From positions 1 through 64,000 of IMG/VR virus record IMGVR_UViG_3300043570_002364: DNA of 64,000 bases. One strand, given 5' to 3'. This document shows positions 1 through 64,000 of this stretch, in pieces. Source of the stretch: a virus. Within the stretch, counting starts at the first letter, position 1, and each line of letters begins with the position of its first letter. Under the pieces are notes generated by a model. It was not told where the DNA came from, ran no database searches, and worked only from the letters and a program-made list of their open reading frames with translations. Both the position numbers and the translations under genes were made by a program.

Positions 1-312
1 CATTGGTTTTGATCCTGTTAGTATGTGCATGCAATACCTATCTATCTATGTGTATGGTATGGGGGATGGTGCTAGCCATGGTATCGGTATGGTATGGCCA
101 TGCAATTGATCCCTGTTAATTAGTTTAATGTATTGTTGTAGTAATGTATGGGGAGGGGATAAAAGGCTATTATTATACAAGTAATTTGCTAAAGGGTAAA
201 TTGTTAATGAATTGTTAATTCTTTTGTAATTGGGAAAATAATTAGTTTTAATTTGCTTAAATATCAAATAAAAGAATTTACTTTGATATATCAAATAACC
301 AAAAACAATTTT
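1..312. other. Gene-free leader left of the early operon
   Basis: No convincing gene is present. The first 120 bases contain several copies of GGTATGG and two imperfect copies of a block resembling GATC(C)CTGTTA (from about 10 and 110), each near a (C/G)CATGCAAT word. The rest is AT-rich and leads into a palindrome at 282-295. A weak -7-like TAATTTG lies near 250. It probably carries the promoter and operator of the early plus-strand operon. Confidence 0.5.
282..295. promoter_or_regulatory. Perfect 14-bp palindrome, candidate operator
   Basis: TTTGATATATCAAA is a perfect palindrome ending 17 bp before the ATG at 313. An 11-bp direct repeat, ATATCAAATAA, occurs at 261-271 and again at 288-298 overlapping the palindrome's right half. 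Such an arrangement ahead of an early operon suggests a repressor-binding site. The HTH-like protein encoded at 60703-60900 is one candidate ligand. Function is inferred only. Confidence 0.4.
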
Positions 313-582
313 ATGCAAAAAATTACAAAAGAAACAAAGGCCATTGCTGATGCTCATTTATTAGCTAAAAAAACCGGCTTATTTAATGATCCTTTAATAT
401 CTAGTAAAGATGAATTAATACAGGCATTGAAACAAGGCCAAACCTTTAGCAAATTAATGGATCAAATTGAAATTAGTTTCGTTTCAGTTACTAGTTTAAT
501 GATGGCGCATATATTGGATCATAATTCAGGGGCTTATAAGAAAGGAATTTATAACGGCTTTAAAAAATTATTACAAAATTAA
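313..582 (+). CDS. Small early protein, unknown function (89 aa)
   Basis: I do not recognise this protein. It looks helical and mixed-charge, beginning MQKITKETKAIADAHLL, and has no membrane segment. The reading frame is open upstream to a TTG at 253, but the ATG at 313 is preceded by CAATTTT, typical of starts in this genome, and lies downstream of the palindrome at 282-295, so I prefer 313. It is the first gene of the early operon. Confidence 0.7.
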   Translation: MQKITKETKAIADAHLLAKKTGLFNDPLISSKDELIQALKQGQTFSKLMDQIEISFVSVTSLMMAHILDHNSGAYKKGIYNGFKKLLQN

Positions 583-592
583 AAATATAAAC

Positions 593-718
593 ATGATAAC
601 TATTTTAGAATTTCTTTTAATTACCTCTTTATCCTGTATTGTTTACCTGATATATGTACTTATTAAAACAATTATTCAAACCAAAAAAATAAACAAAAAC
701 AAACCTTTTAAATTTTAA
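593..718 (+). CDS. Tiny single-span membrane protein (41 aa)
   Basis: A 41-residue frame starts at ATG 593, just after the preceding gene. Residues 3-28 form one strongly hydrophobic segment (ILEFLLITSLSCIVYLIYVL) and the tail is Lys/Asn-rich, suggesting a positive-inside single-span inner-membrane protein. The hydrophobic composition and tight spacing support it, but it is very short and I recognise no family. Confidence 0.5.
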   Translation: MITILEFLLITSLSCIVYLIYVLIKTIIQTKKINKNKPFKF

Positions 719-792
719 ACATTAACAACCCATTAACAACAACGTATTCACTAGATCATTAATTTTAATTTATTAAACCAAAACACAATTTT

Positions 793-996
793 ATGAGTAT
801 TTTTCAAATTTCACTAGTAATTTTTGACATTATTCTATTTAGTATTTTCTTATTAGGCTTTAACTATTTAGGATATTTAATAACCTTTAAGCAAGATAAT
901 TACAGTCGTTTAATCAAGATCATTAATATAATAGTATTCATATTATTTGATATTTTGATCCTTGCTATTATATTTTATACTTTTTTAAACTTTTAA
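793..996 (+). CDS. Small two-span membrane protein (67 aa)
   Basis: Two hydrophobic stretches (about residues 4-31 and 41-65) flank a short polar loop with KQDNYSRLIK, so this is probably a helical hairpin in the inner membrane. The ATG is preceded by ACAATTTT like the gene at 313. No family is recognised. Small phage membrane proteins in early regions often modify the host envelope or exclude other phages, but nothing here shows that directly. Confidence 0.6.
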   Translation: MSIFQISLVIFDIILFSIFLLGFNYLGYLITFKQDNYSRLIKIINIIVFILFDILILAIIFYTFLNF

Positions 997-1021
997 TTTT
1001 TAACTAATAAAACTTTTAATT

Positions 1022-1480
1022 ATGGGACGTTCAGTAAATTATCTAAAAAACGCGTTACATGTATCTTATTTTCAATGGCCAGTATTTTGGAATTATGATG
1101 AAGAAACAGGCATTGATCAAGAAACTGATGAACTTATGGATGCTTATGAAGTTAGGCAAGATATTCAAGAAAGTATTATTTCGGAATATCCTGAATATTC
1201 ATATTCAAAAAAATGGGACGGAAACGAAACGTCTATAATCTTAATAGGTTATGGCACCGAAATAGGCCTTTCCGAATATTTTGGCCTTGCTACCTTATCA
1301 ATTCGTATTGATGAAAATGAGCTTGCTTATTGCAGTGAAAACGAATATAATGAGCAATATGATACAATTGAAAAATGGATCAATGAAAATTGGGCTAAAA
1401 TTTCACAAGGTTATAACCAATATAATAAAATAGGTACTTTTTCCAATGGTGAAAATGTATATGAAAAAAACAATAAATAA
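1022..1480 (+). CDS. Acidic early protein, unknown (152 aa)
   Basis: This is an acidic soluble protein rich in Glu, Asp, Tyr and Trp. It starts MGRSVNYLKNALHVSY, a beginning I associate with conserved phage hypotheticals. The region around residues 66-100 (SIILIGYGTEIGLSEYFGLA) looks like a structured alpha/beta core. The start at 1022 follows AATT. The next gene's frame overlaps its 3' end, but that gene probably begins at 1500. No function is assigned. Confidence 0.75.
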   Translation: MGRSVNYLKNALHVSYFQWPVFWNYDEETGIDQETDELMDAYEVRQDIQESIISEYPEYSYSKKWDGNETSIILIGYGTEIGLSEYFGLATLSIRIDENELAYCSENEYNEQYDTIEKWINENWAKISQGYNQYNKIGTFSNGENVYEKNNK

Positions 1481-1499
1481 CATATTAAAATTAAATCTT

Positions 1500-1895
1500 A
1501 TGAATTATCAACAAACTGCCGAAAATTTCGCTAAAGAATACGGCATTGAACTAAACATTTTATCGGTTAAATATGGCAAACATTTTCGTAATGATAAGCA
1601 ACAAAGGTATATTTTCAAAGTTCAATTGAAAAGAAACGGCAAACAATATACTTTTAAATATGGCCAATCTATATTTTGTGGATCTAATGAGCCTATAATG
1701 TATGATATTTTAACCTGTTTGACAAAATATGATCCAATTGATATAACAAATTTTTGTGCCGAATATGGGTATAAATCACTAGATACAATTGAAATTAATG
1801 AAATTAAGATAATGTTTTCAAGGGTACAAAATGAGTATGAAAATGTCAATAGGTTATTTTCGGATATTATCAATGAATTAAGAGAATTTAATTAA
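1500..1895 (+). CDS. Conserved phage hypothetical (131 aa)
   Basis: The frame is open from 1446, but ATG 1500 is preceded by ATTAAAATTAAATCTT, matching the leaders of its neighbours, and avoids overlapping the upstream gene. The protein has a YTFKYGQSI segment followed by PIMYDILTCLTKYDP and CAEYGY. This pattern recurs in uncharacterised small phage and mobile-element proteins. No catalytic motif is visible. Confidence 0.75.
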   Translation: MNYQQTAENFAKEYGIELNILSVKYGKHFRNDKQQRYIFKVQLKRNGKQYTFKYGQSIFCGSNEPIMYDILTCLTKYDPIDITNFCAEYGYKSLDTIEINEIKIMFSRVQNEYENVNRLFSDIINELREFN

Positions 1896-1932
1896 TAAAA
1901 TATAAAACATTAAAAAACTAAAATTTACAATT

Positions 1933-2793
1933 ATGAAAAAAGTATTTAGCGATTTATCAAAAGTAGCCCATTTATGGGCAAACAAAGAACAGGAAGAAGC
2001 AACAAATCAAGGCCGTTCGTTCTTTTTTAACAGGGAAACAATTTATTCTTATGGTAGGCATTTTCCAATTGCTAAACATGTACAGGATCAAGCTGGAAAT
2101 GATTATATCCTATTCACTGAAAGGGGCTATTCAAATACTACTAGCAAGCATATAAGCATTACAAGGGGCGCATGCCGAAATAGTGAAGTAGTTTTTTGTT
2201 ATAACCCTGATAATGGACATGAAAGCAATTTTAAATATTGGTTTGATGAAATTGAAGCCGAAATAAACAAATTGGCAAAGGCGCGCAAGCCTGAAATTTA
2301 TTTAAATAATATTGAGTATGTAGCTACAAAAGTAAAAAGATATAGTCAATTTACAGGGGCTAACATACCAATAAATTTGATTGAGGCCATGAAAATAACC
2401 GATAAAGATCAATATGCTGGTTATCAGGAAAGTAGAATTGAACAGGCTAAACAGGCGCAAAAAAAGGCCGAAATTGAACTAAAAAAACGCCATGAGGAGG
2501 AGCTAGAAAAGTGGCTAAACTTTGAAACAAACCGTTTATACCTTAATAATGGATCCGATTATTTACGCGTTAACCCTGAAAATGATCGTATTGAAACTAC
2601 GCAAGCCGTACATATACCGAACGAAATTGCGCGTAGGTTATGGCTATCTATAAAGGAAAATACTATAAAAGTAGGTGATAAAGTACTAAATTATAGTATT
2701 AATGAAGCCGGAAAACATATAAAAATTGGGTGCCATACGTTTAAACGCTCTTATTTGCTTGATTTTGGGGCTAAACTATATCAAACGGCATAA
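1933..2793 (+). CDS. Conserved phage protein, unknown (286 aa)
   Basis: The largest early gene. The N-terminal part resembles a phage family of unknown role with HLWANKEQEEATNQGRS followed by a beta-rich YSYGRHFPIA segment. Residues about 150-195 are a charged helix or coiled coil (QAKQAQKKAEIELKKRHEEE). The C-terminal third is probably globular. It could be a DNA- or nucleoprotein-interacting factor, but no motif proves it. Confidence 0.75.
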   Translation: MKKVFSDLSKVAHLWANKEQEEATNQGRSFFFNRETIYSYGRHFPIAKHVQDQAGNDYILFTERGYSNTTSKHISITRGACRNSEVVFCYNPDNGHESNFKYWFDEIEAEINKLAKARKPEIYLNNIEYVATKVKRYSQFTGANIPINLIEAMKITDKDQYAGYQESRIEQAKQAQKKAEIELKKRHEEELEKWLNFETNRLYLNNGSDYLRVNPENDRIETTQAVHIPNEIARRLWLSIKENTIKVGDKVLNYSINEAGKHIKIGCHTFKRSYLLDFGAKLYQTA

Positions 2794-2863
2794 CATATCA
2801 AAAACATTAAATAACCTGAATATAGGGCTTAAAATAGCCCTGTATTCAAAAAAATTAAACATT

Positions 2864-3007
2864 ATGAATATAACAGAATACCATTATTTACGAAACATTT
2901 TATTTGATGAATTAACAAAAAACAATATCATTAAAAATACTGATAAAAATTTTTCCCTTTTTGATGAAATATTGGGCAAATATTTAAATGTAAAATGGCA
3001 AAATTAA
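2864..3007 (+). CDS. Small early protein (47 aa)
   Basis: The open frame extends upstream to 2726, but that part overlaps the previous gene. The ATG at 2864 carries the characteristic leader AAAATTAAACATT, so the real product is MNITEYHYLRNILFDEL onward. It is 47 residues, soluble and acidic/Asn-rich. Unknown function. Confidence 0.6.
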   Translation: MNITEYHYLRNILFDELTKNNIIKNTDKNFSLFDEILGKYLNVKWQN

Positions 3008-3019
3008 ACTTTAAACATT

Positions 3020-3208
3020 ATGAAATATTATATTAAAATATGGGAAACGGAGCTTAACAGGGATCAAGGGGAAAGCTATATTGCCGAAATTCTACAAGAT
3101 GAAAATGAAGCAATTAATCAGGCTAAAAAATACCATTATAGGCAAAATTATGCCTGTATTGAGGTAATCAATGAAAAAGATGAACTAATATTTGAATTTG
3201 AAAATTAA
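3020..3208 (+). CDS. Small early protein (62 aa)
   Basis: Starts 12 bp after the preceding gene with leader AACTTTAAACATT. The sequence alternates strands and a helix (MKYYIKIWETEL, EAINQAKKYHYRQNYACIEVI), consistent with a small alpha/beta domain. The pattern is seen in many uncharacterised phage small proteins. No function is assigned. Confidence 0.65.
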   Translation: MKYYIKIWETELNRDQGESYIAEILQDENEAINQAKKYHYRQNYACIEVINEKDELIFEFEN

Positions 3209-3229
3209 AACTTTAAAAAATTAAACATT

Positions 3230-3499
3230 ATGAGAAAAACAATTGATATAAATAATTACAGGTTTTACAATTCATTAATTGATGAAATTATGAATTACAT
3301 TAATAGCCCTAAAATAATTAGGCGTATTAAGGCCAAAAAAGAAAATGTACCTCATTTTACTTATGTTAGATCATGGGGAAATTATGGCGTAGAATTTAGA
3401 ATAAACGGCAAACCTATAATGTTTTTTGAAACAGGCAATTGCAATGGGTTTGAAAAAGCCACAATATTAGCTAAATACTTAAACAAAAAATTAAATTAA
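3230..3499 (+). CDS. Small early protein (89 aa)
   Basis: Leader AAAATTAAACATT directly precedes the ATG. The protein has a basic N-terminal half (residues about 25-42, SPKIIRRIKAKKENVP) and a C-terminal part reading YGVEFRINGKPIMFFETGN. It may bind nucleic acid because of its basic segment, but this is speculative. Co-directional with its neighbours and evidently part of one operon. Confidence 0.65.
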   Translation: MRKTIDINNYRFYNSLIDEIMNYINSPKIIRRIKAKKENVPHFTYVRSWGNYGVEFRINGKPIMFFETGNCNGFEKATILAKYLNKKLN

Positions 3500-3504
3500 A
3501 TAAC

Positions 3505-3756
3505 ATGAAACAAAATAAATATAACTACTACTTAGTTATTCAACAAAATTACGGTCATGGATGGGAAGATAATAGCCATTATTTAGCAAAAAGTGATGGC
3601 ACCCCAATTGAAAAAACTGATAAATTCAGGGAATTAAAATCTGGTACCAAAATACCAATTTCTTTATTTTCTCATGATCTAGCCGAATATAGGCTAACAG
3701 GATATAGCACTAGATACATTTTTAGAAAAGAATTAAACAATACAATAAACAATTAA
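3505..3756 (+). CDS. Conserved small phage protein (83 aa)
   Basis: The sequence YYLVIQQNYGHGWEDNSHY followed by DLAEYRLTGYSTRYIFRKE matches a pattern I know from many uncharacterised small phage proteins of gut and environmental phages. It is probably a compact single domain. It begins 5 bp after the upstream stop codon, implying translational coupling. Function is unknown. Confidence 0.7.
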   Translation: MKQNKYNYYLVIQQNYGHGWEDNSHYLAKSDGTPIEKTDKFRELKSGTKIPISLFSHDLAEYRLTGYSTRYIFRKELNNTINN

Positions 3757-3769
3757 AAAACTAAACATT

Positions 3770-4090
3770 ATGGACAAGAAAAAACAAACAATTAGTTACA
3801 TTAAAAAACTTATCAAAGAAAATGGTAACTTTTCAATTTCCGAATTTGATGGTATTGCCTGTTTGCCAGCCGTTAATGAAATGGGTAAATTGGTGGCATT
3901 GGCTGAACATTTTTACGAGGATAATGTGGAAGTAAATATTTACGATCCTAATAGTTTTACAGGTGATCCAATAGGCGATCCATACTATTTACCTTATGAG
4001 CAATTAAGCCCTGAATTATTGGCTGAAATTGAAGAATTATGCGATTGTTGGGACGCTCAAAAAATGGAAACAAAAAACAATAACTTTTAA
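3770..4090 (+). CDS. Conserved small phage protein (106 aa)
   Basis: Leader AAAACTAAACATT. The protein is acidic, with IACLPAVNEMGKLVALAEHF in the middle and a C-terminal helix containing LLAEIEELCDCWDAQKM. This resembles a widespread uncharacterised phage family. No catalytic residues can be named. Confidence 0.7.
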   Translation: MDKKKQTISYIKKLIKENGNFSISEFDGIACLPAVNEMGKLVALAEHFYEDNVEVNIYDPNSFTGDPIGDPYYLPYEQLSPELLAEIEELCDCWDAQKMETKNNNF

Positions 4091-4109
4091 CTAAAAAAAA
4101 TTAAACATT

Positions 4110-4370
4110 ATGAAACAAATTATTATTTACAAAATTAAAGATCAAGACGAAAAAAAAATTATTATTCATTACTACACATTAAAAGGCCTTAAAAACTATG
4201 TTTTAAACGAATTATGGGACTATTGGGCTGAAATTGGAGGTGATGAAGCTAACGATTTCTCAAAAAAAGAAATTGAAGAAAGTGATGAATATTTATTTGC
4301 TTATTTAGATAGATGGGGATATAAGGTTGACAGAATTTTAATCACTGATAATGAACGTATGTATTTTTAA
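4110..4370 (+). CDS. Small early protein (86 aa)
   Basis: Leader AAATTAAACATT. An acidic protein with MKQIIIYKIKDQDEKKIIIH (two beta strands) and a following helix (LKNYVLNELWDYW). Unknown family. Placement and leader show that it belongs to the same early operon. Confidence 0.65.
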   Translation: MKQIIIYKIKDQDEKKIIIHYYTLKGLKNYVLNELWDYWAEIGGDEANDFSKKEIEESDEYLFAYLDRWGYKVDRILITDNERMYF

Positions 4371-4388
4371 AAAATTAAATTATTTATT

Positions 4389-4568
4389 ATGACCATTAAA
4401 CAATTATGCCGTAAAAGAAACAAATTAGTAACTCTGGCATCAAAATTAACAGGGGAAGAATTAAAAGCCGTTGAATTTGCTATTTATCTTATAGATGTCT
4501 ATTTAGATGGAGATCTTGATGAAGATGCAACAAACCAATTAAAAACTATTATTGAACAATTAAACTAA
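4389..4568 (+). CDS. Small helical early protein (59 aa)
   Basis: A 59-codon frame fills the gap between its neighbours. It starts at ATG 4389 (leader TTAAATTATTTATT) and ends 5 bp before the next start. It reads MTIKQLCRKRNKLVTLASKL and then an acidic helix with IYLIDVYLDGDLDED. The regular gene spacing supports it. Probably two helices. Unknown function. Confidence 0.6.
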   Translation: MTIKQLCRKRNKLVTLASKLTGEELKAVEFAIYLIDVYLDGDLDEDATNQLKTIIEQLN

Positions 4569-4573
4569 ATTTT

Positions 4574-4771
4574 ATGCAAGATTTATTTGAAATGCCTGAA
4601 TTGCTACCCACCCCAATAAAAGCTATTTTAAGCCGTTATAATGACCTTGAAATTGAAAAAGGTATAGAATATACCGACCTTATCAATATGGGCAAGGAAA
4701 TGGCTATTTATGGGTATGAATTTGAATTTTACCTTGACTGCATACCTTACAACCTTAAAAAATTAAATTAA
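4574..4771 (+). CDS. Conserved small phage protein (65 aa)
   Basis: The start MQDLFEMPELLPTPIKAILS and end YEFEFYLDCIPYNLKK resemble a small phage family common in Bacteroidetes phages, in which an MxDLFExPELLP N-terminus is followed by an acidic helix. The start codon follows AATTTT. No biochemical role is known to me. Confidence 0.7.
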   Translation: MQDLFEMPELLPTPIKAILSRYNDLEIEKGIEYTDLINMGKEMAIYGYEFEFYLDCIPYNLKKLN

Positions 4772-4776
4772 ACATT

Positions 4777-4980
4777 ATGAACGTAACAATCAACATTGTA
4801 GAATTAGCTAGTGAATTAGCTAGTTATGAATTAGAAGAAAACTGGTGCCAGTCAGTAGCTATTTGGGAAGGTGGCGAAGATGAAGAATGTACCAATTATA
4901 CCGAAGAAGCGCAAGATATTTTTAACGATTTATATGATAAATACTACGCTATTATTGAAAACACACAAATAAAACCATAA
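4777..4980 (+). CDS. Small acidic protein (67 aa)
   Basis: Begins 5 bp after the upstream stop with leader ATTAAACATT. Very acidic (EGGEDEECTNYTEEAQDIF). Highly acidic small phage proteins sometimes mimic DNA and block host nucleases, but no family link is visible here, so that remains a guess. Confidence 0.6.
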   Translation: MNVTINIVELASELASYELEENWCQSVAIWEGGEDEECTNYTEEAQDIFNDLYDKYYAIIENTQIKP

Positions 4981-5021
4981 AAAATTAAACTTTAATTTGC
5001 TAAAAAACTAAACATTTAATT

Positions 5022-5210
5022 ATGAAAAACCCTTTAACACCTGTTCAAAAGATCAACAAACTAAAAGCTCAAATCAAGGCCTTAAATAGCCGTTTAATTG
5101 AGGGCAAAGCTCGTAATGTGTATGCACTACGCAATAAGATAGAAACGCTTAAAAGCGATCTTAAAATTGAAATGGAAAACCATTATTGGGAAAACTACCT
5201 GTCAATTTAA
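5022..5210 (+). CDS. Small coiled-coil-like protein (62 aa)
   Basis: Two amphipathic helices dominate (KINKLKAQIKALNSRLIEGK and ALRNKIETLKSDLKIEMENH), suggesting a helical hairpin or dimeric coiled coil. It is basic. Leader AAACTAAACATTTAATT. Unknown role. Confidence 0.6.
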   Translation: MKNPLTPVQKINKLKAQIKALNSRLIEGKARNVYALRNKIETLKSDLKIEMENHYWENYLSI

Positions 5211-5281
5211 ATAATTAACTTAATTTATTTTGCTATAATCAAAATAACTACTATTTTTACAAACTTAAAAAAAATTAAACC

Positions 5282-5419
5282 ATGATTAAAGCACCACTTA
5301 TTTTGGTGGCTCAATTCTTGCACTTTACCCTCATTGGGTTGCCATTGGCCATTACCCTTTACCTAACTGCTCACCTATTTTTTGAACTTAAAAGAATAAT
5401 AAAATGGATAAAAAACTAG
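5282..5419 (+). CDS. Tiny membrane protein overlapping the next gene (45 aa)
   Basis: An ATG at 5282 follows AAAAATTAAACC. The frame encodes a 45-residue peptide that is almost entirely hydrophobic up to residue 35 (FLHFTLIGLPLAITLYL) with a basic end. Its last 16 bases overlap the start of the next gene, a typical coupled arrangement. Probably an inner-membrane peptide. Confidence 0.5.
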   Translation: MIKAPLILVAQFLHFTLIGLPLAITLYLTAHLFFELKRIIKWIKN

Positions 5420-5646
5420 ACACATTAAATATGCTTTGCGATACTATGTATCGTATGTTTAAATCAGGGACTTTACCTTATTTGGATATGGAAGATTTTA
5501 TTGTGATATGGCGATCACTGGCCGAACATTGGGATATTTATATTGATGATGACCAATGGGAAGAATTTACCGAAGAAATAAATTCGGTGGCTTCCAATAA
5601 ATTCAGCGTTTTTCAGCCAATTTTTGACAAATATTTTAACAATTAA
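5404..5646 (+). CDS. Acidic early protein (80 aa)
   Basis: A soluble acidic protein (MDKKLDTLNMLCDTMYRMF, then DDDQWEEFTEEI). The ATG lies inside the end of the upstream membrane peptide gene. No family is recognised. Helical prediction by eye. Confidence 0.65.
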   Translation: MDKKLDTLNMLCDTMYRMFKSGTLPYLDMEDFIVIWRSLAEHWDIYIDDDQWEEFTEEINSVASNKFSVFQPIFDKYFNN

Positions 5647-5659
5647 ACCAATAACAATT

Positions 5660-5893
5660 ATGCAAAAAACAACAATGGAAATTCTCATTGACCAATTAAA
5701 TAAAGAGATTAAAAAACACACTTTAGGTGGAGTTAAGTACTATGGGCTAATGCACGCGAAAAGTATGGCTGAAAGTCTTATAGATGATGAAGAAAAAGAA
5801 TTAAAACAAGTTTTTAATGAAGGAGTAGCAAATCACCAGTCTTGGAGCCACGACAAATGGTTTTTTCATAAATATAAAGACACAAGAGAATAA
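5660..5893 (+). CDS. Small early protein (77 aa), possible paralogue of the next gene
   Basis: The start is placed at ATG 5660 (leader ACAATT) rather than the earlier in-frame codon at 5624, which lies within the preceding gene. The protein has an acidic helix (LIDDEEKELKQVFNEGVANH) followed by an aromatic tail (WSHDKWFFHKYKD). The gene at 5918 has the same plan (EELAIKQAFTDGEQNVWD, then EDYFNK), so the two may be diverged duplicates. Confidence 0.65.
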   Translation: MQKTTMEILIDQLNKEIKKHTLGGVKYYGLMHAKSMAESLIDDEEKELKQVFNEGVANHQSWSHDKWFFHKYKDTRE

Positions 5894-5917
5894 ATTAATA
5901 ACAATAAAAACAAAACT

Positions 5918-6175
5918 ATGGAAACACCAATTACAAGGCTATTAAAGTCCTTTCAAAAAGCAATTGACTCAATGCCTGAAACACCTGATAATATAGTAAG
6001 GGAAACCACTACGGAATGTATGAAACTAGCTGAAGCATTTTTACACTATGAAGAACTGGCAATTAAACAGGCCTTTACTGATGGTGAACAAAATGTGTGG
6101 GATAGAGATATAAATGAGCACCAATTTGAATATTCCGGCAGGGAAGATTATTTTAATAAAAACTTTAAAAATTAA
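5918..6175 (+). CDS. Small early protein (85 aa)
   Basis: An acidic helical protein with EELAIKQAFTDGEQNVWD and a C-terminal YSGREDYFNKNF. The ending GxEDYFxxxF occurs in numerous uncharacterised phage small proteins. Probably related to the preceding gene. Unknown function. Confidence 0.7.
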   Translation: METPITRLLKSFQKAIDSMPETPDNIVRETTTECMKLAEAFLHYEELAIKQAFTDGEQNVWDRDINEHQFEYSGREDYFNKNFKN

Positions 6176-6180
6176 CAATT

Positions 6181-6387
6181 ATGTCAAAATTTGAAATTGT
6201 AAAAGAAACATCTTTTACCGGCACCACGCTTTATTATATTGAAAAAGATGGCTCATACATCATGAACTCAGCCAGCATAGATTTAACTAAAGTTGAAGAT
6301 TATCTTCATAATATAATAAAAAACAAAGAGCAAGAAAAATTTAAAGAAACAATAAAAACAATTGAAATTGAAAACGAAACAGATTAG
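6181..6387 (+). CDS. Small early protein (68 aa)
   Basis: Begins 5 bp after the upstream stop (leader AACAATT). The N-terminal half looks like a beta hairpin pair (FEIVKETSFTGTTLYYIEKD) and the C-terminal half is a charged helix. Its last 26 bases overlap the following frame. Unknown function. Confidence 0.65.
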   Translation: MSKFEIVKETSFTGTTLYYIEKDGSYIMNSASIDLTKVEDYLHNIIKNKEQEKFKETIKTIEIENETD

Positions 6388-6571
6388 CGTAAAAGAATAT
6401 GCAGAAAAAATTAATCCTGATTATTTCAGGGCTAACAGGAAATACCCTAACAACCCCATAACTCAACAAACTATTAAATATAGAATAAAGCACAATCTAG
6501 GGCTTCCTGAAGTGATAAAGTATAATAGAGTAGGTAAGGTGCATGTTTTAAGCGTAAAGCATGATTTTTAA
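6362..6571 (+). CDS. Helix-turn-helix-like protein (up to 69 aa)
   Basis: The frame has no ATG. Translation would have to start at TTG 6362 or TTG 6368, coupled to the overlapping upstream gene. The sequence ISVKEYAEKI, then ITQQTIKYRIKHNLGLPEVI and a basic tail resembles the helix-turn-helix proteins (excisionase/MerR-type) that phages use as small regulators. DNA binding is inferred from this pattern only. Confidence 0.5.
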   Translation: MKLKTKQISVKEYAEKINPDYFRANRKYPNNPITQQTIKYRIKHNLGLPEVIKYNRVGKVHVLSVKHDF

Positions 6572-6588
6572 ACTAAAAAAAAATTAAA

Positions 6589-6819
6589 ATGGAAAAAACA
6601 CACGAACAAATTTTAGGTACACCAGCAGAAACTCAATCATTTAGTACATTTGGGGAATTTACTGCATATGAAAGGCAAATTATAATTGCTGAATTATATC
6701 ACAATGCTTGGTATGATCAAGAAAGGTTTGAGCAATTATATGATTTATTTAATAAGTGGGAACAAAATCCTATAAAAGCAAAGAAATTCTTAAAGGAGGA
6801 AGATCGTAATGAAAAATAA
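6589..6819 (+). CDS. Small acidic helical protein (76 aa)
   Basis: A soluble protein with YERQIIIAELYHNAWYDQER and FEQLYDLFNKWEQN. Probably all-helical. It overlaps the next start by 11 bp, and the ribosome-binding site of the next gene (6793-6800) lies within its coding sequence, so the two are probably translated in tandem. Confidence 0.65.
   Translation: MEKTHEQILGTPAETQSFSTFGEFTAYERQIIIAELYHNAWYDQERFEQLYDLFNKWEQNPIKAKKFLKEEDRNEK
6793..6800 (+). promoter_or_regulatory. Canonical Shine-Dalgarno (AAGGAGGA), exceptional in this genome
   Basis: AAGGAGGA ends 8 bases before ATG 6809, at near-optimal distance. Almost all other starts here have AT-rich leaders without any purine-rich Shine-Dalgarno, as is usual for Bacteroidetes. 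The site is coding for the upstream gene too, so chance is possible, but spacing and strength favour function. Confidence 0.55.
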
Positions 6820-6991
6820 ATACGAAATAGGACAGAATTATATTCTCAATTTAGAGAATGAAGCTTTGCGTGAAAAGGTTAAAAAATTAATTGCAGACTA
6901 CAAAGAATTAAAGAAATTGTATGAAGAGAATAACAGGATTGAAGAAGGAATGGTACAAAATGACGGGTGTAATGCAATTATTCAAGAGTGA
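6809..6991 (+). CDS. Small coiled-coil protein (60 aa)
   Basis: From residue 10 to 50 the protein is a heptad-like helix (ILNLENEALREKVKKLIADY), so probably a dimeric coiled coil. It starts behind a strong Shine-Dalgarno. The next gene overlaps its end. Role unknown. Confidence 0.6.
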   Translation: MKNKYEIGQNYILNLENEALREKVKKLIADYKELKKLYEENNRIEEGMVQNDGCNAIIQE

Positions 6992-7118
6992 TAAATTAAT
7001 TAGGGAATACAAATTTCACACTGCACATGATAGAAGAAGAATGTTGAAAATATGGAACGCAGAAGTAAAACCAAACGGGATTGATAGCTATGAATTAGTA
7101 ATAAAATTAGAAATATAA
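6960..7118 (+). CDS. Small basic protein (52 aa), last gene of the early operon
   Basis: Three in-frame ATGs (6921, 6960, 6972) could start this protein. I prefer 6960, preceded by GAAGGAATGG and with less overlap. The core is FHTAHDRRRMLKIW followed by a strand-rich end (YELVIKLEI). The frame stops at 7118, only six bases before the end of the opposing minus-strand operon at 7125, with no obvious hairpin between them. Confidence 0.5.
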   Translation: MTGVMQLFKSDKLIREYKFHTAHDRRRMLKIWNAEVKPNGIDSYELVIKLEI

Positions 7119-7124
7119 AAAAAA

Positions 7125-7295
7125 TTAATTAAGCGAAATAATATCAATATCTCCATCCGGCAGCATATCTACTTCCTTAACCATTACAACCTCAATTCCT
7201 TTGAATTGATTAAGTACCTCCAACAAAGACTCGGCATAGACCAATTTAGTTAGGTTTATGCCGTTTTTTTTGAAATATACTCTATATGCTTTCAC
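7125..7295 (-). CDS. Small protein, GTG start (56 aa)
   Basis: The frame is open as far as 7385, but that part overlaps the upstream HExxH gene by about 100 bp. A GTG at 7295 overlaps the upstream stop by a few bases, as expected for coupled translation, giving VKAYRVYFKKNGINLTKLVY and an acidic end. Probably an alpha/beta miniprotein of unknown role, at the end of the minus-strand operon. Confidence 0.5.
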   Translation of the reverse strand: MKAYRVYFKKNGINLTKLVYAESLLEVLNQFKGIEVVMVKEVDMLPDGDIDIISLN

Positions 7296-7680
7296 TTGTA
7301 ACGATTTGAGATTTGGCAAATTTCTTTTTAGCGTCCTCACACTTGCTATAAATGTACTGAACAAGGTATGCCTCATTCTCATCATTATCTACATCTAATT
7401 TAACGCCTCTTTTTGAGTATATAAAGTTCTTGGCATGTATTATCTCATGGAACATAAATTCAGTGGCAAATTTACCCTCATTTGGCAAACAAAGGTATAT
7501 ATCGTCCTTATATGTAAGACACATTGCAGCGGCAGTTTTTGCATAGTTATCTTTATTTTCATCCAATTCAAATATTTTATCCGTAAGCATGTGGGACATC
7601 TTCTCAGCTACCATTATTTTCATAGTAACATAAAAGGTTGGTATCTTATATGTATATGTCTTATATAGCTTCTGCTTCAT
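7282..7680 (-). CDS. HExxH zinc-metallopeptidase-like protein (132 aa)
   Basis: Residues 78-82 read HEIIH inside a helix (TEFMFHEIIHAKNF), the zinc-binding and catalytic signature of gluzincin/ImmA-IrrE-type metallopeptidases. A downstream acidic segment (DVDNDENEAYLVQYIY) could supply the third ligand (ENEAY, Glu). Small HExxH proteins of this kind in phages can cleave repressors or host factors, but substrate and activity are unknown. Its start lies inside the end of the GIY-YIG gene (20-bp overlap). Confidence 0.65.
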   Translation of the reverse strand: MKQKLYKTYTYKIPTFYVTMKIMVAEKMSHMLTDKIFELDENKDNYAKTAAAMCLTYKDDIYLCLPNEGKFATEFMFHEIIHAKNFIYSKRGVKLDVDNDENEAYLVQYIYSKCEDAKKKFAKSQIVTSESI

Positions 7681-8266
7681 GACTTATTCTTTTGAATGTA
7701 TAGCCACCCGTATGGTTTCTTCTGCCGCTTAAAACTGCCGATACTTTGGTTGCAGTTACATTTAATTTCTCAGCGCAATCTCTAATACCTTCATATTGGC
7801 CTAAATAAGCCCCACCCTTGAACACTTGGATAAAACCTTTAAAGTTCTTACACCTAGAACCAGTAATGCCAAAAACAGGGTTCTTTTGCCCTTTTCTGTT
7901 TATTAATAGCTCCATTAAGGCATCACTATTCTTTCTTCCTTTGTTAACCTTGCTAATCTTATCTCTTGTTTCTTGGCTTGGGTTTATGGTTCCGTCCCCT
8001 CCATTAGTTAAATTAGCTAAAGTACCATTACCTAAATCAATTCTACCGTACAATTTTATAAACTCAATTTCTTTTATTTTTGCTTGATCATAATTAATGT
8101 CATCAAATAGTATTTCTACCTCATAATCCGATTTGGCTATTATTTTTTTCCAAAGATTACTTCTTCTTGCTTTTTCATTGGCTCTTTTATTGGTCATATC
8201 ACTTCCAACACCTATATAAAATGGTTCGTTTTTATCAAGTCTAATATGTCTATAAACGTATGCCAT
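7661..8266 (-). CDS. GIY-YIG homing endonuclease with NUMOD domains (201 aa)
   Basis: The N-terminus carries the GIY-YIG nuclease core (YVYRHIRLDKNEPFYIGVGS, residues 3-22) with Asn/Glu-rich catalytic surroundings up to about residue 90. A NUMOD3-type segment follows (SQETRDKISKVNKGRKNSD, and NPVFGITG near residue 130), then a C-terminal NUMOD1-like helix-turn-helix (DCAEKLNVTATKVSAVLSG, about residues 163-181). These are standard DNA-recognition modules of free-standing homing endonucleases. It abuts the metallophosphoesterase gene and is probably a selfish insertion in this operon. Confidence 0.88.
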   Translation of the reverse strand: MAYVYRHIRLDKNEPFYIGVGSDMTNKRANEKARRSNLWKKIIAKSDYEVEILFDDINYDQAKIKEIEFIKLYGRIDLGNGTLANLTNGGDGTINPSQETRDKISKVNKGRKNSDALMELLINRKGQKNPVFGITGSRCKNFKGFIQVFKGGAYLGQYEGIRDCAEKLNVTATKVSAVLSGRRNHTGGYTFKRISHEAEAI

Positions 8267-9276
8267 TATAGTGAAACTTTGCCGTTTTTAATTCTATAAT
8301 TTCTAAATTCGTAGTCTTGACCATTATCATCTAAATCAATTTCCGCAAAGCCATGATTCCATTTATTGAATGGCATATAATCGGGGTAAAGTTCCGATAA
8401 ACATCCTATTGAATAAGTAGCTATTGACTCTCCTGAAAGACGCGATTCAACATGGGAGGAAGTTTGATGGCAATGGCCTTGAAATGAACTTACTTTAGAA
8501 CGTAAAAATAATCCTCTGGCAGGATTTACTGGTGCCGATATACCACCAACATACTCATGCCCATGTACCCCCCAAAGATTATTTAATTTCATTGGTTTTT
8601 TACCACCAATTATTTCAATACCTCTTGCTCTAGCTTTAATAATATTTGTAAATTCAAATTCTTCTATGCCTACTAATTCACCAGCTTTTTCGTAAAGAAA
8701 ATGCTCATATCTTTCTTCGTGATTGCCTATTTTAAAATATATCTTGCACTTTAACTCCTTTTCAAAAATGTCAAATAATGCCTTGAACGTGTCCAATTCT
8801 AATTTAAAATTACGTTTTTTTGGATCTTTGATAAATCGGCTTAAACGATGACAATCAATACTATCTCCATTCAAAAGTAAAGCATCAGGTTTACTTTTTT
8901 TAGCATGCTGTAAAGCCAATGTAATTGCTTCTATATTATGATATGGGGCATGAATATCAGACAATACTAAAACTCTTTTATGCCCTTTTATTTCATATGG
9001 CTCAAATGCAGTTTCATCCGAACTTGGTAGGTTATAAGGATTTCTAGGCCTTTCTTTCTCCATAATAAATTCGGTTTCTTTCTTGCTTACGCCATTCCTC
9101 ATTACATCTCCTGCTTTGCCTTCAATATATCTTAATGAATACCTAGCAGCTTCTTCATCTTTGAAAGATAATTTGTTCTCTTCGTACATTATCCTAGCCA
9201 ATTTTTTTGTTGGCATTGTAAGATTTTTAGAACGATACTTTCTTGCTATGTTTGCGTTCCCATTTTTAAATGACAT
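8266..9276 (-). CDS. Calcineurin-like metallophosphoesterase (336 aa)
   Basis: All metal-binding motifs of the family are visible: SDIH (residues 106-109), NGDSID (136-141), GNHE (184-187), VHGH (237-240) and GHCH (267-270). The enzyme should hydrolyse a phosphomono- or diester with two metal ions. The first 90 residues are an additional basic, helical domain that could bind DNA. The true substrate is unknown. A promoter-like element lies at 9292-9299 inside the preceding endolysin gene. Confidence 0.9.
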   Translation of the reverse strand: MSFKNGNANIARKYRSKNLTMPTKKLARIMYEENKLSFKDEEAARYSLRYIEGKAGDVMRNGVSKKETEFIMEKERPRNPYNLPSSDETAFEPYEIKGHKRVLVLSDIHAPYHNIEAITLALQHAKKSKPDALLLNGDSIDCHRLSRFIKDPKKRNFKLELDTFKALFDIFEKELKCKIYFKIGNHEERYEHFLYEKAGELVGIEEFEFTNIIKARARGIEIIGGKKPMKLNNLWGVHGHEYVGGISAPVNPARGLFLRSKVSSFQGHCHQTSSHVESRLSGESIATYSIGCLSELYPDYMPFNKWNHGFAEIDLDDNGQDYEFRNYRIKNGKVSL

Positions 9277-9280
9277 AAGT

Positions 9281-9787
9281 TTATATTAGGACAAAGTTAT
9301 TTTTATCTACTTTGCCTGCGTTATGTAATGATTGCAATTCTGCAACTGATTTACCGAATGTTTTTTGGAAGTGAGGAGCATCATTAAATTTCCAATCACC
9401 ACCCCATTCGTAACCATATCTTTTAAAGATAGCTACAACTTCTTGCCAATCACTTTTGCCATCACCGTCAAAGTCTGTTTTTACATCCCAGCTAGCAGTT
9501 TCAAAAGTGCCGTTTTTATCTTTATCTACTAATAATACAATATCAATAGCTAATCCGTAATTATGGTAAGATTGTCCACCTTTAGCCTTTGTAACGATAG
9601 CCCCTGGCTTAGTTCTACCTTGTGCATATAACCCATCTTGCTCTGCAAAAGTTCTTAAAGTATAAGAAAAACGACAAGCTGCTGTACCAGTTAAGGCAGC
9701 AACAATCTCATCATACATTGTTAATGCTTCTTCTCTTAATTTAGGATGTAGGAGTTGTATTCTCTCCAGAGTTTTCTGATCTTTCAT
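9281..9787 (-). CDS. Endolysin, M15 peptidase (L-Ala-D-Glu or D-Ala-D-Ala type)
   Basis: The sequence SYHNYGLAIDIV (H75, D82) and DAPHFQ (H139) gives the zinc ligands of peptidase family M15 (VanY/CwlK-like), and R45 lies in the usual LRTFAEQ position. These enzymes cut the peptide stems of peptidoglycan. There is no signal peptide, so export depends on the holin. Length (168 aa) fits a single catalytic domain. It overlaps the holin-like gene upstream by 47 bp, a standard lysis-cassette arrangement. Confidence 0.92.
   Translation of the reverse strand: MKDQKTLERIQLLHPKLREEALTMYDEIVAALTGTAACRFSYTLRTFAEQDGLYAQGRTKPGAIVTKAKGGQSYHNYGLAIDIVLLVDKDKNGTFETASWDVKTDFDGDGKSDWQEVVAIFKRYGYEWGGDWKFNDAPHFQKTFGKSVAELQSLHNAGKVDKNNFVLI
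9292..9299 (-). promoter_or_regulatory. Bacteroidetes-type -7 element TAACTTTG
   Basis: Read on the minus strand the bases are TAACTTTG, matching TAnnTTTG. It ends 15 bases before the ATG at 9276 and overlaps the last codons of the endolysin gene. It would give the metallophosphoesterase, homing endonuclease and downstream genes their own transcript. Confidence 0.5.
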
Positions 9788-10007
9788 TGTTATTGTTTTT
9801 ATTTTTAAATATTTTTTCTACTGCTGTTAAACCTAAGCAACCAAAAGCCAACAAAGCTACTGATTCTACTAGAATTGCACTGGGAGCTGTATGCTCTTCA
9901 CTAAAACTATTGTGGTACATAGTAACACATAAAGATACCGTACAAAGCAAACCGCATATACGCTTCATACTTAATTGACCTGTTTCGTCACAAAAAAACT
10001 GTTTCAT
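9741..10007 (-). CDS. Holin-like two-span membrane protein (88 aa)
   Basis: Two hydrophobic segments (about residues 16-35 and 44-63) are followed by a hydrophilic Asn/Lys-rich tail. The N-terminus FFCDETGQLSMKRICGLLC resembles small holin-like proteins of Bacteroidetes phages. It directly overlaps the endolysin gene, which is the best argument for a holin. A second candidate is encoded at 11514-11696. Confidence 0.7.
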   Translation of the reverse strand: MKQFFCDETGQLSMKRICGLLCTVSLCVTMYHNSFSEEHTAPSAILVESVALLAFGCLGLTAVEKIFKNKNNNNERSENSGENTTPTS

Positions 10008-10424
10008 TTATTTTATTTTATTTTGTAAATAAGATATTGTTTGAAATTGCAAAAATATTATTCCGACAAAGATGATTTTAGTGGCTTCGTGGAGCTTTTC
10101 TTTTTTCCAGACGCTTTTTTCTTCTCTGGTATAAGCTGCTCTATTTGCTTCGTATTTCCACTTCCAATTAAAGAGGCTATCTTGCCTAATACGAATTTCT
10201 TGATTAATGCTATCATATTGTAATCTTTTTTGTGTAATTGAATTTTTTAAATCTATTATTGTATCGTTATAATTTTTATATAATAAATTAATAGTGTCAG
10301 CTTGAGATACTTTCATTATTACCACAGAATCACCCTTAAAAATCCTTTTTATTGGATATTGGGCTGATGTTGAAAGGTATAAGAGTATCAATACTAGCAC
10401 TATCAAGCTTTGCTTTAATTTCAT
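10008..10424 (-). CDS. Envelope protein with signal peptide, spanin-like (138 aa)
   Basis: Begins with a classical signal sequence (LIVLVLILLYLSTSAQ, cleavage probably after Ala-Gln). A long charged, coiled-coil-prone stretch (residues about 50-110) and a hydrophobic C-terminal segment (IIFVGIIFLQFQTISYL) follow. Such a protein could bridge inner and outer membranes, like a spanin. It overlaps the upstream gene by 89 bp, reminiscent of nested Rz/Rz1 pairs. Role inferred from position. Confidence 0.55.
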   Translation of the reverse strand: MKLKQSLIVLVLILLYLSTSAQYPIKRIFKGDSVVIMKVSQADTINLLYKNYNDTIIDLKNSITQKRLQYDSINQEIRIRQDSLFNWKWKYEANRAAYTREEKSVWKKEKLHEATKIIFVGIIFLQFQTISYLQNKIK

Positions 10425-10668
10425 TTATCTCTGCTTTTAATTCTTTATTCTCTTGTTTCAAATCTGTTATTGTTTCAACTGCTTTCGTAACTAACTCTGT
10501 TTCTTTCTTGCTTGCTGCTTCTTGAACTTTTATACTAAATTCATTTGTTTGGGCAACCTTTTTCATTAATGACTCAAACTCTTTATCCTTCTGCAAAGCA
10601 TCTGATTCTTTATTTGCAATAGCAGGTACGCAACTCCAAAATAATATGGTAATAATTAAATATCTCAT
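10336..10668 (-). CDS. Exported coiled-coil protein, candidate spanin partner (110 aa)
   Basis: An N-terminal hydrophobic export signal (MRYLIITILFWSCVPAIA) is followed by a long helix rich in Lys and Glu (TDLKQENKELKAEINEIKAK, residues about 68-87). The Cys at residue 13 does not sit in a strong lipobox, so lipidation is uncertain. It overlaps its neighbours by 89 and 4 bp and probably acts in lysis. Confidence 0.5.
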   Translation of the reverse strand: MRYLIITILFWSCVPAIANKESDALQKDKEFESLMKKVAQTNEFSIKVQEAASKKETELVTKAVETITDLKQENKELKAEINEIKAKLDSASIDTLIPFNISPISNKKDF

Positions 10669-10964
10669 TTTAAATGGCTAATTTTACCTAATTGTTCTAA
10701 CGTAGAAAGCTTAGTGCTAGCAACTGCTAAAGATGAATCACATCTTCTAAGTGCGCCCTGCATAATATCTACCTTATTATCTAAACTTTGTACCTTAACC
10801 GACTGAGAAGTGATTTGATCCTTGAATGTGCTTCTTACATCTATATATAAATAAGATATAGCAATTAGAACTAAAAATAAAGTTCCCACTACTGGATTTT
10901 TAGCAAATTCTTTAAAACTTATAGGCAAAGGATTTGCCACACTTACTTTTTTACTTGTTGCCAT
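10665..10964 (-). CDS. Single-span protein with periplasmic coiled coil (99 aa)
   Basis: One membrane helix (residues 25-42, VVGTLFLVLIAISYLYI) follows a short positively charged N-terminus. The remainder looks like a coiled coil (QSVKVQSLDNKVDIMQGALR). This is the topology of an inner-membrane spanin or Rz-like protein. The sequence does not prove the function. Its start is 2 bp from the end of the upstream gene. Confidence 0.55.
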   Translation of the reverse strand: MATSKKVSVANPLPISFKEFAKNPVVGTLFLVLIAISYLYIDVRSTFKDQITSQSVKVQSLDNKVDIMQGALRRCDSSLAVASTKLSTLEQLGKISHLK

Positions 10965-10966
10965 TT

Positions 10967-11527
10967 TTAAAATAATTTTTTATATAAACCAAAACTAATT
11001 TGATTTGTGGTAAAATTCAATGTATAAACCTCTTTTTGCTTCTTATAATTCAACCCAACTCCAACGCCAAGATTATTATCAAGCCTTCTTAAATCGCCTA
11101 TAACGCCCACAAAAAGCTCATTCTTAGGCTTATGGTATATATCATTGGTAATAACTATGGTTTTCTCTATAAAATGAGATCCATAACTCCTGCCAAATAT
11201 TTTATTTTGTGAGATTGTATCTTGAATTGATACGTAATTATCCGTATTTATACGAAAAGTATCTGTATAAACTTTAATCTTATTGTAATCATTGACTATG
11301 TAAGTGGTATCATGTACCTCATCAATTTGGTATATTGTATCTAAAACAGCAAAAGGGATCGCATCCCCTTTCTTATATTGTCTTAATGTATCAACCTTGT
11401 AAAGTGTATCTATTTTGGTAACTATGGTGGTGGAAGTTCCAGTCCCAACATACTTGGGATCGCTAAAAACGAAAAATCCTAAAACGATTATTAATATTAT
11501 TATTAACGAATTTTTAGCGTTGGCCAT
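10967..11527 (-). CDS. Membrane-anchored periplasmic protein, possible one-piece spanin (186 aa)
   Basis: An N-terminal membrane helix (SLIIILIIVLGFFVF, residues 7-21) is followed by repetitive beta-type sequence rich in IDTLYKVDTL-like strands. The C-terminus ends in beta-hairpin-like sequence (LGVGVGLNYKKQKEVYTLNF) with a terminal Phe, as in outer-membrane beta structures. A protein anchored inside with an outer-membrane-seeking end could act as a unimolecular spanin. This is inference from topology and position. Confidence 0.5.
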   Translation of the reverse strand: MANAKNSLIIILIIVLGFFVFSDPKYVGTGTSTTIVTKIDTLYKVDTLRQYKKGDAIPFAVLDTIYQIDEVHDTTYIVNDYNKIKVYTDTFRINTDNYVSIQDTISQNKIFGRSYGSHFIEKTIVITNDIYHKPKNELFVGVIGDLRRLDNNLGVGVGLNYKKQKEVYTLNFTTNQISFGLYKKLF

Positions 11528-11696
11528 TATTCATGTGTTTAGTTTTCCAATAGTAATATCTGATTGCAAATACCCCAGAAACTATCGCCACTAAACCTGC
11601 AAATAAACTTACATAAGGCTGTATGCTACTTATTGTAACCACTGCACTTAAAATACTAACTGTGGCAGAAATGTCAGCGTGAGTATGATTAGTCAT
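11514..11696 (-). CDS. Small two-span membrane protein, second holin candidate (60 aa)
   Basis: Two hydrophobic segments (about residues 9-23 and 28-49) and a basic C-terminus match small class II holin topology. It is first in the lysis block after a promoter-like element at 11710-11717. It overlaps the next gene by 14 bp. It could be the holin or an antiholin paired with the protein at 9741-10007. Confidence 0.5.
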   Translation of the reverse strand: MTNHTHADISATVSILSAVVTISSIQPYVSLFAGLVAIVSGVFAIRYYYWKTKHMNNGQR

Positions 11697-11709
11697 GTCA
11701 AATTTTTCT

Positions 11710-11717
11710 CAAATATA
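11710..11717 (-). promoter_or_regulatory. -7 element TATATTTG for the lysis block
   Basis: Minus-strand TATATTTG matches the Bacteroidetes consensus and ends 13 bases before ATG 11696, leaving a leader of about 10 nt. No clear -33 TTTG is visible at 19 bp. It sits in a 43-bp gap between convergently reading neighbours and is the natural promoter of the lysis genes. Confidence 0.5.
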
Positions 11718-11739
11718 ACATTAAATTAGTTATATTATG

Positions 11740-11964
11740 TTAAATTGTCCACTTTTTTTCAGGGCAAGCATCAGCTCCTACTGGACTGAACACCTTAGCA
11801 CTAGTCGTACAGCCGCACTTACTACAATAGTCCCTTATTGATGATTGTACCCAAAACTCACACGCCATACATATTTCCAATCTTTTTTCTGCAACCTCTT
11901 TTTGTTCTTCTGTTGGATTAATTTTAGTAGCGTAAGCTAGCAATATTTCTTTTATTTTGTTCAT
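11740..11964 (-). CDS. Zinc-ribbon protein (74 aa)
   Basis: Two cysteine pairs, CMAC near residue 33 and CSKCGC near residue 47, with a later DACPEKKW, fit a small zinc-binding domain. Similar short proteins in phages end in a CP(x)xKW motif. The N-terminal helix has no membrane features. It overlaps the glycosyltransferase gene by 4 bp, so it is translated with the glycosylation operon, but its partner is unknown. Confidence 0.7.
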   Translation of the reverse strand: MNKIKEILLAYATKINPTEEQKEVAEKRLEICMACEFWVQSSIRDYCSKCGCTTSAKVFSPVGADACPEKKWTI

Positions 11965-12824
11965 ATAAATAAATTTTGATATTCATCATGATTTCCCCAA
12001 TATGGATGAATTTGAGTTAAATTGTCTTTGTCATAGATTGAATTATGGCTAGTGAAATGAACGCCATGATTGATATGAACTGGCTCATTTTGACATTCCC
12101 ATTGGATTCTTTTCAATCTTTGGGTTTCAATCATTCCACTATTTGTAACTAAAGCATTAGGCAATATCTCTAAGCAATGCGTAATAGCATCATCTAATCT
12201 CATGGTCATTTGATGGAATGGCTCATCATTTTGCTTTCTTTTTTGCCATCCATTTTTGCATACGCCACCGTAATTCATATTGGTTAAGACTTGACCGGCA
12301 GCAAAATCAGGGAAGTCAAAGTAACCTTTTGGGTACATTACATCATGCTCTAGGAAAGAAACATAGTCATATTGCCCCATAGTTTTTGCCGTATATAAGC
12401 ATTGCATAATTTGCAACAGTTGGTTTAAATGAGATTGGCTAGTGTACCAACTATTAAATTGATGAAAAGGAACGCCTGGCATAAACTCCCAAGTACATAC
12501 AACAATATCGGCTACACCTTTGCTAGCATCTTTAATTGTATCAAGTGATTTATATATTGCAGGCCAAATGCTATGATTATTGTTATTTGAGTAAAATATA
12601 CCCAATTTTCGGTTTTTTGACTCAGGATAAACAAATGTATTGCCTTCTATAATTTGTGCCTGGAAACCATCATCAAATTGAATTTCTAAGTATTTAATTT
12701 GCCCCACAGCAGGATCTCCAATTATATCATTATTTGCTCTAATTACTAATTTGTCAGCTACTATTTTGTTTTGCAATATATTAGTACAATCTACACCCCC
12801 ATAAGTGGCTTTTGTTATTTTCAT
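11961..12824 (-). CDS. Glycosyltransferase-like protein with N-terminal beta domain (287 aa)
   Basis: Residues 1-65 form a small beta domain (KITKATYGGVDCTNIL, then GDPAVGQIKYLEI) also seen fused to carbohydrate enzymes. Residues 70-287 look like a GT-A fold with EHD at 159-161 in the position of the metal-binding DxD motif (YDYVSFLEHDVMYP). A late HINHGVHFTSHN segment may bind donor or acceptor. Part of the four-gene arm transcribed from 14649. Donor sugar unknown. Confidence 0.7.
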   Translation of the reverse strand: MKITKATYGGVDCTNILQNKIVADKLVIRANNDIIGDPAVGQIKYLEIQFDDGFQAQIIEGNTFVYPESKNRKLGIFYSNNNNHSIWPAIYKSLDTIKDASKGVADIVVCTWEFMPGVPFHQFNSWYTSQSHLNQLLQIMQCLYTAKTMGQYDYVSFLEHDVMYPKGYFDFPDFAAGQVLTNMNYGGVCKNGWQKRKQNDEPFHQMTMRLDDAITHCLEILPNALVTNSGMIETQRLKRIQWECQNEPVHINHGVHFTSHNSIYDKDNLTQIHPYWGNHDEYQNLFI

Positions 12825-12826
12825 TT

Positions 12827-13339
12827 TTATTTTTTTGCGTGCATTATGCCCATTTGATTAATATCTGTACAAAACCATCCAAATTGATTAATGGCAAATA
12901 TTTCAAATCCAAGTTCAGTTAGTTTATCTTCTAAAATTTTTTTACATTCTGGATTATGATATTCAACTGCAATCTCTTCAACTGATTTGAATTGCTCTGC
13001 TGTTATATTCTTCATGTGATGCTCATAACCTTCTATATCCATTTTAATTAACTGTGGCTCATTTTCAACAATTAAACTAGCTAAATCATCAAATTCTAAT
13101 ATTGTTTTACAGATAAAATTATGATCTACAAATGTTTCATTTAACTTAGCTATTTCACCGCATGAAGCATCTACGCCAATTACTTTTTTAGCACCTCTTT
13201 TTATAAAATATTCAGGAGTTGATTCAAATGGCTGGAATAACCATCCACACCCTAAATCTAATACCACCTTACCTTCTACGCTTTCAATATCGTTCCAATG
13301 CTCAATTGGATTTTCCGATTCAACTACTTTTGTTTTCAT
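12827..13339 (-). CDS. FkbM-family SAM-dependent methyltransferase (170 aa)
   Basis: VLDLGCG (residues 26-32) is the SAM-binding loop, IGVDAS (54-59) the acidic loop after strand 2, and KMDIEGYE (99-106) the diagnostic FkbM motif. FkbM enzymes mostly methylate sugar hydroxyls, which suits its position between two glycosyltransferase genes. It may cap or modify the glycan. It overlaps the upstream gene by 4 bp. Confidence 0.85.
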   Translation of the reverse strand: MKTKVVESENPIEHWNDIESVEGKVVLDLGCGWLFQPFESTPEYFIKRGAKKVIGVDASCGEIAKLNETFVDHNFICKTILEFDDLASLIVENEPQLIKMDIEGYEHHMKNITAEQFKSVEEIAVEYHNPECKKILEDKLTELGFEIFAINQFGWFCTDINQMGIMHAKK

Positions 13340-14268
13340 ATTAATACTGATTTTTTTTCTACTTGTTGTATAATTTCGTAATACTTTTTTGATGCCGTTC
13401 CTTCTTTTATATTTAGATTAAGATTGTAAGGCAATCTCCCCATAAATTCTGCTTTATAAAATAAACCATCAGCAGAGCTAACGACACCAGCATTATGCAA
13501 TATATTTAATCTGTCATAATCGCTTTCGGAACTAGTACCCCAGGCAAACTCTAAGTCTTGATGGCAAACTGTTTCTTTGCCCATTTTCCAACCATTCCAA
13601 AGTACTGCCCACATATCTGCACACCATATTTGTAATTCATGATATTCAGGTTCTTTAGTCTTTTTCATATTGTTTAAAACTGTAACTTCATTGTATAATC
13701 TTTCACAATCTTTTTCTACGTTCTCCCAAAAACCTGCATTAATACCTTTCATTAAATACTGGGCACCAATTGAATTAAGTTCATTATCTCTTATAACTGA
13801 CTCATCAATCCCAACTATCTCACACATCTTATCCATAACATCTTGACCTTTGCCTAATATGTAACTATGGGCTATGTACCATCTGGTATCAGATCCATAC
13901 CATTTGTCATCTTCTAAAAATTGATCCCAATTTATTGGCTTTGTAAGTACAATGTCGCAATCATGATACAATATGGCCTCATCCTCTAACTCAGGATTAG
14001 CTATAAAATGCTGCTTCAATATATTAGGGCGAATAGAAGATATATAATGTTTAGTAGCTCTGGTATCATCATAAAAAAAGAACCTAACTGGATATGCATT
14101 AGTTAATTTAACCCATTCTTCCGGTATTACATTGTTCATTTTCCAGCATACAATATCAATATTGTTAGGGTTGATGCCCATTTCTATAAAGTTATTTATC
14201 ATAACTTCTACTTGCCAAGCATAAAAAAGAGAGGTTGGCTGCGCACAAATAAATCTGAGGTTTTTCAT
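13336..14268 (-). CDS. GT-A type glycosyltransferase (310 aa)
   Basis: The motif ILYHDCDIVL (DCD at residues 103-105) fits the metal-binding DxD of GT-A enzymes, and the N-terminal MKNLRFICAQPTSLFYAWQV and C-terminal ILHNAGV segments are compatible with nucleotide-sugar binding and an acceptor site. No membrane segment. It follows the DUF6165 gene after 3 bp. Substrate unknown. It probably builds the same glycan as the neighbours. Confidence 0.8.
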   Translation of the reverse strand: MKNLRFICAQPTSLFYAWQVEVMINNFIEMGINPNNIDIVCWKMNNVIPEEWVKLTNAYPVRFFFYDDTRATKHYISSIRPNILKQHFIANPELEDEAILYHDCDIVLTKPINWDQFLEDDKWYGSDTRWYIAHSYILGKGQDVMDKMCEIVGIDESVIRDNELNSIGAQYLMKGINAGFWENVEKDCERLYNEVTVLNNMKKTKEPEYHELQIWCADMWAVLWNGWKMGKETVCHQDLEFAWGTSSESDYDRLNILHNAGVVSSADGLFYKAEFMGRLPYNLNLNIKEGTASKKYYEIIQQVEKKSVLI

Positions 14269-14271
14269 AGA

Positions 14272-14649
14272 TTAGTGTTGTTTATACGATTTTTCTTCTA
14301 ATAGTTCGGAACCATATTTTTGGTTGATTTGCTTTTTAATTATGGCTCTGACATCATTTAATTGGTAAACTTCCCTGGCTAATTCCACAAATTTTTCTCC
14401 AAAATAACTTTTATGCTCACAATCCCTTAAATCATCTTCTACTTTCCATAGCTTTTTGTTTATGTCATAAAGCTCTTGGGTAAATGGATCTGTTAGTGTT
14501 TCTGGATATTTTTTGACCAATGAAGATTTGATTAATTTCCACTCCTTCTCAATGTTTGCAAGCTTTTCGCTGTCATGTATAAAAAGCTTTTTGATGGTTA
14601 AGATGGTATATTTATCTACTACCTCACCTATGCTTACTTCTATTTTCAT
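14272..14649 (-). CDS. DUF6165 family protein (125 aa)
   Basis: The start MKIEVSIGEVVDKYTILTIK, a KLANIEKEW segment and FVELAREVYQLNDVRAIIKK match DUF6165. This small helical family is often found beside glycosyltransferase genes in bacteria. Its biochemical role is unknown. It is the first gene of the minus arm, and its ATG lies four bases downstream of a -7 element, so the mRNA is probably leaderless. Confidence 0.8.
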   Translation of the reverse strand: MKIEVSIGEVVDKYTILTIKKLFIHDSEKLANIEKEWKLIKSSLVKKYPETLTDPFTQELYDINKKLWKVEDDLRDCEHKSYFGEKFVELAREVYQLNDVRAIIKKQINQKYGSELLEEKSYKQH

Positions 14650-14653
14650 ATGC

Positions 14654-14711
14654 CAAAGGTAATAATTTTATTAATATTATTTAATTTAATTAAATTAATT
14701 ATATAGCTTTG
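14654..14711. promoter_or_regulatory. Divergent promoter pair of the glycosylation island
   Basis: Minus-strand TACCTTTG (14661-14654) ends 4 bases before ATG 14649. Plus-strand TAGCTTTG (14704-14711) ends 14 bases before ATG 14726. Both match TAnnTTTG. The 42 bases between are almost pure A/T and include a 21-bp block (14684-14704) identical to one ahead of the gene at 61015 (60988-61008). The common spacer suggests co-regulation of both arms. No clear -33 TTTG is visible for either side. Confidence 0.55.
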
Positions 14712-14725
14712 CTTAAAAATAAACT

Positions 14726-16072
14726 ATGCCGACAAGTTACCCAATATATAAAGATTTAGTTAGAAATTGGTTTTTACAGAATGTACCATTAAATACATTG
14801 ATTTTAGATGTAGGAGCTGGATGTGGCACTTATAGTGATTTACTGAGTGGTTATGGGTACAAAATGGATGCAGTGGAGATATGGAAGCCATATATTGACC
14901 AATATAAATTATGGGATAAATATTATATAGTTTATAATGAAAATATACTTACAATAGATTTTGATGTACTTGATGCGTATGATTTTTTTATTTTAGGAGA
15001 TGTTTTGGAGCATTTAACCGAAGAAGAAGGACAAGCGTTAATGCTTTTTTTAAAACAAAATAACAAAAAATATATTGTTGCAGTACCATATCAAATGGAA
15101 CAAGGTGAACATGAAGGTAATACACATGAAACCCATTTACAGCCAGACTTAACACCAGATATAATGAAGCAAAGGTACCCTGATTTAGAGCTTCTATATG
15201 GTAATAATTTTTATGGCTATTACATAAATAAAAAACCAAAACATGAAAAAGCTTTTGTACTTTATGCTGATGAGTCTTACCTTGATCTTGTGGATGCTTG
15301 TTGTCGTTCCATTAGAAATCATTCTAGCCTTCCTATATACGTTTATATGCTTAATTCTAAAGCTAAAGTAAATATTAAAAACACACAAACCATTGAATGG
15401 CAATGTGATGTAATACATTTAAAGAAAAGAAAAGAGTATATTGACAGAGAAGATAAACAAATATATAAACTACTTATTGAGAGGCCTAAGATAGTAGCAC
15501 ACGCTTTAGAGCATTTTGCTGAAACTGTTGCCTACATTGATACAGACAGCATAGCTACTGATAAAATAGATAACATGTTTGAATATTTTGATGTTGATTC
15601 TAGCTATCCTTATTTTACAGAAGGCATATATGAATATCTTATAGTTAATGGTCGTGGAGGAGCTGAAAGTAGGGAAGATTTAAGTGGTACATTGGAAGCA
15701 CCGGCTTGTGAATTATTTGGTATTAATCAACAAAATCGTGGGATGTATAAACAAACTGGTTATTTTGTAGCAGGGCAGAATTGTTTTGATTGGTTAGCTG
15801 AATGGGCTTGGATGTGTCAACACCCATCTACTATGAGAAACAATGCATGGTATGCACCTTTTAATGAGGAAACAATAGCTAATTGCCTTCTTTGGAAATA
15901 CAATCAACAAAAAGGATTGCCATACTGTTATATTAATGGATTGCATAATAAACTAGAATATAAAAACCATGAATATTTTCTTAAAGATTGGCAAAAGGTT
16001 CCATTAGAACAAAACCATTTATTTTATCATGGAGAAAAAGATATTAATAAACTAAACCAATTTAACCTATGA
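14726..16072 (+). CDS. Fused SAM methyltransferase-glycosyltransferase (448 aa)
   Basis: The N-terminal domain (about 1-165) is a class I methyltransferase, with ILDVGAGCGTY at residues 26-36 and GDVLEHL at 91-97. The C-terminal domain (about 170-448) looks like a GT-A glycosyltransferase, with YIDTDSIA (DTD at 272-274) and conserved aromatic and acidic residues later (ACELFGIN, NEETIANCLLW). The fusion suggests sequential sugar transfer and methylation of the same glycan. It overlaps the next gene by 4 bp. Confidence 0.82.
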   Translation: MPTSYPIYKDLVRNWFLQNVPLNTLILDVGAGCGTYSDLLSGYGYKMDAVEIWKPYIDQYKLWDKYYIVYNENILTIDFDVLDAYDFFILGDVLEHLTEEEGQALMLFLKQNNKKYIVAVPYQMEQGEHEGNTHETHLQPDLTPDIMKQRYPDLELLYGNNFYGYYINKKPKHEKAFVLYADESYLDLVDACCRSIRNHSSLPIYVYMLNSKAKVNIKNTQTIEWQCDVIHLKKRKEYIDREDKQIYKLLIERPKIVAHALEHFAETVAYIDTDSIATDKIDNMFEYFDVDSSYPYFTEGIYEYLIVNGRGGAESREDLSGTLEAPACELFGINQQNRGMYKQTGYFVAGQNCFDWLAEWAWMCQHPSTMRNNAWYAPFNEETIANCLLWKYNQQKGLPYCYINGLHNKLEYKNHEYFLKDWQKVPLEQNHLFYHGEKDINKLNQFNL

Positions 16073-16269
16073 CACCAAAAGAAAAAGCAGATAAACTATG
16101 TATGAGATTCTTAATAGAAACAACTACTGATATACCATATGGAGTAAATAAAATTATTGCTAAAGAATGTGCATTAATAGCTGTAAATGAAATAATGAAA
16201 GCAGGTATTAATCCTATTGATAGAGTTTTTTATTGGGAAGAAGTTAAAAAAGAAATAGAAGCATTATGA
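16069..16269 (+). CDS. Small helical protein (66 aa), related in form to the one at 61143
   Basis: An all-helical protein with AKECALIAVNEIMKAG and FYWEEVKKEIEAL. The protein encoded at 61143-61343 has the same ending pattern (FYWCNVKNALEKI) and similar length. Small proteins of this shape recur as overlapping gene partners in Bacteroidetes phages. It overlaps both neighbours by 4 bp, so all three are translated together. Function unknown. Confidence 0.65.
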   Translation: MTPKEKADKLCMRFLIETTTDIPYGVNKIIAKECALIAVNEIMKAGINPIDRVFYWEEVKKEIEAL

Positions 16270-18272
16270 GAATATTATTTTTAGCTCCTCACTTATCAAC
16301 GGGGGGATGTCCACAATTCATATTAAAAAGAATCCAAAGTCTTAAAGATTATACCGAAAATGAATATTATGTAGTTGAATATCAATGTCATAGCTTGGAT
16401 TTTGTGGTGCAACGTGATGCTATAAAAAGTTTACTAGGAGAAAACTTTACTACTTTGTATGAGGATAAAATGGAGCTATTTAAAGTAATTGAGCAGTGGC
16501 AACCAGACATCATTCATATAGACGAACCATCAGAAAGATTAGATAGACAGATGATAGCTAAACTTTATAATCCTAATAGAAAATATAGAATAGTAGAAAC
16601 AATACATGACGTTGCTTTTAATCCTAATGAAGAAAAATTATTTCATCCTGATTTATATGCTTTTTGTACGCCATACCATGAGCAAACATTTTCAAATATG
16701 GAATCTAAGTTTGTTACAATACAATATCCAATAGATAAACAAGAAGTAAATGCAGTAAAAGATGGCAAACATGTTCTTAATGTAGGCTTATGGACTAGGG
16801 GTAAAAATCAAGGAGAAGGACTTGAGATTGCTCGCAAATATCCTAACATGACATTTCATTTTGTTGGTTCCCAAGCTGGGAACTTTAAAGATTATTGGGA
16901 ACCATTGATGAAAGATATACCAGATAATGTAAAGGTATGGGGAGAAAGAAAAGATGTTGATACTTTTATGGAGATGGCTGATATTTTTATGTTTAATAGC
17001 ACTTGGGAATGTAACCCTTTAGTTTTGCGTGAGGCCATAAGCTATGGTTTACCTATCATAGCTAGAAACTTACCTCAATATGGTGATATGTTTATCAAAT
17101 ACATACAGCCAATAGATACAGATTTACGTACATTAAAATGTACATACAATGTACCTACAGACAATACCACACCAATATTTGCTTTTGCTCATGAAACAGC
17201 TTATAAGAAATTATTAGAATTACCTATTCAAAAACAAAAGGTAAAAATTATTCAGCATTTTGTGGACAATCCCTTTTTGGAAATTAAGGGGATTTCGGAT
17301 AGTAATTTTAAAGTTCAATTTTTGGATGAAAAAGGTAGTATTGCTTATGAAAACACAATAAAAGCAAACTCTTGGGTTAAATTAAACCGGCAATATTTTA
17401 CCGCATGGACAGCTAAAGTTTGGCAGGATGGACATCTGATTTACAAAAACACCTTAAATCTGACCAATAAGAGGGTTTTTATAGTATTGGATAGTAAATC
17501 CCTAGGAGATACAATTGCATGGGCGGGATATGCCTTAAAGTTCCAGGAAAAGCATAATTGCCATGTGGTAATGTCCAGTTTTTGGAATAAAATACTGGAC
17601 TACCCAGAATTAGAGTTAGTTGAGCCTGGTGCCACTGTTAATTGTTATGCCTTATATAGGATTGGATGGAAGTGGGATGAGAATAAAGAACCTGTGAGAT
17701 GCAATACTATACCATTACAGCAAGCCGCTACCAATATACTTGGATTAGATTACAAAGAAGTTAAGCCGAAGCTTAAAGATACATACGAAATACCTAGACA
17801 ACCTGTTTATGTTGCAATTGCCACTAATTCTACAATGGAATGTAAGTTTTGGACTAGGGAAGGATGGCAAACAATTATAAACTATCTACATGAATTAGGC
17901 TATGATGTGTATAATGTTTCTAAAGAAGATAACCCTTTTGATAATTGTACCAAAATAGATGATACTTCTATTGAAAATACAATGGATGTAATTGCAGGAG
18001 CTAAAATTTTTATCGGACTCAGTTCGGGATTATCGTGGGTTGCGTGGGCTTTAAATAAAAAGGTGGTAATGATTTCTAACTTTACCGAAGCAGACCATGA
18101 ATTTGATTGCTACCGAGTAACTAAGCCTGATGTATGTAATGGATGTTGGAATGATCCTAAGATTAAATTAGATCCATATTGGGATTGGTGCCCAAGAAAT
18201 AAAGACTTTGAATGTCAAAGGTCAATACCGGCTAGTATGGTTATAGATAAAATAAAAGAAGCAGGTTTTTAG
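16266..18272 (+). CDS. GT4 glycosyltransferase fused to Aah/TibC-type O-heptosyltransferase (668 aa)
   Basis: Residues about 1-300 are a GT-B, GT4-like glycosyltransferase (LFLAPHLSTGGCPQFILK at the start, NVGLWTRGKN near 180, ECNPLVLREAISYGLPII in the C-lobe). Residues about 331-668 match the autotransporter strand-loop-strand O-heptosyltransferase family (TibC, Aah): FVDNPFLEIKG, SLGDTIAWAGYAL, GLSSGLSWVAWAL, and a four-cysteine finger C624-x2-C627-x14-C642-x7-C650. In that family the cysteines bind iron and the enzyme adds heptose to Ser/Thr of autotransporters. Its likely targets here are the phage's own Thr-rich virion proteins (inferred). Confidence 0.88.
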   Translation: MRILFLAPHLSTGGCPQFILKRIQSLKDYTENEYYVVEYQCHSLDFVVQRDAIKSLLGENFTTLYEDKMELFKVIEQWQPDIIHIDEPSERLDRQMIAKLYNPNRKYRIVETIHDVAFNPNEEKLFHPDLYAFCTPYHEQTFSNMESKFVTIQYPIDKQEVNAVKDGKHVLNVGLWTRGKNQGEGLEIARKYPNMTFHFVGSQAGNFKDYWEPLMKDIPDNVKVWGERKDVDTFMEMADIFMFNSTWECNPLVLREAISYGLPIIARNLPQYGDMFIKYIQPIDTDLRTLKCTYNVPTDNTTPIFAFAHETAYKKLLELPIQKQKVKIIQHFVDNPFLEIKGISDSNFKVQFLDEKGSIAYENTIKANSWVKLNRQYFTAWTAKVWQDGHLIYKNTLNLTNKRVFIVLDSKSLGDTIAWAGYALKFQEKHNCHVVMSSFWNKILDYPELELVEPGATVNCYALYRIGWKWDENKEPVRCNTIPLQQAATNILGLDYKEVKPKLKDTYEIPRQPVYVAIATNSTMECKFWTREGWQTIINYLHELGYDVYNVSKEDNPFDNCTKIDDTSIENTMDVIAGAKIFIGLSSGLSWVAWALNKKVVMISNFTEADHEFDCYRVTKPDVCNGCWNDPKIKLDPYWDWCPRNKDFECQRSIPASMVIDKIKEAGF

Positions 18273-18286
18273 CCTGCTTTATTTTT
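18259..18286. terminator. Intrinsic terminator between convergent genes
   Basis: A 7-bp stem (AAGCAGG at 18259-18265 with CCTGCTT at 18273-18279) is followed by a T-rich run on the plus strand. The stop codon of the heptosyltransferase gene (18270-18272) lies in the loop. The opposing gene ends at 18285, so the hairpin may also serve the minus strand. Confidence 0.75.
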
Positions 18287-18746
18287 ATACGTTTGGAGAC
18301 ATAGAGTCTGGTACAGATTCTTTTTTAGGTTCTTCTTTTTTAAGAAGCTTTTCCAATAAAACAGGATAATAATCATCTGTTACTATATTGAATAACTCTT
18401 CAACATCTAAATTAGGAACTTCAATATCTTTTTCAATCCCTCCTAATTCATCTAGCTTATTAAGCAATTCTGGTCTATGATCTTCTGGTACAAGATACTG
18501 CCCATCTTTTTCTTCCCCTTTTCCCTCTGCTATCATTTCTTTAAATACGTCTAAACTGCTTTCATCAAAAGCTTTTTTTTCTTCAATTAACTTTTTGTTA
18601 AGCTGAGCATTTAAAATATACTTAATCTTAATTGACAACTTCTGCATAAGCAGACCTGTATTACTCCTTTCACCAGTTTGCTGGTTAACAACCCTTCCAT
18701 TTAATTCATCAAACAAAATGGAAATTTCCGATAATGTTAATTTCAT
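18285..18746 (-). CDS. Conserved phage protein downstream of the fibre genes (153 aa)
   Basis: A charged helical protein (ISILFDELNGRVVNQQTGE and QKLSIKIKYILNAQLNKKLI) with an acidic C-terminus. I associate the pattern with an uncharacterised phage family found in structural or late regions. It has its own promoter-like element (18763-18770). It may be an assembly factor rather than a structural protein. Confidence 0.65.
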   Translation of the reverse strand: MKLTLSEISILFDELNGRVVNQQTGERSNTGLLMQKLSIKIKYILNAQLNKKLIEEKKAFDESSLDVFKEMIAEGKGEEKDGQYLVPEDHRPELLNKLDELGGIEKDIEVPNLDVEELFNIVTDDYYPVLLEKLLKKEEPKKESVPDSMSPNV

Positions 18747-18762
18747 ATTTTATATTTTAAGA

Positions 18763-18770
18763 CAAAGTTA
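18763..18770 (-). promoter_or_regulatory. -7 element TAACTTTG
   Basis: On the minus strand TAACTTTG lies 17 bases before ATG 18746. Immediately upstream is an AATT-rich repeat block (18771-18800) that resembles those beside the promoters at 14654-14711 and 61004. No clear -33 motif is visible. Confidence 0.5.
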
Positions 18771-18794
18771 TATTAATTAAATTAAATTAAAAAA

Positions 18795-19133
18795 TTAAAT
18801 TAATATAGTTGTTGTAGTTGTAATTGGGGCTTGAGTTGTAGTTGTAGTTGTAGTTGTTGTAACATCACCTATAATTATTAAATTAAGTTGTTCAGCTACC
18901 CAATCCCAAGCATATTGATTTGTTTGCCAATCTGCATAAGCTTGCCCTGTCATTATAAGTTGACCTGATGCTAATGGAACCATTAAAAATGCCGTATCAG
19001 AACTTGCATTTCCAATTCCATAATAAAATGAGGCTTCTGATTTTAAATTATCACCTTGGACATAGGCATTTAAAATATTTGCTTGTACTTCTAGGCCATT
19101 AGACCATACCGTAACTGGTTCAATTTGTTTCAT
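18795..19133 (-). CDS. Virion-type protein with C-terminal Thr tract (112 aa)
   Basis: A globular domain of about 90 residues (VWSNGLEVQANILNAYVQG, WDWVAEQLNLIIIGD) is followed by a tail of nine Thr, then QAPI and five more Thr, ending in ILI. The Thr tract is a form of the stalk found in six other proteins here. It sits at the end of the fibre gene cluster, so it is probably a tail or fibre accessory protein. The Thr residues are candidate glycosylation sites. Confidence 0.75.
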   Translation of the reverse strand: MKQIEPVTVWSNGLEVQANILNAYVQGDNLKSEASFYYGIGNASSDTAFLMVPLASGQLIMTGQAYADWQTNQYAWDWVAEQLNLIIIGDVTTTTTTTTTQAPITTTTTILI

Positions 19134-19151
19134 TTTTTTTATTTTTATAAT

Positions 19152-19511
19152 TTAAGAAATAGGGGTTGGAGCATTTCTAGTAGAAAAAGGAGGATTAATA
19201 TAAATAAAATTCTCAGTTTTCTTTTTATATGTTAATATAGCGTCTAATCTCATATTTATAAATTCTTGATTTAATAAAGATTCAAGCCACGCTGATACGA
19301 TTTCTGTTGAAAGTTCTGATATTGGCGTAAAATTATCTGGATTGGGAGCTGGTATTTTAGTTTCTCCTACAAAATCAGCCTCGTATTTTTTACCATCAAT
19401 TTCCTCTACTACCCTTTTAATATAATGTACTTTATATACAATATTTTCCATGCCGTCTTTATTGGGTATAATAGCAGAGTCAATAATTCTCCATGTATAT
19501 ATCTTACTCAT
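19152..19511 (-). CDS. Conserved phage tail-region protein (119 aa)
   Basis: It begins SKIYTWRIIDSAIIPNKDGM and contains VYKVHYIKRVVEE and FVGETKIPAPNPDNFTPIS. This pattern (tryptophan-led strand, then W-containing C-terminal helix) belongs to a small family found in phage tail regions. No enzymatic motif. It starts 2 bp before the end of the giant fibre gene and is probably a fibre chaperone or small structural protein. Confidence 0.65.
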   Translation of the reverse strand: MSKIYTWRIIDSAIIPNKDGMENIVYKVHYIKRVVEEIDGKKYEADFVGETKIPAPNPDNFTPISELSTEIVSAWLESLLNQEFINMRLDAILTYKKKTENFIYINPPFSTRNAPTPIS

Positions 19512-19512
19512 A

Positions 19513-22500
19513 TTATGCGTTTAATAATTGGTTAATCTTTGTTTCTAATAGCTCTATTCTTGCATTAGCATCTGTTAGTTTTTGATTTAATTCTTTAAAG
19601 CCCTCTATAAAGATACCAGATAAGTCATTGTAACTTACAGTAAGTGTATCAGTTTCTTCATGATAAAGTACAGCTTCAGGACAAACTTCTTGAACTTCTT
19701 GTGCGATAACACCAATGTGTGCTTTTTGTTCTGTATCTATAATCCAACTATAATAAACACCTCTTAGTTGTAATATTTTATTAAGAGCATTGTCAACAGT
19801 TACGACATTTTCTTTTAGTCTAGCATCTGATATAGGGTTAAATGAAACAGCATAAGATATTGCATCACACCATGTATCGTTTGTAATTCTATGTTTACCA
19901 TTAGTACAAGCTCTTACCCAGTCGTATGTTTCAGAACCATTTATACCAACGCAATCATTTGCTCTAGATAAATATATAGTCCAACCACTTCCATTTTCAA
20001 CATATATTCCTCCTTGTCCATTCTCAAACATTAAATTATTCCAAAAACCAGAGTTATCTATAACATTTATACCGCAATAGCCTCCTTTGTTATAACCATA
20101 AACCTCCCATGTACCATGAGATGCAGATGTGCTTCTTCTAAAATGAGATCCATAATCCTGATTGTACACTCCGCTATCCCCATAGTTTCTAAACCAACCA
20201 GTATTATATGCATTATCCATATACATAGCGGCAGGAACAGTTAAATTACCACTCATATCAAGTTGCAATCTATTAGGGCCAGCACTCCATCCACCTATTC
20301 TAAACACATTGTCAGAATCAAGGCCCATATTGATAGCATATGCTCCACTTCTATGAAATGACATTTGAGCACCATTGCCACCAGTTGAATATACAACTAA
20401 TCCTACGTTGTTAGTACTACCTGTATTACCGTTACCAATGAAGTTATTTTGAGCACCTGTCCATGTATTAGTAGTAGTAAGTCCGCCTGCATATGAAGAA
20501 TAGTTAGCAACAGTTAATACAGCACTATTAGCAGAAAATAATGAACCAGCATATAATGCTTTACTTCCTGTACCACTACCTATAATTACAGAACCTCCAT
20601 CATAATAATTTAATTCTAATGGATCTGCTCCTCTACCATTGATTGTATCTGCATAAACATTTCTACCAAGAAAACCATATGTTTGGTCTCCCGTAAATTT
20701 CATGTTATTATAAACTATATCTGAAGCAACATATAAATTATAAGCTACTCTAACATGATTATCTCCGTTACCTACTGAAAATATTTCAGTACCTCCTCCA
20801 GCACCTCCAGCAAAGTTATTATAAAATCTTGTACCACCATAAGTAGTCATTGCTCCTATTCTAATACCAGTATGATAATTTATTGTAAGCTTAGAATAGT
20901 TACCTCCTATATTTTCTTGTTCAGTAAATATACCATAAGTTCTTAATGAGGAAGCTTCTATACCACCAAATGAAATACCATTACTTGTTCCGGTTGGGCT
21001 TAAGTAAGGTGTAGCACCAGATGAGCCAAAATTAAGAATACCACTAAGATTATTTTGACTAGAACTAGTATAAACACCATTTGTTACTGTAGCAGCATTA
21101 CCTGTTGTATTATCAGAAACTCTTGCACTATCTACTCTTACACCATAAGTACCTGCTCCATTCCATCCCATTAATGTAGGGTATTGACTAGACCAAGCTA
21201 CTTGTGAATTTGTATTATTTACAGAAGTTCCGCTAGGAGAAGTACTTTGTGATGCATCAAATATAACATGAGCATTACCATAATTTTTCCAAGCCAACAT
21301 TCCAACAACATTATTAATAACTGTAGAGTCATTCCAAGTAGATTGACTTCTTGCGTACACATAAACTCCATCTGTTATTTGACTTCTAAAATGAGCAGGT
21401 GTTGATTTTCTTAAATAATTATCACTTGTATTTTGTGTCCATATTTGACCTATAGTAGGATTTTCTGAATTACCCGCAGAAGCATTAAAATAACTTCCAA
21501 AAATATAAGCACCTGTAATATTACCAGCTGCATTAATTGTTGAAATAAAAGTAGCTGCACCTGTTGTAGATAATGAAACTGCTTTAACATTCCCTGCACT
21601 CATATTAGTATATAATTCTACTATGCCATCTGAACCATAAAATGCACCATTACCTGAAGTTGAATTTGCTATTATACCAAAACGACCTGTATTATTAGTA
21701 TTATCAGTAAAAATAATATTAGAAACATAGGTATTAGATGATAATGCAGGTATAAAAAATGTAGCTGCACCTGTTGAAGCTGATATTCTTGCTCTTTGTG
21801 TATCAGCAGTTCCCCAAATTAAATCACCTCCGTTTCTAGTTCCTATTGCAAAGTTTCCGGCATAATTACTGAAAAACAAAGCCAAATTTGCTCTTGAAAT
21901 ACCAAAATCGGTACCTGTTGCAGCAGTTGAATATTGTCTGAAATAAGAAGTAGCTGTTGAACTATTGTTCCTTACCGCTATTTCCGCATAATCAGTTGAA
22001 CTATTTGTTTGTAACAAGAAAGAAGCGGCAGCAGCAGCATTATACACATGTAAATTTGCTAAAATACTAGCCCCAGTAATATTTATACCAATAGAACCTC
22101 CATTGTCATATATAGCACTATTTCCTATTGTTGTGCCTGAACCTGTAAATTTAGGGACATAACTTGTTGTACCACTAAATGAAGAACTTGTTCCACTTGT
22201 TCCTGAGCTACCATCTGTTCCTGAGGTACCTGAAGATCCATCTGTTCCTGATGTACCATTTAAACCACTAGTTCCGCTTGTTCCCGTAGTCCCTGATGTG
22301 CCACTTGTAGCAGAAGTACCTGACGTACCTGTGGTTCCACTAGTCCCTGAAACACCACTTGTGCCACTAGAGCCAGATGTCCCTGTGGTTCCGCTTGTAC
22401 CATTTGTACCGTCTAAACCAGAAGTTCCGCTTGTACCAGAAGTACCTGCGCTTCCAGTTTCACCGCTAGTTCCTGATGTACCTGTAACACCACTAGTTCC

Positions 22501-24315
22501 TGATGTACCATTTGTACCATCTATACCACTAGTTCCTGAAGAACCTGCTGAACCAGACGATCCAGTTCCACCACTTGTACCAGAACTACCGCTTGTGCCA
22601 GTAGTACCTGAAGAACCTGAAGTCCCTGTACTACCACTTGTTCCACTAGTACCACCTGTTCCGTCTGTAGCTGAAGTACCGCTAGTACCACTTGTGCCAC
22701 TAGTGCCTGTGGTTCCAGATGTCCCAGATGTAGCAGATGTACCGCTAGATCCACTTACCCCACTGCTTCCACTTGTTCCTGTGCTACCACTTGTTCCACT
22801 AGTTCCACCAACACCAGAAGTTCCTGAAGAACCACTTGTTCCTGAAGGAGCATTAAATGTGGTTTGTGCGTATGAATAATTACTTGTTCCTTCTGTATAG
22901 AATGTAATATTTTTAGATGAACCACCAGCATGCCTAACATATATTTGACAATAAAGCCTATCAGTAGAAAGTATTGCTGTTTGAGGCAAAAATAAATCCA
23001 TGAAAAACTCTCTAATAACATTACTTGTCATTGATTCAGTATCAACATTAGTTGTTCCAAGAAGTGTTGCACTTCCACCAGTAGAATTACATTTGTAAAA
23101 CTCTACATCCACCTGCAAAGTGTCATTTGCATTCATTGACAAATGTAAAACCCAAGCCCAAAGCCCTGAAGGTATATTTGTTATATTTGGAATATTTGAA
23201 TCTGTAGCATAAGTAGCAAGAAGAGTTCTTGTGCTACCTGCAACGCTTGCTGTTACAGTTTGTTCAGCAGCACTAGTTCCAATTGGAGACCACTGTTTAT
23301 ATGTTGGAGTGCCAAATGCACTATCTGTATTTAATGATTGATTTAGATAATATACAAGTCCTCCAGATATACCATTTATACCTGATGTACCAGCCGTACC
23401 TGAAGTACCACTTGTACCACTTGTTCCGCTAGATCCACTAGTACCTGTAGTTCCTGACGAACCACTAGTTCCTGTTGAACCAGAAGTACCAGAGCTACCA
23501 GAAGTAGCTGAAGTACCAGAAGTTCCGCTAGTACCACCTGTACCATCCGTCCCAGATGTCCCTGAAGTACCACTAGTCCCAGATGTTCCTGAAGTTCCTG
23601 TAGTCCCACTTGTACCGGATGAGCCAGAAGTACCTGTCGTACCGCTAGTTCCTGAAGTGCCGCTTGTCCCTCCTGTTCCATCTGTTGCAGAAGTTCCAGA
23701 AGTGCCGCTTGTCCCACTTGTACCATCACTACCACTTGTACCACTTGTACCTGAAGTCCCTGACGTTCCAGAAGTTCCACCTGTTCCATCTGTCGCACTC
23801 GTACCACTAGTTCCTGTAGTACCGCTTGTACCACTGCTGCCGCTAGTTCCTGAAGAACCAGAAGTTCCAGTCGTACCGCTTGTACCACTTGTTGCAGATG
23901 TACCAGAAGTACCACTTGTACCACCTGTGCCATCCGTACCACTAGTCGCAGAAGTTCCAGAAGTTCCAGTCGTACCACTTGTGCCTGTGGTTCCTGATGT
24001 ACCACTTGTACCACCAGTACCATCTGTTGCTGAAGTACCACTTGTGCCGCTAGTACCTGATGTACTTGAGCTACCAGAACTACCAGAGCTACCAGAACTA
24101 CCTGCTGTTGCAGAAGTCCCAGAGGTTCCAGATGTACCTGTAGTGCCTGACGTACCAGAGGTTCCTCTAGTCCCGGAAGTGCCAGAGGTTCCAGAAGTTC
24201 CGGATGTGCCTATAGTGCCAGAAGTATCAGCAGATACTAAACCACCTACAGCTACCAAGATACCGTTTTCTTTTCTTAATTGAAATTCTCCAGTAATTAA
24301 ATTTTGTACGGCCAC
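19513..24315 (-). CDS. Giant collagen-like tail fibre with S74 intramolecular chaperone (1600 aa)
   Basis: Residues about 33-320 and 490-715 are Gly-Xaa-Yaa triplets, mostly GTS, GSS or GTT, which should form collagen-like triple helices. A compact domain (about 320-490) lies between them. The remainder is a beta-rich receptor-binding-type region. The C-terminus (about 1490-1600) is a peptidase S74 domain: ISDARLKEN with S1496-D1497 at the expected cleavage site, then a helical ELNQKLTDANARIELLETKI trimerisation tail. Such domains fold trimeric fibres and then cut themselves off. The Ser/Thr-rich triplets are possible glycan sites. Confidence 0.92.
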   Translation of the reverse strand: MAVQNLITGEFQLRKENGILVAVGGLVSADTSGTIGTSGTSGTSGTSGTRGTSGTSGTTGTSGTSGTSATAGSSGSSGSSGSSSTSGTSGTSGTSATDGTGGTSGTSGTTGTSGTTGTSGTSATSGTDGTGGTSGTSGTSATSGTSGTTGTSGSSGTSGSSGTSGTTGTSGTSATDGTGGTSGTSGTSGTSGTSGSDGTSGTSGTSGTSATDGTGGTSGTSGTSGTTGTSGSSGTSGTTGTSGTSGTSGTSGTSGTDGTGGTSGTSGTSATSGSSGTSGSTGTSGSSGTTGTSGSSGTSGTSGTSGTAGTSGINGISGGLVYYLNQSLNTDSAFGTPTYKQWSPIGTSAAEQTVTASVAGSTRTLLATYATDSNIPNITNIPSGLWAWVLHLSMNANDTLQVDVEFYKCNSTGGSATLLGTTNVDTESMTSNVIREFFMDLFLPQTAILSTDRLYCQIYVRHAGGSSKNITFYTEGTSNYSYAQTTFNAPSGTSGSSGTSGVGGTSGTSGSTGTSGSSGVSGSSGTSATSGTSGTTGTSGTSGTSGTSATDGTGGTSGTSGSTGTSGSSGTTGTSGSSGTSGGTGSSGSAGSSGTSGIDGTNGTSGTSGVTGTSGTSGETGSAGTSGTSGTSGLDGTNGTSGTTGTSGSSGTSGVSGTSGTTGTSGTSATSGTSGTTGTSGTSGLNGTSGTDGSSGTSGTDGSSGTSGTSSSFSGTTSYVPKFTGSGTTIGNSAIYDNGGSIGINITGASILANLHVYNAAAAASFLLQTNSSTDYAEIAVRNNSSTATSYFRQYSTAATGTDFGISRANLALFFSNYAGNFAIGTRNGGDLIWGTADTQRARISASTGAATFFIPALSSNTYVSNIIFTDNTNNTGRFGIIANSTSGNGAFYGSDGIVELYTNMSAGNVKAVSLSTTGAATFISTINAAGNITGAYIFGSYFNASAGNSENPTIGQIWTQNTSDNYLRKSTPAHFRSQITDGVYVYARSQSTWNDSTVINNVVGMLAWKNYGNAHVIFDASQSTSPSGTSVNNTNSQVAWSSQYPTLMGWNGAGTYGVRVDSARVSDNTTGNAATVTNGVYTSSSQNNLSGILNFGSSGATPYLSPTGTSNGISFGGIEASSLRTYGIFTEQENIGGNYSKLTINYHTGIRIGAMTTYGGTRFYNNFAGGAGGGTEIFSVGNGDNHVRVAYNLYVASDIVYNNMKFTGDQTYGFLGRNVYADTINGRGADPLELNYYDGGSVIIGSGTGSKALYAGSLFSANSAVLTVANYSSYAGGLTTTNTWTGAQNNFIGNGNTGSTNNVGLVVYSTGGNGAQMSFHRSGAYAINMGLDSDNVFRIGGWSAGPNRLQLDMSGNLTVPAAMYMDNAYNTGWFRNYGDSGVYNQDYGSHFRRSTSASHGTWEVYGYNKGGYCGINVIDNSGFWNNLMFENGQGGIYVENGSGWTIYLSRANDCVGINGSETYDWVRACTNGKHRITNDTWCDAISYAVSFNPISDARLKENVVTVDNALNKILQLRGVYYSWIIDTEQKAHIGVIAQEVQEVCPEAVLYHEETDTLTVSYNDLSGIFIEGFKELNQKLTDANARIELLETKINQLLNA

Positions 24316-24327
24316 TAGTTAATATTT

Positions 24328-24882
24328 TTATTGTTGAACTACTACTCTCACAAATTCACTTGCATAAAATGCAACAGTACTTGCAACAGTTAACGAACCT
24401 GATGTTGAATCCCAAACAACTTGATTGCCTGTTGGGGTTCCTGCTGTCAATATTGTTCCAATGTTATTACCTTGTCTAAATGCGTTTATACAACGCTTAC
24501 CAATTGCATCTGGGAAATATATCGTTAAAGAATTTAATGTAGCATTATTTGTATATTCAAATACACTAAAGTTTCCACCACCACCAGGTATTACACCACC
24601 ACCACCAGTTCCATTTCCTAAAATTTGTATTGCCACTTGTACCTTTGCGCCACATAAAGCATATACATAATTTGCTACACCAACTAAAGGAACAGGATTT
24701 TGACCTGTGCCATTAACTAAATTTTGAGAAACGCCATATTCCAATGCAATTCTTTCCATGTAAAGCTGTTGAGCCTTACGAGGATCAATGCTTCCATTAA
24801 AAAAAACATTTTGCTTTGGAATATCATCATTCCATAAGTATTGAGAAATTTTCGCTATTGATACTGTTTCTTGAGGTGTCAT
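24328..24882 (-). CDS. Virion-type protein with Gly-rich linker (184 aa)
   Basis: The N-terminal third (QETVSIAKISQYLWNDDIPK, MERIALEYGVSQNL) is helical. A glycine-rich segment (GNGTGGGGVIPGGGGN) then leads into a beta domain resembling the end of the fibre-type proteins (ASEFVRVVVQQ). It is encoded 12 bp before the fibre gene, so it probably joins fibre and tail. Unknown family. Confidence 0.65.
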   Translation of the reverse strand: MTPQETVSIAKISQYLWNDDIPKQNVFFNGSIDPRKAQQLYMERIALEYGVSQNLVNGTGQNPVPLVGVANYVYALCGAKVQVAIQILGNGTGGGGVIPGGGGNFSVFEYTNNATLNSLTIYFPDAIGKRCINAFRQGNNIGTILTAGTPTGNQVVWDSTSGSLTVASTVAFYASEFVRVVVQQ

Positions 24883-24883
24883 T

Positions 24884-25402
24884 TTAGAAGAATAAAGCTT
24901 GGTTAGTAGATATATATGTTGCTCTGTTTAATGCAGCTTGTGCTGAATAAATATCAGATGCAAATGTAATCGCTTGATTTGCGCTATCAAGTTCAACTCT
25001 TAGAACTAATTTTGTTTGATACCAATTGGTACTTGCACTAAGATTTGAATTTGCTACTTGACTTTCAGTAAGTCCATAGTAAAATGTTTCATTGTATGCA
25101 GTAAATGCATATGAAATAGTTTTTGATGTAACCACTGCATTTGCAGCTGTTAACCATTGTACCGTAATACTTAATGCACTATCTTGTGATAATACATTTA
25201 AGCTAATACTAGTATTTGCTAAAGGCCATTCAATATAAGTAGTAAGAGTACCAGCAGGTACTAACATAGTACCATTAGCTTGCAATAGATATATTCTACG
25301 CTTTGTAATAGTAACATCGGAGCCTGTTGAAGTATCTGTTAAAGTTATAACAGATGGCGTGCCGCTAAACTGACTTGCCGTAAAATTTGGGGTAAGAGGC
25401 AT
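24884..25402 (-). CDS. Conserved beta-rich virion protein (172 aa)
   Basis: MPLTPNFTASQFSGTPSVIT followed by LTDTSTGSDVTITKRRIYLL is a start I know from several Bacteroidetes phage tail proteins. The rest is a beta sandwich (SISLNVLSQDSALSITVQWL, FYYGLTESQVANSNL). Probably a minor tail or fibre-attachment subunit. A promoter-like element lies at 25420-25427. Confidence 0.65.
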   Translation of the reverse strand: MPLTPNFTASQFSGTPSVITLTDTSTGSDVTITKRRIYLLQANGTMLVPAGTLTTYIEWPLANTSISLNVLSQDSALSITVQWLTAANAVVTSKTISYAFTAYNETFYYGLTESQVANSNLSASTNWYQTKLVLRVELDSANQAITFASDIYSAQAALNRATYISTNQALFF

Positions 25403-25419
25403 TTTGCTAAAATTTTACC

Positions 25420-25427
25420 CAAATATA
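25420..25427 (-). promoter_or_regulatory. -7 element TATATTTG
   Basis: The minus-strand sequence TATATTTG ends 17 bases before ATG 25402. It lies in the 47-bp gap after the small gene at 25450-25608. It would start a separate transcript for the fibre and tail proteins. Confidence 0.5.
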
Positions 25428-25449
25428 AGAAAAATATAGCTATATTGGC

Positions 25450-25608
25450 CTATTTTCTTTTCTTCATAGACTTTAATTTGCTCACTTTCTTAGGCAGTTT
25501 CATCCCCTTGCTAGCTTTGTTCCACTCATCCACATCAACTCCCTGTTTTTCAAGTTTGTTTTTGTGGATGTTAAAGTAGGCTTCTTGTGCCTTTGATTTA
25601 TATGGCAT
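25450..25608 (-). CDS. Small basic phage protein (52 aa)
   Basis: This 52-residue gene begins MPYKSKAQEAYFNIHKNKLE and continues with QGVDVDEWNKASKGMKLPKK. Proteins with this MPYKS(K/Q)AQ..YF..NK N-terminus are common small phage proteins of unknown function. The C-terminus is strongly basic (SKLKSMKKRK). It sits directly downstream of the giant internal protein gene. Confidence 0.7.
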   Translation of the reverse strand: MPYKSKAQEAYFNIHKNKLEKQGVDVDEWNKASKGMKLPKKVSKLKSMKKRK

Positions 25609-25611
25609 AAT

Positions 25612-28600
25612 TTAATTCTTTTTATTTTTCTCAGCCTCCATTGCCTTGCGAGCTTCTTCCATTGCTTTTTCAGTTGCTTCTTTAACTTCAAGTTCCTTAA
25701 AATCAATGTTTTTCATAGTTTCAATAGCTTTATTCATTTTTGCCTTAAACTCTGGAGTTTGAGCACTTGGTGGCACATTTTTAATTCTATCGTATAATAT
25801 ATCTATTTGTTCCTGTTGCTTTTTAGTTGGATTAAATACTCCCAATCCAACATTGCCTCTAATTCTATTCATAAAGTCTTTCTTATCCCTAAATTCACCT
25901 TTTTCATCAAAGAATCCACCAATTTCGGCAGCAATAGGTATTCTGGTAAATCTATCTACTAAAGTATTTACTCTTTTGCCTGGAACAAACATACCTGCTA
26001 AAGTTTGGAATGGTAATCTTGCTTCTACTTCATCAATTGTAGTTTCAAATTTATCCCCTGCGCTTCCTCCCATTTGATTTATTTGGTAATTATCAGCTAT
26101 TAAAGATACAGATAAAAATTCTGGAAGGTGATTTAAGAATAAACTAGCGGCTTTTGGTAATCTTACACCAAAAAACTCCCATTCACCAGCTTTTAATTGT
26201 TGGCCATCAGAACCCATTATTTTGCGTTTCCTTTGATCATCATAAGTACCACCATATTTTACATTACCATTAGCCAAACCATAAGCCGTAGCAAGCATAA
26301 TCGCACTTCCAAAAAGACCTCTTCCAATAACCCCATTAATATAAACTCTTTCTTTAAGTGGTATTTGTTTCCAACCATCTTTTATAGCACTAATTAATCC
26401 ATCATATGTTTTACCTTCAACTTCATTTAACTTCATTCCTTTTTTAGTTTCATTAGCTAATCTTACAAAACCTTCAGTACCTAAAGTTGAATAATCTATA
26501 CCTCTCTTTGCTAAGTTTACGGCAATTGTTGATACAGGCATAAGCCCCTTAGTAATATATCTAGTATATTTGCTTTTTTCGCTACCCTTACCTCTTGAAA
26601 TAATCTTAGACAATGCTGTCTTATTAGTCAATCTACCAGCCTCATATGCATCAGCAGCTAATACCATTGCAGTACTTATGTTTTCAGGGCTTAATTCCAT
26701 ACCTTTTCTTTGGAAATATTTTAAAGTAGATGAAAATACTTTCATCATTTCAGGTCTAGCTGATAAAGTTGATTTCATAGCACCATGCATCCTGATCCAG
26801 CCATCTAAAACATAACCTGTTTTACCTAGTATAGTTCTATAATCTGATATATCTTTTTTAGTTGATTTACCAATACTTACATCATAATCAGTAGCTCCAT
26901 GTTTAATATATTGCCAAAATGAATTTAAACTATTAGATTCAATACTATTATATAATGTTGAAACAGCATATTCTAAATCAGCTTTTTTAAATTCTTTATC
27001 TGCTTTTTTAATATCACTTTCGCTACCATTTTCATATGCATTTTGTAAATTTTCTAAAGCATAATCTCTATTATCTTTTAATTTATTTATATATTTTTCG
27101 GCAGCTTCTTTATTTTTAAATGCAGCAAATGTTTTAAAACCTTTTTTAACAGAATACAAACTTGTATATGGAGCACCAGTAATATAAGATGCTACTCTAC
27201 CAAATGTCAAATCAACCATAGAATCTATAAATGGTTTAAAAGAACCAGCTTCTGCAACTTTAAGTGTAGTATGAATACCACTAACTAAAAATTTAGTACT
27301 TAAATCAAGTGCTTTTTCGGTAGTTGTTCTTGCTTTTTCTTTAGCATCTGCAACTAATCTATTAAATTGTCCACTTTTATTTTCTCTAGCTTTATTTAAT
27401 CTAACTAATTCATCATTTCTTCTAAAGTCATAAGTTGTGCTAGGTATTTTAGTGAAATTTCCAGAAGCTATGTCTGTTTCTGCTGTTCTTATTTCATTTT
27501 CAAATTGCTTCTTTAATCTTTGTGCAGATAATTGATCAGAAGTTAATTGATTGTTATTTTTTAAATTTTTTATCAATTGATTAATTTCTGATTTAGATTC
27601 TTTTGTTATTTTTTCATCTACTAATAATTCATTTAATTTGTTATATGCTTTATTAATTTGATCATCTATTTTTTCTCCTGTAGGATTTAACAAATCTTTA
27701 ATATCTTGTAATTTATCTTTTACTCTGAGATTGCTATTAGCAGTTTCTTGATCTTTAGCAATTGTAGCATCAACTGCTTTTTCCATACTTGATTCTATAA
27801 TAGCATCTAAATCACTTGACAATGAACTTACAACACTTTGTTTAGTACCTAATAAATCTAAATCTCTTTGTGCTTTTAATTCTTCTTTTCTATCATTCTT
27901 TTCTTGATTAGATAAATCACTTCTTTCAATTTGTGATAATGCTTCTTGGTAATCTCTTTCTATTAAAATAGGAGGTTTAGCACTTTTTTCTAATTTCAAT
28001 CCTAAATCAGCATACGTTTTAGCTCTTTCTTCTCTTGCTGCTATTAATGCATCACTAGCTTTCTTGGGATTTTTAATGGCTTGCTCATACACAGATTTAG
28101 TTGTTTTTACATATTCTATTTCTCTGTTTATTTCATCAATTTTATCTTGCTCTGTTTTAGGAGATTTACTTGTTTTTTGTACTTTTTGAGCATCTGATTT
28201 TTCTTTTAACAAAGCTTTTATTTTTTCATCTAATTCAGCTTCATATTCAGATCTAACAGCTTTTTTATTCTGTGTGCTTTCTTCTGCATGATAATCATTT
28301 GCCGCTTCTAATGCTCTCAATCTAGCTTCTTTTACAGCCAATCTTCTAACATCAGCTTTCTTTTTATTTATTTCATCTTCAAGTTTAGCTTTTGTTTGTT
28401 TTTTAAATTGATTTCTTTCAGCATAAGCATCTGCTACATCTTCTCTAGTTACGTCTGGCAATATTGATTTTAAATCTTTAGTAGCTGCGTCTAATACTTG
28501 ATCATTTGTTAACTCTTCCCCTAAGTATGAATTAACTATGTCTTTAATCAATCCTTTATCAGCAAGTGTTTTATTTATATTAGTAATGCCTTCTGCTTTT

Positions 28601-31600
28601 GCTAATTTATTAATAGCATCTAATGTTTCTTTAGTATCAGGTAATTGAGATTTTGAAATAATTGTTTTTGCATCTTTAATAAGTTTTTCTTTATCTATAT
28701 CTTTAAATTTATCAACTGCTTTTCTTAAAGCATCGGTTAAATTTTCTCCTAATTCTACAGCTTTGGCTACGGCATCTATAACATTAGCAACCATTTCTTT
28801 ATAGGTACCAAAGTCAATACCCATTTTTTCAATATTTTTGCCATCACTACCTTTTAAGAACCTATCATATTCATCTGAGATTCTTATTTTAGATGCAAGA
28901 TCTTTTAATTGCTTTGATTTCTTTTGCTTGACATCATTTGAAGCAGATTTTAAACCTTCTTCAAAACCTTGCTTTTTACCCTCTGAGCGCGCTTTATCAA
29001 GAGCTGCATTTATTTCTTGGTCATTAATCTTTACAATGCTTGAATTTACTTCTTTTTCAATTGAATTAAATTGTGCTTTTGCTTTTTCAATTTTTTCAAC
29101 ATAAGGTCTTACAGTTTTCCTTTGCTCTGCTGTTAAATTACTTTTATCTAATTCAGCTATAGTTTCTGGTACCTCCTCTACTTTAAGAATATTTTTAAGA
29201 TGATCTCTAGTTAATTTAATTTCACTTCTATCTGTTTCTTGGAATACTAAATTAAATAAACCTAAGTTTCTACCTGCTTTATTACCTAAATTTCTTAATA
29301 CAGATAAAACCTGCTCTCTTTGTTGAGTTAAATTTTCAACTTCAACTAAATTACCAGTATTTTGTGCTATATCTATTTTTTTATCAATACTTAACAAATG
29401 AGAACCTGCTGTAATAATATTATACTCTGTTGGTTCTGCATTACCATCTGCCATTCTATTAACTTCAATAGCTCTTTGAGTTGGTACATCAACATTATTT
29501 TCTTCTGCCCTTTTTGTAACTTCAGTTAATACATCTGTGGCTACAACATCTCCACCTCTAACATCAAACTCTTTACTAAAATTATAATTCTCACCTAAAG
29601 CTCTTTTAGATATTTCTACTTGTTGAGGAGTTTTAACTGGCTGTACTTCTTCAATTTCTGGCTCTTGTATTTTAACTTTTGTCTTAGGAGCTTTGCCTTG
29701 TTCAGTATATTGATACCAATCAGTTAATTCTTCAGGCATTAAAGCTACCTTTTGTTCTGCATATTTAAATTCAGCTTGGCCTTCTGCAATTAGTTTATTA
29801 CCTTCAGTAATCTTACCTTCTTTAATAAGGTCATTGCCTTGCTTCATTTTCTCAATTGCAGCATCATTTACACCAGAAAAATTAACCCATGAATTTTGTC
29901 CTCTAGTTTCTGTAGATACAGCTCTTTGAGCATCTGGGCTAAACATTTTACTATGATCTACCCATGCAGTTTCTTCTCCTATTTTACCAAATTGATTTCT
30001 ATTTACAAAATGTCCAAAATAATCATGAACAGCACGAAATTTTTCATTCCCTGTAAACCCATTTGCATCTTTTGTAACTTCACCTAAAAATGGGTGATCT
30101 TCTCCACCTTGGAATACTTTAAGTCTTTTATTATTAATAATATCTTCAAACATTTCATTTGAATTTTTATAAGGATCATCCTTAATAAATTCAACTTTAA
30201 TGCCTAAGTCTTTTGTTAAATATTGGAATTGCTTATCAATTTCTTCTGCCGCTTTATTATACGCAGCTGCTACTTCCGGATTTTTACTATCATCCACAGG
30301 AAGTGCATCATAAGCATCTTTAATCTTTTTGGCTAACTCTGTATCAACTTTTTTAACTGTTGTTTCTTCAGTATCAGGTAAACCTAAAGATTTTTTATTT
30401 TTATCTATGTAATTTTTAGTAGCCTCTTTAGCTTCTATTTGCGCCTGTTCAGATTTCTGATCATAGTCGCTACCGAATCGTCCTGCTCTTTCTTTTGCGA
30501 GTTGGATAGCATCAGTGATGTTTTCCCCATATGCAGATGGGTAACGTCCTCCGAGGGAATCCCCATATTTTTGTAATAATCCAGAGTATCTATCTTGGGT
30601 GATGAAGTCTTGGTTGACTTTAAGTCTTTTGTGTCCTGTAATTCTGTTTTCATAATCATTATTTAAAGTTTTATGATCTACATTTCCATTGTCTAATATC
30701 ATTACAGTATTAGATTCAGGGAACAAAGATATATCTTCTATTCCATATTTAGCTGAATTTTCCAAAAATTCTTGTGCCGCCTTTCTATCTTTAAATGTTA
30801 TTCTATGTTCTTCTGTTTTGCCATTAGGATTATATTCTAATGTCATTACACTATGTTGGCCCTCTGGAGCTAATGTACCCATTAAGGCTGCAAATAACTC
30901 AACTTGCTCTTTAGTACCCCTAACTGTAGGTACAGAACTAGCTTCTCCAATGGTACTTGTAGCTCCATATTTACCTATGGTATTATTATCGCTAACTATC
31001 TCTAAACCAATGTTTTCTGCAAATGTATTAGCCATTTTTTTCCAAGCTTTAAAAGCTTTATTATCAAATGCTTTATCCCCTTGCGAAATATCTGTTATTT
31101 TACCCTCTTTAAATGGAGCATACCCTAATGTAAAATCTTTTATTTCAGGTATTGGAGTTATTTCAGATACTTTTTCACCAATCTTAATAGGCTCAATTTT
31201 CCCTCCCTTTAACCCAGCTTCCAAGGCAGGCATTAGATCTTCAATAGTTAATTTAGTTCCTTCAGGTAGAGTGATAGATGCTGATTTATATCCAGGTCTT
31301 TCAAAATCATCTCTAAGTGTAGTATCAACTAATGTGAATGTCTTTTTGCCATCTTTAATAGTTTCTTTGGTAAATGTATCTTTACCCTCTATTCTTGCTT
31401 CACTTGCATCTTGTCTTATATCTCCTACTGCATTTTCTTTTTTACCGCTAAGAACTTTATAACCCTCTGTTAATCCTTCTACTGTTACTTCTGGCATTAT
31501 TTCAGTTGATTTAACTTCTTCAATTGGCTTTATTAGATTTTTATCAATATTTATAGGTACAGGATTTGTATCTCCTCTCATTGAATTAAGCGTTAAATCA

Positions 31601-34600
31601 TACTCAACATCTTTCATAGTTACTTTTGTATCTTCTGGGAAAGATATTGATACAGATCTATAAGATACTTTACCATCTTTGTCTTGTTTAGTTTTAACTA
31701 CAGTAAATATTTTTTTACCATTCTCTATTTTTTCTTTAGTAAAAAATGGATCTTTCTTCTCACCTTCTGGTTTTTTGTTTTCTTTTGCAACATGCTCTTC
31801 TGCTTCTTTAGATATATCACCTATAGAATTTGATTCATCACCATAAGTTATTTTATGTCCATCTTCTGAATTTTCAATAGTAATATCAGAAACTGGTAAT
31901 TCAATTTTATTTTCATCTATTTTATTAGATACCTCAACTGGTTTTTTAACTTCTGTTTCTTCTGGCTTTAATTTTCTACTTATTATATCACCTTCTTTAG
32001 CTATATTATATTCACCTTTATCAAAAAATGTTTTAAGAGCTAAATCAGTAGCATTATCCAATGCAGATTTATCATAATTAATATTTTCCCCATGCTTATT
32101 TAAAACTCTTTCAAATACTTCTTTCAAATATCTATAAAGAGCTGTTACTATACTACTTACCCCTCCAAATTTTGCATCTTCTAAATATGTGCTATATGAA
32201 ACAGTCTTTTTAAAATCTTCCTTATTTTCAATAAGTATTTTTTCAATATTATCCCTAAATTGATGGTTAACCAATAATTCTGACATAAACTCTTTAAAAT
32301 CACTTAATCCATAATTTTTACCTTCATATTTAAAATCTTCACCATATGGGAATTTTTCTTTTATGTATTTATAGGTTTCTTTAAGAGCTTTATAATCTTT
32401 ATTGTTTTCATTTGCATACCTGCTACTCATGCTAACCCAATGCATTAATTCATGAATACCTGATAAATATGTATTATTATTTGTATTTTCAGCCATTTTT
32501 AATTCCTTAAATGATAATAACCCTCCTAAAAGTTTTGTATCACCATAAGTACCAACTGCTCTTCCATTATTAGGTATATACCCTTCATTTACAAAAAATT
32601 TAACTTTTTCTAACCCTGGCATTCCTGAAATAGCAGTAACTAATGGTTTTAAAGGCCCATCAATTTGTGATAATTTTTCTGCAAATTCTTTAGCATTACG
32701 AGTATTTTCTTGATTAATACCCATACTAGATAAAGTAATTTTTTTATTTTTTGTACCATATTTATCATAACCGGGAAGATTTTTAAAATTCTTATAATCT
32801 TCAGCTGTTACTATTTTTATTGGTTCAACTTCTTCAATTGGTTCAACGGTTTCAGTTGTAACTATTTCTTCAGTTGGTTTAACTTCTGGAGCTTTCTCTT
32901 CTTCTATTTTTCTTTTAGCTACTCTTTCTTCTAAACCTGCGAATGGTTTCCCCGTTTCTTCAGAAAAATTACCTTTATATATATCATTTATTTTTTCTTC
33001 ATTTTTAAGCCATTCATCAGCCATTTTCTTTTTCAATTTCTCAGGTAATTCTTTCTTCATATTATCCTGCATCAATTGAGATTGAATTTTTCTAGTCATT
33101 AACTCAATGGCTTGCTTTTCTTTTAACTTTTTACCATTTTCGTCCACCATTGGAGTTTTTTCTAGTACTTTAGCTGCTGCTTCAACATTTTGTTTTGCTT
33201 GATTATAAGCTTCATTTGTCATTTTACCATTAGCCTTTGCTTTATCTAATTCATATAAAACTTCATCTTTATGTAAAGCTGCTGTATATAAATCTCTTTT
33301 ATTTTTATTTTCTAATGTAACCATTTCCAAGCCAGCACCACCTATAGTATTTAATAAAGCAAATGATAATGCATTAAGAGCATGTTCTTTTAACATCTCT
33401 TTATTTATTTCTTTCCCTTCTAATATATCCTTTCCAAGCATAACAGCTTCAAAGGTAGTTGCACTTTCTGCACCTGTTAATGCTTTTCTTGGAATAATAT
33501 CTTTAGCGTTATTTAAAAATCCTTTTAATGTTGAATTTGGATTTTTAACAGCATTTAATATTTCTTTGTCTGACATTTTACCTATTACGTTAGATGCCAT
33601 ACCACCTGCCTTACTAGCAGCTCCTCTTACATATTTTACAAGATCTTCCCCAACCCCCGCAGCTTTAAAAGCTAATGAGTTTACAAATATATTACCCCAG
33701 GCAGCATTTTCAGCATCAGGGTTATTCGCTTTCATTTGTTGTGCTAATTCTTGATTATAAGATGTTAAAGCAACAGCACTAAACATTTTAGTAAAAGAAC
33801 TTAGTGTTTTAGGCAATATAGATGGAGCACCTGCAGCCATACCTTCAGTCAATGCCATAGTTGCAATAAATGGGGCTAAATCTGATGCAATATTTAATAC
33901 TGATGAAGCCATAGAAGTGGCACTTAAATTCCAACTTGTATCAGCAGTAGAAATTTCATATTTACCTGGATTTTTTCGTAATAATAAATCTACTTTTTCT
34001 GTTTTTTGATCTTTAGTTAAAGTGTTATCTTTATTAACTTTATTAATTTGCTCTTGTAAATCTTTATCAATTTTAGGCATAGGTCTGACTAAGGCACTTT
34101 GTGCTCTAGTTGGCATAGTTTCTATTTCAGATTCAGTGCTTAATCCTAATGTCTTTAAAGCCATTCTATTTTCAGTTTCCTTACTTCCAAAAATACCTGC
34201 CCCTAAGTTTGCTACTGTTCCCCCAATATTTAACAAGCCTCCTTTCAATTTCCTAGCAGCATTACCTAAGATTGAATTTCCATTATCTGTTAATTCTTGA
34301 GCAATTTGATAAGTATCTATATCTTTAGCATATGGGTATAAATCAGGCAAATTATTTAATCTATCTGTCGCTTCTTTTACTCTTTGTGATAAATCATTAA
34401 ATTTATTTAAATCTTCTTCATCTAATACATTACCTTGTTGATTTGCCTTTTTAGATAATTCATTTAATTCTTGTTGCCCATTATTTATAAAAAGCTGCAA
34501 ACCGGTTTCTTCTAAATTTTTTCTTTGTTCTTCGTAACCTGCTTGCTCATATGATGATTTAAAATCTTCAGGATTAACATCTAAAAATTTTCTATAATAT

Positions 34601-35697
34601 TCAGCAGTTTTATCATCCATTCTATCTAAATAATTCAATCCAATAGATTGCCATTCGTTTAAATTACCAATAGGATTTAATCTTTTATCTGTATAATCTT
34701 CTAATGTACCAAATGAACCAGATGTACTAATTGCTAAATCTTGTAAAGCTTGTTGTTGTTCTTTTGGATCTCTTATGTATTGCTTTATTGCATCAGATGC
34801 TTGCTTAATATAATATTGCTTATTCTCTAAAGTGGTATTTGGATTAAAAATCTGATTTGCAATAGTATTTAAATTTTCACCTATTTTTTCATATTCTTGT
34901 TTATTTGTAGCTACATTTTCTTTACCACCAATTTTAATCCAATTATTAGCTAAATCATCAAAATTACTAACAAGATTTTGTTGCCACAAATCTCTATGTA
35001 TTCTTTTAGTAAAATTATCTGGATCTTCTTTATAAGCTTTTACTATTTCTTCATCATTACCATATGCACCGGTATTTGGATCAATATAGTTTTTATTAGG
35101 TAGATTTCTTACTCTTTGTAATGATTCTCTAAAATCTTTTGGGAATCCTTGCTCATCTAAATGCTTTTCTATATCACTAGCAATCTTAATTTTATCAGGA
35201 TTGTAATCTGTGCTTGATTGAACAGGCATGCCACTCATGTCAAGTGCGACATTATTATTTACTTCTTTTTGTTGTAAATCATATGCTTGTCTTGCTAAAG
35301 CAACTGGGTTTGCATTTTTATCAAATGGCTCAGTTCTTGGTATAGATTTTAATGCTGATTCTAATTGAGCATATCCATCTGCACCAGTCGCGACAAGATT
35401 TTTTTTTTCAGGAATGACAACATCTAAGCTGTCATTAAATGCCTTAAAATCAGGCACATTACCTGCGCCATATACATCTAATAAATTTTCACGAACTGCA
35501 TATCTATATTTAGGATCTGCAATTTTTTGAGAAAATATTTCATATGTAGGCAAATGATCTTGACCATATGCATCTAATAAATTATCATATACTTTTTTTG
35601 TATAAGGATTTGGCTTCGGCTTTGGTTTTGGATCTGGATCAGGAGTAACTATTGTTTCAACTGGTAATATATCTTCTTTTATTATTTCTTCTGCCAT
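25612..35697 (-). CDS. Giant polyvalent internal virion protein (3361 aa)
   Basis: The N-terminus has two copies of a short motif (NLLDAYGQDHLPTYEIF, NLLDVYGAGNVPDFKAF, residues about 38-90). Residues 1082-1086 are HELMH, a zinc-metallopeptidase signature (IHELMHWVSM). Two ~110-residue direct repeats occur near 1271-1384 and 1402-1506. HDYFGH at 1891-1896 begins a conserved phage domain (FRAVHDYFGHFVN, then TETRGQNSWVNFSG). Residues about 2100-2800 are mostly coiled coil, and the end resembles polyvalent-protein-associated domains (RKRKIMGSDGQQL, FLNHLPEFL). Such proteins are packaged and probably ejected with the DNA. Functions inferred. Confidence 0.9.
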   Translation of the reverse strand: MAEEIIKEDILPVETIVTPDPDPKPKPKPNPYTKKVYDNLLDAYGQDHLPTYEIFSQKIADPKYRYAVRENLLDVYGAGNVPDFKAFNDSLDVVIPEKKNLVATGADGYAQLESALKSIPRTEPFDKNANPVALARQAYDLQQKEVNNNVALDMSGMPVQSSTDYNPDKIKIASDIEKHLDEQGFPKDFRESLQRVRNLPNKNYIDPNTGAYGNDEEIVKAYKEDPDNFTKRIHRDLWQQNLVSNFDDLANNWIKIGGKENVATNKQEYEKIGENLNTIANQIFNPNTTLENKQYYIKQASDAIKQYIRDPKEQQQALQDLAISTSGSFGTLEDYTDKRLNPIGNLNEWQSIGLNYLDRMDDKTAEYYRKFLDVNPEDFKSSYEQAGYEEQRKNLEETGLQLFINNGQQELNELSKKANQQGNVLDEEDLNKFNDLSQRVKEATDRLNNLPDLYPYAKDIDTYQIAQELTDNGNSILGNAARKLKGGLLNIGGTVANLGAGIFGSKETENRMALKTLGLSTESEIETMPTRAQSALVRPMPKIDKDLQEQINKVNKDNTLTKDQKTEKVDLLLRKNPGKYEISTADTSWNLSATSMASSVLNIASDLAPFIATMALTEGMAAGAPSILPKTLSSFTKMFSAVALTSYNQELAQQMKANNPDAENAAWGNIFVNSLAFKAAGVGEDLVKYVRGAASKAGGMASNVIGKMSDKEILNAVKNPNSTLKGFLNNAKDIIPRKALTGAESATTFEAVMLGKDILEGKEINKEMLKEHALNALSFALLNTIGGAGLEMVTLENKNKRDLYTAALHKDEVLYELDKAKANGKMTNEAYNQAKQNVEAAAKVLEKTPMVDENGKKLKEKQAIELMTRKIQSQLMQDNMKKELPEKLKKKMADEWLKNEEKINDIYKGNFSEETGKPFAGLEERVAKRKIEEEKAPEVKPTEEIVTTETVEPIEEVEPIKIVTAEDYKNFKNLPGYDKYGTKNKKITLSSMGINQENTRNAKEFAEKLSQIDGPLKPLVTAISGMPGLEKVKFFVNEGYIPNNGRAVGTYGDTKLLGGLLSFKELKMAENTNNNTYLSGIHELMHWVSMSSRYANENNKDYKALKETYKYIKEKFPYGEDFKYEGKNYGLSDFKEFMSELLVNHQFRDNIEKILIENKEDFKKTVSYSTYLEDAKFGGVSSIVTALYRYLKEVFERVLNKHGENINYDKSALDNATDLALKTFFDKGEYNIAKEGDIISRKLKPEETEVKKPVEVSNKIDENKIELPVSDITIENSEDGHKITYGDESNSIGDISKEAEEHVAKENKKPEGEKKDPFFTKEKIENGKKIFTVVKTKQDKDGKVSYRSVSISFPEDTKVTMKDVEYDLTLNSMRGDTNPVPINIDKNLIKPIEEVKSTEIMPEVTVEGLTEGYKVLSGKKENAVGDIRQDASEARIEGKDTFTKETIKDGKKTFTLVDTTLRDDFERPGYKSASITLPEGTKLTIEDLMPALEAGLKGGKIEPIKIGEKVSEITPIPEIKDFTLGYAPFKEGKITDISQGDKAFDNKAFKAWKKMANTFAENIGLEIVSDNNTIGKYGATSTIGEASSVPTVRGTKEQVELFAALMGTLAPEGQHSVMTLEYNPNGKTEEHRITFKDRKAAQEFLENSAKYGIEDISLFPESNTVMILDNGNVDHKTLNNDYENRITGHKRLKVNQDFITQDRYSGLLQKYGDSLGGRYPSAYGENITDAIQLAKERAGRFGSDYDQKSEQAQIEAKEATKNYIDKNKKSLGLPDTEETTVKKVDTELAKKIKDAYDALPVDDSKNPEVAAAYNKAAEEIDKQFQYLTKDLGIKVEFIKDDPYKNSNEMFEDIINNKRLKVFQGGEDHPFLGEVTKDANGFTGNEKFRAVHDYFGHFVNRNQFGKIGEETAWVDHSKMFSPDAQRAVSTETRGQNSWVNFSGVNDAAIEKMKQGNDLIKEGKITEGNKLIAEGQAEFKYAEQKVALMPEELTDWYQYTEQGKAPKTKVKIQEPEIEEVQPVKTPQQVEISKRALGENYNFSKEFDVRGGDVVATDVLTEVTKRAEENNVDVPTQRAIEVNRMADGNAEPTEYNIITAGSHLLSIDKKIDIAQNTGNLVEVENLTQQREQVLSVLRNLGNKAGRNLGLFNLVFQETDRSEIKLTRDHLKNILKVEEVPETIAELDKSNLTAEQRKTVRPYVEKIEKAKAQFNSIEKEVNSSIVKINDQEINAALDKARSEGKKQGFEEGLKSASNDVKQKKSKQLKDLASKIRISDEYDRFLKGSDGKNIEKMGIDFGTYKEMVANVIDAVAKAVELGENLTDALRKAVDKFKDIDKEKLIKDAKTIISKSQLPDTKETLDAINKLAKAEGITNINKTLADKGLIKDIVNSYLGEELTNDQVLDAATKDLKSILPDVTREDVADAYAERNQFKKQTKAKLEDEINKKKADVRRLAVKEARLRALEAANDYHAEESTQNKKAVRSEYEAELDEKIKALLKEKSDAQKVQKTSKSPKTEQDKIDEINREIEYVKTTKSVYEQAIKNPKKASDALIAAREERAKTYADLGLKLEKSAKPPILIERDYQEALSQIERSDLSNQEKNDRKEELKAQRDLDLLGTKQSVVSSLSSDLDAIIESSMEKAVDATIAKDQETANSNLRVKDKLQDIKDLLNPTGEKIDDQINKAYNKLNELLVDEKITKESKSEINQLIKNLKNNNQLTSDQLSAQRLKKQFENEIRTAETDIASGNFTKIPSTTYDFRRNDELVRLNKARENKSGQFNRLVADAKEKARTTTEKALDLSTKFLVSGIHTTLKVAEAGSFKPFIDSMVDLTFGRVASYITGAPYTSLYSVKKGFKTFAAFKNKEAAEKYINKLKDNRDYALENLQNAYENGSESDIKKADKEFKKADLEYAVSTLYNSIESNSLNSFWQYIKHGATDYDVSIGKSTKKDISDYRTILGKTGYVLDGWIRMHGAMKSTLSARPEMMKVFSSTLKYFQRKGMELSPENISTAMVLAADAYEAGRLTNKTALSKIISRGKGSEKSKYTRYITKGLMPVSTIAVNLAKRGIDYSTLGTEGFVRLANETKKGMKLNEVEGKTYDGLISAIKDGWKQIPLKERVYINGVIGRGLFGSAIMLATAYGLANGNVKYGGTYDDQRKRKIMGSDGQQLKAGEWEFFGVRLPKAASLFLNHLPEFLSVSLIADNYQINQMGGSAGDKFETTIDEVEARLPFQTLAGMFVPGKRVNTLVDRFTRIPIAAEIGGFFDEKGEFRDKKDFMNRIRGNVGLGVFNPTKKQQEQIDILYDRIKNVPPSAQTPEFKAKMNKAIETMKNIDFKELEVKEATEKAMEEARKAMEAEKNKKN

Positions 35698-35707
35698 TAT
35701 ATTAGAT

Positions 35708-37147
35708 TTAGTTCATTTTATTTTTTGGTGTCTTTTTAGGTGTTCCACCGCTAATTATGTCAACGCTTCTTTGAGAGCCTACAGCATCATCTACTATCTT
35801 ACTAGATAAAACTTCGGTTACAGGAACAGCTTTTTCCCAATCATATTCTCCTGGTATAATAGCACCATTTGATTTCGTTTTAGGATAAGCATAAATTATA
35901 GTACCATTGCTTGGATCTCTACCAAATATAGGTGTTAATTCAATCTTCTTAGTTTCATATGGAAGATTTTGATTCATCAATGCCTCATCTGCAATTGTTT
36001 TAGGTATTTCTTTTGATCCTTTATATGGATTTGTATATGTTACTGGTAAATTTAATCTATTAAGATTTTTATTTGGCCCAATAACATCAGAAGTTATATA
36101 GCTAGCTAAAGCATTATTATACACTTTTTGACTACCTTGCATTGCAATTGCTTTTAAAATAGTGTTAGTATTTGATGCATCATTAGCTGATGTAATTTTG
36201 TATTTTCTATACCAATCTTTAAATTTACCCTCATCATTCATTACCATTTCTGTTGATGTAATAGTTTCTCTTTCTTGATTTGCAGCTGCAAAAGCTCTAG
36301 CTAAATCGCTACCTGATTGTATGGTTGGTTTTACCATTTGAACTGTAGCTGGATCTTGATAAGTATATAATTCCCCAAAAAGAGGATTTAATTTATCTAC
36401 TAACTTTTTATCATTATACAATTCATCAAAATGTTCTTTTACTCCTTCATCACTTGCATATTGATCATATGCATTATCACCCATTTTCTTTAATGCTTGA
36501 TTTGAAGCAATAAGTTTTGTAATTTTTTGATCATACCCGGTATTTTTACCGTTATCAATAATTGGCTCTGACTTAGTATCTTCTATTAATTTAATTTTAC
36601 TCGCAGTATTTTCAAAGAATTTTTTAGGATCATATGCATCAAATACTTTAATATTTGCAAATGATGGTTCTTTATATTCAGAAGAACCATATGGTTTATC
36701 AGCAGCATCTAGAACATCTATAACATTAGCACTAATTCGTTTACCAGTAGCTCTATATTTATCAACTTCATCTTTAAAAGCTTTTACTTTAGCTGTTTTT
36801 TGCTTTGCGCCATCAATATAAGCTTGCATATTTTTGTACTTTGATGTCAATGTACTATTAGCTTCATAACCATCTCTGGATGGTTTTCTTATATTTTCTT
36901 TATTTTTGATACCATATTCTTGTGCATCATTTAACATATCTCTAAAAACAATAAGTTCTTTATCACCAAGTCCAACAGGGTTTATTTGTTTTTCCCAGTC
37001 TTTAAAATACTTATCCATAGCCTCACCTCTAGCCTCGTTTTTTGTTGCTTGATCAATTAAAACTTTTGTAGCAGCACCCCCTAAATCTAAATTTAATTTT
37101 GCTCTTCTATATGGATTACCCCCCATTAAACCTGTACTTTTACCCAT
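35708..37147 (-). CDS. Internal virion / cargo protein (479 aa)
   Basis: A long, mostly helical, Lys/Asp-rich protein starting MGKSTGLMGGNPYRRAKLNL with a C-terminal segment reading FGRDPSNGTIIYAYPKTKS. It lies between the giant polyvalent protein and the alanine-rich internal protein. This is the usual place for internal core proteins in short-tailed phages. No catalytic motif is visible. It probably forms part of the ejectosome or capsid cargo. Confidence 0.7.
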   Translation of the reverse strand: MGKSTGLMGGNPYRRAKLNLDLGGAATKVLIDQATKNEARGEAMDKYFKDWEKQINPVGLGDKELIVFRDMLNDAQEYGIKNKENIRKPSRDGYEANSTLTSKYKNMQAYIDGAKQKTAKVKAFKDEVDKYRATGKRISANVIDVLDAADKPYGSSEYKEPSFANIKVFDAYDPKKFFENTASKIKLIEDTKSEPIIDNGKNTGYDQKITKLIASNQALKKMGDNAYDQYASDEGVKEHFDELYNDKKLVDKLNPLFGELYTYQDPATVQMVKPTIQSGSDLARAFAAANQERETITSTEMVMNDEGKFKDWYRKYKITSANDASNTNTILKAIAMQGSQKVYNNALASYITSDVIGPNKNLNRLNLPVTYTNPYKGSKEIPKTIADEALMNQNLPYETKKIELTPIFGRDPSNGTIIYAYPKTKSNGAIIPGEYDWEKAVPVTEVLSSKIVDDAVGSQRSVDIISGGTPKKTPKNKMN

Positions 37148-37161
37148 TACAATTTATTTTA

Positions 37162-37818
37162 TTATTTGATTTTACCACCTGCTGCTACTTTTGCTGCCGC
37201 TTTTGCTGCTCTTGCTCCTTTACGATCATCAAAGTAATCCTTATATAATCCTTTAGCTCCAAGAGCAGCTATATTACTAACTCCAACAGCAGCATTTTGG
37301 AATCCAACACCGGCCTGTTCATTAGCAGAAGCCATTTGCATTTGATCTACTCCTAACCTTGTTTTATATGGAGTCATTTGGTTAATATCAAATGCTTTAG
37401 CTGTTTGGCTACCTTGCATATTAGTAGCACCACCTAATTGAGAAAATTGAGAATTTTTATTTTGAATAGCTCCACCGATTGCCCTATCTTTTTGATCTTG
37501 AACCATTTGATTTATTTTTGAAGCCATCCCAATTGCGGCACCTCTTGATTGCCCTGCTTTTAAAGTATTAGCAGCTGTTCTATTAGCCTGCTTAATTGAT
37601 TCCGCATACCCAGCACTTTGAAAAGGGTTTTCATTATATCTATTCAATGCTAATTGATAATAATCTTTGATAGATTTATCTGGTTTGTAAATAGGACTAT
37701 TAGCGGCAAGTTTATCTAGTCTTTTTTGCGCTTTGTCAGCTTTTCTTTGGTTATCAATACCTTGGTAAATACCGAATCCGGTACCTAAAAGTGATGCTCC
37801 TGTTGCTACGAATGACAT
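37162..37818 (-). CDS. Internal virion protein, Ala/Gln-rich (218 aa)
   Basis: Begins with a hydrophobic glycine-rich helix (MSFVATGASLLGTGFGIYQG) followed by an amphipathic, Ala/Gln/Asn-rich helical body and a basic C-terminus (KGARAAKAAAKVAAGGKIK). Small Ala/Gln-rich proteins with such an N-terminal helix are typical of the ejected core proteins of T7-like virions (gp14 type). Homology to gp14 is not shown, only similar character. Confidence 0.65.
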   Translation of the reverse strand: MSFVATGASLLGTGFGIYQGIDNQRKADKAQKRLDKLAANSPIYKPDKSIKDYYQLALNRYNENPFQSAGYAESIKQANRTAANTLKAGQSRGAAIGMASKINQMVQDQKDRAIGGAIQNKNSQFSQLGGATNMQGSQTAKAFDINQMTPYKTRLGVDQMQMASANEQAGVGFQNAAVGVSNIAALGAKGLYKDYFDDRKGARAAKAAAKVAAGGKIK

Positions 37819-37820
37819 AT

Positions 37821-38312
37821 CTATAAATATTTATTGTTAAGACCTTTTTTAAATTCAATATGCATATCAGTCCCAGTTAAATAATTAATATGAGGTTCTA
37901 ATATTTCATTTTCTATTTCATCCACTATTTCTTGTTTTTTCTCTTCACTTAATTCATTGTACTTTGATGTCATATTTGGCAGTGGATGATAAGTTGTCCA
38001 AATACAATCTTCTACAATATATAAAACCCTTCTAGTTCCAGCTTCAGTTATACCAGTATAAGGAGCTGATATTTCACACCAATCTTTTCCATCAATAGAT
38101 ACAGCCACAGTTCCATGAGAAATCGTATATGGATGCTGTGTTTTATGTATCATACTAGTAATCAAAGAACCAGCAGGCATTGCAATTTGTCTTATATACA
38201 TGCCTTCTGTAAACTTATGCGTTAATGGACAATCTATTAATTCAAGATTTTCAACAATAGCTTTTTCTAATTCATCAACTCTATTGTCATTTTTTCTTTC
38301 AATACCTACCAT
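37821..38312 (-). CDS. Cupin-like small structural protein (163 aa)
   Basis: The centre (THKFTEGMYIRQIAMPAGSL, then HPYTISHGTVAVSIDGKDW) has the double-beta barrel pattern of a cupin, including a His in TISHG and a Gly-Thr turn. A C-terminal helix follows. It is found in phages near tail and core genes, with no enzymatic role known. The cupin call rests on the fold pattern. Confidence 0.65.
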   Translation of the reverse strand: MVGIERKNDNRVDELEKAIVENLELIDCPLTHKFTEGMYIRQIAMPAGSLITSMIHKTQHPYTISHGTVAVSIDGKDWCEISAPYTGITEAGTRRVLYIVEDCIWTTYHPLPNMTSKYNELSEEKKQEIVDEIENEILEPHINYLTGTDMHIEFKKGLNNKYL

Positions 38313-38314
38313 TT

Positions 38315-38863
38315 TTATCTATTATTTAATGGAGAATTAATAAATTTAGTCGTTGCGCTGTTCAAATATACGAAAGAATTTGCATTATTATTAGCAAATT
38401 TTATGGTAATATACCCTCCTTTTAAGCTATCCCCTTCAATTAAGCCACCTGGACTGTTCTGGTCTTTAAAGAATGATGCATGATATTCAGATTCAAGGGT
38501 TTGGAAATCACTTTCAAGCAACGTACTTTCTTGTTGTACCCCATTGGTTGACATTTGAGTATAAATTATAGGACATTCCCATATACTATTACCCGTTTCC
38601 ATTACAGAAATCCAAGTTTTTTTGTCTAATGCCCCTCCAGAACTAAATACAGACGTTATTTCAGCTGGATATTGAACCCCATAAAAATTACAATATGTAT
38701 TATTTTTATGCATCCAAATAGCCCCATTTTTAAATGTAAAAACCGTAATATTCAAACATCCCATCATTTCTGGGTGATATGAATAAAATGATTCAAACCC
38801 ATTAGCTACTTCATCAAATGAAATAGTATATGGATCCTGGTGATATAATAATGTATTTGGCAT
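38315..38863 (-). CDS. Conserved phage tail/stabilisation-type protein (182 aa)
   Basis: The sequence GFESFYSYHPEMMGCLNITV, then FTFKNGAIWMHKNNTYCNFY matches a domain that recurs in phage proteins encoded next to tail tube or nozzle genes. The rest looks like a beta sandwich. No catalytic residue is visible. Probably a minor tail or fibre-base subunit. Confidence 0.65.
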   Translation of the reverse strand: MPNTLLYHQDPYTISFDEVANGFESFYSYHPEMMGCLNITVFTFKNGAIWMHKNNTYCNFYGVQYPAEITSVFSSGGALDKKTWISVMETGNSIWECPIIYTQMSTNGVQQESTLLESDFQTLESEYHASFFKDQNSPGGLIEGDSLKGGYITIKFANNNANSFVYLNSATTKFINSPLNNR

Positions 38864-38873
38864 TTTTTAATTT

Positions 38874-39230
38874 TTAAGGTGCAGTAGTAGTGGTTGTAGT
38901 CGTAGGTGCAGCCGTTGTAGTTGACGTTGTAGTTGAAGTCGTAGTCGTTGTTGGAGCCGCAGTTGTAGTAGTAGTCGTTGTTGTTGGCCCCGCAGTGGTG
39001 GTAGTAGCGTTTGTTACATTTATATTTAGAAAATTAACACAATAAGTAGTTGATTTTACTCGTACTATAGTTGCAGCAGTAGGTAAATTATTTGACAAAA
39101 ACCCAGCTAAGAGTTGTGCCCTTGTTATTCCTGTTTCAAAAGGGACAACATAAGAATCTGAATTTGAATATAAATCAAAAGGGCCTGCTGCCGTACCTAT
39201 TGTTGTTAATGTTATTGTAGCTGTTGCCAT
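38874..39230 (-). CDS. Small virion-type protein with Thr-rich stalk (118 aa)
   Basis: A domain of about 75 residues (AAGPFDLYSNSDSYVVPFET, then TTYCVNFLNINVTNAT) is followed by about 40 residues of Thr blocks separated by AAP or AGP. The DNA of that tract is part of an exact 107-bp repeat shared with the gene at 39885-43706. The domain resembles the one at 39247-39840. This short domain is often linked to Thr tracts in Bacteroidetes phage proteins. Role probably in tail or surface decoration. Confidence 0.75.
   Translation of the reverse strand: MATATITLTTIGTAAGPFDLYSNSDSYVVPFETGITRAQLLAGFLSNNLPTAATIVRVKSTTYCVNFLNINVTNATTTTAGPTTTTTTTTAAPTTTTTSTTTSTTTAAPTTTTTTTAP
38893..38999 (-). repeat. 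Exact 107-bp direct repeat, copy 1
   Basis: The sequence from GTTGTAGTCG to CCCGCAGTGGT (plus-strand reading) is identical to 40060-40166. Both copies encode the Thr-rich stalk on the minus strand, in the same frame. The exact match over mixed Thr codons points to recent duplication or gene conversion. Confidence 0.9.
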
Positions 39231-39246
39231 ATATTATTATTATTAT

Positions 39247-39840
39247 TTATAAACATGATGATACATAAGCCCCTACTGCACCTGTAGTTGTATTATAATT
39301 ATAAATAGAACTAGGCAGGAATCCATAAGAATTATTTCTAACAAAAGAATACCCTGTAAATGGCGTAGCTCCATAAGGATCTAAAAACAAAAATGCAGGA
39401 ACATTGAAAATACACAAAGGATCACCAGGATCACATGGGGGGCCATAAACAGGAGTTGTTGGGCCTATACAAATATTATTAGATCCACTTCCACCTATGA
39501 CACCAAATACAAAATTATTAGGATAATAAACATATGGTGATTTTACTACTGTTCCACCAGCTAGTAAACAATCTGCATTTGTAGTTGTTGTTGATGTAGT
39601 TGTTGTTGATGTAGTTGTTGTTGTAGCAGGTGAAATAGCAATAGTTAATGCATTAGTGCATATTCCTTGAGAAGTAACGAATACTTGAGTAGCTGTATTA
39701 TCAGCAAGAACTGTTACTCCTACCAATAATTCGGCTAAAGTAGCAGTTGCTGGCACCAATGTACCAACATTTGCAGTTAATGTAAAATTAGGGCCTAAAT
39801 CTGTACCTTGATTTGAATTTAATTTAACTAGTATATACAT
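39247..39840 (-). CDS. Virion protein with internal Thr stalk and Cys-containing head (197 aa)
   Basis: Residues 1-75 form a small domain (GPNFTLTANVGTLVPATATL, GICTNALTIAISP) homologous in pattern to that in the neighbour at 38874. Residues about 76-95 are Thr/Ser runs (TTTTTSTTTTSTTTT). The C-terminal 100 residues are a separate domain with five cysteines (ADC, NIC, PPC, PLC, SSC). This order, anchor domain, stalk, head, resembles a receptor-binding spike. No enzyme motif. Confidence 0.75.
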   Translation of the reverse strand: MYILVKLNSNQGTDLGPNFTLTANVGTLVPATATLAELLVGVTVLADNTATQVFVTSQGICTNALTIAISPATTTTTSTTTTSTTTTNADCLLAGGTVVKSPYVYYPNNFVFGVIGGSGSNNICIGPTTPVYGPPCDPGDPLCIFNVPAFLFLDPYGATPFTGYSFVRNNSYGFLPSSIYNYNTTTGAVGAYVSSCL

Positions 39841-39884
39841 AATTTATTTTTATTTACAGCTTTTTATTAATTTTATATTTACAA

Positions 39885-42800
39885 TTAAGGGCAAATCCCT
39901 TCTACACAACCTAAACATCCAGAATCTTGACAATCTATCAAACTACTATAAGTTACACATGGTTCAGCTCCTGGACATATATATATAACAGGTATTGCCG
40001 TTGTAGTTGTAGTCGTAGGCGCAGCTGTTGTAGTTGTAGTCGTAGGTGCAGCTGTTGTAGTTGTAGTCGTAGGTGCAGCCGTTGTAGTTGACGTTGTAGT
40101 TGAAGTCGTAGTCGTTGTTGGAGCCGCAGTTGTAGTAGTAGTCGTTGTTGTTGGCCCCGCAGTGGTTGTGGTGGTAGTTGTAATAGGTGGTGTATAAATT
40201 ATTGCAATACCTCCATTGAAAGTACAATCAGAATATCTACTTATTTCTTCCATTGCTATTATATACTTATTAGTATAAGCATCAAATACGCCATAAATAC
40301 AAGGATTACCTGTATAAATTGCACCATCAGCCGCAGCACCATTATTTAATGTTTGCCTATATGTAGCTAATTTTGCAGTAAAAAAAGCATTTGTGAAATA
40401 AACTATACTAATTGGTGTTATCCCATCTTGACTTAACCTACATACTACGCCTCTATAATTATCTACAAAATAATCTGAAAAGTTATTCCAAGCAAGACTT
40501 GTAGCCGCGTCCCCAATACCATAATCACCTGAATAATATTGAATTTTATTAATTAATTTATCAGTATTAGCCTGTAATGGGTTGTTAGCACTGTCTTTAA
40601 TAATTTGTGTTAATAATGGTACATTACCAACTTTGAATTTTTGATAAACTTTCAAATATCTATCTCTAACATGTAATCTTATTACATCTCCGAAACTTCT
40701 ATCGTATTCATCAAAATCTTCAAAATAAAATGTATTTGTGCCATTAATATTTGTATTAACTTGGTAAGATTGGCTAAATCTTATTAAAGTTGGGAAATAT
40801 ATTTGTCTTGCGTTTTCATCAATAACAGAAGCCCTTCCATTACTATTCATTGTTAAATTATACGCATCATTAAAACTGCTTTCTATGATCTCTATAGTTT
40901 TATTTTGCAATACCCCCATAGTCAAATCAAAAGAAGCTACATAAGCATTGTCTGCATATACGCCTATCCAAGCTTTTGTACTAGCAGGAATAGTTACTTT
41001 TGTATCACATGAAAAAATATACCCACTTGCATCTATTACATGAGTTGTTTGTATTATTTGTATGTTCTTTTGAGTTGCACTTACTAAATACATTCTAAAA
41101 GAAGGCACTACATTAGATGTTGTTGTATCTACTGTTATCCTTACATTAAAAACAATATTTAATAATATAATTCCCGTAGTTTTATTATAAAAAAATCCCG
41201 TATCAGTAAATTCTGGATAACAAGGGACAAAACACCCCGCAGATAAATTAACTATTACTGGTTGAGTTGAAACCTGATAATTACTATTATCAAAAGGCCC
41301 TTGCCCATTTTGAATTTCTAATTTCATTACTAAACTAGGTAGTATAGTCAATGTTAAACTAGGTATAAGATTTACATCTTGATTCCCACAATTGTAAACC
41401 CATTGGTTATTTAATATTATACTTCTTTTCCTATAAAATAAATCTCCATTAGTACCGCTAACAATAGCAGGAACCGTTGATGGGTTTGTTGAAGATTGAG
41501 TTTGCTCAAGGCCTATGTGATACGCATTTGCTGTACCAGAATTTCCTATTCCAAAACATTTACCAAATTCATAAAAAAACTTTTGTGATTGATCAGAATT
41601 TGTTGAATAATTATACAAAAATATTTCATAATGTCTAAAATCTGGATCCCCATCAAAATTAAAATTAGTGGGATCTGCATCAACAACTGCTTGAGGGTAT
41701 TTTATTTTTATAAAATTTCCTTCTTTTACACCAACAGTTGTATTAATTGATCCTTCTGTACCTAAAATTTCACAATCAAAAATATTAATATTTTTAATAG
41801 CTCCAGTTGAATCAAATCTTCTTAAAAATGTAATTCTATCACCAGGAACAAAAGAATATGATACAACATTTACTGTTGTACTAAATTGTTTATTATATTC
41901 AGAAATATTAGATACATCAATATATGCATATGATTCTAAATCATATACTGGTGTTACAATATTTAGCGATAATGGGCTTCTATAAGCACTATTGCTTATC
42001 CAAAATAATCTTTTATTATAAGTAGTATTGTTTGATCTTACAACTTGATAGTATATCGCCTCCAATGGAGGTCTATTTTTAATTTCTAAATATGTTTGCG
42101 GAAATTGTGTCCCATTATTTTTATACGTAGTAAAAGTAGATAATCTACTTGTTTGTGTACCAATAGTTCTTCCTTGTCCATCAAAATATTGCAACCCATA
42201 TTGATAACCAGAATCCCAAGAATTTGCATATTGAGTATTATCAGGGTTATTTGTAGTAGAACTAATATATTTAACACCACTTGAATATAATGTAAAATCA
42301 TTTGTATTTGACATTGTTAATACATTCCCAACTAATGACACTTGAGTCCAGTTATTACCATTAGCAACCAAACCTGCTGATATAGAGGTAAGGATTGACA
42401 AAACAGTTTTTGGAGTGGTTAAATTTTGATATGTATATCCTATATTAGTGTAACTTGAATTTACTACGTTTACAACATATTGACCGACTGGATTATCCAA
42501 TGTAGTAACATTTCCGTTTGTATTTATCCCCGTACCATACAAATATATTTTCAATATTTTACCAGTTGAACCACTATCTATTCCATTACAAGTAGCAAAA
42601 AATAACAACCCACAATAATCTTTAAAGAAATATATTGGTACTGGAATATCTAATGCAGAATTAGGAGTATATGCTAACAAATCCATATTTGTTTTATTAT
42701 AACCTTCAGTTATTCCAGAATATAATAAAGTATTTCCATTTGCTAATTCAGCTGCATTTGCTTTTTGAGGAACATAATCTTGCAATTGACTAGATTCTAT

Positions 42801-43706
42801 AACATCAATTTGGCCATAAATACTATCATTGTAAAAATTATATGTATATATGGCATTATCAGGAATGGCATTATCTGCTTTATCCAACTGCTTTATTAAA
42901 AACCAATCAGATGTTATGTTATTATTATTTTCTCTAAAACTTAACTCAATTGCTTTTACATCTGTACCTCCAGTTGATACGGAAATAGAAATTCTAGCAT
43001 TTAAACTTAAATCAGGGTTAGTTAAAAATAATGTAGGTTGTTGAGGTAATGGAACTATACTTTTTGAACTCCATACAGATTTTTCATTATTGTCATAAAC
43101 AAATCTGTAACAAAATTGGTACAATGAATTTCTTAAATTGTTTACAGTTACCAATGTATCATTTTCAAAAGTAACTTTAGGAGGCATAACTGGAGGAGCT
43201 TTTGCTATTAACAAATACTCTAATTTCCAAGATGTTCCATAATTTGAAATTATGTTTATACTTTTAGGTGGATTTAATCCATCATTGAAGTACAAAATAT
43301 CTCCTTCATTATCTCTATAAAATATATTAACTGATAATACTTTATATGAAGGATTAAAAGTTAAAATATCTATTCCGTCACTATCAGTTTTGCTTACTAA
43401 AACTTTAACAATATTATTATTACTTAAATCATAATATAAAATAGAATTATAACCATTACTATTCCATAAAAAATAATATGCCCTATTTCTTATTTTATCG
43501 GGGAAAAACCCAATAATCTTATTAGTTCCAGCAGGCAAAGTATATGGTAATAAAGTATTACCTAAGATATTAGACACTACTCTATCCTGACCAATACCCT
43601 CGGCATCTTTTGTAATATTTAATGCATCAATGTAATCTCCATTAGATATTCTATACTCAGCAATATCTAAATTCAATTTACCATTAAAAGGGTTATTTAT
43701 AATCAT
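39885..43706 (-). CDS. Large tail (nozzle/stabilisation-type) protein with Thr stalk and Cys-rich end (1273 aa)
   Basis: The body is beta-rich, beginning MIINNPFNGKLNLDIAEYRI with repeated strands (NGYNSILYYDLSNNNIVKVL), like the propeller-type tail proteins encoded after connectors in short-tailed phages. Residues about 1170-1240 are Thr blocks separated by AAP, AGP or AIP. The last 32 residues contain six cysteines (CPGAEPC, DC, GC, GC, IC). Position after the connector genes supports a tail nozzle or stabilisation role. The C-terminal arrangement suggests a surface-exposed stalk and knob. Confidence 0.8.
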   Translation of the reverse strand: MIINNPFNGKLNLDIAEYRISNGDYIDALNITKDAEGIGQDRVVSNILGNTLLPYTLPAGTNKIIGFFPDKIRNRAYYFLWNSNGYNSILYYDLSNNNIVKVLVSKTDSDGIDILTFNPSYKVLSVNIFYRDNEGDILYFNDGLNPPKSINIISNYGTSWKLEYLLIAKAPPVMPPKVTFENDTLVTVNNLRNSLYQFCYRFVYDNNEKSVWSSKSIVPLPQQPTLFLTNPDLSLNARISISVSTGGTDVKAIELSFRENNNNITSDWFLIKQLDKADNAIPDNAIYTYNFYNDSIYGQIDVIESSQLQDYVPQKANAAELANGNTLLYSGITEGYNKTNMDLLAYTPNSALDIPVPIYFFKDYCGLLFFATCNGIDSGSTGKILKIYLYGTGINTNGNVTTLDNPVGQYVVNVVNSSYTNIGYTYQNLTTPKTVLSILTSISAGLVANGNNWTQVSLVGNVLTMSNTNDFTLYSSGVKYISSTTNNPDNTQYANSWDSGYQYGLQYFDGQGRTIGTQTSRLSTFTTYKNNGTQFPQTYLEIKNRPPLEAIYYQVVRSNNTTYNKRLFWISNSAYRSPLSLNIVTPVYDLESYAYIDVSNISEYNKQFSTTVNVVSYSFVPGDRITFLRRFDSTGAIKNINIFDCEILGTEGSINTTVGVKEGNFIKIKYPQAVVDADPTNFNFDGDPDFRHYEIFLYNYSTNSDQSQKFFYEFGKCFGIGNSGTANAYHIGLEQTQSSTNPSTVPAIVSGTNGDLFYRKRSIILNNQWVYNCGNQDVNLIPSLTLTILPSLVMKLEIQNGQGPFDNSNYQVSTQPVIVNLSAGCFVPCYPEFTDTGFFYNKTTGIILLNIVFNVRITVDTTTSNVVPSFRMYLVSATQKNIQIIQTTHVIDASGYIFSCDTKVTIPASTKAWIGVYADNAYVASFDLTMGVLQNKTIEIIESSFNDAYNLTMNSNGRASVIDENARQIYFPTLIRFSQSYQVNTNINGTNTFYFEDFDEYDRSFGDVIRLHVRDRYLKVYQKFKVGNVPLLTQIIKDSANNPLQANTDKLINKIQYYSGDYGIGDAATSLAWNNFSDYFVDNYRGVVCRLSQDGITPISIVYFTNAFFTAKLATYRQTLNNGAAADGAIYTGNPCIYGVFDAYTNKYIIAMEEISRYSDCTFNGGIAIIYTPPITTTTTTTAGPTTTTTTTTAAPTTTTTSTTTSTTTAAPTTTTTTAAPTTTTTTAAPTTTTTTAIPVIYICPGAEPCVTYSSLIDCQDSGCLGCVEGICP
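40060..40166 (-). repeat. Exact 107-bp direct repeat, copy 2
   Basis: Identical to 38893-38999 and lying within the Thr-stalk coding region of the 1273-residue protein. Additional shorter copies of a TGTAGTTGTAGTCGTAGG-like unit extend the tract to the left (40003-40060), indicating stepwise in-frame expansion. Confidence 0.9.
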
Positions 43707-43709
43707 TTA

Positions 43710-44480
43710 TTATGCTTTTACGGTCATTCTTTGTGTATCTAAATTATTTTCATACGCTTGCATTAAATACAATGGTTTAAATTGAGCATTTGCTAATCTT
43801 CTTTGATTATAAAACTCTTGTTTTCTATCTCTTTTATCACCTAAGTTTCCTTTTCTTGTAGTTGGCAAATTTATAATATCTCTCCAAGCTAACCATGAAA
43901 GCATTGCTTCTCTAAATTGAATAGGGATAGAAAATGTTTCTTCTGGATTACCACTTGATAAGTATTCTATCATTAAATAAGAGTAATAGAAATATTGATT
44001 AAGCAATACTACACCATTTGAATCATCAATATTAAATTGACCTACAAATGGAGATCCACTAGGAAGCCCATAAATGTTATTAAAACCATATCCATCCCAA
44101 TAATTAAACCACACCGGCAAGTCTGATTGATACCAGGCTGCCAATGTATTATCTTGCGTTAAATCTAATCTATTAGGTTGCTGATCACCATAGTAAGTCA
44201 TTTTAGAGTTAAATTTCAATGGGATAATTTCACCTACTGAATTTAAAACACCAATTTTAGTATAGCTAATATAATCATTTGGCAATTGTGCTGTATAATT
44301 AGTCATATCAACTGGCACTTTTACTGTTCTTATTTTATAAAAAAAGTCAAGGCCTAATTTTTCCATACCTCTAACAGCTATATTGTATAGCTTTGTATAT
44401 TTGTGTACGGATTGTTCACTTTCATCAATGTAATCATTAATTACTGAATCAAGGGTTATATAATTTCTAACTTGCGACAT
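43710..44480 (-). CDS. Head-tail connector / ring protein (256 aa)
   Basis: A mostly helical protein with a beta insertion, containing YNIAVRGMEKLGLDFFYKIR at the start and RREAMLSW-like helical sequence (IQFREAMLSWLAWRDIINLP) near the end. Together with the two genes upstream of it, it forms a set of connector or ring proteins between head and tail nozzle. This is the usual order in crAss-like and other short-tailed phages. Exact ring position cannot be assigned. Confidence 0.7.
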   Translation of the reverse strand: MSQVRNYITLDSVINDYIDESEQSVHKYTKLYNIAVRGMEKLGLDFFYKIRTVKVPVDMTNYTAQLPNDYISYTKIGVLNSVGEIIPLKFNSKMTYYGDQQPNRLDLTQDNTLAAWYQSDLPVWFNYWDGYGFNNIYGLPSGSPFVGQFNIDDSNGVVLLNQYFYYSYLMIEYLSSGNPEETFSIPIQFREAMLSWLAWRDIINLPTTRKGNLGDKRDRKQEFYNQRRLANAQFKPLYLMQAYENNLDTQRMTVKA

Positions 44481-44482
44481 TT

Positions 44483-44755
44483 TTAATTATTTGATAAGTA
44501 AGCTAATATATCATTATGTCGGATCAGGAAATGCATTTCATTATTTACTATAATAGGCTCTCCTGCTCCTTTGATATGAAAAATAACATCATCTTTTTTG
44601 GCCTCAATTTTTATTTTAGCTGTACCATTGCCAACTGAAATTACTTTTGCCTTACAATTTCTTTCTCTAAATCCTTCAGGCAATAATAACCCACCTTCTG
44701 TTATTTCTTCAGGTGCAAATGGTTTTACTAAAACGAAATCTCTAATTGGTTTCAT
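44483..44755 (-). CDS. GroES-like co-chaperonin (90 aa)
   Basis: MKPIRDFVLVKPF, ITEGGLLLPEG and AKVISVGNGT match the conserved positions of Cpn10/GroES (KPLxDRVLVK, GGIxLP, GxVxAVGxG). The mobile-loop region (EEITEGGLLLP) is intact, so it could dock on the host GroEL, as T4 gp31 does, to fold a large capsid or tail protein. It is encoded between connector genes, which fits a role in virion assembly. Confidence 0.8.
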   Translation of the reverse strand: MKPIRDFVLVKPFAPEEITEGGLLLPEGFRERNCKAKVISVGNGTAKIKIEAKKDDVIFHIKGAGEPIIVNNEMHFLIRHNDILAYLSNN

Positions 44756-44766
44756 ATGTTTCTTTT

Positions 44767-45393
44767 TTAATTATCTACTCCATCATTGCTAGTATCAATT
44801 GGTCTTGATTTTTCAAAAGCCAATTGTCCTTTTATATATTCAATAATATGTGGGATATAATCATCTGGTACAACTAATGTTGAAGTTAAATCTGTTGAAT
44901 CACCACCACTAATTAATCTTAATGTTGCTTTATAATTTGTTAATGGTATTGCACTTTTAACATAAATCTTTTTACCTTCTATCCAATAAAGTATTTTATT
45001 TTGAATTGGTCTTAATTGTTCTTGATAAGCAACTTGATTCATACTTAATGGCATAGCCGTTTGAGATGTTTTTTTATCACCTACAAATTGCAACATAGCT
45101 ACACCTTCATTTCTTCCTAATGCATATGGTATAACTGGCAATGCAACACTATATGTAACAGAATCAACTGTTTCTGCATTAATAGTAATGTCCGTAAATG
45201 TTGTATAAAATGAATTATTTACATAAGCTATTCCGTCAATTTGAATATTATCTGTATAATTCTTCTTTGCAGCTAAACCAATAGCATCATTAAGCCATTG
45301 ATTAACTAAATTATAAGTAATATTTGAATCATCGGATGGCTGTCCGTTATATATTTGTCGCAATACTCTTTCTATAAGCGCATTTCTAGTCAT
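44767..45393 (-). CDS. Connector / ring protein (208 aa)
   Basis: The N-terminus is helical (TRNALIERVLRQIYNGQPSD, then LVNQWLNDAIGLAAKKNY) and is followed by a beta region (YSVALPVIPYALGRNEGVAM). This is a common shape for head-completion or ring proteins. It overlaps the neighbouring gene by one base. Assignment rests on context between portal/capsid and nozzle genes. Confidence 0.65.
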   Translation of the reverse strand: MTRNALIERVLRQIYNGQPSDDSNITYNLVNQWLNDAIGLAAKKNYTDNIQIDGIAYVNNSFYTTFTDITINAETVDSVTYSVALPVIPYALGRNEGVAMLQFVGDKKTSQTAMPLSMNQVAYQEQLRPIQNKILYWIEGKKIYVKSAIPLTNYKATLRLISGGDSTDLTSTLVVPDDYIPHIIEYIKGQLAFEKSRPIDTSNDGVDN

Positions 45394-46094
45394 TACTGTC
45401 CTGTTTGTGTTATTTGATTAGCATATTGCTCTACCATGCCGTCTTGTAAATTTAATCCAATTAATTTTAATGCACGCGTAATAATTTCTAGCAAGTCAAC
45501 ATCATCCCATACTGGGTTTACACTTCCAGTTACAGGAGTTTGAGCTGGAGGTTGAACTTGTCCAGGAGGGGCATAAACCGGCCTACCACTTACAGTTGTA
45601 TAAGCCCATACAATATCTGGTGCATTTTTAACATAAGTCAAAATAGCAGTTCCTAATGTTTTTGGATAAAATTGAAATTTGTCAGGCTCTATTAAATAAA
45701 TAGGATTAGTTGCAACAGGATCAATTTCGCTATTATAATAAGAATATAAACTATCTTGAGGTACAAATCTAATCCTTTTAAAATCAGTTGTAATTATCGC
45801 GTCCACTTGCAAATAATTAGCAGGATAAGGGGATTCCCCAGTTGAAGCATTAATAGTCAATGTAGCCTCTGTAATCAAAGGTGTTAATCTTTGTCTTATA
45901 TTTTCATTTTGACTATAATTAATCCTAGCTTGCGGCCTCCCGTATTGGTATTGTTGAAACTCTCCTAATAAATAATCTTGGTAAGAAATCTGTGCTTGAT
46001 TTATTACAAGATTAAAATCAGATGGTGTCAAATAACCATTTTGGGCTTTATTAACCGCAAATTGGCAAATACGATACATATCATTAACATTCAT
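45393..46094 (-). CDS. Connector / ring protein (233 aa)
   Basis: Helical start (MNVNDMYRICQFAVNKAQNG, LTPSDFNLVINQAQISYQDYL) followed by a beta segment (TEATLTINASTGESPYPANY) and a C-terminal helix (LEIITRALKLIGLNLQDGMV). The architecture parallels the next gene and fits an adaptor or ring protein. It has its own promoter-like element (46112-46119) after a terminator, so the connector and tail operon starts here. Confidence 0.65.
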   Translation of the reverse strand: MNVNDMYRICQFAVNKAQNGYLTPSDFNLVINQAQISYQDYLLGEFQQYQYGRPQARINYSQNENIRQRLTPLITEATLTINASTGESPYPANYLQVDAIITTDFKRIRFVPQDSLYSYYNSEIDPVATNPIYLIEPDKFQFYPKTLGTAILTYVKNAPDIVWAYTTVSGRPVYAPPGQVQPPAQTPVTGSVNPVWDDVDLLEIITRALKLIGLNLQDGMVEQYANQITQTGQ

Positions 46095-46111
46095 TGAAAT
46101 AAGTTATACAA

Positions 46112-46119
46112 CAAATATA
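46112..46119 (-). promoter_or_regulatory. -7 element TATATTTG for the connector/tail operon
   Basis: Minus-strand TATATTTG lies 17 bases before ATG 46094. It is immediately downstream, in the direction of transcription, of the terminator at 46132-46164, so capsid and tail operons are separated there. Confidence 0.55.
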
Positions 46120-46131
46120 CGAAAAAGTAAC

Positions 46132-46164
46132 AAAAAAGCCCCGTAATTTTTAGGCTACAGGGCT
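46132..46164 (-). terminator. Intrinsic terminator after the capsid operon
   Basis: The minus-strand RNA would form AGCCC-(C.A mismatch)-GTA paired with TAC-GGGCT, loop about 10 nt, followed by six U. It lies 24 bp downstream of the gene ending at 46188. Confidence 0.75.
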
Positions 46165-46187
46165 TCTTTTATTTAGAGGGGGAAGAA

Positions 46188-47081
46188 CTACACTAATTTC
46201 TTTAATTGCTCTAAAAATGCCTTACTTTCATCTTGAGGGAACATTGCAAATTCAACTAAATAATTTTGCGGTTTTTTGTCAGATGGTATCTTACAAATAT
46301 AACCTCCATTATTTGACCAATAAGCTGAACCTCTTTTTGTAGTAGTATCAATTTTATTATCAATTAAAGCTTTTTTAACTATAAATGCTATTTCAACTTC
46401 CTTAGAACCAGCACTTTGCATAAACTTATTAGGTTGAGCTTCAGCGTAAAGTTCATAGTCGTTTCTTAATGCATCCATAGATTTAGGCATCCCTAATTCA
46501 TCTGTAAATGTAATTCCCAAGAAATTGCAGTGCTTGCGCATTTCTTCGTCACTTGCCAATGAAGCATATTTAATTGCTTCAACTTTAGCAACTCTTTTAG
46601 CTCTTTCAAGCTCTGCTGTTCTCTGTGGATTCCATTGAAAGAATGTAATTTTTCTAGTACCTTTTTTGTTAGGATTGTCTAAATTAGCGTTACATAGATT
46701 TAAAAACTCAAGAGCTTCTACATCGTAATCAGCTATTCTTAATACTCTTCTATCAAAAATTAAGCTTCTTCTGTTTTGTTCAACGAATGATTTTTCAAGT
46801 CCTTTTTGATCTTCTACCCAAATACTTGGATAACCTCTCAAAAGTCTTATTCTTTCCATTCTACTTTTCTTTTCGTTCCAAACATCGTCAATACCTTCCA
46901 TATGGTATCTGCCATTTTTCTTAGTATCTGATAATTTGAAAATCTTGAAAGTTGTTGCTGTATTAGATGATAAGGATTCCTGCATAGCTTGCGCAGCCTC
47001 ATCATTTTGTCTTTGTACTTTTACTTCACCTTGTTGCGAAAAGTTAGCATCTGCTAACCCTATTGCCTTTAACTTTGCCAT
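46188..47081 (-). CDS. Conserved capsid-associated protein (297 aa)
   Basis: I place the start at ATG 47081 (MAKLKAIGLADANFSQQGEV) rather than the TTG at 47117, because the latter lies in the hairpin at 47107-47137. The body mixes helices and strands (FKIFKLSDTKKNGRYHMEG, DRRVLRIADYDVEALEFLNL), with a Lys-rich C-terminus. Genes in this place, after the major capsid protein, often encode decoration or vertex proteins. No function is proven. Confidence 0.65.
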   Translation of the reverse strand: MAKLKAIGLADANFSQQGEVKVQRQNDEAAQAMQESLSSNTATTFKIFKLSDTKKNGRYHMEGIDDVWNEKKSRMERIRLLRGYPSIWVEDQKGLEKSFVEQNRRSLIFDRRVLRIADYDVEALEFLNLCNANLDNPNKKGTRKITFFQWNPQRTAELERAKRVAKVEAIKYASLASDEEMRKHCNFLGITFTDELGMPKSMDALRNDYELYAEAQPNKFMQSAGSKEVEIAFIVKKALIDNKIDTTTKRGSAYWSNNGGYICKIPSDKKPQNYLVEFAMFPQDESKAFLEQLKKLV

Positions 47082-47106
47082 AAATGGTTTTTTAAATGTT
47101 AAAATA

Positions 47107-47137
47107 GGTAGAGGCAATCAATAAAGTTGCCCCTACC
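47107..47137 (-). terminator. Hairpin after the major capsid gene, attenuator candidate
   Basis: GGTAG-A-GGCAA pairs with TTGCC-C-CTACC (5 bp, an A.C mismatch, then 5 bp), loop 9 nt, positioned between the capsid gene (ends 47163) and the next gene (starts 47081). The tail after the stem is only weakly U-rich on the minus strand. It may reduce downstream expression relative to capsid protein or stabilise the capsid mRNA. Confidence 0.55.
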
Positions 47138-47162
47138 ATAATTATAAGTCCTAAATAACTAA

Positions 47163-48575
47163 TTAGTTACCTTGAACGATGATGAATTGGTTTGCTGCAC
47201 AAACACGAGTACCACGATAAGTGATCATCGCAATTTGATTAGTCATTGTACCATCTGTTGGATTAGGAGATCCACCACCATATTGCCATACACGAATACC
47301 GTTACCAACAGTACCACCCTGAGGAGGTTGTTGATACATAATAGTGATATTCTTGTAAACTTGAGCGGTTTTAGCATCCTTAGTTTCACCCATTGGGTAG
47401 ATTAAACCAAAATTACGGAAGTAATCAACTTGTGGAGTTAAACCAGTTGTAACCTCAGTGTTAAATGCGGCATACTTCTTAACAGACAATAAATATCCAT
47501 CAATAAAGATTTCTTGGAAACCATAAGCAACAGAAGCCTCTTTAGACTTTTCACCTTGTCCATAAACGAAAGCACCAGCTGGGTAAGCAGCAAAGATACC
47601 ATCAGAGAAATCTTGTCTTTGGAAAATGTCAGTTAACCATGCAGATTGTTTAGCACAACCGTTAACATCCATGATACGAGTGATTTCATGTAATTTAGCG
47701 ATGTCTAATGTACCTGGAGTGTAACCAACTGTTTCACCATCAGCAACTACTTTAGGGATGATACCTACAGAACCTTGAGAGTTAGAATCAATTGCAGTGT
47801 TATTTTGTAAATTACCACGCATTAATTTATTTTCTACGTTATTTTTGAAACGAACAAGAGTCTTATACATTCCTTTGTAAGTAAACGCAGTAACGCCATT
47901 TTGAGCCATATCTGGAGATACAGGGAACTCATAATATGTTTCAGCCATTTGCGCTAAGTCAGTGTTAGACCAACCATCACGAATTTCTGTTACATAGTTA
48001 TCATATCTTTCATCCAATTGAATCAAAGGATTGATAGCTTGAGAAGCTTCACCAGCATCTGCGTCACCACCGAATAATAAAACCTCACCAGCTAATAATG
48101 AACCAGAACCAGCTGATTGAAAACCTTGAGAAGTTTGCTTAGGAGCAACAACAAAAGTAAATGCATTCGGAACAGAATCATCAATAGATACGATAACACC
48201 CTCAATATTTGAAGATGCAACACGTAAAGTTTCATTAACTCTTAATGGAGATTGAGTACCACTGTTGTAGTAAGCTTCTGCTCCTAAAGTTAATGTAATA
48301 GAAGCACCAGCTGCGGCAGCAACTGTGCTATTGTTTGTAACACCTGGCATTAATTTACCGCGGTTTTCAAACCAGAAGTAGTTTAAGTTTTTAACTTCTT
48401 CCATGCCGCTATGAGCAGCTAACCACCATGTAAAATCTTCATTGCCATACTTTTGAGTGTATTGCTTGTAGTACTGTGGTGTTAATAATTGTAGGTCAAC
48501 CATAAGTTGCCTATTCTGGGTTTGCAACGAGATTGAACCCGGCTGCAAAATATTTGAGGTAGGTATTCCTGCCAT
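47163..48575 (-). CDS. Major capsid protein (470 aa)
   Basis: Size, composition and position (scaffold upstream, connector genes downstream) indicate an HK97-fold major capsid protein. The N-terminal region (QNRQLMVDLQLLTPQYYKQY, WWLAAHSGMEEV) would be the arm, a beta domain follows (NETLRVASSNIEGVIVSIDD), and the C-terminus reads TYRGTRVCAANQFIIVQGN. Codon use is less AT-biased than in neighbouring genes, as expected for a highly expressed product. Confidence 0.85.
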   Translation of the reverse strand: MAGIPTSNILQPGSISLQTQNRQLMVDLQLLTPQYYKQYTQKYGNEDFTWWLAAHSGMEEVKNLNYFWFENRGKLMPGVTNNSTVAAAAGASITLTLGAEAYYNSGTQSPLRVNETLRVASSNIEGVIVSIDDSVPNAFTFVVAPKQTSQGFQSAGSGSLLAGEVLLFGGDADAGEASQAINPLIQLDERYDNYVTEIRDGWSNTDLAQMAETYYEFPVSPDMAQNGVTAFTYKGMYKTLVRFKNNVENKLMRGNLQNNTAIDSNSQGSVGIIPKVVADGETVGYTPGTLDIAKLHEITRIMDVNGCAKQSAWLTDIFQRQDFSDGIFAAYPAGAFVYGQGEKSKEASVAYGFQEIFIDGYLLSVKKYAAFNTEVTTGLTPQVDYFRNFGLIYPMGETKDAKTAQVYKNITIMYQQPPQGGTVGNGIRVWQYGGGSPNPTDGTMTNQIAMITYRGTRVCAANQFIIVQGN

Positions 48576-48622
48576 GATATTTGTTTTTTGTTTTAAACGC
48601 CTCCTCCAAAGGCAATATCAAG

Positions 48623-49768
48623 TTACGAACTAAAGGCCCATTCAGCCATTCTTAGCCTTTCAGCTTCAACGCCATTTAAGTCTGGTTTCGCTCCTTGAGG
48701 AGTTGCGGTTTGGTTGATATTAATGTTTCCATTCTTCTTTAAATGAGCCAACAATCTTTGAGATGCTGCTTCATTTGCTATTTTAGAGAATATTTTTTCA
48801 CGATTCTCTAACAGATATTTATCTGCCATTATTTGTTGAACATTTGGTTTACCGTCCTTGTTAAACCATCTGTTTTCAAAATAAGTATCAGTGTCAAAAT
48901 CCTCTAATTGATTCTTCATTACCAATTTTTCATCTTCACCAACATTAAACGAAATCGGTATTTCAACATCCTCGTCTTTTACCGATACATTAAATCCGTT
49001 GAAGGATTGGAAATCAGAATTTAGCGTTTTTTCATATTCAGATCTAGCTTCTTGCATTATCTCAAATTCTGCTTGAGATTCAGCTTGTCTGCCAGATTCA
49101 TTATAAATATCTGGTAATTGAATATCAGATTTATATTTTTCTAATTCTGGTCTTGAAAGCTTTGCTTCAATCATTAATCTTTTCTCAACATAATCAACTT
49201 GATTTTGCCAAGTTTTTACTTTTTCAGTATAATCTTCATCAGAATCATCAAACGTCTGTTCTGGCTTTAAAGGTACATAAAATTTTTCAAAAAATAAAAG
49301 ATCAATTTCTTCCTGATCTAAATCTTTATGTTTATTTTTTATGTTTTCCTTTATAATTTCTACAGCTAAATCAGGATTTAGTTCAGCTGTAGTTAATTTA
49401 TCAAGTCTTTTTTGTTCATTTAAAACTTGATAAACATCATCTGCCTTACCTTCTCTGATAGCATCAAACAATGTTTTACTCACATCATCTTTAAATTCAA
49501 AAGAAGGTTGTTCTTTAAATTTTTTAAATTGATTTTCAGCATCTTCTACACTTTCAAACCCAAATCTTTCTTTTACAAATTGGTTTTGATCAAATGATGA
49601 ATTAGATACTTGTTCATTTTGAGCCGATTGAGTACCATCTTGCGGCTCACTTGGTGCAGTAGGGGCTACTTCTACTGCTGGTTGTACTTGTGGTACATTT
49701 TCATCCGAAAACGGATTGTAACCTTCTGCCAGCTTAATTGGTGCTGACATGTCTGTATTCTCTGGCAT
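48623..49768 (-). CDS. Scaffolding protein (381 aa)
   Basis: The N-terminal 70 residues are Pro/Gln/Ser-rich and flexible (VAPTAPSEPQDGTQSAQNEQ). A predominantly charged helical body follows (EDAENQFKKFKEQPSFEFKD). The C-terminal region is basic with short helices (ANEAASQRLLAHLKKNG-type). Upstream position next to the major capsid gene and an acidic, helix-rich composition fit a scaffolding protein that is lost from the mature head. Confidence 0.78.
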   Translation of the reverse strand: MPENTDMSAPIKLAEGYNPFSDENVPQVQPAVEVAPTAPSEPQDGTQSAQNEQVSNSSFDQNQFVKERFGFESVEDAENQFKKFKEQPSFEFKDDVSKTLFDAIREGKADDVYQVLNEQKRLDKLTTAELNPDLAVEIIKENIKNKHKDLDQEEIDLLFFEKFYVPLKPEQTFDDSDEDYTEKVKTWQNQVDYVEKRLMIEAKLSRPELEKYKSDIQLPDIYNESGRQAESQAEFEIMQEARSEYEKTLNSDFQSFNGFNVSVKDEDVEIPISFNVGEDEKLVMKNQLEDFDTDTYFENRWFNKDGKPNVQQIMADKYLLENREKIFSKIANEAASQRLLAHLKKNGNININQTATPQGAKPDLNGVEAERLRMAEWAFSS

Positions 49769-49794
49769 AAATGCTGATTTGGTTTCTATTTTGT

Positions 49795-50124
49795 TTAAGC
49801 CGCTGTTGTTGTTGTAGTTGTTGGTGCAACTGTAGTAGTAGTAGTAGTAGTAGTTCCAGAACCAATTACTATAGTCCCACTACCATTTATGGTAATAGGA
49901 TATAAAACAGAATCATCTGTTAATAATTGTACGCCATACCAACTTGTACCATCTCCATAAATAGGCTGTGTTAATCTACTATCGGCAAATAATACATTTG
50001 CGGATGTTAATGTACTTGTTGTTGCATAAACAATTTGAGTGCCTTGATTAACTCCTATAAGATTTGCCTGAAAGGCATTAGGGTATGTATTTTTAGACAA
50101 TACATATGCTATTGAATTTGCCAT
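49795..50124 (-). CDS. Capsid-module small protein with Thr tail (109 aa)
   Basis: A beta-rich domain of about 90 residues (IAYVLSKNTYPNAFQANLIG, SVLYPITINGSGTIVIG) is followed by TTTTTTTTVAPTTTTTTAA. Encoded between portal and scaffold genes together with a partner at 50143. Probably an outer-capsid decoration protein with a glycan-bearing stalk. This is inferred. Confidence 0.75.
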   Translation of the reverse strand: MANSIAYVLSKNTYPNAFQANLIGVNQGTQIVYATTSTLTSANVLFADSRLTQPIYGDGTSWYGVQLLTDDSVLYPITINGSGTIVIGSGTTTTTTTTVAPTTTTTTAA

Positions 50125-50142
50125 TTTTTTTATTTTTTTTTA

Positions 50143-50526
50143 TTAAGGTGCTGCTGTTGTTGTTGTTGTTGTTGTAGAACCTTGTAATAATAAATATTTA
50201 CCAATAATGCCAAATTCCACAATTCCAGCAGCTGCAATGGATGAAACATCAGTTTTAGTGGATAAATTTACCCCTAATACTGCTACCCCATTAATAGGCA
50301 CTTCTGGTGCAGGCAATAATTGCCCTGTTATAGAACCATCATCATTCGTAGTGCTAAAACTAACTGTTCCAGATGTCCCTACAAATTGAACTACTGCTGA
50401 ATCCCATCCAGATAAATCTTGATAGAAATTGTTATTAGCATTAAAAGATTCAGTTGCATCTACAACTGTACTAATTTTTGAGCTAAATTTTTGTAGTCTT
50501 ATTAAAAGTTTACTTACCGTTGCCAT
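50143..50526 (-). CDS. Capsid-module beta-sandwich protein with Thr tail (127 aa)
   Basis: A beta sandwich-like domain (SGWDSAVVQFVGTSGTVSFS, then GVAVLGVNLSTKTDVSSI) ends in TTTTTTTAAP at the very C-terminus. Similar small beta proteins decorate phage capsids. The Thr tail is shorter than in the next gene but has the same AAP pattern. A capsid decoration role is plausible but not proven. Confidence 0.72.
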   Translation of the reverse strand: MATVSKLLIRLQKFSSKISTVVDATESFNANNNFYQDLSGWDSAVVQFVGTSGTVSFSTTNDDGSITGQLLPAPEVPINGVAVLGVNLSTKTDVSSIAAAGIVEFGIIGKYLLLQGSTTTTTTTAAP

Positions 50527-50549
50527 TTTTATTTATTTTAAGTTTTTAT

Positions 50550-52976
50550 TTATTGTTGTTGCATTTGTTGTTCCATCATCATTTGTTGCTCTTCTGGTGA
50601 CATCTGTTCACCTTCTTGGCCTTGTTCTTGTCCCATATCTTGCTGTTGCATTTCAGCTTGTTGTTGCTGTTGCATTTGTTGCTGTTGCTGCATTAACGCT
50701 TGTTCTTGTTGTTGATTTTGAACAGTAATTGGAACTGTTACATTTTGTAACATACTCATAACTAATTGTTGCAATTCAGCCGGAACTGGTATATTTGCTT
50801 TTGCTAAATCAAAAACTCCTTGTAATATAATTTCTTTTTCTTTAGTTAATGATTTTTGTTGTTCTATAGCAGAATCAGCTTGCATTTTGGCTTGTATGCT
50901 TGCTTGTTGAGCTTCAGCGTTTTGTTGACTATTATTAGAAGCATTTTCTTGCTCTGTTTTGATATATCTCTTTTGAGCTTGTCTAAAATATAATTCACCT
51001 AATTCTACATTTTCTTTAGCCATTCTCATTGCTTTAAATGGATCTAAATAAACCACAAATTGAGGATTTGATGCAATTGCATTGTTTATCATACCCTGCA
51101 AGTTTGCTAAATCATAATCAGTAGGTAACATTTTAATTGTAGCAAGAAAATTTCTATCTACAACATCTTGTTCATTTAATAGATTTCTATATCTTTTAGC
51201 ACCATAAGTCACACTTTTATTTATTAAACATGCAACTTTTTTAGCTGTTTCTTCCATTACATATATATAAGCATCATACATATATTCAGTAGCATTATTA
51301 GCTAATTGCCTAGATGCTTGAATGTTAGAAGCTGAAACTCTTGGTTGCGCAGCCTGACTCATTAAATTAGGATCTTCACCTAATTCATCTTTTAATACTT
51401 GATAATGAAATTGGTATAATTGAATTAACGCATTTAATTGAGGCGCAAATCCTGTATTAGCTAATTCTGTAATTGGAACAGGTATTCTATTTCCCTCAGC
51501 ATCTCTACCACGATAATAAAGTTTACCTGTTTGCTCCCATATTCTTTGAACATCTAAAGGTTTAACAGAATCGCCTAATCCTAAATCTAACTCTTGCATT
51601 GCATCAACATCTATAGCAGCACCTGCCGGCACCATCTTAGCTACCAGTTGTTGAATTTTTAATCTTGATAAAATCATTTGTTCAATAGGCTCTTCAATTT
51701 TTTCAGGTACAGCTACATTACGCATGTCATAAGGATCATACATATAAAAGCTATAAGAAAATTCTGCATTACCTATTTCTTTTGGATCTTGTGGGCGAAT
51801 CATATTCTTTTTAATATCCCACTTAATCATCTTTTGAGTAACTGGACAATATACACCTTCGTATATATTCCACTTTTTCTCTTCTAAATATTGTTGATTA
51901 TCGTCTAATTTTTCAGGTTTACCCTTTCTAATTATAGTGCTACCATTTTTCTTAGTTTTAGTAACAGTATATCCATCAGAATCTAATGTCTTAATTTCAA
52001 ATTGCATTAAATCAATATTCCATTCATCATAAGGTCTTAACCAAGCAACATTCCAATCTTGCATCCACTTAATCTTATCTGTTAATTGGTATTCTTTTGA
52101 TGATTGAGCTAAAGCAAAAATATCTTCTTCACTTAAACTACCGCCATTTGCTTTACCATATCTTGCTCTTATTTCACTAATCTTCATTGATAAAATATGA
52201 CCTCTATAAGTAGTATCTCTAAAATCAGGAAAATCAGAATAAGAATAAATTGCATTTTCTGGACGAATCCATTGAACATGAACTTCACCTTCTTCATCCA
52301 TCCAAGTATAAGTACATACTAATCCAACCTCTGCTGAATCGTGTAGCAACCTTTGCTTTAAAACATCATTCCATCCATTAGCCTCAAAAACATTATTACA
52401 AGTAATGCTATATAATATTTCTTCTGGTAAATGATTAAACTCCATAATCCATTGATCTAATTCATCTTTATCTTCAGCTATAAATTGATCTTTGGGTATA
52501 ATTGGAACGCCAGATGCTTGTTGTAAATAAGCAAGTGTTTCTTTATTTTGATACATATACTCAGCTTCATCTGCTGCTCTTTGTTTCATCATTGATGAAG
52601 TTGTATCTGTTGCCGTAACTGTAACTTTTTCTTTTCTACTCATCCATGATCCAACTAATCTTGCAACAATTGTATTACCAATAATAATTGATTTCCAATT
52701 AATATTTACAAAGTTAGCTTTACTATTCATTTCCAAACGATCCATAAACACACTCATGTCTATTTTACCATTTGCTATTTGTCTATTTTTTCTAAATCTA
52801 TTATTTCTTAACCAAAAATAAGTTTGGTTTCCGTAAATTGTAGAATAGATGCTTTGTGCAACATTTTTACCATATGTAAAATCTTTTTTAGATGCTACAT
52901 CTGTAGTGATTTGAAACTTTTTTAAAGCTTGGCCATCACTATTTGCTGCCGATATTGATAAAGGACTATCTGCCAA
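50550..52976 (-). CDS. Portal protein with Gln-rich C-terminus (808 aa)
   Basis: The size, a helical body (RHV-type segments such as EWNIDLMQFEIKTLDSDGYT) and the position between terminase and capsid genes identify the portal. The last 120 residues are Gln/Met-rich (QQQQQMQQQQQAEMQQQ), possibly lining the inner barrel or binding internal proteins. Translation must start at TTG 52976 (an in-frame stop codon lies only 15 bases upstream), 20 bases after a -7 element. Confidence 0.88.
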   Translation of the reverse strand: MADSPLSISAANSDGQALKKFQITTDVASKKDFTYGKNVAQSIYSTIYGNQTYFWLRNNRFRKNRQIANGKIDMSVFMDRLEMNSKANFVNINWKSIIIGNTIVARLVGSWMSRKEKVTVTATDTTSSMMKQRAADEAEYMYQNKETLAYLQQASGVPIIPKDQFIAEDKDELDQWIMEFNHLPEEILYSITCNNVFEANGWNDVLKQRLLHDSAEVGLVCTYTWMDEEGEVHVQWIRPENAIYSYSDFPDFRDTTYRGHILSMKISEIRARYGKANGGSLSEEDIFALAQSSKEYQLTDKIKWMQDWNVAWLRPYDEWNIDLMQFEIKTLDSDGYTVTKTKKNGSTIIRKGKPEKLDDNQQYLEEKKWNIYEGVYCPVTQKMIKWDIKKNMIRPQDPKEIGNAEFSYSFYMYDPYDMRNVAVPEKIEEPIEQMILSRLKIQQLVAKMVPAGAAIDVDAMQELDLGLGDSVKPLDVQRIWEQTGKLYYRGRDAEGNRIPVPITELANTGFAPQLNALIQLYQFHYQVLKDELGEDPNLMSQAAQPRVSASNIQASRQLANNATEYMYDAYIYVMEETAKKVACLINKSVTYGAKRYRNLLNEQDVVDRNFLATIKMLPTDYDLANLQGMINNAIASNPQFVVYLDPFKAMRMAKENVELGELYFRQAQKRYIKTEQENASNNSQQNAEAQQASIQAKMQADSAIEQQKSLTKEKEIILQGVFDLAKANIPVPAELQQLVMSMLQNVTVPITVQNQQQEQALMQQQQQMQQQQQAEMQQQDMGQEQGQEGEQMSPEEQQMMMEQQMQQQ

Positions 52977-52995
52977 TTTGATTGTATTTTATTGC

Positions 52996-53003
52996 CAAAT
53001 ATA
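52996..53003 (-). promoter_or_regulatory. -7 element TATATTTG for portal/capsid genes
   Basis: Minus-strand TATATTTG is 19 bases upstream of the portal TTG start codon. It lies between the terminase stop (53035) and the portal start. The leader would be about 14 nt, which supports the use of TTG as start codon. Confidence 0.55.
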
Positions 53004-53034
53004 CTAAATATTAAGAATTTAGTAAAATTTTTAA

Positions 53035-55083
53035 TTAATTGAACATTGGAACATAACTTTTAACAAGTGGTTCTCTTTTAATTTGCTTCTGAATTGGCTC
53101 CATTAAACAAACGATTAACATTAAAAATGATACCGTAATGTCATAATCTGTTCTATTATTTGGATCAAATTTTTTAGCATCTTCAAGTAAATTTTCAAAA
53201 TCTATAGAATCTATGTGAGATTCAAAATACATAATTCCCACATCAGCTTGTTTTGTTAAACTAAATGGAGTTGTTGGGAACCCTTTATGCCTATCTGCTG
53301 TTTCTCTTTTTGATGGATCTATGGTTGAAATTGGGTATGAACCAAGATAACCAACTCTACCCCTATCTCTAAAATAGGATAAATAATCATCACTATTATG
53401 CTCATACCATGCTTGATAACCGTAAAATTCAGCAGCTAAAAGCACTTGTTCATGCAATGTTTCTTTAACTTGTGGCCTACCGTATAGATGACCTATAGCC
53501 TTACCGGTTTGCTCTGGATTTAATAAATCATACCTTCTACCTATCCAAGCTGAAGCTTTTGATCCATATTTACCCCCCTGACTATTACTATAGCCGTCAA
53601 TTGCTATTGCACCATCTGAAACTCTTCCTGGCTTTCTAGTTTTTACATCAAATGTGTGTTTATTTTCTTCTCCAGGATTTGGAAATTGTGTAATTACCCA
53701 ATGAAAATCGTCTTCTTTATCATTAATATTTCTCCACCTAACTATTTGATCTATATCTCTATAGAACATAATGTGCCTTTTTAAAACAGGGTTTTCTTTT
53801 AAATATTGCTCTCTAGCCCCAATATTAATTACATTAAATATACACTTGTCAGAATCTGTGCTAAATGCCTCATCTATAGTTAATGGTTCTTTTCTAACAC
53901 GAGCAGATAGGGCTCTTGAGTTATTCTTAACTGTTTCCCTATCAGCTAAAATCATATCTAAAGTCTTATTTTCATCAGGGAAACCAAAGTCATCAAAGTT
54001 TCTTGTACGTTTTGCAGACATGAAAAATCTATAAAGTCCACTTGATGTTGTACCGTTTTCTTGTCTTTTATCTTGATTACTTTCCTCCCATAATAATTTA
54101 AAAGCGTCTTGAACACCATCTTTTTCGGTAGTTAATTTCTCTACTGTTGTGGTATATAAGGCTTTACCAATAATTTTACCCTCATCATCTAACAAACAAT
54201 AACGTACAACCTCGTGCCTATCATATACATTTACTTCTGTTGTCTTACCACACTCGTCAGCAACATATCTATGTAATTTTTGTCCATCATAAGCAACTGT
54301 ATCTGCTGATTGATGGTCAATAATTGATCCTAATTCATCTTTATCTACGCTATCCTCTGCTTTTCTGCCTCTTACATTTGTTTTTTGGAATCTCATTTCA
54401 GTCTTAGGATTAACACCCAAAGACATATCATATTCTGGTCTAAAAAACTTAGGAAGCCTTCTAAATGGATTTACCACAGTTTTAGCAAAGAATTTTTTAG
54501 CATCAGATCCAGTTTTAGACTGAATCCCACCGTTTGTCATCTTAGTTCTAGTAATATATTCGGAAACAAATAACCCAGCAACAAATGACTTACCAAAACG
54601 CCTTTTAGTTACTTCTAACATCCCCATACATAATGGATCTTGGATGCAATAGTCCATAAAATAGAATTTTTCTAAATCTGGCATCCTAAATTTAGGATAA
54701 CCAATATCTATAGGCCACCATTGTAAATATAAATAATGCAATCCTGTTAAAAATGTAGGAGTACCATTATTCATATACCAAAATCCATTTAATCTTCTAT
54801 CCCACTCTTGTTTTTTATAATCTTCTAATCTTTCGTCATAAAACTCTATTTCATCATCTTTTTTCTTTTTATCAAATTCATCCCATTTCTTCATTGTATC
54901 TTGGTACCAATCTGGTAACATTATTCTTTTCCAATATTGTTCTAATTCAATTTCAGATCTTTTATATACTCCCCTAAATTCTACTTGTTTTGTAATTATA
55001 TTAAATACATATCCTTCAGGAGGTAAATTGCAAAGCAACCCCTGTATATTTACGACACTACCACCTTCAATTTTATCGTACAT
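53035..55083 (-). CDS. terL: Large terminase subunit
   Basis: The ATPase domain has a Walker A variant TKRRFGKS (residues 159-166), a Walker B segment VADEC (274-278) and a following Gly-Lys-Thr coupling region. The nuclease domain carries AIDGYS with D496 and a later RTDYDITVSF region that provides further acidic residues. It packages DNA by ATP hydrolysis through the portal. Length (682 aa) is within the range of large terminases. It starts 2 bp after the upstream gene. Confidence 0.93.
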   Translation of the reverse strand: MYDKIEGGSVVNIQGLLCNLPPEGYVFNIITKQVEFRGVYKRSEIELEQYWKRIMLPDWYQDTMKKWDEFDKKKKDDEIEFYDERLEDYKKQEWDRRLNGFWYMNNGTPTFLTGLHYLYLQWWPIDIGYPKFRMPDLEKFYFMDYCIQDPLCMGMLEVTKRRFGKSFVAGLFVSEYITRTKMTNGGIQSKTGSDAKKFFAKTVVNPFRRLPKFFRPEYDMSLGVNPKTEMRFQKTNVRGRKAEDSVDKDELGSIIDHQSADTVAYDGQKLHRYVADECGKTTEVNVYDRHEVVRYCLLDDEGKIIGKALYTTTVEKLTTEKDGVQDAFKLLWEESNQDKRQENGTTSSGLYRFFMSAKRTRNFDDFGFPDENKTLDMILADRETVKNNSRALSARVRKEPLTIDEAFSTDSDKCIFNVINIGAREQYLKENPVLKRHIMFYRDIDQIVRWRNINDKEDDFHWVITQFPNPGEENKHTFDVKTRKPGRVSDGAIAIDGYSNSQGGKYGSKASAWIGRRYDLLNPEQTGKAIGHLYGRPQVKETLHEQVLLAAEFYGYQAWYEHNSDDYLSYFRDRGRVGYLGSYPISTIDPSKRETADRHKGFPTTPFSLTKQADVGIMYFESHIDSIDFENLLEDAKKFDPNNRTDYDITVSFLMLIVCLMEPIQKQIKREPLVKSYVPMFN

Positions 55084-55085
55084 AA

Positions 55086-55472
55086 TTAATATCTTTTACC
55101 AGCTAATTCACCAACGGCATCAGCCATATTCTCTGGTGAAAATGGTTTTTTAACTTGAGCAGTTTCTTTTTTTTCTTCTTTTAAATCCACACCTATTCCT
55201 GCAATAACGCCAAGTGATTTAATTGCAGTTGATACCCCTTCTGCATCTGTCCAAATTTTTTGCAATCTATCAAATGTCTTATCTTTTGGATCTTCTATCA
55301 TTGTGCTAGTTAATTTGTTATCATTTAACAAATCAGCCATTTCATTAGCTTTCCTTTGTAAGCTATAATATAATTTACCAACCCCATCTTGCTCATAATA
55401 ATTATTTTTACTTTGCAAAATTGCTATTTGTTTCTCTAAATCTTTTATTTTAGCCTCTAATTCTGTTGACAT
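55086..55472 (-). CDS. Coiled-coil protein before terminase, small terminase candidate (128 aa)
   Basis: The N-terminal helix is a clear coiled coil (LEAKIKDLEKQIAILQSKNN), followed by LYYSLQRKANEMADLLND and a more flexible C-terminus rich in Lys and Glu. It precedes terL by 2 bp and overlaps its upstream neighbour by one base. A small, DNA-binding terminase subunit would be expected here. No HTH is obvious, so the assignment is tentative. Confidence 0.6.
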   Translation of the reverse strand: MSTELEAKIKDLEKQIAILQSKNNYYEQDGVGKLYYSLQRKANEMADLLNDNKLTSTMIEDPKDKTFDRLQKIWTDAEGVSTAIKSLGVIAGIGVDLKEEKKETAQVKKPFSPENMADAVGELAGKRY

Positions 55473-56137
55473 TAAATTAATTTTTTAGCATCTGAAGTAT
55501 TATAACCAACCAATAATTCGCCATTTTTAACTTTATTAGTAAATTCATGCTCAATTGAAATTACCTCATTTCTATCATTACCTTCTGGATAATATCTTAA
55601 TCTTATAATTTTACCCTCAGTGCCATCGTCATCTTGATAAATAATCTCGTAATCGCTAGATATTACTGTTCCAACTACATTCCCTTCTAATTCTCCACTT
55701 GTAACATAAATTTTATTTTTAACCAATGCCGGCTCAACCCCCTCTAAAAAACCAGTATATGGTTCAAATATCCTTAAACCCGTAATAAAATTATTTAAAG
55801 CGTTCCACGTGGAACCTTTTTTATCTCTCCACATAAAACACTCTTCAATTGGTATTGAAAAATATTGCATATCAGAAGATGCTTCTGCTGTAGGTCTTTG
55901 GTAATTAAAAATCTTATAAGTATCATGAGTAGCATTATGATGTATTAAAATTTCAGAACCAACTGGTATGTCTTTGGCATTTACCACTTCCGCATTAACA
56001 GGCTTAACATAACGCATATTAAAATTATCATATACCCTTTCTAACTTAATTTTTGTGCCATCCTTAAATGTATGGCTATTTTTACTTTCTAAATCAACCT
56101 TAATGATTACTCTATTACTTGGAGCTTTCAATTTCAT
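55472..56137 (-). CDS. Possibly GroES-like fold packaging-module protein (221 aa)
   Basis: The start LKAPSNRVIIKVDLESKNSH, the segment VVNAKDIPVGSEILIHHN and NYQRPTAEASSDMQYFSIP resemble the beta-barrel order of GroES-type proteins in phages (IPxGSxILxHHN). It differs from the GroES at 44483, lacking a clear mobile loop. Its ATG lies 18 bases downstream of TACCTTTG. It is first in the terminase-portal operon. Function unknown. Confidence 0.6.
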   Translation of the reverse strand: MKLKAPSNRVIIKVDLESKNSHTFKDGTKIKLERVYDNFNMRYVKPVNAEVVNAKDIPVGSEILIHHNATHDTYKIFNYQRPTAEASSDMQYFSIPIEECFMWRDKKGSTWNALNNFITGLRIFEPYTGFLEGVEPALVKNKIYVTSGELEGNVVGTVISSDYEIIYQDDDGTEGKIIRLRYYPEGNDRNEVISIEHEFTNKVKNGELLVGYNTSDAKKLI

Positions 56138-56155
56138 AATTTAATTAATTTAATT

Positions 56156-56163
56156 CAAAGGTA
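56156..56163 (-). promoter_or_regulatory. -7 element TACCTTTG for the packaging operon
   Basis: Minus-strand TACCTTTG lies 18 bases before ATG 56137, and TTGA at 56185-56182 is upstream by an 18-bp spacer, so a partial -33 is present. It faces the plus-strand element at 56208-56215, giving a divergent pair. Confidence 0.55.
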
Positions 56164-56207
56164 ATGATTTTATTAACTTAATCAATTTTAAATTCAATAA
56201 AATATCG

Positions 56208-56215
56208 TATATTTG
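56208..56215 (+). promoter_or_regulatory. -7 element TATATTTG for the plus-strand pair
   Basis: TATATTTG matches the consensus and ends 43 bases before ATG 56259, leaving a longer A-rich leader than the other promoters. It drives the two-gene unit at 56259-56921, which is bounded by a terminator at 56942. Confidence 0.55.
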
Positions 56216-56258
56216 TATTGCCCAAAAAAAAATTTATAACAAAAAAAACAATTAAAAA

Positions 56259-56621
56259 ATGGCAAATCATTTATCAGTTTATGTTTATCGTAGAAACCAA
56301 TACGATTTAACAAACCCTAACGGAACCCCTGCAACTAGCGGTGTGTTATTTTCTTTACCAACTTTTGGTTTACAAGTTCAACCAACTACTGTAGTAGCAA
56401 ATGGCGTACAAATGAACTCATTAATTCTTATGTACCCAAGCGGCCTTAATCAACCAGCTGAAAAGCTATACAGCAATGCAACAGTTGCTGGCTTGATTTC
56501 AGCTATTAATGGAGGCGGTATTGCTACAACCACAACCACAACCACAACCACAACCACAGCAGCTCCAACCACAACAACAACAACAGCAGCTCCAACCACA
56601 ACCACAACAACAGCAGCTTAA
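56259..56621 (+). CDS. Small virion-type protein with long Thr tail (120 aa)
   Basis: An N-terminal domain of about 85 residues (YRRNQYDLTNPNGTPATSG, VVANGVQMNSLILMYPSGLN) is followed by three Thr blocks separated by AAP and a final AA. The N-terminal domain is clearly paralogous to the whole of the next protein, which lacks the tail. An independent strong-looking promoter suggests a high-copy structural or decoration protein. Confidence 0.78.
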   Translation: MANHLSVYVYRRNQYDLTNPNGTPATSGVLFSLPTFGLQVQPTTVVANGVQMNSLILMYPSGLNQPAEKLYSNATVAGLISAINGGGIATTTTTTTTTTTAAPTTTTTTAAPTTTTTTAA

Positions 56622-56657
56622 TTAAAAAAATTTAAAAACAATCAAAAATATTAAAAA

Positions 56658-56921
56658 ATGGCAAATATAGTATCAATTACAGCATATCAAAGAAACCAAT
56701 ATGCTTTATTAAATCCTAATGGAACCCCCGCAACTTCTGGTATTGCATACGGATTCCCAGTAAACACAATTGCAGCTTACCCAGCTCCGACTGGTACGGT
56801 AGCAAACGGAGTAACTATGAACTCAATAGTTGAAGTAGCTCCGACTGGTTTAAACCAAGTACCCGTATTATTTTATACGACTTCTACTGTAACTCAAATT
56901 AATGCAGCAGCAAACGCTTAA
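56658..56921 (+). CDS. Paralogue without Thr tail (87 aa)
   Basis: It aligns along its whole length with the upstream protein: YQRNQYALLNPNGTPATSG and VANGVTMNSIVEVAPTGLNQ. The Thr stalk is missing, so the pair may form tailed and untailed versions of one capsomer decoration. It ends 21 bp before a terminator hairpin. Confidence 0.78.
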   Translation: MANIVSITAYQRNQYALLNPNGTPATSGIAYGFPVNTIAAYPAPTGTVANGVTMNSIVEVAPTGLNQVPVLFYTTSTVTQINAAANA

Positions 56922-56941
56922 TCTTAAAAAGATTTAAAATT

Positions 56942-56969
56942 AGCCCCTTTTTAACGAGGGGCTTTTTTA
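56942..56969. terminator. Intrinsic terminator of the plus-strand pair
   Basis: AGCCCCT (56942-56948) pairs with AGGGGCT (56957-56963) followed by T6 on the plus strand. The minus-strand gene at 56951 ends with its stop codon in the loop and may share the hairpin. Confidence 0.85.
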
Positions 56970-57091
56970 TTTTCTTTATAAACCGATTTAAGGTTTTTAT
57001 AAATTCTTTCAACATCATCAATAGTTTTACCGGCACCTGCTGCTAATACTACAGATAACCTTCTTAGTTTCTTTGCGGCTTTGTTATTCAT
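56951..57091 (-). CDS. Small basic helical protein (46 aa)
   Basis: Encodes MNNKAAKKLRRLSVVLAAGA, then GKTIDDVERIYKNLKSVYKE and a basic end. Small phage proteins with the start MN(N/E)KAAKKLR are common near replication genes. The stop codon lies inside the terminator loop. Function unknown, DNA or RNA binding is possible from the charge. Confidence 0.65.
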   Translation of the reverse strand: MNNKAAKKLRRLSVVLAAGAGKTIDDVERIYKNLKSVYKENKKAPR

Positions 57092-57098
57092 AATTTAT

Positions 57099-57221
57099 TT
57101 ATTTACCTTGTCCCCTATATGCTTTTGGTCGGGGGCTGTGCTTGTTATAAGTTTTTTTTGCACTACCAGTCTTTCTTTTACCAAAAGTAATTTTTCTGGA
57201 GTCTGATTTTACTTTAGCCAT
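57099..57221 (-). CDS. Small very basic protein (40 aa)
   Basis: The frame gives MAKVKSDSRKITFGKRKTGS, then AKKTYNKHSPRPKAYRGQGK. It has many Lys and Arg and no hydrophobic core, so it may bind nucleic acid or be intrinsically disordered. It fills the gap between adjacent genes exactly, which supports it as real. Confidence 0.55.
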   Translation of the reverse strand: MAKVKSDSRKITFGKRKTGSAKKTYNKHSPRPKAYRGQGK

Positions 57222-57222
57222 T

Positions 57223-57495
57223 TTATTCGTTATTTAGGATTAATTGGTACGAATATAAGCCATTTTCTAAATATTTTTTATTCAAAATATGACTTCCGAA
57301 CCTTTCTTTCCTAAAATCTCTTAATCCGGCTGAAACAGAAGCTTCTGGAATATTGGTTATATGGGATATTTCACTCAAAGTTCTATACACCCTATCACTC
57401 ATTAAGTCTTTTAATTTCAAGTGGTTTTTGGCTAACCTTTTACCATCTCGCTCATGTATGTAATCAGATCCGTCAAATACTAATTCTTGTTGCAT
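57223..57495 (-). CDS. Winged-helix-like DNA-binding protein (90 aa)
   Basis: The centre (YRTLSEISHITNIPEASVSA, residues about 37-56) is a helix-turn-helix and the following LRDFRKERFGSHILNKKYLE is the typical wing of a small phage family. That family is often encoded near replication genes. It probably binds DNA. Regulatory or replication role unknown. Confidence 0.75.
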   Translation of the reverse strand: MQQELVFDGSDYIHERDGKRLAKNHLKLKDLMSDRVYRTLSEISHITNIPEASVSAGLRDFRKERFGSHILNKKYLENGLYSYQLILNNE

Positions 57496-57499
57496 AGCA

Positions 57500-57724
57500 T
57501 TATTTTTTGTTTTTAAAATAATCTAAATTTAATTGTCCACCATCCATGTAATTTGGGTGTACGAGTATGTCATCATCGTAAAAGTTTCTGACCATACCAC
57601 TGTCGTATAATATGACTTTCCAAACAGTGTTGGTTTGGCTTCCGTAGTCAATCCAGGCAATTGCTTTTCCATATCCTAATGGTGTTTCAACGTCAATAAT
57701 AGTTGTTAATTCGTGAATATACAT
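57500..57724 (-). CDS. Conserved small phage protein (74 aa)
   Basis: It reads VETPLGYGKAIAWIDYGSQT then WKVILYDSGMVRNFYDDDIL. Likely a small beta barrel. Similar small proteins accompany SSB genes in phages. Overlaps the ssb start by one base. Unknown function. Confidence 0.65.
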   Translation of the reverse strand: MYIHELTTIIDVETPLGYGKAIAWIDYGSQTNTVWKVILYDSGMVRNFYDDDILVHPNYMDGGQLNLDYFKNKK

Positions 57725-58062
57725 TATAATAAGTTTTCATCTTTTGAACTTGATAATAACTGAATACTTGTTACTCTTGAATGTAATTGAGCAACGGTTT
57801 CCTTAGTTTTATCGTTTAAATAAGTTTTAGCTTCTGGCTTTCCTTCCATGTAAATCAAAGTCCCTTTTTTAAGATAGTTTGATACATTTAATTTGTCCGT
57901 CCAATAAGCGCAAGACACCCATGTAGTTTTATCTACATCTTCGCCTTGTTGATTTTTAAATTTTTCACTGTAAGCCATTGAGAAATTAATCACTGTTTTA
58001 CCATTCACTGTGTTTACTACTGCATCTTGTCCTAATCTTCCGATTACGCTAATTCTAATCAT
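57724..58062 (-). CDS. ssb: Single-stranded DNA-binding protein
   Basis: MIRISVIGRLGQDAVVNTVN, then VINFSMAYSEKFKNQQGE and WVSCAYWTDKLNVSNYLKKG are the beta strands of the OB fold with the family's key aromatic residues. The C-terminus (SSSKDENLL) is acidic and hydrophobic but lacks the standard DxDIPF tip, so interaction with host partners may differ. Neighbours are the helicase and the DUF4373 protein. Confidence 0.9.
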   Translation of the reverse strand: MIRISVIGRLGQDAVVNTVNGKTVINFSMAYSEKFKNQQGEDVDKTTWVSCAYWTDKLNVSNYLKKGTLIYMEGKPEAKTYLNDKTKETVAQLHSRVTSIQLLSSSKDENLL

Positions 58063-58083
58063 TGTTTTTTGTTTTTATTATTA

Positions 58084-59946
58084 TTAAAATATTACTTCTT
58101 CTCCATTTTCATCTTTGTATGGAAGCCATGATTGATTTGCTTCTTGTCTTTTCCAAAAATCCATTTTTTTAGTGTTTAATAATTCTTGTAAAATATCTCT
58201 ACCTTCTACAAAAAATCTTCTTCTATCCCATACATAATCAAGCATCATAAATCCTTTTCTACCAACACTCTTTTTCTTAATTTTCTTTGAATGAAATTCT
58301 GCTAAAGGATTACTTGGATCTGTTTGTGCAAATGGTCTATGATAAACTAATATATTGTCCATTTTATTTGACCACATGGCACCATCGTTAACATCAAATA
58401 CATCAGGACATTTATAATTACCGGATCTATCTCTTTCCATTAATTTAGGATGTGCAATAATCCAAAAATAAACATCATTTTTTCTAGCAAATCTTGAAAA
58501 GTCTGCTAATAATGTTTCAAGGTATTTATCTGTTCTACCACCATAACCCTTATAATCATTTGTCATCTGGTTAAATGGATCTATACAACAAAAATCAACT
58601 TTTTCTTGAACTATTAATTCTAAAAATTTTTCTTTGATATATTGCGGTGTTGGTGATAACATTTCAGCACTAATGTAAAAAATATGCTTAGATACAAAAT
58701 CATATGCTGCTTCATAAATATCATCGGAAGGTCTATTAGGATTATATGGCGTACACTCACAACCTAAAAGCATTTCAACATAATCGTGGAAATATTCTTC
58801 AGCTGGTACATCCTCTGGTGAAAATGTAGCAACCTTCTCTCCAAACATAACCATTCTCATAAGTAATTGAGCTTTCTGCCATGCTGTTTTACCGTAGTTA
58901 CCAATACCGGTAAGTAATGTAATTTCACCTCTTTTTGGTTTAAAAAGATAATCTAATTGCTGTATTCCAAATCCTAAAACTTTATCAAATCCCTTCTGAT
59001 TGATATACAATGCTCTATCTTTTACATCAATTCCATATACCACATCTTCAACTCTGTAACTCTCTCCCACCTCTTCGGTAAATTCTTTTTTAACATCAAT
59101 TTCGTAATTGGTGGTTTTACTTACAAGCTTCTCCTTTTGAATTGAAGCAGTACCAAAATTATTCTTATTTGCTCTATATCCACTCTTAACAGCACTCCTC
59201 ATTTCAGACATTGTAAAATCATTGCTAACAGTGTATTCTGTAGATATTAAACCTAATGCTGATTCTTCTCCAATACCAAATCTACAACAAGCAGATGCTA
59301 ATTTAAAAATATATGTATTTCTTTCTCCAGTTACAAAAGCATCATTTTTGTTAGTTAACCATTTTAAAATTCTACGAAAATTTTCATTATCATCTAAATT
59401 TTCCGTTTCAGATACTACTACTTTTTCAACCTTCTTCGCCTTTGTAAATACTTCAGCATTTTCGTTTATGTAAATATCTGGATCAAAACTTTCGTAACAA
59501 ACCCTGCTTACATTAATCCCACTTCTATCAATTTCAGGAAAAATATCCTGTAAAGATTGAAAATGTTCTCTATGTTTTTTACCATCAGCAACTTTAACCA
59601 AAGCTTTTAATCCATTACCGGAAGGACTTACCCAACACGAATAGATAAAACTATTAGAAATGATTTCGGTTTGCTTATCCCTTAAATCAGAAATATCATC
59701 AAAATCAAGAACAATAAACCCACTATGTTCAATAAGTTGTTCATCTTTCCTGTCTTGGCCAAATTTACCACTAAAGCAAATTGATGGTAGGTTAAGTTTA
59801 AGCTTATTTGCTTTTTCCTTGTCCAAAGCCAATCTAATATCCAGAACTAGTTGCTTACTTGCACCTAATTTAATCCTTTCAAGAGCCTTTTCTACAGTTA
59901 TAAAATGAGGCTCTTTGCTAAAAATATTTTTAAAAATTGTTATCAT
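58084..59946 (-). CDS. VirE_N (BT4734-like) and DnaB/Twinkle-like replicative helicase fusion (620 aa)
   Basis: The N-terminal domain (about 1-165) is a BT4734/VirE_N-type primase-related domain (HSGFIVLDFDDI at residues 74-85, YSCWVSPSGNGLKALVKV at 102-119). A PriCT-like segment lies near 205-240. The C-terminal half is a RecA-fold helicase with Walker A TGIGNYGKT (346-354) and Walker B CCIDPFNQ (D456). It probably unwinds and primes phage DNA. The helicase part has a substrate-binding-type C-terminus (NKMDNILVYHRPF). No DnaG-like primase is seen nearby. Confidence 0.88.
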   Translation of the reverse strand: MITIFKNIFSKEPHFITVEKALERIKLGASKQLVLDIRLALDKEKANKLKLNLPSICFSGKFGQDRKDEQLIEHSGFIVLDFDDISDLRDKQTEIISNSFIYSCWVSPSGNGLKALVKVADGKKHREHFQSLQDIFPEIDRSGINVSRVCYESFDPDIYINENAEVFTKAKKVEKVVVSETENLDDNENFRRILKWLTNKNDAFVTGERNTYIFKLASACCRFGIGEESALGLISTEYTVSNDFTMSEMRSAVKSGYRANKNNFGTASIQKEKLVSKTTNYEIDVKKEFTEEVGESYRVEDVVYGIDVKDRALYINQKGFDKVLGFGIQQLDYLFKPKRGEITLLTGIGNYGKTAWQKAQLLMRMVMFGEKVATFSPEDVPAEEYFHDYVEMLLGCECTPYNPNRPSDDIYEAAYDFVSKHIFYISAEMLSPTPQYIKEKFLELIVQEKVDFCCIDPFNQMTNDYKGYGGRTDKYLETLLADFSRFARKNDVYFWIIAHPKLMERDRSGNYKCPDVFDVNDGAMWSNKMDNILVYHRPFAQTDPSNPLAEFHSKKIKKKSVGRKGFMMLDYVWDRRRFFVEGRDILQELLNTKKMDFWKRQEANQSWLPYKDENGEEVIF

Positions 59947-60692
59947 TATTCAGAAATTGGTTTATAAGCCCTTCTAGCGGCCTCTAATTGTTGTTGATAA
60001 GGGTTATTACTATTTTGCTGAGAAAGTGTCTTATTTGGCTTATTTACAGCCTCTAGCACCCATCTACGTATTGTTAGGTAATCCGATTTTGTAGTATAAG
60101 ACTTTTCAATCTTATATGATGATAAAAATTCATAAGCTTTATCAATCGTGTCTTTACCAAATTCAGAAACAAGCTTTTGGTTCTCATTTTCAGTTAAAGA
60201 AATATTATCCTTAAACTTTAGTTTAATTTCTTTTACTTTACTTTCTTTTACTTTACTTTGCGGCATTTCTGGAGCAGAAACTCCGTCAGTTACCGTATTA
60301 ACAGAAGCAAATTTACCGTTTACGCGGAGTTGTTTCTTACTTTTATCTTTATTTGTTCCTCTTTTTTCATATACTGGTTTTAATCTTTCATCAAGTGATT
60401 CTGAGTTAATAAAGTCGTTATTATTAAATAACATATCCAGTTTGATGCAGTAATCCACCACATCCCGTATTTCTGTAGCAGAAACTCCAAAGTCACCAGC
60501 CATTAGTTCAAATTCTACATCTGAATATTCAAATACATTACCATCAATACCGGTTAAATATTCTAAAGTCATTGACCAAATAGCATAACCTATAGGCCCA
60601 AACTTTGTACGAATGGCTTTAACCTTTCTATGGTTTCTCATATCCCTATCATGAGGGAAGTAATCGCAATAATTCTTTTTAGGGCGAGCCAT
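59946..60692 (-). CDS. DUF4373 / Lin1244-like replication protein (248 aa)
   Basis: The start MARPKKNYCDYFPHDRDMRN, then IGYAIWSMTLEYLTGIDGN is characteristic of DUF4373 (Lin1244/Lin1753-like N-terminal domain), found in phage replication initiators. The C-terminal part resembles a DnaD-type tail (LVSEFGKDTIDKAYEFLSS). It probably loads the helicase encoded immediately downstream with a one-base overlap. Confidence 0.85.
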   Translation of the reverse strand: MARPKKNYCDYFPHDRDMRNHRKVKAIRTKFGPIGYAIWSMTLEYLTGIDGNVFEYSDVEFELMAGDFGVSATEIRDVVDYCIKLDMLFNNNDFINSESLDERLKPVYEKRGTNKDKSKKQLRVNGKFASVNTVTDGVSAPEMPQSKVKESKVKEIKLKFKDNISLTENENQKLVSEFGKDTIDKAYEFLSSYKIEKSYTTKSDYLTIRRWVLEAVNKPNKTLSQQNSNNPYQQQLEAARRAYKPISE

Positions 60693-60702
60693 TGTGTTAT
60701 AA

Positions 60703-60900
60703 TTAATCGTTAATTAAATCGGTTTTCAAAGCTTCGTTAATACGAGCTATTTCTGCATCTGTAAATAATAATTTACCCTGCATCTTACGAGATAATTCCG
60801 ATTCTGGTATCTTTGCGTTTAATGATAGCCACCTTTGTGTACGGCCATCTAAAGCTTCTTTTATTTTCTCATGAAGCTTTAATTCTGTTTTGATTTCCAT
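60703..60900 (-). CDS. Small HTH repressor-like protein (65 aa)
   Basis: The start is ATG 60900. A TTG at 60927 is also in frame but lies inside the -7 element. The core (LHEKIKEALDGRTQRWLSLN, then IPESELSRKMQGKLLFTDAE) has the spacing of a Cro/CI-type helix-turn-helix. It is the first gene of the minus replication operon and faces the plus operon at 61015, so it may control the divergent switch and possibly the palindrome at 282-295. Confidence 0.7.
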   Translation of the reverse strand: MEIKTELKLHEKIKEALDGRTQRWLSLNAKIPESELSRKMQGKLLFTDAEIARINEALKTDLIND

Positions 60901-60924
60901 AAATTTGTTTTGATTATTGGATGA

Positions 60925-60955
60925 CAAAAATAGTCTTATTTTTTATATTCCCAAA
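60925..60955 (-). promoter_or_regulatory. Minus promoter of the replication operon (TTTG-N19-TATTTTTG)
   Basis: On the minus strand TTTG at 60955-60952 is followed after exactly 19 bases by TATTTTTG (60932-60925), which fits TAnnTTTG. Both parts match the Bacteroidetes primary-sigma consensus, so this is the best promoter in the window. The leader to ATG 60900 is about 20 nt. Confidence 0.7.
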
Positions 60956-60981
60956 TATTTTTAACTTTTTTTTAAAATAAT

Positions 60982-61011
60982 TTTGTGATTTAATTAAATT
61001 AATTATATTTG
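60982..61011 (+). promoter_or_regulatory. Plus promoter of the NinG operon (TTTG-N18-TATATTTG)
   Basis: TTTG at 60982-60985 and TATATTTG at 61004-61011 are separated by 18 bases. The -7 element ends three bases before ATG 61015, which makes the transcript leaderless or forces a downstream start. The spacer is a run of A/T including a 21-bp block shared with the promoter at 14704. Confidence 0.6.
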
Positions 61012-61014
61012 CTT

Positions 61015-61143
61015 ATGGAAAACCGGGAATTGATATATGATATGGCTAAGAGATTAGACATGATTATTGAAGTATGGAAGGCAGGAAAGTATATTGGTAA
61101 GTATAGATTTATAAATGGAATATTGCATAAACTAAAAGAATAA
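61015..61143 (+). CDS. Small helical protein (42 aa)
   Basis: ATG 61015 gives MENRELIYDMAKRLDMIIEV, then WKAGKYIGKYRFINGILHKL. It ends in TAATG, coupling to the next gene. If the promoter predicted at 61004 is right, translation starts on a leaderless mRNA or at the internal ATG around 61042. Unknown function. Confidence 0.55.
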   Translation: MENRELIYDMAKRLDMIIEVWKAGKYIGKYRFINGILHKLKE

Positions 61144-61343
61144 TGGAAGGCTATCAAGCTAAAGCAATTAAGTTGTATTTAAATTTTTTTTTAAAAGATA
61201 AAGTAACTGATTTTGAAAATAGAATTATAAAAGCCAAAAGCAGTGCTATATCATATGTTCAAAAAGAAATTGAATTAAAAAATAATAACCCAGAAGATTT
61301 GTTTTATTGGTGTAATGTAAAAAACGCACTTGAAAAAATATGA
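61143..61343 (+). CDS. Small helical protein, related in form to the one at 16069 (66 aa)
   Basis: Helical, with KDKVTDFENRIIKAKSSAIS and an ending FYWCNVKNALEKI matching the FYWEEVKKEIEAL ending of the 16069 protein. It overlaps both neighbours (TAATG and 4 bp). The presence of the same small protein type in two unrelated operons is notable. Unknown role. Confidence 0.65.
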   Translation: MEGYQAKAIKLYLNFFLKDKVTDFENRIIKAKSSAISYVQKEIELKNNNPEDLFYWCNVKNALEKI

Positions 61344-61885
61344 GAAACTCAACAATAATAGTTAAGAAAAAGCGTTGTATAAATTGTGGTAACATTGATT
61401 ATCATTTTTCAAAAAAGATGTGTAAACAATGCGCTACTATAGCTTCTACGCAAAAGCGAATGGATGAATTTGAGGATGATTCTGAAAGTTTTAACAATTT
61501 AGTTCAAGACTTGGATCATGTATTTAGCCAATACATTAGAAACAAACAAGCTGATAAAAATGGTGTAGTAGAATGTTACACTTGTGGTAATAAACATACT
61601 ATTGCAGAAATACAGTGTGGCCATTTTATGGGTAGATCTAACTTAGGAACTAGGTGGATGGAATCTAATTGCCGCCCACAATGTATGGAATGTAATTACT
61701 TTAAAACCGGCAACATAGAAGAATTTGAGAATAAGTTACATGATGAAAATGGCGCATTGGTGGAATATTTAAGAGAAACTGCTAGGCAACCAGTAAGACC
61801 AACAAGAGAAGAATTAAAAGCTTTAATTTTAGAATATAGAGCTAAACTTAATTTAGTAAAAAAGAAGTTTATAAATATTGGTTGA
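61340..61885 (+). CDS. ninG: NinG-like recombination nuclease (181 aa)
   Basis: An N-terminal zinc finger (C13-x2-C16, C28-x2-C31) and a second centre with C79, C82 and the HNH-like CGHFMGRS (H95) plus NCRPQCMECN (C111, C115, C118) match lambda NinG. Members act in Holliday-junction processing in phage recombination. Its neighbours (exonuclease at 62962, SSB, helicase) support a role in replication and recombination. Confidence 0.88.
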   Translation: MRNSTIIVKKKRCINCGNIDYHFSKKMCKQCATIASTQKRMDEFEDDSESFNNLVQDLDHVFSQYIRNKQADKNGVVECYTCGNKHTIAEIQCGHFMGRSNLGTRWMESNCRPQCMECNYFKTGNIEEFENKLHDENGALVEYLRETARQPVRPTREELKALILEYRAKLNLVKKKFINIG

Positions 61886-61904
61886 CGGTTTTTTATAGTA
61901 AATA

Positions 61905-61935
61905 CCCCCTGCAATTTCTATTGTGGGGGCTTTTT
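61905..61935 (+). terminator. Intrinsic terminator after ninG
   Basis: CCCCC pairs with GGGGG with CAAT/ATTG extending the stem across a small bulge, loop TTCT, followed by T5 on the plus strand. It ends the 61015-61885 operon 20 bp after the stop codon. Confidence 0.8.
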
Positions 61936-62249
61936 ATCAATCAATAAATAAGTCAAAATATGGGTTTTTTGATTGATAAATTAAAACATGTGTCAAAATT
62001 ATAAACTATTGATGTATTAAAATTATAAAAACTTGTTATTAATGTCACAATTTTAAGCGGATTTGTGACTTATAAGATACTTTATGGGCGCAAAGTAAAA
62101 TATCTAAGCGCAAATGTTACTTTAATATATTTTTCGGTAACAAGTAACTATATAAATATGTTACAAAGTAAAGGTAAAACTTGACTAAACTTTACTTGTT
62201 CATTTTTTTATGCCGTTTACGGAAACGTAAACTATTGAAAAAAGTGAAC

Positions 62250-62305
62250 AAAAAGCCCCTCGTAGAAACGAAGGGCGAGATTAAACCGTTAACACTTGCT
62301 ATATG
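62250..62305 (-). ncRNA. Candidate minus-strand small RNA of about 55 nt
   Basis: Minus-strand TATATTTG at 62318-62311 matches the promoter -7 element. About 30 bases further on, GCCCTTCGT/ACGAGGGGC (62276-62255, one mismatch) forms a stem-loop followed by U5, a rho-independent terminator. Between them there is no gene and no gene follows on this strand. A short TGCT/AGCA hairpin lies at the RNA's 5' end. No -33 motif was found, so activity is uncertain. Confidence 0.4.
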
Positions 62306-62384
62306 CAGCACAAATATACAAAATTTAATTAAATTTATTTTTTTAATTAAATTAATTAAATTAATTTTACAAAAAATATATAAA

Positions 62385-62582
62385 ATGGCAAGAAAAATAG
62401 ATCCAAAATCAGTTTCAAGTAAAGTTGCTGAACTAACATTGGAAGAAAATATACGCTTTGAAAACCCATATACGTCAGTAATGGTAATGGTTTCTAATTT
62501 AAAAAAGAAAGAAGCCCACAAAGACAAGCTGTTTAAGATTAAATACGTAGATGGTATTACCACCGTATCTAGAGTAAAATAA
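62385..62582 (+). CDS. Small basic protein (65 aa)
   Basis: The open frame continues upstream to 62181, but the ATG at 62385 follows the AT-rich leader and avoids the hairpin region. The product has MARKIDPKSVSSKVAELTLE, then ENPYTSVMVMVSNLKKKE and a Lys-rich C-terminus. Unknown family. Confidence 0.6.
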   Translation: MARKIDPKSVSSKVAELTLEENIRFENPYTSVMVMVSNLKKKEAHKDKLFKIKYVDGITTVSRVK

Positions 62583-62593
62583 AACCAACACAT

Positions 62594-62959
62594 ATGCACA
62601 TCCAAACCGTTAACTACACTAGAACATTTAATTTAGGCAATTATTCTTCTGAAAAAATTGGCGTTGAATTTTCCCTTAATGAAGGAGATTCGGCTAATGC
62701 AGCTCTAGACACTGCTAGAGAATTGGTAGAAGAATATCACAAACAAAGCGTGGTTAGATTAAAAAATCTAGGGTATTTTTATGATGAACAAATTTCTGAA
62801 GAAGTAATACCTACTCAATCAAAAAAATCATTAGTTGAAAAAACTAAAGACTTTATTAATTCATGTAAGACAAAAAATGAATTAAAAGCCTGGGAATTGA
62901 TGAGTAAAAGCAATCCGGAGTTACTAGAACACTATAATAATAAATTTAAAACACTGTAA
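62594..62959 (+). CDS. Conserved phage protein (121 aa)
   Basis: The N-terminus, VNYTRTFNLGNYSSEKIGVE followed by a long helix with ALDTARELVEEYHKQ, is typical of a family present in Bacteroidetes phages, often beside the nuclease gene. The C-terminal half (LVEKTKDFINSCKTKNELKA) is helical. Probably a recombination or DNA-binding accessory, inferred from context. Confidence 0.7.
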   Translation: MHIQTVNYTRTFNLGNYSSEKIGVEFSLNEGDSANAALDTARELVEEYHKQSVVRLKNLGYFYDEQISEEVIPTQSKKSLVEKTKDFINSCKTKNELKAWELMSKSNPELLEHYNNKFKTL

Positions 62960-62961
62960 TT

Positions 62962-63684
62962 ATGCAATGGAATGACACACACATCAGAGCAAGCTCTGTA
63001 GGGTATTTAATGACCGAACCCGTAACAAAGGCTGATAAAGAAGCCGGATTGTTATCTAAAACAGCTCAAAAACATTTATTAGATGTCTATATAGCTGAAA
63101 AATATGGCCGTAAAAAAGATATACAAACCAAGCAAATGAAAAAAGGTGTAGAGGTAGAGCAAGAATCAATTGATTTGCTTTCTATGTACCTAAAGATGCC
63201 ATTTAATAAAAATGAACAAAGGTTTACTAATGATTTTATTTCTGGCTCACCAGATATTATTGATAATGATAGAATAATTGACATTAAATCTAGCTATGAT
63301 TTATGGACATTTATTGGAAACATACCTGATAAGTTGGATAATTTATATTATTGGCAAATGCAGTCTTACATGTGGTTAACAGGAACAAAAAGTGCCGTTA
63401 TTGCATACTGTTTAGTAAATACACCAGAGAATATTATTGAGCAAGAGAAGTATTATTTGCTTAAAAAAATGGATGTAGCTACAGAAGAAAACCCAGAATA
63501 TGTAAAAGAAGCAATGAAGATTGAATTTAACATGTCATTTGATGATATATCTATGGAAGAAAGAATACTTATGTTTCACGTTAGTAGAAATGAAGATGAT
63601 ATATTACGCATCCAACAAAAAGTAGAAAAAGCAAGAGAATTTTTAAAAGAAATAGAAGAAACACATTTAAACTTTAATAAGTAA
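62962..63684 (+). CDS. PD-(D/E)XK (YqaJ-like) exonuclease (240 aa)
   Basis: The core has KKGVEVEQ (E65), SGSPDII (D98) and IIDIKSS (D107-x-K109), the metal-binding residues of PD-(D/E)XK nucleases. A YYWQMQSYMWLTG helix follows, as in YqaJ/lambda exonuclease-like proteins. It would resect DNA ends for phage recombination. It starts 2 bp after the preceding gene. Confidence 0.88.
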   Translation: MQWNDTHIRASSVGYLMTEPVTKADKEAGLLSKTAQKHLLDVYIAEKYGRKKDIQTKQMKKGVEVEQESIDLLSMYLKMPFNKNEQRFTNDFISGSPDIIDNDRIIDIKSSYDLWTFIGNIPDKLDNLYYWQMQSYMWLTGTKSAVIAYCLVNTPENIIEQEKYYLLKKMDVATEENPEYVKEAMKIEFNMSFDDISMEERILMFHVSRNEDDILRIQQKVEKAREFLKEIEETHLNFNK

Positions 63685-63685
63685 T

Positions 63686-64000
63686 ATGAATCCTGAAGTT
63701 AATAATGGTGCCAACATCATAAATGCTATTCAAAATTTAAAAATGGCCCAAGAGCAATTTGAAGATTTTTGTAGGCAATACCCTAACTCACAAGGCTCAA
63801 GGTTATTTAAAAAATATAGTGATAAAATAGGTTGGATATTTAGCGATTTAGTATCAAATCCATTTCTTACTGAAGAGGTTAGGACTGGTATTAAAAACGA
63901 AATAGCTAGTGATGTATTTGCAGTCCCTGCGATTGTAGAAAAGGTAGCATTATTAACTCCAGATCAAAGAGATTTAATTGAATCTACATTAGATGCATTA
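63686..64000 (+). CDS. Conserved phage protein, incomplete at the window end
   Basis: ATG 63686 begins MNPEVNNGANIINAIQNLKM, continuing through YPNSQGSRLFKKYSDKIGWI to LLTPDQRDLIESTLDAL at the window end. The frame is open for 105 codons. It resembles a helical phage family of unknown function that follows exonuclease genes. The 3' part lies outside the window. Confidence 0.7.
   Translation, partial: MNPEVNNGANIINAIQNLKMAQEQFEDFCRQYPNSQGSRLFKKYSDKIGWIFSDLVSNPFLTEEVRTGIKNEIASDVFAVPAIVEKVALLTPDQRDLIESTLDAL

Follow-up and report, generated by a model that had tools for sequence, protein, structure and literature searches.

The locus described here raises the question of whether a phage can carry its own machinery for O-glycosylating its surface proteins, and which of those proteins would be the acceptor. 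A sequence-only reading of the DNA had proposed that the genes at 11961-18272 form such a system, built around an autotransporter-type heptosyltransferase, with the Thr tracts of several virion proteins and a GTS-repeat fibre as candidate acceptors. The window (the whole stretch of DNA that was analysed) covers 64,000 bases out of a 66,244-base virus record. All of the open reading frames (ORFs) named in that reading are present at the positions it assigned to them, and the central enzyme gene sits in the virus record, adjoining structural genes. The features are listed below.

11961..12824, minus strand: conserved protein, 287 aa, without family match
12827..13339, minus strand: FkbM-type methyltransferase, 170 aa, weak match
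13336..14268, minus strand: phrog_4417 protein, 310 aa, candidate GT-A on a DxD-like motif only
14272..14649, minus strand: DUF6165 protein (E=4.8e-13)
14726..16072, plus strand: methyltransferase (N-terminal) and GT-A fold (C-terminal), 448 aa
16069..16269, plus strand: 66-aa ORF between the two enzyme genes, with a 4-base overlap with each
16266..18272, plus strand: GT4::TibC-like fusion, 668 aa (Pfam, TIGR04414, TibC match, AF2 model)
18285..18746, minus strand: conserved 153-aa ORF
18795..19133, minus strand: 112-aa protein with a Thr tail
19513..24315, minus strand: collagen-like fibre, 1600 aa, proposed acceptor
38874-39230, 39247-39840 and 39885-43706, minus strand: three Thr-tract ORFs of the virion module, secondary candidate acceptors
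49795-50124 and 50143-50526, minus strand: two Thr-tail ORFs adjoining the portal gene, secondary candidate acceptors
56259..56621, plus strand: 120-aa ORF with a long Thr tail

A divergent TibC/Aah-type enzyme fused to GT4

The proposed fusion of a GT4 domain to a TibC/Aah-like half was recovered by profile search of the 668-aa protein. Pfam places GT4 at residues 157-278 (E=1.6e-12), and the family profile TIGR04414 (hepto_Aah_TibC) matches residues 344-665 with 222.5 bits (E=7.9e-66), above its cut-off of 200 bits. TibC itself (PDB 4rap) matches residues 368-659 by phmmer (E=2.9e-40), and the TibC-like half spans about 326-668. Structure prediction, suggested by the sequence-only reading together with the profile search, led to the same family. 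AlphaFold2, given 27 relatives, produced a model with a mean pLDDT of 85.5. When this was compared with the PDB using Foldseek, the 21 best matches were TibC crystal structures, followed by GT4 enzymes; for 4rap/4rb4 the E-value was 2.7e-24 and TMt 0.73-0.80. The model matches the TibC fold, an N-terminal beta-barrel with a GT-B-like core, with strands at 327-396. No TibC-type family was found for this protein in PHROGs. By profile and predicted fold, the product of 16266-18272 is a member of the TibC/Aah family, in a divergent subfamily; TIGR04414 gives its best bacterial members about 550-580 bits, versus 222 for the window.

The key TibC residues were mapped from the structure paper (eLife 03714), and their conservation was counted over 80 distinct viral sequences, from a match list of at least 575. 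D415, corresponding to the catalytic base Asp110 of TibC, and the phosphate-binding residues T523 (Thr226) and K527 (Lys230) are invariant, and at W591 (the heptose-contacting Trp305) Trp is kept in 78 of the 80. The four cysteines assigned to an iron finger, C624, C627, C642 and C650, are all present in the alignment and likewise invariant. TibC Arg286 contacts adenine N1 and is needed for activity (eLife 03714); its position is occupied by T572 in the window and by Thr in 75/80 viral sequences. The TibC dodecamer requires a beta-hairpin thumb (Phe265, Val266) (eLife 03714), the tip of which falls in a gap of the alignment between the 668-aa protein and TibC, and no such hairpin was seen in the AF2 model.

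Since Arg286 is replaced and the thumb is missing, TibC-like activity cannot be assumed for this subfamily, nor can the donor and the oligomeric state of TibC be carried over. The half that had been called a complete O-heptosyltransferase falls short of complete, as its thumb is shortened. Its family stands as proposed; the donor is uncertain, judging by the substitution at Arg286, and may be other than ADP-heptose, so that the term heptosyltransferase is unproven. The examined part of the window yielded no gene for donor synthesis, and the donor would be supplied by the host. Family matches of the scanned window proteins included no autotransporter gene; a collagen-like fibre is found instead.

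Neighbouring enzyme genes

The 448-aa protein has a class I methyltransferase in its N-terminal part and a GT-A fold in its C-terminal part, as the methyltransferase-GT fusion of the sequence-only reading required. Many phages encode the methyltransferase-GT-A, GT4 and TibC-like parts as a single polypeptide of about 950-1450 aa, a fusion that ties the three together functionally. The DUF6165 assignment also held. This protein is a conserved neighbour in the window's clade and an accessory in other TibC-positive phages; it was found in 8/77 records, 7 of those 8 TibC-positive, and was rejected as a general component of the system.

The remaining assignments are looser. The 170-aa protein matches FkbM-type methyltransferases below the cut-offs, which lends that label weak support, and it is found in some relatives only. 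Two separate GT-A transferases had been read here. One, of 310 aa, strongly matches phrog_4417 (function unknown) and has a DxD-like motif only, with D103 and D105 invariant; a PDB profile search with it gave no usable match. For the other, of 287 aa and present in some relatives only, a family match was not found, and its GT-A label rests on motifs picked out by eye. Part of the cassette runs on the strand opposite to that of the structural genes, and relatives differ in which accessory genes they carry. In some relatives the 153-aa ORF is directly downstream of the enzyme gene and convergent with it.

Distribution of the enzyme

In a profile scan of IMG/VR, relatives of the enzyme turned up in at least 575 viral stretches. 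An annotated phage collection holds four records with relatives, one of them an isolate, Microcystis phage Mel-JY01. Among 295 Bacteroidia genomes, the TIGR04414 cut-off was passed by the reference genome only, itself chosen for carrying the enzyme; with the other 294 essentially lacking it, the reading of the enzyme as a chromosomal gene of the host class was rejected. Within the terminase clade of the window, the enzyme was found above cut-off in 19/20 records longer than 45 kb, a partial match at the end of a 45.3-kb record being left uncounted. The clade member without the enzyme contains a pair of opposed terminase copies and is possibly a misassembly.

In a tree of 95 sequences, 76 of the 80 viral ones form one clade, with L009, L010, L011 and L012 branching outside it. 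L010 is Mel-JY01, whose protein WWT39291 resembles that of the window in joining GT4 and TibC-like parts in one chain (1226 aa, TIGR04414 317 bits). Unlike the window, Mel-JY01 is a 190-kb cyanophage, and its enzyme is about 37% identical over the TibC half. WWT39291 is annotated only as an FkbM methyltransferase.

Pairing of the enzyme with GTS repeats

The fibre at 19513-24315 matches PF01391 (Collagen) in 9 stretches (E=1.9e-51) and carries an S74 chaperone at its C-terminus. Its G-x-y runs comprise 146 triplets, of which 86 are GTS and none contains Pro; Thr occupies X in 77% and Ser occupies Y in 72%. With 129 GT-x triplets in this fibre and seven Thr-tract ORFs in the window, both kinds of candidate acceptor named by the sequence-only reading were confirmed as present.

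To compare them, records were sampled by four DNA patterns independent of the enzyme, and whole records were then searched for TIGR04414. The patterns were five GTS triplets, a Thr-tail motif, five Gly-Pro-x collagen triplets and an arbitrary 14-mer (random). The counts exclude five GTS records whose positive status was known beforehand, as well as the Thr-tail records belonging to the window's own clade. Between sets that differ in record length (random ones being shorter) and are unmatched for biome, TIGR04414 was found in 17/48 GTS-repeat records (16 above cut-off), versus 3/40 Thr-tail records outside the window's clade (Fisher p=0.002), 1/50 Gly-Pro collagen records (p=1e-5) and 0/46 random records (p=3e-6). 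The one enzyme-positive Gly-Pro record has GTS repeats too, and an association with generic collagen repeats was rejected on these counts. The enzyme is no requirement for GTS repeats, since 31 of the 48 GTS-positive records lack it, some of them perhaps being fragments.

The association is also seen from the side of the enzyme. Of 24 long TibC-positive records chosen solely for the enzyme, 22 contain three consecutive GTS triplets, versus 0/46 random records (Fisher p=3e-16), as do 19/19 records of the terminase clade. Among 11 records with positions listed, the nearest listed GTS repeat lies less than 10 kb from the enzyme gene in 10, versus 3.1 expected by random placement (p=1e-5). A Ser/Thr-rich G-x-y ORF lies downstream of the enzyme gene, on the opposite strand, at 30/43 loci; at the 29 loci seen on both sides, such an ORF is downstream in 22 and upstream in 3.

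Shared lineage or habitat could inflate this association, because so much of the viral enzyme tree is one clade. At the extreme, enzyme and fibre might both be old core genes of one aquatic phage group without any functional link, in keeping with the single large clade and with an enzyme that is core in the terminase clade. This explanation is judged very improbable, given that the pairing recurs in distant branches and that the two genes lie close together in records of 57-99 kb. In Mel-JY01, 635-3052 of PP395634 encodes a GTS collagen-like protein of 805 aa, 1.7 kb from the enzyme gene. Among the cellular contigs, GTS/GSS collagen-like proteins are encoded near the enzyme gene in L096 and L100, and SSG repeats in L094 and L101. 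A shorter Ser/Gly repeat is present in L099, no comparable long repeat was found in the remaining cellular contigs, and L009 and L012 have no such repeat in the stretch covered. Some of the cellular contigs with the pairing may be phage DNA binned with cells.

LPS pathways commonly use GT4 and GT9-type enzymes. The genes could accordingly be a host-directed moron acting on LPS or a surface protein of the host, for superinfection exclusion or seroconversion, whose place beside the tail fibre gene would reflect no more than an insertion-prone region; the partly opposed strand of the cassette and its variable accessory genes would fit such an origin. Against this, the enzyme is specific to phages with GTS repeats rather than Gly-Pro collagen or random phages, it is nearly constant in long records of its clade, and cellular contigs and an unrelated cyanophage show a similar pairing, which leaves the moron explanation improbable.

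Threonine tails as possible acceptors

The sequence-only reading had placed the Thr tails foremost among the acceptors. On that account the enzyme glycosylates the tails of several virion proteins, and the GTS fibre is a bystander or an extra target. Thr tails are chemically plausible O-glycan sites, and most of the seven Thr-tract ORFs lie in or near structural modules. However, the enzyme is scarce in Thr-tail records outside the clade, and the neighbouring protein at 18795-19133 is not consistently Thr-rich: in enzyme-positive phages the tail of its orthologues may consist of Thr runs or of GTS repeats (L004), or may be acidic and free of Thr runs (L035, L050, L074, L078 and L089). These acidic tails argue against Thr tails as a conserved acceptor. 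As the primary reading, Thr tails were rejected, and we regard that account as quite unlikely, although they could be additional targets. The adjacent collagen-like GTS fibre is likely the better acceptor, judging from the pairing counts above.

Comparison with known systems

The phage enzyme resembles TibC/Aah (BAHT, TIGR04414; PDB 4rap, 4rb4) in predicted fold, in the catalytic Asp, the Thr/Lys pair and the Trp, and in the four-Cys iron finger. A Gly/Ser/Thr-rich repetitive surface protein as acceptor would be a further likeness, for the phage enzyme a proposed one; the tested peptide acceptor of TibC is Gly/Ser/Thr-rich (eLife 03714). Unlike TibC/Aah, the phage enzyme is fused to GT4 and often also to methyltransferase-GT-A, has Thr for Arg286 and a shortened thumb, and is partnered by a collagen-like fibre rather than an autotransporter.

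According to PMC12363180, which cites Freeman et al. 2023, mycobacteriophages self-glycosylate their virions, on capsid and tail tube. A phage-encoded glycosyltransferase acting on its own virion proteins is thus the proposed common element, and the collagen-like fibre is the difference, the text covered describing no such link. BclA, a glycosylated bacterial collagen-like protein of the spore surface whose glycan is thought to aid stability by hydration, shares Thr-rich G-x-y repeats with the phage fibre (PMC8968730). It belongs to a spore, not a phage, and bacterial collagens have Thr mostly at Y, with Pro common (PMC8968730), in contrast to the proline-free fibre of the window with Thr at X and Ser at Y. 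In the literature covered, outside which most subscription journals lie, no description was found of a TibC-type phage enzyme or of any connection between such an enzyme and a GTS fibre. The claim that no such phage system had been described agrees with this, with virion self-glycosylation itself known from mycobacteriophages (PMC12363180).

Proposed mechanism and meaning

On balance it is fairly probable that the phage encodes its own O-glycosylation machine for its collagen-like GTS fibre. The pairing of enzyme and fibre across phages speaks for a phage that acts on a surface protein of its own. In the mechanism that we infer from enzyme family, predicted fold, conserved residues, fusions and gene pairing, the TibC-type half would take a sugar from a nucleotide-sugar donor and place it, as the first residue of the glycan, on Thr/Ser in the GTS triplets of the fibre. 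The fused GT4 half and the methyltransferase-GT-A protein would then probably extend and cap the glycan, with the GT4 and GT-A parts extending it and the methyltransferase capping it. The benefit might be hydration or stiffening of the proline-free fibre (compare glycosylated BclA, PMC8968730), or else receptor binding or masking, for the last of which PMC12363180 offers a mycobacteriophage precedent.

A bolder version of this proposal is rather doubtful: that hundreds of uncultured phages hyperglycosylate proline-free GTS fibres, that the sugar stands in for the proline/hydroxyproline of animal collagen, making glycosylation a condition for the fibre to fold or stiffen, and that the donor is other than ADP-heptose.

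Virion self-glycosylation and the TibC family are themselves already known; the gene pairing described here is unusually clear and testable. If the proposal is true, aquatic phages would commonly use a type of adhesin-glycosylating enzyme that is known from bacteria. A large number of virus glycosylation systems, defined by sequence and with a repetitive acceptor predicted for them, would then become available, open to testing by mass spectrometry on Mel-JY01, which is an isolate. There would also be consequences for the understanding of phage host recognition and of what stabilises collagen-like fibres poor in proline.

Distribution of the enzyme

Among the long records (>45 kb) of the window's terminase clade, IMGVR_UViG_3300032323_002596 is the sole one without the TibC-like enzyme. 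This 59.9-kb record, the source of stretches L112 and L113, contains the terminase twice, once in each orientation, and is possibly a palindromic misassembly. GTS-repeat phages without the TibC-like gene also occur in the GTS-sampled set (G042, G044, G047, G068, G070 and others).

Other genes of the window

22298-22879 and 23657-24283 (+), long ORFs antisense to the GTS repeats
9281-9787 (-), candidate M15/VanY-type peptidase
7661-8266 (-), candidate GIY-YIG endonuclease ORF

The two plus-strand ORFs are an artefact of GTS-repeat composition. In related phages, orthologues of the 112-aa protein at 18795-19133 (-) have a C-terminal tail that alternates between Thr-rich, GTS and acidic. The peptidase and endonuclease candidates were judged from their sequences by eye. 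The former is perhaps the endolysin, and unrelated ORFs occupy its position in relatives. Homologues of the latter (L004:1944-2651, L005:8439-9170 and L007:1846-2442) vary in location among relatives, a pattern expected of a mobile gene.

TibC-like genes in other contigs

L009:5086-6276 and 6273-7136, two TibC-like genes side by side on a single viral contig
L099:6676-7023 and L101:1284-1943, small Ser/Gly-repeat proteins on Burkholderiales/Oxalobacteraceae contigs

In L099 and L101, the repeat-protein gene lies ~1 kb from a TibC-like gene, and the two form a candidate bacterial enzyme-acceptor pair.
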